Assembly (NCBI GenBank): GCA_043809745.1
Contig: JBDROU010000042.1
Coordinates: 1 to 28,390, forward strand
Source: JBDROU01 sp043809745 [NCBI: bacterium]
GTDB lineage: Bacteria; Elusimicrobiota; JBDRMW01
Direction: 5' to 3'
Length of the DNA stretch: 28,390 nt
Shown here: positions 1 to 28,390 of the stretch, piece by piece
Numbering within the stretch: the first letter of the stretch is position 1
Layout of the letters: every line of letters begins with the position of its first letter
Program-made: the position numbers and the translations under genes
Notes under the pieces: model-generated
The model's input: only the letters and a program-made list of their open reading frames with translations
Databases searched by the model: none
Told to the model about the DNA's origin: nothing

Positions 1-149
1 TTTTCATTCTTGTATATAATGCTCTGCAGTACGGTGAGTTTACTATCGCAATCCAAGCCGCTTCTACAAAAGCATACCGTAACCAACGATTACAACACGG
101 TAATAAATTGCCATGTGACACTTTTCCCCCTGAAGCATATGAGGGCCCA
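1..149 (-). pseudogene. IS110-family transposase, C-terminal fragment
   Basis: Read on the minus strand, one open frame runs from about 149 to the window edge. It carries the typical C-terminal signature of IS110/IS1111 transposases (transposase_20 domain): a GPSYASGGKVSHGN stretch, then NRWLRYAFVEAAWIAI and a YTRMK tail, matching the family pattern PS-x-x-SGGK...G-N-(R/K)-WLR-x-x-(L/F)VEAA. No start codon is visible. The frame joins directly to an inverted-repeat element at 150, and nothing resembling the rest of the transposase is seen beyond that element at 284-374. It is therefore most likely a broken remnant; the remaining C-terminal residues lie outside the window. The family is known for site-specific insertion, and one subgroup (IS1111-attC) inserts into integron attC sites, which fits the neighbouring attC-like sites. 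Confidence 0.7.
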
Positions 150-283
150 GGGTCAGGTCTTGCAATTAAACATTTCCTTTTCTTGCTTCTTCAAATCCCT
201 GCCAGTAGTTGCGTAATGAATATGGAAAGGTCTTTCATAAATTAGTAATGTAAAACATAACTTTTAATTGCAAGACCTGATCC
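150..283 (-). mobile_element. RAYT-derived MITE, copy 1
   Basis: This is a 134-bp element with near-perfect 20-bp terminal inverted repeats: GGGTCAGGTCTTGCAATTAA on the left, and on the right the reverse complement of GGATCAGGTCTTGCAATTAA (19/20). It is closely related to the copies at 1477-1611 and 4678-4808. In the other copies the minus strand encodes a mini-ORF starting MARPFRIHY. Here one base is missing just after the ATG, so the frame is lost, and this is the most diverged copy. It abuts the IS110 fragment. It has no transposase of its own and would need one in trans. Confidence 0.8.
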
Positions 284-374
284 TCTTGCCTGCATTATTT
301 TATAGTCGTACAAAATCTCTTTCTATTGTTATAATATTTACGCACGTTCCCTACTATCCCTTCATCTCACATAC

Positions 375-611
375 TCACGCTGAAGTGTATAAATGTTCAT
401 GCAGCATTTTTTTTAACAATATCGAAGTCTTAGGATTACTAATAATATTTTGCACTACATCAGGAGTTACTGGCACATAATTACCATCTATTAATACATT
501 TAACATATTACCATCAGAAATAAGTTTAAATATATTTTCACTATTCATTATATGATAGCCAGCAATTTCACCTTTGCCAGGTAGATTATTATCCAACTCA
601 CTTTTTTTTGC
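375..611 (-). pseudogene. Displaced C-terminal part of the Nudix-like protein (frameshift at A8)
   Basis: This open frame has no convincing start codon of its own. It opens only at the A8 homopolymer (T8 at 602-609 on the plus strand) inside the upstream Nudix-like gene. Shifting one frame within the A-run joins ...LLSKQKK to SELDNNLPGKGEIAGYH and continues to the TGA at 375, for about 75 further residues. The segment is hydrophilic and shows normal coding character (for example NYVPVTPDVVQNIISNP), whereas the unshifted frame ends after only about 17 more residues. It is probably the authentic C-terminus. The shift could be a sequencing or assembly error, a real mutation, or slippage at the A8 tract. 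Confidence 0.55.
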
Positions 612-1462
612 TTACTCAAGAGCCAATTATAATAATGTTCTGGTTTATTAAATTCCTTAATTTTATTATCATGCCATTCTTTATTTATTATAACTTGTTC
701 ATATTGATATTGCGTTATCTTAAATATGAATAAAGCATTTGGCTGAATTGCACGTTCCAAAAAATATTCATAAAACGTTAACTGAGAATCAACAATATTT
801 CTAATACTTAACTCCTCTTCAAGTTCTCCTTTAATTTTATTTTTAAGAGTATTTTCAAAGCTGTCCGAGATAGAATCTACTCTCCCTCCAGGTATAGTAA
901 AGTACCCCTGGTACGGTTGAATAGCCCTTTTTACTAATATAATATTACCGTCAGGGGCTATTGGTATTGCACTTACTGATAAGTAACATACTTTTCCAAG
1001 AAGTGTTACTATTATTGGAACATCAGCGACAAAGTCTATGTCTTTCCCTAAACGAATTAAGTCTTTTTCAGTTAATTCACTACGAAGTGGTTTTCCGTTA
1101 ATGCCTAGAATTGGGGCCCTACTGATGGTATTAATATACCATCCATTATTTCGGACTCTGAATTCTATCGCATCAATCATTTCTTTTGTTTCTTTTGGAG
1201 AAAAGCTTAACCCTAGTAATTCGTTTTGAATAGTGTCTAAATAACTTTTTAAATAAGGAGATTCCTTTGTAATAATTACGGGGTATGGTATATATTCATT
1301 TTTTGGGTATGTGCTATTAGTTAATGAATGATTATTACTATTGGCTTGAGGAAAAAGAGTTAATCTATCAATATTGTATGATGGCGGTGCAATAGAAAAT
1401 GCAATTTTACAACATATGACCGCTAACATAAACATTATAATAAGAAATAATTTTCTAACCAT
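548..1462 (-). CDS. Exported Nudix-hydrolase-like protein (frame interrupted near the 3' end)
   Basis: The 304-residue product starts at the ATG giving MVRKLFLII; an ATG 30 bases further upstream lies inside the inverted-repeat element and is unlikely to be used. Residues 1-23 form a signal peptide, followed by IAPPS at 24-28, the LAPP-type motif seen in several neighbours. Residues ~170-250 resemble a Nudix domain: a strand with GNIILVKRA, then PGGRVDS at 191-197 and GELEEELSI at 212-220, corresponding to the Nudix box GG...REUxEEUG. The box looks degenerate, with about four extra residues and Gly in place of the usual Arg before the first Glu, so hydrolysis is not assured. No Shine-Dalgarno sequence precedes the ATG, perhaps because the element at 1477-1611 replaced the native leader. 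The frame probably continues into 375-611 by a one-base shift. Nudix enzymes are normally cytoplasmic, so the signal peptide is unusual. Confidence 0.65.
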   Translation of the reverse strand: MVRKLFLIIMFMLAVICCKIAFSIAPPSYNIDRLTLFPQANSNNHSLTNSTYPKNEYIPYPVIITKESPYLKSYLDTIQNELLGLSFSPKETKEMIDAIEFRVRNNGWYINTISRAPILGINGKPLRSELTEKDLIRLGKDIDFVADVPIIVTLLGKVCYLSVSAIPIAPDGNIILVKRAIQPYQGYFTIPGGRVDSISDSFENTLKNKIKGELEEELSIRNIVDSQLTFYEYFLERAIQPNALFIFKITQYQYEQVIINKEWHDNKIKEFNKPEHYYNWLLSKQKKVSWIIIYLAKVKLLAII

Positions 1463-1476
1463 ATTGTTGGAGCGCA

Positions 1477-1611
1477 GGGTCAGGTCTTGCAATTAAGTAT
1501 TTCCTTTTCTTGCTTCTTCAACTCCCTGCCTGTAGTTGCATAATGAATACGGAAAGGTCTTGCCATAAATTAGTAATGTAAAACATAATGTTTAATTGCA
1601 AGACCTGATCC
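1477..1611 (-). mobile_element. RAYT-derived MITE, copy 2
   Basis: This 135-bp element has terminal inverted repeats at 1477-1496 and 1592-1611 (19/20). On the minus strand it holds a complete 28-codon mini-ORF starting MARPFRIHYATTG and ending ILNCKT-stop. MARP(F/L)RI is the characteristic N-terminus of REP-associated tyrosine transposases (Y1_Tnp family). The rest resembles their lysine-rich C-terminal end. It therefore looks like an internal-deletion derivative in which the start and end of the transposase gene were joined. It sits between the Nudix-like gene and the lipoprotein gene. Confidence 0.85.
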
Positions 1612-1647
1612 TCTTCCCTTTTGTCCCCTTTGTGCTTATTAGATTTT

Positions 1648-2115
1648 TCATTTCTTAATACGTTCGTATGAATTGCCATTAAATTTATATGTATACTTAT
1701 GTAATTCATATGCACTCATGTGAGATGAAGTTTCAAAATATGGAATTCCATCTTCCCAATACGCCTTTAACATATTACCTTCCAACTTACCAATATACTC
1801 AAATTTGTCATTAGCAACATGGAATACATAGTATCTACCATTAAGCTGAGCACCTCTGACTTGGTTATGTAATCCTAAGCCATACAGATTTGCTTCAATT
1901 ACAATAACCCAGCCTTGCAATGTCTTAGATTCACAGAAGTATCGATGGATTACACTATCAGATGCAAGATTAAAAATGTTATCCTTAACTACAGTTTCAG
2001 AATCAGCAATAAAATTAAATACTTCCTCATATGAATCGTAAGTCTTTGATTCTGAACGCGCTTGACAAGAGAACAAAATCAACAGTGCAGAAATGTACAG
2101 AATAATATTTTTCAT
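1648..2115 (-). CDS. Small lipoprotein of unknown function
   Basis: The 155-residue protein starts MKNIILYISALLILFSC, a lipoprotein signal with the LFSC lipobox at 14-17. The mature protein would be lipidated at Cys17. The start is set by a strong GGAGG that overlaps an upstream in-frame ATG (2130) and lies about 6 bases before the ATG at 2115. The mature part is mixed alpha/beta, with aromatic-rich strands such as NGRYYVFHV and AYWEDGIPYFE, and no recognised domain. The gene begins 22 bases after the inferred crossover box of the attC-like site at 2138-2204, the layout expected for an integron cassette gene. Its own downstream attC is not recognisable; the MITE copy 2 lies there. Function unknown. 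Confidence 0.75.
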   Translation of the reverse strand: MKNIILYISALLILFSCQARSESKTYDSYEEVFNFIADSETVVKDNIFNLASDSVIHRYFCESKTLQGWVIVIEANLYGLGLHNQVRGAQLNGRYYVFHVANDKFEYIGKLEGNMLKAYWEDGIPYFETSSHMSAYELHKYTYKFNGNSYERIKK

Positions 2116-2137
2116 TATTTTCCTCCGCATAACACCA

Positions 2138-2204
2138 AACTAACCAGATTTTACGGAGCCGCAAAGCGGCGCAGTGAAGGTCACCTGTATTGCTCTAGTT
2201 AGAT
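2138..2204 (-). other. attC-like recombination site (site B)
   Basis: Read on the minus strand this 67-bp site starts with ATCTAAC (a perfect RYYYAAC R'' box), folds around the hairpin GCCGC-TTT-GCGGC at 2158-2170, and ends with GTTAGTT (6/7 to the GTTRRRY R' box). It is homologous to site A (3399-3464): both share the GCCGCAAAGCGGCG core and flanking AACC and GTTA arms. It lies between two same-strand genes, immediately upstream of the lipoprotein ribosome binding site. Confidence 0.7.
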
Positions 2205-2274
2205 GCTTTTATTTTATAAAATAATTAACTCAAGTGCCCATTCAATTCCTCTTCAAAATATCAACAACTTACTT

Positions 2275-2967
2275 TTATGTTGCTTTAAGTATAATGTTTT
2301 GCAAATTCTCCTTTTCTCCTACTGACATAGTTTTTGAAAAAACAGAATCTCTTGTAGCAGCACTATAAAGGTTTGCTGCCTTTTTATTTTCATCTGCAAA
2401 TATTAAAAGTTTTATTGCAGAATAAACTGCACTTTCAATCTCAATCCCCGGTGTTTTTTTTTGTTCAGGAGTAAGGGCATAATAATACGAATATTTTATA
2501 AGAGCCTCAAGCTTTAAAAAGTTATCAGACAATGGATAGTTTTGCATTAATAAGTCTTCCTTGACTGTTTCAAAACAAGAAAAAAGCCTCGGCAATGTAA
2601 AGCCTTGATGATGTGGAGTGATGAAAGGATAAAGCATTACTTTATATCCTGAAAGTATGATGTCATTATGTTTTTTAGTCTCAAAAGGAAATGTTCTAAA
2701 ATATTTTATAATTTTATCTAAATACATTTGGAAAGTTTTATAAGATCCTTTAGCTAATTCAGAATCAAGATTCGCTGGATCAGCAAAAACATAAATTGCT
2801 TTATATACTTTTGCAATATACGACCAAATTTCTTTCGCACTCAAATCATCGGCAATTTGTGCATTGGGGGGCATACTTGTAGTACCTGGTGGTGCTAAAT
2901 GAGAGCAATATGCAGAAATATGCATTGACGCTAAATTTATAATAAGCAAAACAGAAATTTTATTCAT
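2275..2967 (-). CDS. Exported protein of unknown function with LAPP motif
   Basis: The 230-residue protein has an N-terminal signal peptide (about residues 1-22) followed by HLAPPGTTS, with LAPP at 24-27. The mature region is predicted largely helical, with Lys/Leu-rich segments (DKIIKYFRTF, LKLEALIKYSYYYALTPEQKK) and no catalytic motif I recognise. No clear Shine-Dalgarno precedes the ATG at 2967, but this is the only good start. The gene is flanked by attC-like sites, C (2993-3062) upstream and B (2138-2204) downstream, with about 70 bases between its stop codon and site B. This makes it a probable single-gene cassette. The LAPP motif links it to the exported proteins elsewhere in the window. 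Function unknown. Confidence 0.75.
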   Translation of the reverse strand: MNKISVLLIINLASMHISAYCSHLAPPGTTSMPPNAQIADDLSAKEIWSYIAKVYKAIYVFADPANLDSELAKGSYKTFQMYLDKIIKYFRTFPFETKKHNDIILSGYKVMLYPFITPHHQGFTLPRLFSCFETVKEDLLMQNYPLSDNFLKLEALIKYSYYYALTPEQKKTPGIEIESAVYSAIKLLIFADENKKAANLYSAATRDSVFSKTMSVGEKENLQNIILKAT

Positions 2968-2992
2968 TAGTTTTTTAATTAGTGTTATTGTG

Positions 2993-3062
2993 TTCTAACA
3001 TTGACATCACCGGCAAGACCTCGCAACGCGCGGGACTGGCCCGGTGGATAAAATGGTTATAA
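2993..3062 (-). other. attC-like recombination site (site C)
   Basis: On the minus strand the site runs from TTATAAC (R''-like, overlapping the HNH stop codon) to GTTAGAA (R'-like, 6/7 to GTTRRRY). The arms form an imperfect dyad (TTATAAC...CCACCGGGC against GCCGGTG...GTTAGAA) enclosing a GC-rich centre near 3013-3042. The centre differs in sequence from sites A and B, as is normal for attC sites, which conserve structure more than sequence. Confidence 0.6.
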
Positions 3063-3368
3063 GTTTTTATTTAATGAGTTTCTAACTACCCTTGCAAAAA
3101 AACTTTTATTGATACCCTTTTCTTTGCAATATTTTGATTTTATCCAATTCGAAAGCTTTTTTGCGCCTTTACTTGCATTGCAGCCAATGCAGCAACGAGT
3201 AATGTTTTCTCTCGTGATTATTTTAGCATTATTTATGATGTGCTCCCATGAGGCTTGTGTTTTTCTGGATTGTTTTGATGATCCGAATTTAACACCGCAG
3301 TATACACAGGCTTTATCTCGTTTGATAACTTCCTTTTCAAGCCATTCTGGAATATTCCAATTATTCAT
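3057..3368 (-). CDS. HNH endonuclease
   Basis: The 103-residue protein matches compact HNH nucleases: paired cysteines CVYC at 21-24, the WEHI segment with His43 at the expected catalytic position, a central Asn around 57, and CIGCNASKG at 60-68, which supplies the second zinc Cys pair and the usual CN-x-x-KG ending. The expected activity is metal-dependent DNA cleavage; the biological target is unknown. It has no signal peptide and should be cytoplasmic. It lies between attC-like sites A and C, and its stop codon overlaps the R'' box of site C, so it is a typical single-gene cassette. The basic C-terminus (KSFFARVVRNSLNKN) may help DNA binding. Toxin or phage-defence roles are possible but not shown. 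Confidence 0.85.
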   Translation of the reverse strand: MNNWNIPEWLEKEVIKRDKACVYCGVKFGSSKQSRKTQASWEHIINNAKIITRENITRCCIGCNASKGAKKLSNWIKSKYCKEKGINKSFFARVVRNSLNKNL

Positions 3369-3398
3369 TTTCTGATTTAATTCTTTCTTATAAAATTA

Positions 3399-3464
3399 AA
3401 TTAACCTGACTGAACGAAGCCGCAAAGCGGCGTAGTAAAATTCTGGTTGAGCGCTTTGTTATGT
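3399..3464 (-). other. attC-like recombination site (site A)
   Basis: On the minus strand the site starts ACATAAC (6/7 to RYYYAAC), overlapping the last base of the phosphatase stop codon. It continues AAAGCGCTCAACC, very like the start of many known attC sites, folds at GCCGC-TTT-GCGGC and ends GTTAATT (6/7 to GTTRRRY). It is homologous to site B. The next gene (HNH) starts about 31 bases further on. Confidence 0.7.
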
Positions 3465-4642
3465 TATTGACTCATTTCAGTTAAATTACTTTTGCTTGAT
3501 ATATTTTTCAATAATTCAATGGCTGTTAATGAATTATTACCTATCAATTTATTTATTGTTCTTAAAAGTACAAGTCCACCAATGGAAAATTTCCTAGAAG
3601 ATAAAAACGTATCGGGGATTTCCAGGGCTTTTTCAATCTCTTCAGGTTTATTACCAAGAAACATTTTCAAATGAATATAATCGCCAAAGTCAATTTTAAA
3701 TACACTTAAATCACCTGTGCTATCACCAGCAGAAATTAATATGACATGGTTTTTATCTAAATTTGGCTCAATATACTTATAAAATATTTCACTTACCGTA
3801 GGACCTTTCTCCGCTAGGGATACATCAACAGCATTACTGTGCGAATTATAGTATAATGGATCTCCCGTACTTGATTTACTACCGATTGTAGTTCTTGCTC
3901 TTTCTCTAATATTCATTGTTCTATTCCCTATACCAATTTCCTTATTCACATAATCGAATTCTAACGTCAACATATTACCTCGATTCCAAATGAATATATC
4001 CCCAAACAAATCATCAGATCTAAATTCTTCTGGTATAAGATGCAGCTTTTGTACAGGTATCTTACCCTGATTAGAATTACTCCATGATTTACTCAGTTTC
4101 ACTTTATCTAACTCAGCTGTGGCATGCCTTTTACAATCCTTTAAATATGATTTAAGTTTATCTCTAAGATCCATACCCTCGAATTCAACAAACAATTCAT
4201 CTATTAAGGATTGTGCAATTATATTCATATCATTTTGCTTCAAGTGCTTTGGCGTTTTATAGGTTATAACTTGTCCAATTTCATCAAAACCAAATGCTCC
4301 CGATCCTAGATCATGTACAACCTTTAAATATCTTAGTTTTCCAATATCCTTACGTTCTGCTAGCTTCGCCATAACAGGATCAACTAAGTTTTTCCATATT
4401 CTGCTCCTATCTCTTCCTGTATGAACAACCATAATTGTTTCTAAAGATAGATTTGCTACAAAATTATCTAAGTTTTCTCCTGATAATTCCTTGTCTGCTT
4501 CTTCTAAGCTATTATCGTAATCAATAAAAAGAACAATATTCTTTATTTCCAGTAAGGCATTCAACCCTTGAGGAGCTAAGCAAAAAGAATACTGGCAAGA
4601 ATATATGATTAGAATAAAAAATAAATAATATTTTTTTAACAT
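3464..4642 (-). CDS. Exported HAD-superfamily (Cof/SPP-type) phosphatase-like protein
   Basis: The product is 392 residues from the ATG giving MLKKYYLFF; an ATG 15 bases upstream is possible, and no strong Shine-Dalgarno separates them. Residues 1-21 are a signal peptide, followed by LAPQG at 22-26. The haloacid-dehalogenase motifs are in order: motif I DYDNS (Asp41, Asp43), motif II HTGRDRS (Thr75), motif III Lys279 in LAEKGPTVSEIF, motif IV GDSTGD (Asp307, Asp311). The long cap between motifs II and III and the KG pattern point to subclass IIB, the Cof and sucrose-phosphate-phosphatase type. Substrate unknown, likely a phosphorylated sugar or similar; export makes this unusual. The stop codon runs straight into attC-like site A, and an inverted-repeat element (4678-4808) lies just upstream, so the native promoter is unclear. 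Confidence 0.75.
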   Translation of the reverse strand: MLKKYYLFFILIIYSCQYSFCLAPQGLNALLEIKNIVLFIDYDNSLEEADKELSGENLDNFVANLSLETIMVVHTGRDRSRIWKNLVDPVMAKLAERKDIGKLRYLKVVHDLGSGAFGFDEIGQVITYKTPKHLKQNDMNIIAQSLIDELFVEFEGMDLRDKLKSYLKDCKRHATAELDKVKLSKSWSNSNQGKIPVQKLHLIPEEFRSDDLFGDIFIWNRGNMLTLEFDYVNKEIGIGNRTMNIRERARTTIGSKSSTGDPLYYNSHSNAVDVSLAEKGPTVSEIFYKYIEPNLDKNHVILISAGDSTGDLSVFKIDFGDYIHLKMFLGNKPEEIEKALEIPDTFLSSRKFSIGGLVLLRTINKLIGNNSLTAIELLKNISSKSNLTEMSQ

Positions 4643-4677
4643 AACAAAATAAATCATCAGCGCCTGGAGTGGAGCGC

Positions 4678-4808
4678 GGGGTCTTGCAATTAAGTATTTC
4701 CTTTTCTTGCTTCTTCAACTCCCTGCCGGTAGTTGCATAATGAATACGGAAAGGTCTTGCCATAAATTAGTAATGTAAAACATAATGTTTAATTGCAAGA
4801 CTTGAACC
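4678..4808 (-). mobile_element. RAYT-derived MITE, copy 3
   Basis: This copy is almost identical to the one at 1477-1611 internally but its left terminal repeat is shortened (GGGGTCTTGCAATTAA, lacking the TCAG step). The minus strand encodes MARPFRIHYATTGREL...ILNCKT, but loss of the terminal TGA lets the frame run on into the phosphatase gene in the wrong frame. That read-through is not a plausible protein. The element sits directly upstream of the phosphatase gene. Confidence 0.82.
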
Positions 4809-4871
4809 ATTTCTTGGAGATGTGACGTGTACCCGGAATTCAACGTTCCCTTAAAACTTATGGACTTTAAT

Positions 4872-7800
4872 TTATAGTGAGTCTTCTATTTGAGAACCTT
4901 TTTTAATTTTTTCTACTTCTCTGGGATTTTGGAATCGCATATTTTCTTTTTCCTCATCATAGAGTTTCTGCACCATTTCGGTTACTTCTCTGTCACTGGT
5001 AGTCACTTGATCAGATGATATACCTAACATAACCATTTCTCGAGCAATAAATGAACATACACTAATGATTAGCGGTTTAACAAAACAATTAGGCATATTA
5101 ATATTTACAGCATCTCCTAAACTGAAATTAAATTGTTTAGGATTATTTCGTGCTTCTTCAGTTTTTAGGTAGTTGGTCCATAAACGATCGTTTTCTAACT
5201 GAGCTTCACGCGCTTTCAGGACTTCCCTTTCCTGCTCATCTTTTGTCAAGCGGCTGATATCACGCAATGCATAGGCATGGGTTTTTGCATTTTTAAGCAG
5301 AAGTTTATCAAATTCGGAAAAGGGATTTTTTCCAAGCACTTCTTCAAACACCAGTTCATGCGCGGCTGAGCCGGCTGTTTTCATTTTCAGCAGGAACCCA
5401 TTAGCTTCAGAGGTTGCATTTCCTTCGCTTACAATTCGCTCGGTTTCCATCCCAAACCTGCCGAAAAAGTCTCTTGTTATATTTTCCATGCTTTCATCCA
5501 TATGCTTAATGAATTCATTGACATCTCTTCCTTCAATCAATCCTTGCAGCCAGTTATAGTCTCGATTGGAGTCACCAGTTCCGGAAGGTCGTAGTGTAAC
5601 CTTAATTTTATCTTTAGTCTTCTTGTTCACAAGAATCAAACGAACACCTTCTTCCGGTAAACCCTTATAGAAAATGTCATATTTTCCAGCCCTGTAAATA
5701 AGTATATCATCAATACTGTAGTTTTCATTGTTAATAGTGAAAACCACTTCTTCTCCCATGTCTTTTAGCTTTTGAACCCAGAGTGAAAACACCTTCTCTA
5801 AATTCTCCACTGTGTTAAACTTCTGTTCTTCACCCTCAGCACCCGGATAGCGCGTATATAAATTCTCACTCCCCATGTAGCCACCCAGCTTTTCAATCAT
5901 ATTAGTAAAAAGCTCGTAAGGCTCCTTATTCCAGATCGCTTTTGCGAATGAGTAAATTTCAGCAAATTCAAAAAAGGCAAGCCCGCCATCCTTTTCAGAT
6001 ATATGAAAATCGCGGATTTTTCCTGAATGAGGACCAACCCTTCCTAATTTGCCATAACCATTACTTTCTTCTATACCGCATGCAATTTCAATTTCACGTA
6101 TAGATTTTATCTTTTTTATTGCAGCAGTGTAATTGCCTTCATCAAGACTTAATATAGCATCATCAATTATATCAAGCCCTGCTTCCTGGTAAGGAACATT
6201 ATCTTTTAATAGAGAATTACATTCCTTAAACTTAGCTTCTGATTTACTTATTGCCGCGTCTAACATTTTAGAAGGCAGCAGCCAGCTAAGATATTTCTCT
6301 GCCAAGAGCAATCGATAAAGTGACTGAGCACTTCGCGCAATATCAAAGTATTTTCTTGTGAGATCTGCTATTTCTGTATAACCGACCCATGTTTTCCCCA
6401 CATATATATTGAGACCATAAGTTTTTCTAAAGTAAGATGCGATATCCTCCAGCATCTCTGTAGTAACATGCGATTCAATCATTATATAAATCTTGTTCTT
6501 ATCGAGTACGCCGGCTCGAGCCTGCATGAGTAGCCTGTAAAATAACAACATAGCCCAGGCATCATTAGCAGTAAGAAGACGAAAATCCTGCATATTTTCT
6601 TTCAAATATTCTTCTTTTGCTTTAAGGATCGCTTCATCCCCTCCTTTTGCGAGTTCCGGTTCGTAGACATTCCTTTTCCACCATTCAATAAACGTATTTT
6701 TCATATTGCCGTTTATGCTTGTAGGAAGAGCATTTCCATAACGATCTGCATCTGGATCCGTTGCTGCAGGAATTTTTCCTTCTAGTGCATTAACACCTCG
6801 CTTAAAACCTTCCAGATCTGTTCCATGCTGATTGATATAATCATTAATATTACTCATCCAGCCTTCAACAACTCCGGGATCAGGCATATCATGTCCCGGG
6901 AATGTTCCATCCATGTTTTCTGTTTGCTGTTTCACAATCTCAAAATTATTATATCCCATCATCTTAAAAAAGAGAGGAAGATTAGCTCCGGGTATAGAAC
7001 CAACACCATAAAAGGCTGAATATAATAAAGGAAGATTACTTTTTGCTTCCTTTATTTTGCGCTTTTCTTCTCTTGTCAGTTTTCGATAAGGAATCGGAGA
7101 TTGTCTCACTAAGTGATCATAATATAAAGGATAGAATGGTGTGAATTTTGCACCGCAATAATCGAAGTTTTCTTTCTCATTTCGGTCTCCCAACCAGCGG
7201 ACATTCGAACGGTTTTGCCTAAAAACATTTCTAAAATCCTTCATATCCATATCCACCAGCTCAAGCTTCATGTCTTCGTATGTTACTTCGTTACGATACC
7301 TTTTTGCAATCAAGTCTTTAACAAACGCAGGGACCTGTGACATCCAATGACCTACAAAGGCCTTAAAACCATTATAGTTTGCCTCGCTATGGCTTGCGGA
7401 AATCAAATTCCCTAAAGCAGATCCGCCTACATTAAGAAAACCGAGTATCCGAAAATTGAAAGTTTTAACGGCAACCCGAATTATTCTCGACCTGCCAAAG
7501 AATCTCCAGCCTTTTGAGGCTGCCGCACCAGCAGGAACCCCTGCTGGAGCATCAAATAAATTGACTTTAAGTCCATTCTTTAAATAAGCAGTAGCTAAAA
7601 GATAAGCAAAATAGTCGCCATTCAAGCGGCTGTCAAATGCAATTGTTACCGAACCTCGTCCCAGATTATCCGCAAATTCCATATCGATGCCTAACTCTTT
7701 AGCCGCTTCTTTTAATTTCTTGTTTTGCTCTATTAAATTGTATAGTTGAATTTGATAATCCTCATAGAGTTTACTGATACTTGCTACCTGCTGAAGCAAA

Positions 7801-8612
7801 GTTACTGGATTTATCATATTTGGACCTGACAGTATAGGTGCCCTGACATCATTTTTAAACTCTTCAAGTTCGAGTTTCAATATTGCCCGATATTTAGCGT
7901 ATACAGCCTGATTTCTTATTCCCGCGGTTCCAAAGGTCTTATATCCCATTCCATATGCATAAATTATATCGTCCCATCTTGACTCTAATACACCACGATA
8001 AAACCCTTGCACTATGTTCTTTGGTATGCTATTTTTTGGCTCAAGCCATTCATTAATAAATCTTTTAAGATTTGCTTTTTGACTATTCGCTTTTGTTTCA
8101 GAAGAATCTTTATTAGCAACTCTCTGATCTAGAAGCGCATACATCTTTTCCATAGATAAATCGGCCAGCTTACTTAGTATGCTTTTATATTCAACATCTT
8201 CTTCGGCTTTTTCGAGCAGCATTCCTGCAATAGACCTGGCCAGTTTGGATCTCCGCACTAGCATAGCATCGAAATTACCCTGATTTTCCGGAGTTTGCTT
8301 AAATGATCCTATCTCACTATCAATCTCAATAAGCTTTTGAATTTCTGTTTTGACACTGAATATTTCGTTATCCTTAAGAGCCTTAATAAACTTAGAGTCA
8401 ATAGATTTAATATTCGCAATTATTTTGTTTAATGGTTCTTCCAATTTATATGCATGTTTAATTTCAAACGCATCGTCCCAAGCAAAACTTCTGCTTACCG
8501 GCGGAGCCAGGTATTGACCTGCTTGATGCTGTTCGGCAAACAACGGTAATGATGGAACATTTAAGGCTACGCAAAGGGCGAGTACGATTGAACGCTTCAT
8601 GCAATACATCAT
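4872..8612 (-). CDS. Large exported phosphohexomutase-like protein with LAPP motif
   Basis: The 1246-residue protein starts at ATG 8612 or the adjacent ATG 8609, behind a strong AGGAGG. A signal peptide (KRSIVLALCVALNVPSLPLFA) is followed by YLAPP at about 34-38. The four landmarks of alpha-D-phosphohexomutases (phosphoglucomutase/phosphomannomutase) are present in order: FGTAGIR at 227-233, the phosphoserine loop SASHSE with Ser407, the metal loop DPDADR at 619-624 (Asp619, 621, 623), and the phosphate-binding RPSGT at 1008-1012. ESHVTTE near 716 may be the sugar-recognition loop. Family members usually have 450-600 residues. This one carries a ~200-residue helical N-terminal region, wide insertions between landmarks and a ~230-residue C-terminal tail. 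Key residues appear intact, so sugar-phosphate isomerisation is plausible, but export of such an enzyme is odd because its substrates are cytoplasmic. Monocistronic, with its own promoter. Confidence 0.85.
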   Translation of the reverse strand: MMYCMKRSIVLALCVALNVPSLPLFAEQHQAGQYLAPPVSRSFAWDDAFEIKHAYKLEEPLNKIIANIKSIDSKFIKALKDNEIFSVKTEIQKLIEIDSEIGSFKQTPENQGNFDAMLVRRSKLARSIAGMLLEKAEEDVEYKSILSKLADLSMEKMYALLDQRVANKDSSETKANSQKANLKRFINEWLEPKNSIPKNIVQGFYRGVLESRWDDIIYAYGMGYKTFGTAGIRNQAVYAKYRAILKLELEEFKNDVRAPILSGPNMINPVTLLQQVASISKLYEDYQIQLYNLIEQNKKLKEAAKELGIDMEFADNLGRGSVTIAFDSRLNGDYFAYLLATAYLKNGLKVNLFDAPAGVPAGAAASKGWRFFGRSRIIRVAVKTFNFRILGFLNVGGSALGNLISASHSEANYNGFKAFVGHWMSQVPAFVKDLIAKRYRNEVTYEDMKLELVDMDMKDFRNVFRQNRSNVRWLGDRNEKENFDYCGAKFTPFYPLYYDHLVRQSPIPYRKLTREEKRKIKEAKSNLPLLYSAFYGVGSIPGANLPLFFKMMGYNNFEIVKQQTENMDGTFPGHDMPDPGVVEGWMSNINDYINQHGTDLEGFKRGVNALEGKIPAATDPDADRYGNALPTSINGNMKNTFIEWWKRNVYEPELAKGGDEAILKAKEEYLKENMQDFRLLTANDAWAMLLFYRLLMQARAGVLDKNKIYIMIESHVTTEMLEDIASYFRKTYGLNIYVGKTWVGYTEIADLTRKYFDIARSAQSLYRLLLAEKYLSWLLPSKMLDAAISKSEAKFKECNSLLKDNVPYQEAGLDIIDDAILSLDEGNYTAAIKKIKSIREIEIACGIEESNGYGKLGRVGPHSGKIRDFHISEKDGGLAFFEFAEIYSFAKAIWNKEPYELFTNMIEKLGGYMGSENLYTRYPGAEGEEQKFNTVENLEKVFSLWVQKLKDMGEEVVFTINNENYSIDDILIYRAGKYDIFYKGLPEEGVRLILVNKKTKDKIKVTLRPSGTGDSNRDYNWLQGLIEGRDVNEFIKHMDESMENITRDFFGRFGMETERIVSEGNATSEANGFLLKMKTAGSAAHELVFEEVLGKNPFSEFDKLLLKNAKTHAYALRDISRLTKDEQEREVLKAREAQLENDRLWTNYLKTEEARNNPKQFNFSLGDAVNINMPNCFVKPLIISVCSFIAREMVMLGISSDQVTTSDREVTEMVQKLYDEEKENMRFQNPREVEKIKKGSQIEDSL

Positions 8613-8657
8613 AAATCCTCCTGTTCAAATTATTAATATTAGAATATGGTTTTTGCT

Positions 8658-8685
8658 AATATATATAATACACGAAATATGTAAA
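8658..8685 (-). promoter_or_regulatory. Candidate sigma70-type promoter of the phosphohexomutase-like gene
   Basis: On the minus strand TTTACA (8685-8680, 5/6 to the -35 consensus) is followed after 16 bases by TATATT (8663-8658, 5/6 to the -10). It lies about 45 bases upstream of the AGGAGG and start codon. The region is AT-rich, so chance matches are possible. Confidence 0.45.
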
Positions 8686-8726
8686 GGTTAAAGTAAAATT
8701 CTTGTAAATTTTTTTTTAAGCTATTT

Positions 8727-8897
8727 TTAACGAGATCGATCAAAAACCCCGCTTTTTCTCAATTTGTCATCCCTGGATGCCCCCCGATTAAGGCGTTCGA
8801 GGGCAGGCTTAATCAGGGATCCACTTCCGTCGAGAGTAGATTCCCGATAACACCATTCGGGAATGACACAAGGGAGTTTTTGAGCGATCTCTTAACG
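8727..8897. repeat. Inverted-repeat element, ~170 bp, with inner REP-like palindromes
   Basis: The ends form a long inverted repeat: TTAACGAGATCGATCAAAAA on the left pairs with TTTTTGAGCGATCTCTTAA on the right, with one indel and few mismatches. Inside, GTCATCCC near 8767 and GGGAATGAC near 8869 face each other, and GATTAAG/CTTAATC near 8787-8816 forms a hairpin. No coding frame spans it. It looks like a small non-autonomous element or composite REP element in the intergenic space. The rest of 8613-9054 is AT-rich and shows nothing else beyond the promoter at 8658-8685. Confidence 0.6.
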
Positions 8898-9054
8898 CAG
8901 ATGATTTTATTCAGATATTAATTCTTAAAGCAAATAATTATCGAATTATTCAATATTTATATACAAAACCTCGGGTATTTTTCTTGTTTAATTATTTTTA
9001 AATGGCAATATACTAGCACGAACTAATATTATGTGGGTGTTAGCAGCTCTATTT

Positions 9055-9133
9055 AAAAAAAGTGCCGCCTCGGCTCAGGGGGAAGCCGAGGCGGGGGCAA
9101 ATTTTTCCCCGACCACAGGGGGGTAAGTCGGGG
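9055..9133 (-). terminator. Tandem-hairpin terminator of the first PorV/PorQ-family gene
   Basis: Six bases after the PorV-like stop codon the minus-strand transcript forms CCCCGAC/GTCGGGG (9107-9133), then a perfect 11-bp stem CCGCCTCGGCT/AGCCGAGGCGG (9065-9094) followed by a run of seven U (9055-9061). The second hairpin is a good Rho-independent terminator. Both loops are C-rich in the transcript (CCCCC). The same two-hairpin arrangement, similar in sequence, follows the subtilisin gene at 10556-10636. Confidence 0.85.
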
Positions 9134-9139
9134 AATCTA

Positions 9140-10096
9140 CTAAAACTTAACGCTAATTGAAATCCTGTGCGCGCTGTCCAAATCTTTAACAGGTTCAAAG
9201 CTGTAATCTAGTGAGTAATCCCAAATGTGCAGCCCAATGCCTAAACACCAGTTGAATGAATCTTCTTTGTGTGATCCGAACTCCAATCCGGCGCGCAGAG
9301 CGAGCATATCTATTACCTTTCTTTCAAAACCTATAGAAAGCTCTGCATCCCCTCCCTTAGGTATTGTCATATCGGTCGTTAACTGGAAATTTTCGCTATC
9401 TGGTTTAGCCTGTATACCTACGGTATAGCTCTGAGGAAGTTCTACTTTCTCAGTATTATAAGCAGAAAGCTTAGGTCCTAAATTCTTTGCTACTACAGCC
9501 AATGTAAGGTTATCAGTAATCAACTCAACATTCATACCTGCATCTAATGCGAAACCTGAAGAGGATTTTGAAGCAATTGTCTGTTTAATATATTTTACTG
9601 AAGCTCCAAAACTGAAGCGTCTCCCAACCAATCTTCCGTAAGAAACATTAACAGACTGATCATTAGCTGTAAAATCATCAATTTTTTGACCGAAATTGTT
9701 TCTGCCAGCAAACTCACCCATGTCAAAATATTTTACGCTTAACCCTAATCCGCTATCAAATAAAGGAATTCCAACCGCAAGAAACTCAAAACGCGTATCC
9801 AGCATCCATTCATTGTGCATTAGAGCTATCTCTCTATCTTCAATTTTAGCGATTCCCGCCGGATTATACTGAGTGGAGTAAACATCTCCGGAAACGGCTG
9901 AATAGGCTCCGCAAAATGCTGAGGCTCTTCCACCCACGTTGATATTAAGGAAGTCTGCTCCTGTGGTACCAACTCCCGCATAAACCACACCTGCTGACAC
10001 AGCAAAATAAAAGAAAAGAAACATTTTAACCCAGCCAGTTAAATGTTTCTTTACATACAACATATTTATTTTTTTTGTTTTCGGTAACCCGGCCAT
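9140..10096 (-). CDS. PorV/PorQ-family outer-membrane protein (first copy)
   Basis: The 318-residue protein has an extended N-terminus MAGLPKTKK, then a signal peptide probably cleaved after VVYA (residue 40). The mature part opens with GTTGADFLNINVGGRASAFCG...YNPAGIAKI, the hallmark of PorV/PorQ-family proteins (UPF0164-like beta-barrels). Alternating strands follow and the protein ends in a beta signal with terminal Phe (ISISVKF). In type IX secretion PorV shuttles cargo with C-terminal sorting domains; the subtilisin next door has such a tail. The start is fixed by GGGGGA five bases before ATG 10096, and both lie inside a c-di-GMP-I riboswitch, so translation is probably ligand-controlled. 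It has its own promoter and a tandem-hairpin terminator. The first ~30 residues closely resemble those of the unrelated subtilisin at 10680-13220. Confidence 0.85.
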   Translation of the reverse strand: MAGLPKTKKINMLYVKKHLTGWVKMFLFFYFAVSAGVVYAGVGTTGADFLNINVGGRASAFCGAYSAVSGDVYSTQYNPAGIAKIEDREIALMHNEWMLDTRFEFLAVGIPLFDSGLGLSVKYFDMGEFAGRNNFGQKIDDFTANDQSVNVSYGRLVGRRFSFGASVKYIKQTIASKSSSGFALDAGMNVELITDNLTLAVVAKNLGPKLSAYNTEKVELPQSYTVGIQAKPDSENFQLTTDMTIPKGGDAELSIGFERKVIDMLALRAGLEFGSHKEDSFNWCLGIGLHIWDYSLDYSFEPVKDLDSAHRISISVKF

Positions 10097-10171
10097 CTTT
10101 TCCCCCTTGGAAGCTTAAGATCCGTTGGCTTTGCGTCCCCCGATTTCTCGGAGTTTGCCTTTGTCGAACTT
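10080..10171 (-). promoter_or_regulatory. c-di-GMP-I (GEMM) riboswitch overlapping the PorV-like start codon
   Basis: The minus strand shows the GEMM-I core in order: AAAGGCAAAC, a CCGA-GAAA-TCGG tetraloop hairpin, GGGACGCAAAGCC, and CCGGGTTACCGAA at the 3' end, with the outer P1 stem TTCG/CGAA. The G aligned to Vc2 G20 is retained, favouring c-di-GMP over cGAMP. The arm between ACGGATCTT and AAGATGGCC pairs ATCTT with AAGAT. Its apical part contains the Shine-Dalgarno AAGGGGGA (10108-10101), and the AUG (10096-10094) is in the 3' strand. Ligand binding should hide the start site, so an OFF switch is inferred. Confidence 0.85.
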
Positions 10172-10196
10172 CTCAAATTTTCAAATTCCTTCTTCC

Positions 10197-10256
10197 ACTA
10201 TAGTTCTAACATGAGATTTGTGCAAAGTAAAGAATTAAGGTCGTTACAAACGTAAC
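10197..10256 (-). promoter_or_regulatory. Candidate promoter and palindromic operator upstream of riboswitch 1
   Basis: On the minus strand TTGCAC (10225-10220) and TATAGT (10202-10197) are 17 bases apart. About 18 bases upstream is the palindrome GTTAC-N4-GTAAC (10243-10256), followed by ACCTTAATTCTTTACTT. This block is conserved upstream of the second riboswitch (13322-13381), which suggests a transcription-factor site. Between 10257 and 10555 the DNA is AT-rich with no gene visible; a 7-bp inverted repeat ATGATAC/GTATCAT lies at 10303-10323. Confidence 0.5.
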
Positions 10257-10555
10257 AAGACAGATACACTAATTATATTGATAAATAAACAATATATGAG
10301 TTATGATACCAATATAGTATCATCTTATTTGTAACTTTTATACCCCCTCCCTTGACAGTTAATTTTTTGCTTTTCAGTGTAGATTCTTATTCCTGGTGAG
10401 CTGTTTTGTCTTATATGTATCTTTGATGCCCTTAAATAGCCTTTTAGAGTGGTTTAAAGCAAGTATATGCAAGTTTTATAGCTGCAAATTAGCTAAACAA
10501 GTTGAATCTTATTCTTTATTATACAAATTTGGGGTTTCTACTATGTATGTTATTC

Positions 10556-10636
10556 AAAAAAGAGGCCGCCTCAGCCCAGGGGGATTAGCTGAGGCGGGTT
10601 AAATTGCTCCCCGACTCCAGGGGGATAAAGTCGGGG
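10556..10636 (-). terminator. Tandem-hairpin terminator of the first subtilisin gene
   Basis: The minus-strand transcript forms CCCCGAC/GTCGGGG (10609-10636), then a 10-bp stem CCGCCTCAGC/GCTGAGGCGG (10566-10597) followed by CCTC and six U (10556-10561). It is the sister of the structure at 9055-9133. The loops contain ATCCCCCT, the exact complement of the AGGGGGAT Shine-Dalgarno region of the same gene. Confidence 0.85.
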
Positions 10637-10679
10637 CATTCGCTTAAAAAGTGTTCGCTTTTTGAACCCCTGCTTTAAA

Positions 10680-13220
10680 TTATCTCATAACAGCTAACTT
10701 ACCTTTTTTTGTTTGACCAGACTTAGTAGTAACAAGATAAAAGTAAACTCCACTTGATACTTTCTCACCGTCATCATTCTTTAGTTTCCAGACATAATTC
10801 CCCTGAGAGTTTACTTCTGTATCTAGAACCAAACCTGCACTTACGGTATATATTCTTATTCTTGTTGTTTCTGTTAAACCCTCAAAAGTTATATCTGCTC
10901 CATTATAAGAAGGATTTGGGTACACTATCATCTCATTAAGATCATCTTTTGGCGCATGAGACATAATTGCAAATAGAGTAAAGTGATTAACCCGTATATT
11001 AACGGATTTTTTAGTCATCCCTCTTTTAACAGATTTTTTGATTGATGAATTATAATCTTCTTCTTCAATCTTTACCCATTGCACTGGTTTATCATTATCA
11101 TCAACTTTTAAGTAGTAAATCGATAAATGTGATGAGTCTATATCACTGCCGTCAACTTTACCATCATCATTATCATCCACATATGGCAAAACCAGACTTA
11201 TATCATGCGGAAATATATGTGTCCCATCCTCAAATTCAATTTTTCTATATATACCTATTCCTTTAGTGGAAGACTCACTTGCAGGCAAAACATCAGTTAA
11301 TTCCTCAGGTTTTATATTAGTTATCTCAATTTTAGTATTTTGCGGGATAGTTCCAGGAGGTATTATTACTGAGGTTCCATCCGCTACAATTACCTCACTT
11401 TCCTGATTTGCAGCTACAGTTTCAACTCTTTTGTGATAATTGTATGGATTAACCTCAATAACTCCGTATTCAGCAATATCAGGATTATTTGGAGATATTC
11501 CTATTTCAATACCTTCATTATCAAGGGAGGAGGTCTGATTACTGCTTCTAGCTACCGCTCTTAACTGATAAGAACCGGGAGTTAATGATGTTACATCCCA
11601 ATAAAGGCTGTACGGTTCTTTAGTGATTGCTTCCGATATATCCTTCCACTCATCTTCATCGGCGGCTTTGTATTGGAATAATACTTCCTCTGTTGAAGCA
11701 GTTGCGCCTGCTATTACTGATACCGCATCCCCATACACGCTCTTACCTTGTACAGGAGAGTAAATATAAGCCATTGGAGGAAGCAAATATGAATTATCTA
11801 AATCATCACTTGGGGCTTCTCCGCCAAGCGCAATCTGCACAGCTTGATATGCATCAATTATACCCCAGCCAAATCTAGTATCCTTACCTTCATCACCAAC
11901 ATCTTGGGATGTCATGCCTAATATGGTTTTTATTTGTTGAGGCGTTAATTCAGGATTTGCCTGCACAAGAAGGGCTGCTGCAGCCGCTACAAGAGGGCAA
12001 GCCATCGATGTCCCGGATAGATTTGCATACTCATTTCCTGGTATGGACGATTTTATTCTAACTCCCGGAGCGCTTACGTCCGGTTTTGTCCAATTCCCTA
12101 TATAAGGTTCATAGTTCCAGTTAACCTTCTCCCCGCTGGAGAAGTACGCCGCATCGTCATATATATCAACAGCTCCAACTCCAAAACATGATGGAATATT
12201 CCCCGGAGAAGACGTATACCCGGGACCATAATTACCTATAGACGCAACAGGTAAAATACCAGCTGCTATTAAATTATCAATTGGTTCAACCAACTCATTG
12301 TATGTTCCACCGGCGCCTATGGACATACTCACTACATCTGCCCCGTCATCAGTATCCGGATTGCCATCGGGATCTATTACCCATTCCATACCAGCGATTA
12401 TTTGAGCGAAACTGCCCGTGCCGCCGCTTATTACCATGGCGCTCAGCAGTTTTGCATCGGGAGCAGCACCTATATATTTACCGCTTGAATTTCCACCAAC
12501 TAAAATACCCGCGGTATGCGTGCCATGCTCGGCTGAATCATGCGGTAAAGAGTCAGCAACCTCCCTTCCTATATAATTAAACTCAGCCCAATCAGCAATC
12601 TTTCCTTCTATATCTGAATGATAAGCATCAACCCCTGTATCCAAATGGCCTATTTTGACATTACTTCCTTTATAACCATATTTCTGCCACACCCTGTCAG
12701 CTTTTATTCTGTCTATTCCCCATTCCACTTCGTTATTGCTCTGATTATAAGGAGCATTTCTCACATCAGGAACTGAGTAAATATAATTCTCATGAACCTC
12801 CCACACATCGGTTCTTTTTGCAATTTCTTTAATTACCTCAGCTTTCCCTACAACTACAAAACCATTAAATAAAAGAAATTTCCTGTATGCGGTAACCCCA
12901 CCGGTATTACTTTCTTTAACTAAATATTTTTCTAAATCCTGCTGCGATGCAGATGTTTTAGCGCTTAACATTCTTAAATAGTTCTTACGATTTCTAAATA
13001 AATTATCCGTTTTATCAATCTTCTCCATTTTAATTATTGCGACTATTTCATCATTCGGAGAGGCTTTAGCCAAACTTGCAAGAAATTTCTTTGATGCTTC
13101 TAACGGTGAGACCGTTAACTGTATTGAAACATAAATAAAAAGAAGCAGTTTAACCATAATGGTCAACTGCTTTTTAACCCCAAACCGTATTAAATTTTTT
13201 GTTTTCGGTAACCCGGCCAT
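10680..13220 (-). CDS. S8 subtilisin-family protease with T9SS-like sorting tail (first copy)
   Basis: The 846-residue protein is a secreted serine protease. After MAGLPKTK and a signal peptide (about residues 23-42) comes an inhibitor-I9-like propeptide to ~150. The S8 domain has the catalytic triad Asp194 (GHLDTGVD), His232 (EHGTHTAGI) and Ser405 (LSGTSMACP), with the oxyanion Asn330. Beyond ~465 follow an Ig-like beta domain (YIYSPVQGKSVYG), a beta-rich domain carrying an Asp-rich DDNDDGKVDGSDID loop that may bind calcium, and a C-terminal ~80-residue module starting VYPNP and ending GVYFYLV...GKLAVMR. That pattern is the type A sorting domain of T9SS cargo, though FlgD-like Ig domains look similar. 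Start at ATG 13220 is supported by GGGGGA five bases upstream, inside a c-di-GMP-I riboswitch. It is 36% or more similar by eye in architecture to the paralogue at 14497-16986; no identity was computed. Confidence 0.92.
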   Translation of the reverse strand: MAGLPKTKNLIRFGVKKQLTIMVKLLLFIYVSIQLTVSPLEASKKFLASLAKASPNDEIVAIIKMEKIDKTDNLFRNRKNYLRMLSAKTSASQQDLEKYLVKESNTGGVTAYRKFLLFNGFVVVGKAEVIKEIAKRTDVWEVHENYIYSVPDVRNAPYNQSNNEVEWGIDRIKADRVWQKYGYKGSNVKIGHLDTGVDAYHSDIEGKIADWAEFNYIGREVADSLPHDSAEHGTHTAGILVGGNSSGKYIGAAPDAKLLSAMVISGGTGSFAQIIAGMEWVIDPDGNPDTDDGADVVSMSIGAGGTYNELVEPIDNLIAAGILPVASIGNYGPGYTSSPGNIPSCFGVGAVDIYDDAAYFSSGEKVNWNYEPYIGNWTKPDVSAPGVRIKSSIPGNEYANLSGTSMACPLVAAAAALLVQANPELTPQQIKTILGMTSQDVGDEGKDTRFGWGIIDAYQAVQIALGGEAPSDDLDNSYLLPPMAYIYSPVQGKSVYGDAVSVIAGATASTEEVLFQYKAADEDEWKDISEAITKEPYSLYWDVTSLTPGSYQLRAVARSSNQTSSLDNEGIEIGISPNNPDIAEYGVIEVNPYNYHKRVETVAANQESEVIVADGTSVIIPPGTIPQNTKIEITNIKPEELTDVLPASESSTKGIGIYRKIEFEDGTHIFPHDISLVLPYVDDNDDGKVDGSDIDSSHLSIYYLKVDDNDKPVQWVKIEEEDYNSSIKKSVKRGMTKKSVNIRVNHFTLFAIMSHAPKDDLNEMIVYPNPSYNGADITFEGLTETTRIRIYTVSAGLVLDTEVNSQGNYVWKLKNDDGEKVSSGVYFYLVTTKSGQTKKGKLAVMR

Positions 13221-13295
13221 CTTATCCCCCTTAAAAGTTAAAGATCCGTAGGCTTTGCGTCCTCCGATTACTCGGAGTTTGCCTTTATCGAACAG
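13203..13295 (-). promoter_or_regulatory. c-di-GMP-I (GEMM) riboswitch overlapping the first subtilisin start codon
   Basis: The minus strand contains AAAGGCAAAC, a CTCCGA-GTAA-TCGGAG hairpin with a GNRA loop, GACGCAAAGCC, ACGGATCTT, the Shine-Dalgarno AAGGGGGAT, AAGATGG and CCGGGTTACCGAA, with P1 TTCG/CGAA. The layout is the same as at 10080-10171: the start codon is in the 3' strand of the ATCTT/AAGAT stem and the ribosome binding site is in its loop. High similarity to switch 1 extends through the leader and the promoter region, so the two arose by duplication. Confidence 0.87.
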
Positions 13296-13321
13296 CTCGT
13301 ATTTTCAAATTTCCTTCTTCT

Positions 13322-13381
13322 ACACTGTATCTAACATGATTTGTAATATAAGTAAAGAATTAAGGTCGTTACAAAAGTAAC
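13322..13381 (-). promoter_or_regulatory. Conserved leader promoter region with palindrome GTTAC-N4-GTAAC
   Basis: This block matches the region upstream of riboswitch 1. The palindrome is at 13368-13381 and is followed on the minus strand by GACCTTAATTCTTTACTT, then TACAGT as the likely -10. A good -35 is not obvious, so the promoter may depend on an activator bound at the palindrome. The spacing to the aptamer is also conserved. Confidence 0.4.
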
Positions 13382-13463
13382 AAGTGTGATACACATTTTG
13401 CATCTATAAATATATGTAATTAGTACACCCCTAACCGTAGTTTGATTATCTGTAATTACAATT

Positions 13464-13497
13464 GCCCCTCTAAAACCCTAGTAGGCCTTAGAGGGGC
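13464..13497 (-). terminator. Hairpin after the second PorV/PorQ-family gene, probable terminator
   Basis: A perfect 10-bp stem GCCCCTCTAA/TTAGAGGGGC with a 14-base loop lies about 45 bases downstream of the stop codon at 13541. The following sequence in the transcript is AATTGTAATT rather than a clean U run, so termination may be partial. It marks the end of the subtilisin 2 / PorV-like 2 operon. Confidence 0.55.
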
Positions 13498-13540
13498 TAC
13501 GGCGGTAAATGATAATTGCAAAGAGGCATTATCTCTTGAT

Positions 13541-14488
13541 CTAGAATTTCATTCTAAGGCTGAATTTATGACAACTATCCAAATCACCGAACGGCTCATA
13601 CGCATAATCTAAGAAATATCCGAAAATACTAACCCCAACACCCCCTTTAAAAACAACATCATCTTCATACTCAACACTGCTGCTAAAACCCGTCCTTAAA
13701 AATATTGTATTTTTAATGCCAATCTCGCAACCAATGTTCAAAAATGAATAACTGCTGTTAACTGAATTATGCTCTATACTAAATAATAAACTTTCTTTAA
13801 CAGGTCTTAATCCTATACCAATTCTTAATCGAGTAGGAAGTTTTTCTCTTCTTCTGTTAAATCTGCCTGTTTCAGATCCAACATTCTGGATTGATACTCC
13901 ACCGGTAAACTTATCAGGGATAAATGAATACAAAATTCCGCAGTCAAATGGGAATGTATTTGCGCTGAACTCTGCTATTGCTTGACGCAAATATCTTATC
14001 CTCACTCCCGCATCAAGCCTTTTCGTTACAGGACAAGCATAAGTAAAATCCAATATCAAATCTTTTGAGCTAAAACTGCCAGTTTCAATCCCAAGCATAT
14101 TCCTTCTGGTGAATGATCCATAGTCCATGTACATAATTGATGCCGCAATAACACAAGACGTCAACTGTTTAGAGAAAGCGAAATATTCATATTTAGTATC
14201 AATAAGCCATGATGAATGCTGAAAGCTTAGTTCCATGTCTTTAAGCTGGGCAACTCCTGCAGGATTATAGTTCAATATATTTATTGAGTCATTCAGAGCA
14301 ACGCATGCATCTCCCAAAGAAGATTCTCTTGCCGAACCTGTCAAAAGCAGAGATTTAGCTCCGCTCTCAGCCAAGGTAGCATTTAACATAGCAGGAAATA
14401 ATCCTGATAAATTAAATATTAAAGCAATTAGCATTATAAATCTAAAATTAATACTAATTCTTTCGTTTTGCATGTATATATTAAGCAT
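13541..14488 (-). CDS. PorV/PorQ-family outer-membrane protein (second copy)
   Basis: The 315-residue protein starts MLNIYMQNERISINF; the ATG at 14473 is an alternative, and the Shine-Dalgarno is weak for both. A hydrophobic signal (FIMLIALIFNLSGLFPAML) precedes the family opening AKSLLLTGSARESSLGDACVALN...NYNPAGVAQL. Repeated amphipathic strands follow and the protein ends SLRMKF with the terminal Phe of an outer-membrane beta signal. It lies only 8 bases downstream of the subtilisin gene at 14497-16986, so the two are translated from one mRNA and are under the same riboswitch. This tight coupling supports a dedicated cargo/shuttle or cargo/anchor pair. It is paralogous to 9140-10096 but lacks the MAGLPK leader peptide. 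Confidence 0.83.
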   Translation of the reverse strand: MLNIYMQNERISINFRFIMLIALIFNLSGLFPAMLNATLAESGAKSLLLTGSARESSLGDACVALNDSINILNYNPAGVAQLKDMELSFQHSSWLIDTKYEYFAFSKQLTSCVIAASIMYMDYGSFTRRNMLGIETGSFSSKDLILDFTYACPVTKRLDAGVRIRYLRQAIAEFSANTFPFDCGILYSFIPDKFTGGVSIQNVGSETGRFNRRREKLPTRLRIGIGLRPVKESLLFSIEHNSVNSSYSFLNIGCEIGIKNTIFLRTGFSSSVEYEDDVVFKGGVGVSIFGYFLDYAYEPFGDLDSCHKFSLRMKF

Positions 14489-14496
14489 AATTTTTA

Positions 14497-16986
14497 TTAC
14501 CTGATTACCGCAAATTTACCAGTAGTTTTATTGCCCATGCTATCTTTAATCAAATAAAAATATATACCATTAGAAACCGTAATATTATCGTTATCTAAAA
14601 GATACCATTTGTATTTAGTTGTCTCGAGCACATCAGAGTCTTTAATAATATGTCCTAAAGTGTCGAATATCTTTATTCTGCTGCTCATGCTAAGTCCATC
14701 GAAATAAATAAATGGGCTGTCATACACAGGATTGGGATATACAACTACAGATGATAAACTTTGAGGAATAATATTCCCAAACACAGCAAATAGAGTAAGG
14801 TGTTTTACTTTTGCAGATAAAGTATTTTTTGATTGTATTTTTGCATTAGGCGATAAATAGTTGCTGCTTTTTACGGATTCTACTTCTACCCATTCGATAG
14901 GCTTGCCGTTGCTTTCTTTTAAATAGTATATTGCAAGATCATTAGAACATATACTTGTATTATCCACTACACCATTGCTATCAGCATCAATATAAGGAAG
15001 TATAATTGTTATGTCTCTCTCAAAAATGTCTGTCCCATCAGTAAAACTGATTTCTCTATAGATACCTATTGGCTGCAAATTAGATTGATGAGGGGGTATA
15101 ACCTCATTTAATCTGGCAGATTCAATATTTGTAATCTCAATTACTTTTTCTTGATTAAACAGATTTCTTGGCACTATTACTGCAGTACCTTCAGCGGTAG
15201 CTATTATCTCTTCATTGTCCGGTAAAATCCTCTTTGCTTTTTTATGATATAAAAGAGGATTCACTTCGCATAAACCGGATTCTGTTATAACTGGATTATC
15301 CCTATCCACATGTGTAATTATCTCTCTCGAATAGACTTCTACTCCGGAATCACATACCGCTTTAGCTCTTAGATAATATTTCCCGGAAGAAAGTGATTCA
15401 ACGCCCCAGTATGTGCTAAAAGGATTGCTGCTGCACACATCAATTACATTCCAATCATCAGCATCAATACTATATTCAAAGATTACTTTCTTAACCATAT
15501 GGCCAGCTACTGCTATAATGCTTACAGCTTCTCCCCAGATGCTCTCATCCTCCTGAGGAGTTGATATATATACCCAATTCCCTGATTCCCAACCATTCGA
15601 CTCAAAATCCAAATATGTACCGTTCATCAAACACCTGCACGCAGCATATGCATCAATCTTACCCCAGCCATATCTGTTGTCTTTACCATCAACACCCAAA
15701 TCTACTGAACTGTATTTTAATATCTCCTTAATTTGAGATATATTTAATGTTTGCGTATGCTCCAACATTAGCGCAATTAGGCCGCTTACAAAAGGCGTTG
15801 CCATTGATGTGCCCGAAAGCGTAATGAATCCTCCATCCGATGATGCTGAAACTATTCTATATCCGGGAGCTGTAAAATCAGGCTTTACACAGCTTCCTTT
15901 ACAAAGTGGATGATTCCAAACTATTTCATCCCCCCCGCTAAAAGAGCACACCTGATCATAATAATCTATAGCTCCACAGCCTATTGCATATGGTATGTTT
16001 GCCGGTGAATTAGTATTATAAATACCAGAATTACCAATAGCAACAACTGGCGTTATTCCTGCACATATAAGGTTATATATAGGCTCAACAAACTCATCAT
16101 ATAAGCCGCTAACTCCTAAAGAAATATTAACAATATCTGCCCCATCATCTGTATTAGGATCATTATCCGGATCAACTATCCATTCCATACCAGCTAAAAG
16201 CTGAGCAAAACTCCCAGATTTTCCATCAATTACTCTCGCAGAAATCAACTTCGCATCAGGAGCTACACCCATTAATTCATCAACCGTATTTCCGCCTACA
16301 AGTATTCCTGCTGTATGAGTGCCGTGTGTTTCAGAATCAGCAACAGGCGCATCTTTTATTCTTTGACCCTGTATATTAAATGCAGCCCATTTATCCAACT
16401 TGTCTTGTAAATATGGGTGATATTTATCAATACCTGTATCCAGATGTCCAATCTTGACGCCCTTTCCAGTCAGCCCAAAATTCTTCCAAACTTTTTTTAC
16501 ATCTATCCCGTCCAATCCCCAATTAGGCGAATCTGATATGTTTTTAATATCCATATCAGATGTTTCAGGCAAGCTTAATGTATAGTTAGGAGTAATTCTT
16601 TTTATTTGTGGGAATAAGCAGATATCATCAAATGCTTCTTTTTTAACTTCTACATATAGAGCTTCGCATAACCAAAAATACCTTTCGTTCCTTATTAACT
16701 TCTTATTGCGTAAATCTTTCAATAATTCTGAGACTGTATTGTTTATTTTATTTGATTTGTTCCTTATTGATATCAAAGCCTTACTTCTTATTCCATAGAT
16801 ATTTGAAGCCGCGTCATCATCAGATAATCTAATTATTATCGGAATAAACTCATTTTCTTTAGCCAATGATAACTTTTCAGATAGGAAGGGATGTACTTTT
16901 AGCGACAGCGCATATGCGCTGGAAGCATATACAAGAAGGAAAGATAAATATAACGCAATTTTTAATTTCTTCGGTAACCCGGACAT
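14497..16986 (-). CDS. S8 subtilisin-family protease with T9SS-like sorting tail (second copy)
   Basis: The 829-residue paralogue of the protease at 10680-13220. MSGLPKK leads into a signal peptide ending near SSAYA (residue 26). A propeptide-like region runs to ~140, then the S8 domain with Asp183 (GHLDTGID), His221 (THGTHTAGI), Asn319 and Ser394 (LSGTSMATP), all intact. Then come an Ig-like domain (WVYISTPQEDESIWG), a domain with an Asp-rich loop (DADSNGVVD) and a C-terminal module VVYPNP...GIYFYLI...GKFAVIR typical of T9SS type A sorting domains. The start codon at 16986 has GGGGGA five bases upstream and sits inside a c-di-GMP-I riboswitch. It is the first gene of an operon with the PorV-like gene at 13541-14488. 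Expected location: exported, then outer surface or medium. The substrate is unknown. Confidence 0.92.
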   Translation of the reverse strand: MSGLPKKLKIALYLSFLLVYASSAYALSLKVHPFLSEKLSLAKENEFIPIIIRLSDDDAASNIYGIRSKALISIRNKSNKINNTVSELLKDLRNKKLIRNERYFWLCEALYVEVKKEAFDDICLFPQIKRITPNYTLSLPETSDMDIKNISDSPNWGLDGIDVKKVWKNFGLTGKGVKIGHLDTGIDKYHPYLQDKLDKWAAFNIQGQRIKDAPVADSETHGTHTAGILVGGNTVDELMGVAPDAKLISARVIDGKSGSFAQLLAGMEWIVDPDNDPNTDDGADIVNISLGVSGLYDEFVEPIYNLICAGITPVVAIGNSGIYNTNSPANIPYAIGCGAIDYYDQVCSFSGGDEIVWNHPLCKGSCVKPDFTAPGYRIVSASSDGGFITLSGTSMATPFVSGLIALMLEHTQTLNISQIKEILKYSSVDLGVDGKDNRYGWGKIDAYAACRCLMNGTYLDFESNGWESGNWVYISTPQEDESIWGEAVSIIAVAGHMVKKVIFEYSIDADDWNVIDVCSSNPFSTYWGVESLSSGKYYLRAKAVCDSGVEVYSREIITHVDRDNPVITESGLCEVNPLLYHKKAKRILPDNEEIIATAEGTAVIVPRNLFNQEKVIEITNIESARLNEVIPPHQSNLQPIGIYREISFTDGTDIFERDITIILPYIDADSNGVVDNTSICSNDLAIYYLKESNGKPIEWVEVESVKSSNYLSPNAKIQSKNTLSAKVKHLTLFAVFGNIIPQSLSSVVVYPNPVYDSPFIYFDGLSMSSRIKIFDTLGHIIKDSDVLETTKYKWYLLDNDNITVSNGIYFYLIKDSMGNKTTGKFAVIR

Positions 16987-17064
16987 CTGTTCCCCCTGTG
17001 GGAATTAAGATCCGTAGGCTTTGCTCTCTTGCACTTTCGCGCAAGGTCGCCTTTATCGGAATTA
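16969..17064 (-). promoter_or_regulatory. c-di-GMP-I-like riboswitch overlapping the second subtilisin start codon (diverged)
   Basis: The minus strand shows AAAGGCGACC, a TTGCGC-GAAA-GTGCAA hairpin, GAGAGCAAAGCC, ACGGATCTT, the Shine-Dalgarno CAGGGGGAA, AGATGTCCGGGTTACCGAA. The 3' part is strongly conserved, but the 5' core has GGCGAC for the usual GGCAAAC, and GAGAGC replaces GGGACGC. The ribosome binding site can pair locally (TTCCC/GGGAA) inside the arm, and the AUG again lies in the 3' strand. Ligand affinity or specificity could differ from switches 1 and 2. Confidence 0.75.
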
Positions 17065-17148
17065 TTTACTTATTATATATTTTTATGACGATATACTTGT
17101 TTGCTGCTTAAGGCAGATTAAGCAGACATGTTTTATAGCTTATTATCA

Positions 17149-17177
17149 ACTATAATGCATATATTGTTAATTGTAAA
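17149..17177 (-). promoter_or_regulatory. Candidate sigma70-type promoter for the second subtilisin operon
   Basis: On the minus strand TTTACA (17177-17172, 5/6) and TATAGT (17154-17149, 5/6) are 17 bases apart. The leader to the start codon would be about 155 nt. It contains a perfect 8-bp hairpin CTGCTTAA/TTAAGCAG (17104-17125), then the riboswitch. The GTTAC-N4-GTAAC block of the other two leaders is absent; only a loosely similar GTTACAGGTAAAG lies near 17205-17220. Confidence 0.5.
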
Positions 17178-17233
17178 TATTTTTTACAATTATATCGTCT
17201 TTACCTGTAACAATTTTGTTGCTATTGCTTCAG

Positions 17234-17261
17234 AAAAAACCGGGTCACCGAATGCACCCGG
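17234..17261 (-). terminator. Rho-independent terminator
   Basis: In the minus-strand transcript CCGGGT/ACCCGG (stem, 10-base loop) is followed by six U (17234-17239). It would end either the wecG-containing transcript or the short RNA started at 17349-17377, and it insulates the second subtilisin operon. Confidence 0.75.
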
Positions 17262-17342
17262 CAAATTTTGCCGTTATCGTGCTTTTTAAGTAACCCGGCC
17301 TTATATCTGCTACTTCTTAATGAACATTTATTTCTTATTTTC
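17234..17342 (-). ncRNA. Candidate structured small RNA
   Basis: A good minus-strand promoter (17349-17377) would start transcription near 17342, and the terminator at 17234-17261 gives an RNA of about 108 nt with no credible ORF. Two exclusive folds are visible. One is the terminator hairpin. The other is a long nested hairpin pairing CCGGGTTAC (near 17297-17289) with GTGACCCGG, enclosing GCAC/GTGC and CGGCAAA/TTTGCCG. GGCCGGGTTAC also matches the 3' end of the nearby c-di-GMP aptamers, but their 5' core is missing. It could instead be the 3' UTR of wecG. Confidence 0.4.
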
Positions 17343-17348
17343 ATTATT

Positions 17349-17377
17349 GATATAATACAAGTTTTCTTCTTTGTCAA
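17349..17377 (-). promoter_or_regulatory. Promoter with perfect -35
   Basis: On the minus strand a perfect TTGACA (17377-17372) is followed after 17 bases by TATATC (17354-17349, 4/6). It faces away from wecG, whose stop codon is at 17474, and towards the terminator about 110 bases downstream, hence the small-RNA proposal. Confidence 0.5.
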
Positions 17378-17473
17378 GGGGAGTGAATCAAAAGACCGAG
17401 CAGTTAAAACCGATTTGTCAAGAGGGTTTTTTATTTATTGGAGTTAATATTTATTGGCCTGATATATTTTAGA

Positions 17474-18211
17474 TTATCTTAGTATTCTTAAGAGAGTAAT
17501 TTTAAGCAAGAATATCGGTATTTTAACTATCCTTTTTAATCTCCAAGGCTCTTGAATACTCCTGTATGCCCATTCAACTCCCAAATTTCTCACCCATTTT
17601 GGAGCAACTTTTAAATTTCCTGAGTAACAATCAAAACTACCTCCTACACCCATGACTATTTTTACCCCAAATTTACTTATGTTATCCCCAATCCAGATTT
17701 CCTGTCTGGGCGTATCAAGGCCCACAAATAAAATTTGCGATTGAGTTTTTGAAACCGCACTTATTATAACCTGTTCATTATCATCCTTAAAATATCCATT
17801 ACGAAAACCTGAAACTATAAGATCAGGATATTTTATTTTTATGTTATATACAGCTTTTTTTAATGTTTCTTCTTTTGCGCCTATAAAAAATACCTTATAA
17901 CTTCTTTCATTTGCCAGCTTAAGCAGCTTATCCATCAACTCTATGCCTCGTATTCGCTTAAGGTTAGTACCGAATATTAAACCGATATATTTCATGCCGA
18001 TGGACTCGGGAACTATCAAAAAAGCATTCGAAATAATATTAAAGAGATGTTTAAGTCTTAATGCAGCAGCTAATATAATTGGATTTAATGTGACTATTTG
18101 GCGTGATGTCGAAACTGAATTATCCTCAATTGAAACCTTGCAGATTTCTAATAATTCATTAATTGATAAATTGCTGATACTAAGATTTAGTATCTTTACT
18201 GATTTGGACAT
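17474..18211 (-). CDS. WecG/TagA/CpsF-family glycosyltransferase
   Basis: The 245-residue protein matches the WecG/TagA/CpsF family (GT26), which transfers N-acetylmannosamine-type sugars onto lipid-linked acceptors during surface-polysaccharide or teichoic-acid assembly. Visible signatures: TLNP at 41-44, RIRGIELMDKL at 86-96, the Rossmann-like KVFFIGAKEETL, FVGLDTPRQEIWI at 162-174, and GVGGSFDCYSGNLKVAPKW...GVEWAYRSIQEPWR at 188-223. Length is normal. One oddity: the usual (A/P)DG motif carrying the catalytic Asp reads PES (68-70), so Glu69 replaces Asp while Thr41 is kept. It has no signal peptide and acts at the inner face of the membrane. It follows smc by 40 bases on the same strand and is probably cotranscribed. 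Confidence 0.9.
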   Translation of the reverse strand: MSKSVKILNLSISNLSINELLEICKVSIEDNSVSTSRQIVTLNPIILAAALRLKHLFNIISNAFLIVPESIGMKYIGLIFGTNLKRIRGIELMDKLLKLANERSYKVFFIGAKEETLKKAVYNIKIKYPDLIVSGFRNGYFKDDNEQVIISAVSKTQSQILFVGLDTPRQEIWIGDNISKFGVKIVMGVGGSFDCYSGNLKVAPKWVRNLGVEWAYRSIQEPWRLKRIVKIPIFLLKITLLRILR

Positions 18212-18251
18212 TTCAGCAACTAAGAGAATAGTTTAACACAAAAACTAATGA

Positions 18252-21200
18252 TTAATAACTTGCTTCTACTGGAATAAGCTCATCTTTAGATTCTTTATCT
18301 TCCTTAGCCATTTTCATGGATATCATCTTAGAAACACCAAACTCCTCCATGGTTATTCCATAAAGAGCATCGGCAATCTCCATAGTTCTTTTACTGTGCG
18401 TGATCATAAGGAACTGAGATTGATGTGTAAAACCCTCAACAAGGGCTGTAAATCTGCCTATATTGGCGTCATCAAGAGGCGCATCCACCTCATCAAGAAT
18501 ACAAAATGGCGAAGGTCTGACCATATAAAATGCAAATAAAAGCGCAATGGCGGTTAATGCTTTTTCGCCGCCAGAAAGCACCATTATATTTAAAAGCTTT
18601 TTACCTGGCGGCTGAGCTATTATATCAACACCTGTCTCGAGTAAATTATTTTCATCCGTGAGTATTATATCCGCCTCGCCGCCTTTAAATAGTTCCTTAA
18701 ATATAGTCTGAAAATTATTTCTCACTTTCGCGAATGTGTCTTTGAAGTTACTTTTGGTGATATTATTTATCTTCGATACCGCCTGCAAAAGGTCTTCTTT
18801 TGCTTTTGTAATATCGTTCATCTGTGATTGAAGGAAATCATGCCTCTGTGTTAATTCTACATATTCCTCTGGGGCAGCTAAATTTACCGCGCCCAATGTT
18901 TCGATACGTTTTTCTAGTTTAGTTTTTTCTTCAAGATCTACTTCGAAAAGCTCTATAGTATTTAAGGCATCCGGGAGCAGCATAGAGTAATTTTGCTTTA
19001 GCAATTTTTCTATATTATCCCGTTCATCTTTGTTTCGTGTAAGCTTAAGTTCTAATTGGTGCACGCTGTCCTGGTGCTTTTTTAATTCATTCTTAATCGA
19101 ATGAAGCTTCTCATTTTCTAGCCTTATACCTTCAGATAATGTTTCTCTCTCATTCCTGAATTTGACTACTGTCTTTTCAACCTCTTCTACTTTTTTCAGT
19201 ACTTCCTGAACCTGCAAAGCTGCCTGCTGTTGAATATTCCTTTGATTTTCTCTTTCAGCAACAGAATTAGCAGACTCCTCAATTTTTCTTGAGTGAAACT
19301 GAACAAACCTTTCTGTTTGAGTATTGATATACTCCCTTTCACTCTCTTTAGACTGTATACGCTCAATTTGCGAACTGTAATCGATCTTAACAGAAGTTAA
19401 TTCCTCATTTATCTTTCTTTCTTCAGCGCGCAATGTGGAAATATTCTCCTCAAAAACCGACATCTCCCTGCTCATATTCTCTCTCTCTAATTTTAAGATC
19501 TCTTGAGATTTTATGTTCTCGTTAAGTTCAGATTCAATTTTTACCCTATTTTTATGAATCTGCTCTAACTCTGTTTGAATTATTCTTTTTTCGTTGCTCA
19601 ATCGCTGAATGTTTTCTTCTATTGATGTTCTCTGCTGTCCTAACACGGATAACCCTAATTTTTTCTCTTCTAAAACAGTGCTCTTGAGTTCTTTAATCTT
19701 GCTTAGTTCTTCTGATTCTTTTTCATATTCTGTTAAAATCAAAGATTTTGACTCAAATTCGCTGTTTATTTCCTGCAAGCGATTTTCAAGGATATCGCTA
19801 TCTTTTAAGCGTTCATAATACGAAAGAGGCATATCAACAGGACTTCCTCCCTGCATAAACACCTCATTGATTACTGTATCATCCTGATAATGAGCCCCGG
19901 CACACAGAAAATCAAAAAGTGACAAGAAACGTCTATCAAAACCTATCGTATCTATAAGATATGGCCTGCCTTCAACGCGTTCTTGATCAAACTCAACCTC
20001 ATTACTAGGAAGATTCTCTAGAATTATAAAATTTGCCCTGCCAAGCCTGTTTTCTTTTAAGAAATTTATAACTTCCAGAGCTTTTGGAGCTGACTCAGCT
20101 ACAAGATAATTCAACTGATCACCAAAATAGTGGCTTAACACCTTATCGTTTTCAGTGTGAAACAATTTATATATGGGTCCATATATGCCTTCAAATCCCT
20201 TATTCATAATTGCTTTTGTGCCTGTTATGTAAGGATCACCCTTCTGCATCTCATTGAAGGCTTCAATCTTTGCAAACACAGCTGACTTTTCCTTTTCCAG
20301 ATTCAGAACCTGAGAATACAAATTATCAATATTTTTTTTAACTGATTCTAGTTTTTTTACAACATCCGCAACTACTGTTTCGAAGAAGCTGGCTGCCTCT
20401 GCCTCTTCCTTAAATTTGTTATTTATCACTTCTAATTCAGATGTTTGAGGGTTTATACGCTCTTCTAACTTCTGGAGTTCTCTCTGCCTTGAGTTTAGCT
20501 CAGCCTGGTTATGGGTCTTAAGGGAGTAGTGTTCAGCAACATCGTTATTTATGGATCTTAAACTGTCATCGATACTCAATGATTTATTATATAATTCGTC
20601 TTTTTGTAAAACCTTTTTGTCAAGCTCGCTTCGAACTGCTGAATACTGTTTTCCCACATCTTGAAGACGGTTGCTTGCGGACTGAACTTCTTTTTTCAGA
20701 TGTTCCAGTTCGTTATTTGCAGAAGTTTGTTTGACGCGTAAACTGTCAATCTCTGCTTCGTCTTTTACAATCTCCTCTTTTAGAGAAACTATTTTTTCTT
20801 CTAAAGACTCCTGCATCTTCTTGGCTGCAGCCTCTTTATTCTCAAGTGTTTCAATTTCAGAATAAAGTTTCAGACTTTCACTTTGTACTTTTAAATATTC
20901 CTCATCCGTTTCCCTGAGTTTCAACCTGCACTCTTCCAGCTTCACCTCTGTCTTATCAGACTCTGTTAAATGAATCTGCAGCGTATCTTGAGCAGTTAGA
21001 AACTCTTTTTTTATGCGGCTTATATCTGATTCAGCAGCTTTAAATGAAACGAGAAGTTCATTAATCTCTATGTTCTTTAGATCCTCTTTTAACTTCTGGT
21101 AATTCTTTGCTTTTCTGGCCTGTGAATCAAGTCCTCTAAGCTGATCCCTTAGAATAGTTAGTGAGTCATTTAACCTTAATAGGTCAAAATCTATCTTTTC

Positions 21201-21743
21201 AAGTTTTCTTAGTGACTCTTCCCTTCTGGCTTTATACTTGGAAACTCCAGCAGCTTCTTCAAACAGGTAACGCCTCTCTTCCGGTTTAGAGTTAAATATA
21301 AACTCAACTCTCCCTTGCTCCATAACGGAGTATCCTTCTGTACCTATACCTGTATCTAAGAACAAATCTTTTATATCTTTCAATCTGCACTGTGTTTTAT
21401 TTAAGTAGTACTCGCTCTCACCAGAACGAAATATTCTGCGCGAAACAGTTATTTCCGAATAATCTATGGGTAAAATATTTTTAGTGTTATCAAATGTTAA
21501 TATGACCTCCCCCATACCGAGAGCTGCCCTTTTCTGAGTTCCGTTAAAAACTACATCCAGCATATGGTGGCTTCTTAGAGATTTAGCTCCCTGCTCTCCC
21601 AAACACCATCTAATTGCATCTACAATATTGGATTTTCCGCATCCATTTGGCCCTACAATGCAAGTTATCCCAGGTTCGAAGTTAAGCTTCGTTCGCTCCG
21701 CGAAAGATTTAAACCCAATAATTTCAACTTTTCTAAGATACAT
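18252..21743 (-). CDS. smc: Chromosome segregation protein SMC
   Basis: The 1163-residue protein has the full SMC plan. The N-terminal ABC half has Walker A GPNGCGKSN (31-39). A long first coiled coil (Glu/Lys/Leu-rich heptads, ~165-495) leads to the hinge around GFEGIYGPIYKLFH...APKALEVINFLKENRLGRA, then the second coiled coil. The C-terminal half has the signature LSGGEKALTAIALLFA (from 1056), Walker B CILDEVDAPLDDAN (Asp1084, Glu1085) and the His switch in THSKRTME. It is an ATP-driven DNA loop-organising condensin, cytoplasmic and nucleoid-associated, working with ScpA/ScpB, which are not in this window. GAGGG six bases before the ATG sets the start. A candidate promoter lies at 21786-21814. 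Confidence 0.98.
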   Translation of the reverse strand: MYLRKVEIIGFKSFAERTKLNFEPGITCIVGPNGCGKSNIVDAIRWCLGEQGAKSLRSHHMLDVVFNGTQKRAALGMGEVILTFDNTKNILPIDYSEITVSRRIFRSGESEYYLNKTQCRLKDIKDLFLDTGIGTEGYSVMEQGRVEFIFNSKPEERRYLFEEAAGVSKYKARREESLRKLEKIDFDLLRLNDSLTILRDQLRGLDSQARKAKNYQKLKEDLKNIEINELLVSFKAAESDISRIKKEFLTAQDTLQIHLTESDKTEVKLEECRLKLRETDEEYLKVQSESLKLYSEIETLENKEAAAKKMQESLEEKIVSLKEEIVKDEAEIDSLRVKQTSANNELEHLKKEVQSASNRLQDVGKQYSAVRSELDKKVLQKDELYNKSLSIDDSLRSINNDVAEHYSLKTHNQAELNSRQRELQKLEERINPQTSELEVINNKFKEEAEAASFFETVVADVVKKLESVKKNIDNLYSQVLNLEKEKSAVFAKIEAFNEMQKGDPYITGTKAIMNKGFEGIYGPIYKLFHTENDKVLSHYFGDQLNYLVAESAPKALEVINFLKENRLGRANFIILENLPSNEVEFDQERVEGRPYLIDTIGFDRRFLSLFDFLCAGAHYQDDTVINEVFMQGGSPVDMPLSYYERLKDSDILENRLQEINSEFESKSLILTEYEKESEELSKIKELKSTVLEEKKLGLSVLGQQRTSIEENIQRLSNEKRIIQTELEQIHKNRVKIESELNENIKSQEILKLERENMSREMSVFEENISTLRAEERKINEELTSVKIDYSSQIERIQSKESEREYINTQTERFVQFHSRKIEESANSVAERENQRNIQQQAALQVQEVLKKVEEVEKTVVKFRNERETLSEGIRLENEKLHSIKNELKKHQDSVHQLELKLTRNKDERDNIEKLLKQNYSMLLPDALNTIELFEVDLEEKTKLEKRIETLGAVNLAAPEEYVELTQRHDFLQSQMNDITKAKEDLLQAVSKINNITKSNFKDTFAKVRNNFQTIFKELFKGGEADIILTDENNLLETGVDIIAQPPGKKLLNIMVLSGGEKALTAIALLFAFYMVRPSPFCILDEVDAPLDDANIGRFTALVEGFTHQSQFLMITHSKRTMEIADALYGITMEEFGVSKMISMKMAKEDKESKDELIPVEASY

Positions 21744-21785
21744 TTTCCCTCTTTTGCTAAATACTATCGTTTAATGCTATTTTTT

Positions 21786-21814
21786 ATTATATAAATTTAA
21801 ATTTTTTTACGCAA
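21786..21814 (-). promoter_or_regulatory. Candidate promoter of smc
   Basis: On the minus strand TTGCGT (21814-21809, 3/6) and a perfect TATAAT (21791-21786) are spaced by 17 bases, with an A/T-rich spacer. It lies in the 108-base gap between the deacetylase-family gene and smc, about 43 bases from the smc start, so smc can be transcribed on its own. Confidence 0.45.
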
Positions 21815-21851
21815 GCGATAAATTGTGCTTAAATTGTGTTTTTAACATGTA

Positions 21852-22751
21852 TCAAATATAATACTTTTGCGCCTCTAGACATGTGTTGTAGTGTATTCTG
21901 ACTGTATTTTCGACATTTACGGCATAACCGCCTGCCAGTGATATCATAACGGGAAGTTTGTTCTTTTTTGCATGACCGATAACAATCGAATCTCTATTTC
22001 TCAATCCTTCAATGCTTAAATGTAGTGCGGATAGTTGATCCCCCTCAAATGGATCAGCACCTGCGATATAGAATATGCTGTCCGGCTTGAAATCTCTGAT
22101 TATATTAATCAGATTTTTATCAAGTAATTTGTTATATATGGTATCATCCATACCGGTAGACAACTCAATATCTAACGTACTATTTTCCTTAGGATATGGA
22201 TAAATATTCCCCTGATGCATAGAGAAAGTAAATACCAAAGGATTATCTCTAAAAATATACGCAGTTCCATTTCCTTGATGAAGATCACAATCTACTACTA
22301 AAGATCTTTTGGATTTTTCTTCTGATAATGCTTTTGCTATAGTAACAGCTACATCATTCAAAACACAAAATCCCTCTCCGTGATCTGGGAAAGCATGATG
22401 GAATCCGCCTCCAATATGCACTCCAACATTATGGTAAGCAGCAACCTCAAAGGCTTTTATAGAACCGCCAACACAATATAAAGCTGCGTCTCCTAGTTCT
22501 CTAGAATATGGTAATTCAAGCTGCATCTGGTCGCGCATAGATAACTTACCGTCTATCAATTTTTTTATGTATGATTCAGTATGAACCAATAGAATATCAC
22601 TAAATTGAGCCTTTTCTGGTATCAAAAATTCATCTTCTAAAGCAATCTTATTTCTCACAAGCATATCTTTAACCAGCCTATACTTCTGCAAGGGAAATAT
22701 GTGCGGCCCAATATCCGGCTTCTCATACTCTGGAGAAAATATAAATTGCAT
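21852..22751 (-). CDS. Histone-deacetylase-family (AcuC/HdaH-like) zinc hydrolase
   Basis: The 299-residue protein is a clear class I/II HDAC-fold deacetylase. The charge-relay His pair is in GGGFHHAFPDHGEGFC (His118, His119), the zinc ligands are Asp156 and His158 in DCDLHQGNGT plus Asp233 in GADPFEGD, and the catalytic Tyr276 is in LAGGY. Length is normal and all key residues are present, so it should remove acyl groups from lysine, acetoin-related or polyamine-type substrates; which one cannot be told from sequence. No signal peptide, cytoplasmic. It is upstream of smc on the same strand (108-base gap) and divergent from comEA. Bacterial members are often called AcuC, but no acetoin genes are near, so I do not assign that name. 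Confidence 0.92.
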   Translation of the reverse strand: MQFIFSPEYEKPDIGPHIFPLQKYRLVKDMLVRNKIALEDEFLIPEKAQFSDILLVHTESYIKKLIDGKLSMRDQMQLELPYSRELGDAALYCVGGSIKAFEVAAYHNVGVHIGGGFHHAFPDHGEGFCVLNDVAVTIAKALSEEKSKRSLVVDCDLHQGNGTAYIFRDNPLVFTFSMHQGNIYPYPKENSTLDIELSTGMDDTIYNKLLDKNLINIIRDFKPDSIFYIAGADPFEGDQLSALHLSIEGLRNRDSIVIGHAKKNKLPVMISLAGGYAVNVENTVRIHYNTCLEAQKYYI

Positions 22752-22764
22752 CGTTTTAATATCC

Positions 22765-22793
22765 TAGACAAAACTTAAAAAAAATTATATATT
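22765..22793 (+). promoter_or_regulatory. Candidate promoter of comEA-comEC
   Basis: TAGACA (22765-22770, 5/6) and TATATT (22788-22793, 5/6) are 17 bases apart, about 55 bases upstream of the comEA ATG, in the short intergenic region divergent from the deacetylase-family gene. Confidence 0.5.
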
Positions 22794-22848
22794 AGAAGCT
22801 AACAATCGAACTTTAACAATTTCCTTCTTCCTTTTGAGAGAGTTTATT

Positions 22849-23196
22849 ATGTCATATCTAACTTCTCACGAGAAAAAAGTCTTACTTTTTCTTGTATTTA
22901 TTGTCTTAACCGGCATCATAATTAAACTTATCACTAAAAAACAATCAGATACACTCTTTATCTCATTAAATAATTCTATTCAGCAAAAGTCAACAACAAA
23001 TGGACAAATTGATATTAATACAGCCACGTTGAATGATTTGCGCAAACTGCCCGGCGTTGGAATTACTATCGGAAAAAGAATAATTACATACAGAGATTCA
23101 CATCAAAATTTCAACTCTGTAGACGAACTTCTTAAAATTAAAGGCATAGGCCGAAATAAAATAAAAAAAATAAAAGAAGTTGCAATTATTAACTAA
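22849..23196 (+). CDS. comEA: ComEA-like DNA-binding competence protein
   Basis: The 115-residue protein has one N-terminal transmembrane segment (VLLFLVFIVLTGIIIKLI, ~11-28) and a C-terminal pair of helix-hairpin-helix motifs: LRKLPGVGITIGKRI (64-78) and LLKIKGIGRNKIKKI (94-108), introduced by the IDINTAT(L) motif at 54-61 that is typical of ComEA. It binds incoming double-stranded DNA in the periplasm during natural transformation. I chose the ATG at 22849, which follows GAGAG by about 8 bases, over a TTG 15 bases upstream. Its 3' end overlaps the start of comEC by 17 bases, indicating translational coupling. Confidence 0.9.
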   Translation: MSYLTSHEKKVLLFLVFIVLTGIIIKLITKKQSDTLFISLNNSIQQKSTTNGQIDINTATLNDLRKLPGVGITIGKRIITYRDSHQNFNSVDELLKIKGIGRNKIKKIKEVAIIN

Positions 23197-24733
23197 AGTT
23201 TTCAAATCAAAACCTTTCTTTTTTATCTGGCTATTCCTCGCCGCGGGCATATTTATCAGTTCATTTACTGCTATTTCCTGCTCTCTTCTGATGCTCTTAA
23301 GTTTAATCATTTTAATAATTCTATTCTTTTCATCAACTAAAGAATCCCTTAATTTTTACTGGTTAATTTTATTTCTTATACTAATAACATCTATAGGTGG
23401 ATTAAGATACTTAATTTCTGGAAAAGCATCCCTTATAAAGTTTAATCCCAACAATAAAATTGAGCTTTATGGATTCATTGCTGATACAAATAAAAAGAGT
23501 CTTATTGTTAAATCCATACAAATAGCTATCAAAGATAAAATTATACCATTTAAATACAAGGTTATGGTACGCCAATATAAAAACAGGAGCCATATGAATA
23601 TCGGCGATTATGTATATTTGTCAGGCAATATGGTGAATACAGAAAGAATATACTTTAATAAATTTAATTATGGAAAATTACTAAAAAATAAAGGAATTGA
23701 TTATTTATTATACCTTAAGAATGGAGAAGATATTAGGATTATTAGTAAAAGAAAAAAATTTTTGCTAAAACGCTCATTTGACAACCTAAGAACTGCTATA
23801 GCTACTATATTTGATACCTATTTCGCAACTACAAATTCAAAGCTCTTAAAAGCCCTATTGTTAGGTATTAGAGAGAACTTTCCTGATGAGATTTATACTG
23901 ACTTCAAAAAGACTGGAACTGCCCATATACTAGCTATTAGCGGACTTCATGTAGGAATAATTGGGTATTTAGTATATTTGCTATTTTCTTTAATTAGGGT
24001 CAAGCATAGATATGTATACTTATGTACCATTCTAGTTTTGATTGCTTACTGCATTTTAACTGGGATGAGGGTTTCAGTTACTAGAGCAACATTCTTAGCT
24101 GTTGTTTATCTATTTGGACTATTTATAGAAAGAGAATCAAACTCTTTGAATTCACTCGGTTTGGTTGGCACAATACTACTTTTAATTAATCCAAATGATT
24201 TGTTTTCACCCGGATATCTTTTATCTTTTGCCGCAGTCATATCAATATTATCAGGAATGGATCTATTCAAAATGATACTTCCTCATACTCATGATCATTT
24301 CCATTCAAAATTGAAAACCATTTACATAAACACTTATTCGTATATGTTTAGTATATTTCTGATAAGTCTATTTGCCTGGCTGGGAGTACTACCCATTATC
24401 GCTTATTTCTTCAATATAATCACCCCCGGAGGCATAATATGCAATCTGTACACAATTCCTTTAACTTTCTTAATAATCGCAGCCGGAGTTTTTATACCGA
24501 TTCTTCACTTCATTTTGCCTCAGCTAGCCAGTATTTTTGGATTAAGTCTCGATTTATTTATTTTTCTGAATAACTCAATAACACACTACTTTGCACAACT
24601 CCCCTTTATATGCTTTGAGATTAAATATTTCTCATTATGGTCGGCTTTTCTTTACTATGTTTTTATCGCCTCTTTAATGGTCAGCATTAGCCTGGCAATA
24701 AAAAAAGGCCTGTCTCGACGGACCAGGCCTTAA
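23180..24733 (+). CDS. comEC: ComEC/Rec2 DNA-uptake channel, short form without metallo-beta-lactamase domain
   Basis: The 517-residue membrane protein begins at a TTG inside comEA; no ATG occurs before residue ~38, well inside the first membrane segments (FFFIWLFLAAGIFISS). An N-terminal extracytoplasmic domain (DUF4131/OB-like, ~75-190) is followed from ~220 by the competence domain: LLKALLLGIRENFPDEI...KTGTAHILAISGLHVGI, GMRVSVTRA, and many membrane helices to ~505. It forms the inner-membrane channel that imports single-stranded DNA. Many ComEC proteins have a further ~250-residue metallo-beta-lactamase domain; this one stops after the helices with KKGLSRRTRP, as in other short forms. The last codons form one arm of the terminator at 24700-24730. 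Confidence 0.93.
   Translation: MQLLTKVFKSKPFFFIWLFLAAGIFISSFTAISCSLLMLLSLIILIILFFSSTKESLNFYWLILFLILITSIGGLRYLISGKASLIKFNPNNKIELYGFIADTNKKSLIVKSIQIAIKDKIIPFKYKVMVRQYKNRSHMNIGDYVYLSGNMVNTERIYFNKFNYGKLLKNKGIDYLLYLKNGEDIRIISKRKKFLLKRSFDNLRTAIATIFDTYFATTNSKLLKALLLGIRENFPDEIYTDFKKTGTAHILAISGLHVGIIGYLVYLLFSLIRVKHRYVYLCTILVLIAYCILTGMRVSVTRATFLAVVYLFGLFIERESNSLNSLGLVGTILLLINPNDLFSPGYLLSFAAVISILSGMDLFKMILPHTHDHFHSKLKTIYINTYSYMFSIFLISLFAWLGVLPIIAYFFNIITPGGIICNLYTIPLTFLIIAAGVFIPILHFILPQLASIFGLSLDLFIFLNNSITHYFAQLPFICFEIKYFSLWSAFLYYVFIASLMVSISLAIKKGLSRRTRP
24700..24730 (-). terminator. Terminator shared by comEC and the cupin gene
   Basis: AGGCCTG/CAGGCCT forms a 7-bp stem over an 11-base loop. On the minus strand it is followed by seven U, ideal for the cupin transcript; on the plus strand it is followed by TAATATTT, so it may also act weakly on comEC. 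It overlaps the last codons of comEC. Confidence 0.75.
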
Positions 24734-24763
24734 TATTTATAAATTATTGAGCTATATTAATAT

Positions 24764-25081
24764 TTAACTTTTTATCATAATAAGCATCATCTTAAATTTT
24801 TTTTTTGCCTTAAGTGAATGAGGCTTATTTGCAGGCATAACAACCAGCTCTCCCTGTTTTACCGTAACCGCATTACCATCAATTGTAATCTCCGCTTGAC
24901 CATCAAGAATATGAACCACAGCATCAAACGGAGCCGTATGTTCGCTTAATCCTTGTTCTTTGTCGAAAGCGAATACAGTCACAGTACCCGTATCCTTTTT
25001 TATCAATGTTCTACTGACAACAGAACCTTCATTATAACTGACTGTATCTAGAATATTTTGGATATTTATAACTTCATTCAT
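24764..25081 (-). CDS. Small cupin-domain protein
   Basis: The 105-residue protein (start MNEVINIQN; an ATG 21 bases upstream is possible) is a single cupin_2 barrel. Motif 1 reads FDKEQGLSEHTAPFDAVVHILDG, of the form G-x5-H-x-...-E/D-x6-G but with one His in place of the usual HxH pair; motif 2 reads GELVVMPANKPHSL with the canonical PxxxPH. It is likely a metal-binding barrel of unknown function; in the family such small proteins act as sugar isomerase-like enzymes, sensors or quercetinase-like proteins. Cytoplasmic. It is monocistronic with a candidate promoter at 25141-25169 and a strong terminator. No clear Shine-Dalgarno is visible. Confidence 0.85.
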   Translation of the reverse strand: MNEVINIQNILDTVSYNEGSVVSRTLIKKDTGTVTVFAFDKEQGLSEHTAPFDAVVHILDGQAEITIDGNAVTVKQGELVVMPANKPHSLKAKKKFKMMLIMIKS

Positions 25082-25140
25082 TGTTTTAATTAAATGCAGC
25101 AACCATTTTTATAAATGTTTAATATTTGAAAATTTTTAAT

Positions 25141-25169
25141 AGTCTACATTTTAATTATTATGATTGCAA
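25141..25169 (-). promoter_or_regulatory. Candidate promoter of the cupin gene
   Basis: On the minus strand TTGCAA (25169-25164, 4/6) and TAGACT (25146-25141, 4/6) are 17 bases apart. A short palindrome AGCAATTGCT lies just upstream (25169-25178) and could be an operator. Weak evidence. Confidence 0.3.
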
Positions 25170-25256
25170 GCAATTGCTCATGTAAAATTATTTCATAAGA
25201 TTAAAAAGAGATAATAACGAATAGATACTAATGAATATTGAAGATTGAGCTTGAGT

Positions 25257-25293
25257 GCAGGTGCAATGTCACAATGTCAGGGCCTGACCCCGA
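25257..25293. repeat. REP-like repeat, copy 1
   Basis: A 37-bp sequence identical to 26907-26943 except for one base. It contains the palindrome GTCAGG-G-CCTGAC next to a GCAATGTCACAATGTC direct near-repeat. Its GGGGTCAGG end resembles the tips of the MITEs at 150-283 and 1477-1611, so it may belong to a RAYT-mobilised REP family. It lies 6 bases after the stop codon of the next gene. Confidence 0.75.
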
Positions 25294-25299
25294 CTGGGT

Positions 25300-26808
25300 C
25301 TATATGGATTGTTCTATTAATACCTTGTCTGTAGAGAATTCAACTTTTATTGGCTGGCTAATTAAATTAATAGGCTTTACCCATTTATTTTCATTTACAA
25401 ATCTTTTAAGAAACGTAAACATATAGCCTTTATCAGTTTCTATAGATTCAAAGATTAATCCTTTTATATTATCATTGTCTTCTCCGGCAAGGGCTAAGGC
25501 ATAAGCTGTGTAATATAAAGTGAGCTTATCTGCTCTTGGATCTTCTAAAATATTAAATAATTCTCTTACCACTTTCTTATATCCTTTAACTCCTAGAGTT
25601 TCAGCAACATGTTGACGGATACTAGAATCTATATTAGTGTCTTTGAGCATCTCTATCATTAAGGCTAATAGTGCTGTGTCTCTGCTTCGTAAAAAAGGTT
25701 CTATTGCCTGAGCAGCATGGCTTTTTGCTGTATACGTCCCGTTTTTTAATGATTCCACGATTAAATCTTTTATCTCTTCATCAGAAAGTTCAAGTTGTTT
25801 TTCATTCTTTAACCATAAATCTTGCGGTGGATTTGATAAGTAAGTAACTTTCCCCTGTGGAGAAATCCTTCTGGTTTCATAGCCCTTTTGATAATGAATA
25901 ATGGTGCCATCTTCATATTTATACATAAAAATAGGATTGGGCTCTCCAATGATAGCAAATATCTTCCAGCCATAATTTACGCTAAAGTTAATCTCACAAT
26001 TTTTTATGATTTTGCCTCTATACAATACTTCAATATATCCCTGTTTATTGATATGCGCTTTATATCCTGCAGGAAGTGTACTACTTACTATCTGATTATC
26101 TGTTATTTTTATATTATAGATTCCACTGCGAAGTGATATATCATATATCCCATATAATAAATCGACTTTTTGAATCGGCACTTGAATATATCTAAGTGCA
26201 TAATCCACTCTATCAGTAGAATCAATTACATCAATCTCAGTGAGCAGACGATTAGCTGTAGAAACAATACTGGGATTTCTTATCGAGGATATGTATATTT
26301 TTAGACCTTTTTCATAAGCTATATGCACAAGCCAATTAATAATTGTTTCTCCAGTTGCTGCAACTTGCATCGATCTTGAGATTTGAATATCATCTATATG
26401 TAAATATTTTCCAGCAATGGTATAGTCAATAAAGCCAATTTGCCCATATCCTTCAATAATTAGTCTGCAAGGATCTTTGCTTCGCTCTAAATCAATAAAA
26501 TCATCACCTGCACACATCCTTAAATGGATCGGTTTGCCTGTTTTTAAGTTCGGCAAAGTAACTGAAACCAATTCCCCTTTTTTATATTTATACATTGGTT
26601 CTACTAATGCCTTTGGAATAGTAGTTGATTGTATTTTTTTCTCAAAATCTTCTTGCAAAAAAGATCCTGTCATCTCCGTCGGCGGGCTCAGAAAAGAATA
26701 ATTTACGCACCAGGAAGAATCAATAATCAAAATAAACTGAATGAATAATATTAAGCTTATATTTAATGTTTGTTTCATAGCTTTAATGCGTTTCCATGAT
26801 TCATTCAA
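25300..26808 (-). CDS. Exported protein with GNAT-like and HEAT-repeat-like regions
   Basis: The 502-residue protein starts at a TTG (26808) six bases after AAGGAG; the next ATG is 10 codons in. A signal peptide (ISLILFIQFILIIDSSWC) is followed by FLSPP at 39-43, the LAPP-type motif of this genome. Residues ~118-190 (GQIGFIDYTI, YLHIDDIQI, then a helix and GLKIYISSIRNPS) look like a degenerate GNAT acetyltransferase fold without the usual RxxGxG acetyl-CoA loop. The middle, ~200-340, is beta-rich with YEDGTIIHYQKG and SPQGKVTYLS strands. Residues ~345-480 contain helical repeats of HEAT type (AAQAIEPFLRSRDTALLALMIEMLKD, HVAETLGVKG). No catalytic residues are recognised; likely a scaffold or binding protein. 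It is bracketed by REP-like repeats and lies downstream of another HEAT-like exported protein. Confidence 0.7.
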   Translation of the reverse strand: MNESWKRIKAMKQTLNISLILFIQFILIIDSSWCVNYSFLSPPTEMTGSFLQEDFEKKIQSTTIPKALVEPMYKYKKGELVSVTLPNLKTGKPIHLRMCAGDDFIDLERSKDPCRLIIEGYGQIGFIDYTIAGKYLHIDDIQISRSMQVAATGETIINWLVHIAYEKGLKIYISSIRNPSIVSTANRLLTEIDVIDSTDRVDYALRYIQVPIQKVDLLYGIYDISLRSGIYNIKITDNQIVSSTLPAGYKAHINKQGYIEVLYRGKIIKNCEINFSVNYGWKIFAIIGEPNPIFMYKYEDGTIIHYQKGYETRRISPQGKVTYLSNPPQDLWLKNEKQLELSDEEIKDLIVESLKNGTYTAKSHAAQAIEPFLRSRDTALLALMIEMLKDTNIDSSIRQHVAETLGVKGYKKVVRELFNILEDPRADKLTLYYTAYALALAGEDNDNIKGLIFESIETDKGYMFTFLKRFVNENKWVKPINLISQPIKVEFSTDKVLIEQSI

Positions 26809-26906
26809 TAATTTCTCCTTCTAAATGCAACAATGCATGAACGATGCAAGACAATGATCTACGTTCTAATACCCAAAGAAGTATTTATTTATGTTAACTA
26901 TATTGC

Positions 26907-26943
26907 GCAGGTGCAATGTCACAATGTCAGGGTCTGACCCCGA
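26907..26943. repeat. REP-like repeat, copy 2
   Basis: A 37-bp direct repeat of 25257-25293 with one mismatch (GGGTCTGACC in place of GGGCCTGACC). It lies in the gap between the two HEAT-like protein genes, 21 bases beyond the stop codon of the upstream one. Confidence 0.75.
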
Positions 26944-26964
26944 TGGATTTGCCCCCTCAAAACA

Positions 26965-28149
26965 TTAGTTGCTTCTTCCTGGAAGATTTTGAAATTTAGG
27001 TATAATTTTTACTACTTTTGGTTTTCTATCCCCTCGAAAATAAAATAAATCCTTCATAACTCTAGGGCGTTGCCCGAGCACAGCTTTAAGTGTAGGATCC
27101 TCTATCTCAACAACAGAAAAAGTCAATTGCAAGCCTTTAGCTCCAGAATTTAGATAATTATAAAAGTGCTCCATCTCGATTGTTGTTGATCCTTTTTCAT
27201 GCAATCTCTCAATTACGTATTTAGCAGTTTGAATATCAGTAATTGCAATTTTTTGCTCGTTAAATGGATCTTTGCGAATTTCATCAAAAGCTTTCTTTAC
27301 TATTTTTACTGCTTTATCATATTTCCCTTCTTCAATTTTCTCTTGAGCCTTTTTAAACAATGTATCTACCAAAGAAGGCCGAGTTGGTGATAATTTGCTT
27401 ACCTTATTGTCATGTATTACACTTACCTCAAAACCTAATTCATCTAATTTATATAAGACATAGTCTTTTGCTGTATCACTTATATGGGGCAGACTTATCA
27501 CATCACTAAATGCTTTAATCGCAAGTTTTTTATCATCCTCCTGTAAGGCCGTATTCCCTATATTAATAATTGCCTCCACAATAACCTCCTTTGGGACCAG
27601 CGATGTTGTGCCAAAACTATTCAATAGAAAGTTTATTTCCCGCTCACCGCCAAGTTTTCCAATTGTTCTTATTGATGCCTCTTGCATCTTATACCATGTA
27701 AAACCATCTTCTATATAAGGAATAAGTTTCTCAATCACTCTCCGCTTCGCAACACTGCCAATTTCTCCAAGAATTTCAGTTGCAACAATTCTTGCGTCAA
27801 TATGAACTATATAATACCCGAATAACATAATGTGTTTATAATGATCACTTTCAATCAATATGAGAAGAATTTCTATTAACTCGTCTTTATCTCTTATTAT
27901 TTTTTTGACAGCATCTATTTTTCGGGTGATATCCCCTTTTATCGGCTCTAAGTACCTCAACACTTCCTCAGTCCTTTTTATTTTTCTTTTTATTTTTCTT
28001 TTTATTTTTCTTTTTGTGTTTTTAATTTGACTAACATAAATAATATTGATTTTAGAACTGCCAATTGGTGCAAGGCATGTTATTGACCAAACATCGATTA
28101 CTGAAACAAAGTATATTACAAATAAACATACTAAAATATTCTTATACAT
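26965..28149 (-). CDS. Exported HEAT-repeat-like protein with LAPP-type motif
   Basis: The product is 394 residues from ATG 28149, which has GAGGA six bases upstream; the ATG at 28167 also has a possible Shine-Dalgarno (AAGGAAG) and cannot be excluded. The signal peptide (YKNILVCLFVIYFVSVIDVWS) is followed by CLAPIG at 25-30. A very basic KRKI-repeat stretch spans 46-59. Residues ~80-230 are HEAT/ARM-like helical pairs (VATEILGEIGSVAKRRVIEKLIPYI, SIRTIGKLGGEREINFLL, VEAIINIGNTA). The ~150-residue C-terminus contains a TPR-like helix pair (FKKAQEKIEEGKYDKAVKIV) and an unassigned tail. It is probably a protein-interaction scaffold outside the inner membrane. Cys25 could be a lipobox cysteine but the preceding residues (SIT) are not convincing. 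Function unknown. Confidence 0.72.
   Translation of the reverse strand: MYKNILVCLFVIYFVSVIDVWSITCLAPIGSSKINIIYVSQIKNTKRKIKRKIKRKIKRTEEVLRYLEPIKGDITRKIDAVKKIIRDKDELIEILLILIESDHYKHIMLFGYYIVHIDARIVATEILGEIGSVAKRRVIEKLIPYIEDGFTWYKMQEASIRTIGKLGGEREINFLLNSFGTTSLVPKEVIVEAIINIGNTALQEDDKKLAIKAFSDVISLPHISDTAKDYVLYKLDELGFEVSVIHDNKVSKLSPTRPSLVDTLFKKAQEKIEEGKYDKAVKIVKKAFDEIRKDPFNEQKIAITDIQTAKYVIERLHEKGSTTIEMEHFYNYLNSGAKGLQLTFSVVEIEDPTLKAVLGQRPRVMKDLFYFRGDRKPKVVKIIPKFQNLPGRSN
27974..28014. repeat. 12-bp tandem repeat encoding KRKI units
   Basis: Three perfect copies of CTTTTTATTTTT plus a partial fourth. On the minus strand it encodes KRKI repeats inside the HEAT-like protein. Unit length is a multiple of three, so copy-number change would keep the frame. 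Confidence 0.9.
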
Positions 28150-28208
28150 ATAATATCCTCTTCCCATGCATTTACTTCCTTAACTATCATGAATTTAAGG
28201 GCAAGTAT

Positions 28209-28235
28209 ATTATATATTTTCAATATAAAAATCAA
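28209..28235 (-). promoter_or_regulatory. Candidate promoter of the HEAT-like genes; note on 28236-28390
   Basis: On the minus strand TTGATT (28235-28230, 4/6) and a perfect TATAAT (28214-28209) are 15 bases apart, slightly short. The start codon is about 60 bases downstream. The remaining 28236-28390 holds no visible gene; it contains two small hairpins, CTTCT/AGAAG (28287-28300) and GACCCC/GGGGTC (28321-28335), neither followed by a U run. Confidence 0.4.
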
Positions 28236-28390
28236 GTAAACAAGTTGTAAAGTTGTGTAAAATATCTTGCTGACTTTCAGTAAAGACTTCTAATAAGAAG
28301 CAGTTAAAGTAGAAGCCCAAGACCCCGAAGGGGTCGCGGGAGAAGATCTTTGAAACAGGGCAAAAAAAAGGTATAACCGCTTTTGGAAGA

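Follow-up and report, generated by a model that had tools for sequence, protein, structure and literature searches.

Start codons embedded in c-di-GMP-I aptamers point to a probable direct-occlusion translational OFF switch

Descriptions of c-di-GMP-I riboswitches usually place terminators or anti-RBS strands beyond the aptamer. The locus studied here raises the question of how such an aptamer could control a gene whose ribosome binding site and start codon lie within the aptamer itself. Covariance-model searches of the whole stretch of DNA analysed (28,390 nucleotides, hereafter the window) found three GEMM-I (c-di-GMP-I) aptamers, all on the minus strand and above their Rfam gathering scores: switch 1 at 10079–10168 (RF03167, 65.8 bits), switch 2 at 13203–13292 (RF03167, 66.0 bits; cut-off 59 bits for this family), and switch 3 at 16970–17061 (RF01051, 43.3 bits; cut-off 35 bits). 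This confirmed the GEMM-I identity that a sequence-only reading of the locus had proposed for all three. The strings AAAGGC, GCAAAGCC, and CCGGGTTACCGAA were unbroken in every window aptamer, and UUACCG was seen in all three alongside the first two; the matching of these letters to Vc2 positions is putative. The pocket cytosine presumably lies in the 3' strand of the window aptamers. According to PMC11218506, the ligand-contact nucleotides of Vc2 are G20, A47, and C92. Switch 3 has diverged, with GCGACC where switches 1 and 2 have GCAAAC. Switches 1 and 2 resemble duplicates of each other.

Every switch carried a Shine-Dalgarno sequence (SD) and start codon in the arrangement GGGGG-N5-ATG (GGGGGAAAAGATG, GGGGGATAAGATG, GGGGGAACAGATG), with the 3' strand of P3 containing the AUG, as the sequence-only reading had reported. 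In switch 1, the SD (10102–10106, minus strand, as are all features below) lay in the apical hairpin of P3, its loop closed by a 5' arm AUCUU (10117–10121) and a 3' arm AAGAU (10095–10099) that ends with the A and U of the start codon (10094–10096). Switch 2 showed the same order in P3 folding, with the SD at 13226–13230, the AUG at 13218–13220, and arms AUCUU (13241–13245) and AAGAU (13219–13223). The arms of switch 3 were one pair shorter, AUCU (17008–17011) and AGAU (16985–16988), around an SD at 16992–16996 and an AUG at 16984–16986. The arms were thus those claimed earlier (ATCTT/AAGAT in switches 1 and 2, ATCT/AGAT in switch 3), and P3 folding agreed with the claimed apical position of GGGGG and with local pairing of the SD on the UUCC/GGAA side in switch 1 and with UUCCC in switch 3. 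The SD of switch 2 was weakly paired locally. AGGGGGA was the SD-containing string common to all three apical parts. In all eight P3 folds computed, the SD fell within the apical hairpin (in the loop or partly in the stem) and the AUG at or directly past its 3' arm. With at most one mismatch allowed, CCGGGYTRCCGAA occurred four times in the window, where chance would give 0.02. The ribosome binding site therefore lies inside the aptamer fold in all three switches (SD in apical P3, AUG in the 3' strand), the placement that characterizes direct occlusion.

The aptamer also dictates the protein N-terminus, as had been suggested, since its 3' strand encodes M(A/S)GLPK in all three cases. The further claim that one conserved sequence supplies codons 2–6 held in part: CCGGGTTACCG spans codons 2–5, but codon 6 (K) comes from the next aptamer bases. 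Each embedded ATG was the first start after a stop in the ORF listing and opened a frame of 318, 846, or 829 aa. Gene 1 (9140–10096, MAGLPK start within the aptamer) encodes a PorV/PorQ-family protein, and gene 2 (10680–13220, MAGLPK) and gene 3 (14497–16986, MSGLPK) encode subtilases with type IX sorting tails; a further PorV/PorQ-family gene downstream of gene 3 (13541–14488) had no aptamer call of its own. Both subtilases carry the sorting domain of type IX secretion cargo above cut-off (TIGR04183, 29.5 and 28.6 bits; cut-off 23), and PF18962 scored 27.9 in gene 2 (above 27) and 24.0 in gene 3 (below 27). The embedded ATG was in frame with the long gene in all three, for which chance would be 1 in 27 if the cases were independent, but switches 1 and 2 are duplicate-like. 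In shuffles the window frames stayed open fairly often (0.13, 0.20, 0.30). Predicted pairing of the embedded SDs with the ribosomal anti-SD ranged from -9.4 to -11.2 kcal/mol, and among 13 other listed starts, some of them first starts of mechanical ORFs that are perhaps not real, only 8612 (-10.3) attained this range.

Folding ensembles were computed for ligand-free RNA. In them, P3 and SD pairing were predicted to arise already without ligand: the SD was only 25–38% unpaired, the accessibility of the AUG differed between switches, and, relative to the free ensemble, the native-P3 ensemble was higher by 1.1 kcal/mol in switch 1, 1.4 in switch 2, and 3.2 in switch 3. Because the SD is already mostly paired and AUG accessibility is uneven, ligand could only add stability. 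The start region thus appears partly masked before any ligand arrives, and dependence on the ligand is what we infer beyond the predicted folds.

On balance, we consider it probable that the window switches are a direct-occlusion translational OFF switch of the c-di-GMP-I class. With P3 holding the SD in its apical hairpin and the AUG in its 3' strand, and with codons 2–6 forming the 3' strand of the aptamer (the base of P3, the presumed pocket cytosine, and the 3' side of P1), binding of c-di-GMP would close the fold and hold P3 and P1 together, so that the 30S subunit would be unable to open the start region and neither the secreted proteases nor the PorV/Q protein would be translated. At low c-di-GMP, the ribosome would invade P3 and initiate at M(A/S)GLPK. 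The DNA itself shows the aptamers, the SD and AUG within them, the open frames, and further cases of this layout; we infer that the aptamers bind a ligand, that this ligand is c-di-GMP, that the response is OFF, and that the embedded starts are used.

Three other readings concern the direction, the start, and the function of the switches. If c-di-GMP acted as an ON signal, the SD would be displayed in a loop of the folded aptamer and hidden by other pairing in the apo RNA; the weak local pairing of the switch 2 SD fits such a scheme, and terminators of relatives that reuse the aptamer 3' strand may imply ON logic there, but the AUG lies in or at the stem of the native fold and no structure among the predicted apo ensembles concealed the SD much better, and we regard this reading as improbable. 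Initiation at an internal codon, with the in-frame aptamer a coincidence or an upstream relic, would draw on ATGs at codons 12 and 25 of gene 1 and codon 22 of gene 2, each of which precedes a hydrophobic stretch. However, these internal ATGs have no clear SD whereas the embedded SD is strong in all three switches, and gene 3 has no alternative in-frame ATG, GTG, or TTG within its first 24 codons, which makes internal initiation very unlikely. It is also very unlikely that the aptamers are vestigial and have lost their response to c-di-GMP: the divergence of switch 3 (43.3 bits) is in keeping with decay, but all three aptamers score above gathering with the conserved strings whole.

A stronger competitor comes from hairpins inside the coding regions. 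Gene 1 contains a terminator-like hairpin followed by a U-rich tract (10015–10052, z -4.05), and gene 2 a hairpin also followed by a U-rich tract (13139–13176, z -2.42); 1/200 and 3/200 shuffles, respectively, folded as well. Relative to gene 1, the gene 2 hairpin kept 14 of 16 pairs, two through two-sided and two through one-sided compatible changes, with the remaining two broken near the base. Translation-coupled attenuation could then be the main output in genes 1 and 2, the hairpin stopping transcription unless a ribosome from the embedded AUG sits there and the aptamer only gating ribosome entry. The retained pairs and U-tracts are in keeping with this, as are the frequency of terminator-like hairpins behind Omnitrophota aptamers and a similar order at locus G199 (embedded SD and AUG, then an in-frame hairpin and TTTTTT inside the ORF). 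We nevertheless judge attenuation as the main output unlikely, given the two broken pairs in gene 2, the lack of any hairpin with a U-tract in gene 3 (whose palindrome reached z -1.74), the absence of both hairpins from a generic terminator scan, the failure of our own terminator rule to catch the switch 2 hairpin although it caught that of switch 1, and a ribosome entry that seems poorly timed with respect to RNA polymerase. Under the preferred direct-occlusion reading, switches 1 and 2 would probably carry these hairpins as a second layer, disrupted by the initiating ribosome. The sequence-only reading had also stated that there is no separate expression platform. The SD and AUG are indeed built into P3, but for switches 1 and 2 the statement is doubtful because genes 1 and 2 add the conserved in-coding hairpin with its U-tract and SD-complementary loops in their 3'UTRs.

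These loops belong to two double hairpins, each with a T-tract after the second hairpin: one in the gene 1 3'UTR (9065–9135, C-rich loops) and one in the gene 2 3'UTR (10566–10637, UCCCCCU loops). The gene 1 loop UUCCCCCU is complementary to its own SD over 8 nt (AGGGGGAA) and the gene 2 sequence UUAUCCCCCU over 10 nt (AGGGGGATAA), with an SD match of 5 nt in the gene 3 3'UTR. The base after AGGGGGA, which differs between the SDs of genes 1 and 2, was mirrored in one of two gene 1 loops and both gene 2 loops; CCCCC was not enriched across the window (25 against 19.7 expected). We raise, tentatively and as a doubtful possibility, a second key to a c-di-GMP-gated translation lock, in which the C-loops of genes 1 and 2 would pair with the AGGGGGA SD. 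The pairing would occur either in cis, by contact between the 5' and 3' ends, or in trans, with a small RNA derived from the 3'UTR reaching all three genes. Loop-SD duplexes were predicted to be stronger than ribosomal anti-SD pairing, and at the 13 other starts the best reached -14.6 (4657) and -13.9 (8612). Duplex energies do not favour the own 3'UTR throughout: at switch 1 a gene 2 loop (-20.6) beat the own loops (-15.9, -17.8), and the strongest duplex was predicted at switch 3 (-23.4), though gene 3 has no such loops. Because no C-loop SD complement was found within 220 nt past the gene at G036, G051, and G199 (longest match none, 7, and 5 nt), such loops are so far limited to window genes 1 and 2. 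All four loops in these 3'UTRs show the feature of 6C RNA (RF01066), runs of five or six C in two-hairpin loops, but the two structures scored 30.3 and 29.2 bits and missed its threshold of 47, and a search of 117 Omnitrophota genomes for 6C at E <= 0.001 found none. According to PMC10470900, mycobacterial B11 acts as a repressor through the 5'UTR of eccB4, where a six-G tract lies, and requires at least one of its two loops. The window 3'UTRs share with 6C/B11 the two hairpins with C-rich loops; unlike them, the window hairpins fall below the cut-off and sit in the 3'UTRs of the regulated genes.

The embedded-start layout is unusual for Omnitrophota and recurs there with other sequences. GEMM-I matches occurred in 335/384 Omnitrophota genomes, above cut-off in 225. 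Among 117 sampled Omnitrophota aptamers (the best-scoring matches listed rather than a random set, with near-identical copies, L061 and L062 among them, kept), 88 had a downstream terminator-like hairpin by our own rule, which had no shuffled control and gave false positives (L056). In 28 of these the hairpin began inside the aptamer, a strand-exchange platform (a U-tract hairpin overlapping the aptamer end) found in none of the three window switches. An MTAWLP family (MTAWLPS...) at G036, G051, and G069 (the last also L172, counted in both the 88 and the 28) had SD and AUG in P3 and open frames of 599, 586, and at least 298 aa; the DNA past the aptamer has diverged, the two other frames stop within 25 codons, and the chance of an open frame in shuffles was 0.03, 0.05, and 0.23. 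The frame of a fourth MTAWLP-type locus (G061) is broken at codon 57. At G199, P3 contains AAAGGAGG-N6-AUG, and the frame runs for 163 aa (chance 0.40); we take its product to resemble RlpA.

SD and AUG in P3 also arise by chance, because four of nine aptamers with GGAG and AUG there have frames of 12–36 aa only, and by reading, none of 29 phylum matches with ATG in the 3' strand was a convincing long gene start. We rejected the idea that an ATG in P3 is a mere by-product of common local variation, which fits many phylum matches but not the strong SD, frame, and N-terminus together. A scan for GGGGN{3,10}ATGNCCGGGYTRCCGAA gave 54 stretches in genomes of 84,980 species, mostly chance; nine were GEMM-like by upstream reading (L006, L009, L010, L012, L015, L029, L041, L048, L051), with frames above 100 aa only in L006 (154 aa) and L009 (267 aa). 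Viral contigs yielded one GGGG-AUG match, with no aptamer before its ATG. Among the sampled Omnitrophota genomes, none emerged as closely related to the window: the two window subtilases at a strict E <= 1e-60 had a match in 1/368, through the pro-region and peptidase domain only, and SMC comparison (matches in 90/145 genomes) placed the window near no sampled genome, with near-full-length matches at 32–35% and higher values in shorter segments only. A regular expression for the 'LAP' post-signal motif gave four matches including L051, none in loci of the Omnitrophota searches.

The nearest known systems each share part of this design. Bc1 of Bacillus thuringiensis has the same aptamer class, and according to PMC11218506 its RBS and AUG are trapped in structure when c-di-GMP is present; its start codon lies up to 220 bp from the aptamer with two terminators between, whereas in the window the SD, AUG, and codons 2–6 are the aptamer itself. 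Omnitrophota GEMM-I aptamers are of the same family, and many are followed by terminator-like hairpins, which in some cases reuse the 3' strand of the aptamer. Direct occlusion is an established mechanism (PMC10907184), and the first part of section 4 of that source names SAM-II/V, SAM-III (SMK), SAM-SAH, some preQ1-I, and preQ1-II. These riboswitches and the window have the RBS in or beside the ligand-binding fold, with aptamer and platform as one unit; their ligands and folds differ from those of the window, and this part of section 4 neither names c-di-GMP-I nor describes an aptamer that contains an AUG together with five codons. A single conserved RNA in the window can be understood at once as a sensor, a lock, and a stretch of protein sequence. 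Annotation that treats aptamers as non-coding may misplace the starts of such genes. The design is compact, and a single hairpin would link c-di-GMP to translation without a conformational relay.

All three GEMM-I aptamers of the window exceeded their Rfam gathering scores, namely switch 1 (10168-10079, minus strand; RF03167, 65.8 bits), switch 2 (13292-13203, minus strand; RF03167, 66.0 bits) and switch 3 (17061-16970, minus strand; RF01051, 43.3 bits). Gene 1, starting inside switch 1, encodes a PorV/PorQ-family protein of 318 aa, while genes 2 and 3, starting inside switches 2 and 3, encode subtilases of 846 and 829 aa that share 40% identity and both carry type IX C-terminal sorting domains. 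A second PorV/PorQ gene, with no aptamer call of its own, lies downstream of gene 3. Upstream of switch 3, a terminator-like stretch (17300-17232, minus strand) echoes the aptamer end (GGCCGGGTTAC ... GGTGACCCGGTTTTTT); no aptamer was called there even at a relaxed threshold. By eye, one short motif (SIAPPS, HLAPPG, CLAPQG, YLAPPV, FLSPPT and CLAPIG, respectively) recurs in six otherwise unlike, secreted-looking proteins of the window (minus strand; 548-1492, 2275-2967, 3464-4657, 4872-8612, 25300-26808 and 26965-28167), close behind a start that resembles a signal peptide. Near the starts of two of these genes lies a 78-base repeat (4757-4680 and 1560-1483, minus strand; 77/78 identical), whose frame MARPFRIHYATTG... 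is, we assume, reminiscent of RAYT transposases.

The sequence-only reading had placed the Shine-Dalgarno sequence (SD) and the start codon within one arm of the aptamer; our analysis agrees, and that arm is P3. GGGGG stands five bases 5' of an AUG in all three switches, and the AUG falls within the 3' strand of P3 in each. When P3 was folded, the SD occupied the apical hairpin and the AUG sat at the 3' arm that closes this hairpin or immediately beyond it; the local UUCC(C) pairing of the SD proposed for switches 1 and 3 was also recovered. The 3' strand reads ATG (G/T)CC GGG TTA CCG AA(A/G), and codons 2-6 of all three genes thus belong to the aptamer, bearing out the claim that it dictates the protein N-terminus.

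Judging from sequence features, the embedded AUG is very likely the initiation site. ORF calling returned it in each of the three genes as the first start to follow a stop, and predicted anti-SD pairing there is -9.4 to -11.2 kcal/mol, a range reached by only one (8612, -10.3 kcal/mol) of 13 other listed starts, some of which are mechanical ORF starts that may not be real. Among 20 starts inspected, GGGGG precedes only the riboswitch genes, the clear SDs elsewhere being of the GGAGG, GAGGG or AAGGA kind. The first 24 codons of gene 3 contain no further in-frame ATG, GTG or TTG and look signal-peptide-like by eye (MSGLPKKLKIALYLSFLLVYASSA); internal ATGs at codons 12 and 25 of gene 1 and codon 22 of gene 2 have no clear SD. 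The open frames of the window genes carry little weight by themselves, since shuffles stay open with probabilities of 0.13, 0.20 and 0.30.

RF03167 matches were found in 335 of the 384 Omnitrophota genomes searched, above the cut-off in 225. Among 117 aptamers sampled as the best-scoring rows of these searches, 88 had a terminator-like hairpin within 150 nt downstream, and in 28 of the 88 the hairpin begins inside the aptamer; the terminator rule is our own, has no shuffled control and admits some false positives. When the 3' strand was searched by exact pattern for an ATG, 29 matches turned up in 26 of the 384 genomes. Read singly, the matches inside aptamers either meet a terminator or end after at most a few dozen codons; where the frame is longer, a terminator directly follows the aptamer or there is no aptamer at all.

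A search for GGAG...AUG within the 3' strand returned 20 rows in 19 of the 384 genomes, which on reading include nine distinct aptamers: four with long frames, four with short frames of 12-36 aa (L206, L209, L211 and L217) and one broken. Three of the long-frame loci (G036, G051 and G069) share the SD, the AUG and the codons MTAWLPS in P3. Their post-aptamer DNA has diverged, yet the reading frames, of 599, 586 and at least 298 aa, remain uninterrupted; the two alternative frames both hit stops within 25 codons. The probability of an open frame in shuffles, taken from codon 7 to the mature protein start as judged by eye (for G069, to the next ATG), was 0.03, 0.05 and 0.23, respectively, and 0.40 for the fourth long-frame locus, G199. 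A sulfatase-modifying-factor-like domain occurs in two of the three MTAWLP proteins with open frames, and exactly four MTAWLP-type loci turned up in the 47 genomes searched from that order. The fourth, G061, has its frame interrupted at codon 57. This locus (L231, minus strand) reads MMAWLPSW and keeps the aptamer, SD and AUG; its mature protein lies in a different frame from the embedded AUG. G199 (L233, minus strand) has AAAGGAGG-N6-AUG in P3 and a frame of 163 aa, which crosses a terminator-like hairpin in its first codons (AACCCATCTT...AAGATGGGTTTTTT); we take the product to be RlpA-like. SD and AUG are similarly placed in eight folded P3 hairpins (three from the window, four MTAWLP-type and G199), in some of which the apical stem, and not the loop, takes up part of the SD. 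A GEMM-like aptamer whose P3 contains GGGG and ATG is also seen at a Bacillota locus (L009); its ATG is in frame with a 267-aa protein (MAGLPK..., later MIRGIYTAANGLLQ) that is presumably flagellar-rod-like.

The aptamer and roughly thirty initial codons (VKK.LT..VK..LF.Y) are common to genes 1 and 2, whose proteins belong to different families. Just 3' of each aptamer, the coding region forms a hairpin followed by a U-tract (minus strand; 10015-10052 in gene 1, z -4.05; 13139-13176 in gene 2, z -2.42). Gene 2 keeps 14 of the 16 pairs of the gene 1 hairpin, ten of them identical; in two more both bases have changed (U-A to G-C and A-U to G-C), and in another two only one base has. The two broken pairs are near the base of the hairpin. 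The shared segment looks like an in-coding terminator that would be opened by the initiating ribosome.

Genes 1 and 2 have 3'UTRs that end in similar double hairpins (minus strand; 9065-9135, z -7.25, and 10566-10637, z -3.80), with five or six C in all four loops and a T-tract after the second hairpin; the second stems of the two differ by one compensatory change, G-C to A-U. The layout resembles 6C RNA, but the scores (30.3 and 29.2) are below the cut-off of 47. The loops are complementary to the embedded SDs, with predicted duplexes of -14.2 to -23.4 kcal/mol when computed as open strands, against -9.4 to -11.2 kcal/mol for the ribosomal anti-SD. With the 13 other starts the same loops gave at best -14.6 (4657) and then -13.9 kcal/mol (8612), and the own 3'UTR was not favoured in every case. 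The longest exact complement of the SD region in the own 3'UTR is 8, 10 and 5 nt for genes 1, 2 and 3. The window contains eight copies of TCCCCCT where 2.1 would be expected, three being SD complements and three being loops; CCCCC alone is not enriched in the window. A regulatory contact between loop and SD is best treated as a lead from modelled pairing.

Among the matches listed in our literature searches, judged by titles and abstract openings, no c-di-GMP-I aptamer containing its own start codon was described. Direct occlusion is the simplest reading of the embedded-start switches; PMC10907184 describes this group for SAM-II/V, SAM-III and SAM-SAH as well as for some preQ1-I and preQ1-II riboswitches. 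The Bc1 c-di-GMP-I riboswitch has a separate platform according to PMC11218506, whereas the window switches hold SD and AUG in the aptamer. The weak point of direct occlusion is ligand dependence. In ligand-free folds the SD is 25-38% unpaired and some pairing of the AUG is already present; holding P3 in its native form costs 1.1-3.2 kcal/mol relative to the free ensemble, so the ligand would have to make up the difference. Through such occlusion, c-di-GMP would act as an OFF signal for the secreted proteases, a response that may well suit departure from a biofilm.
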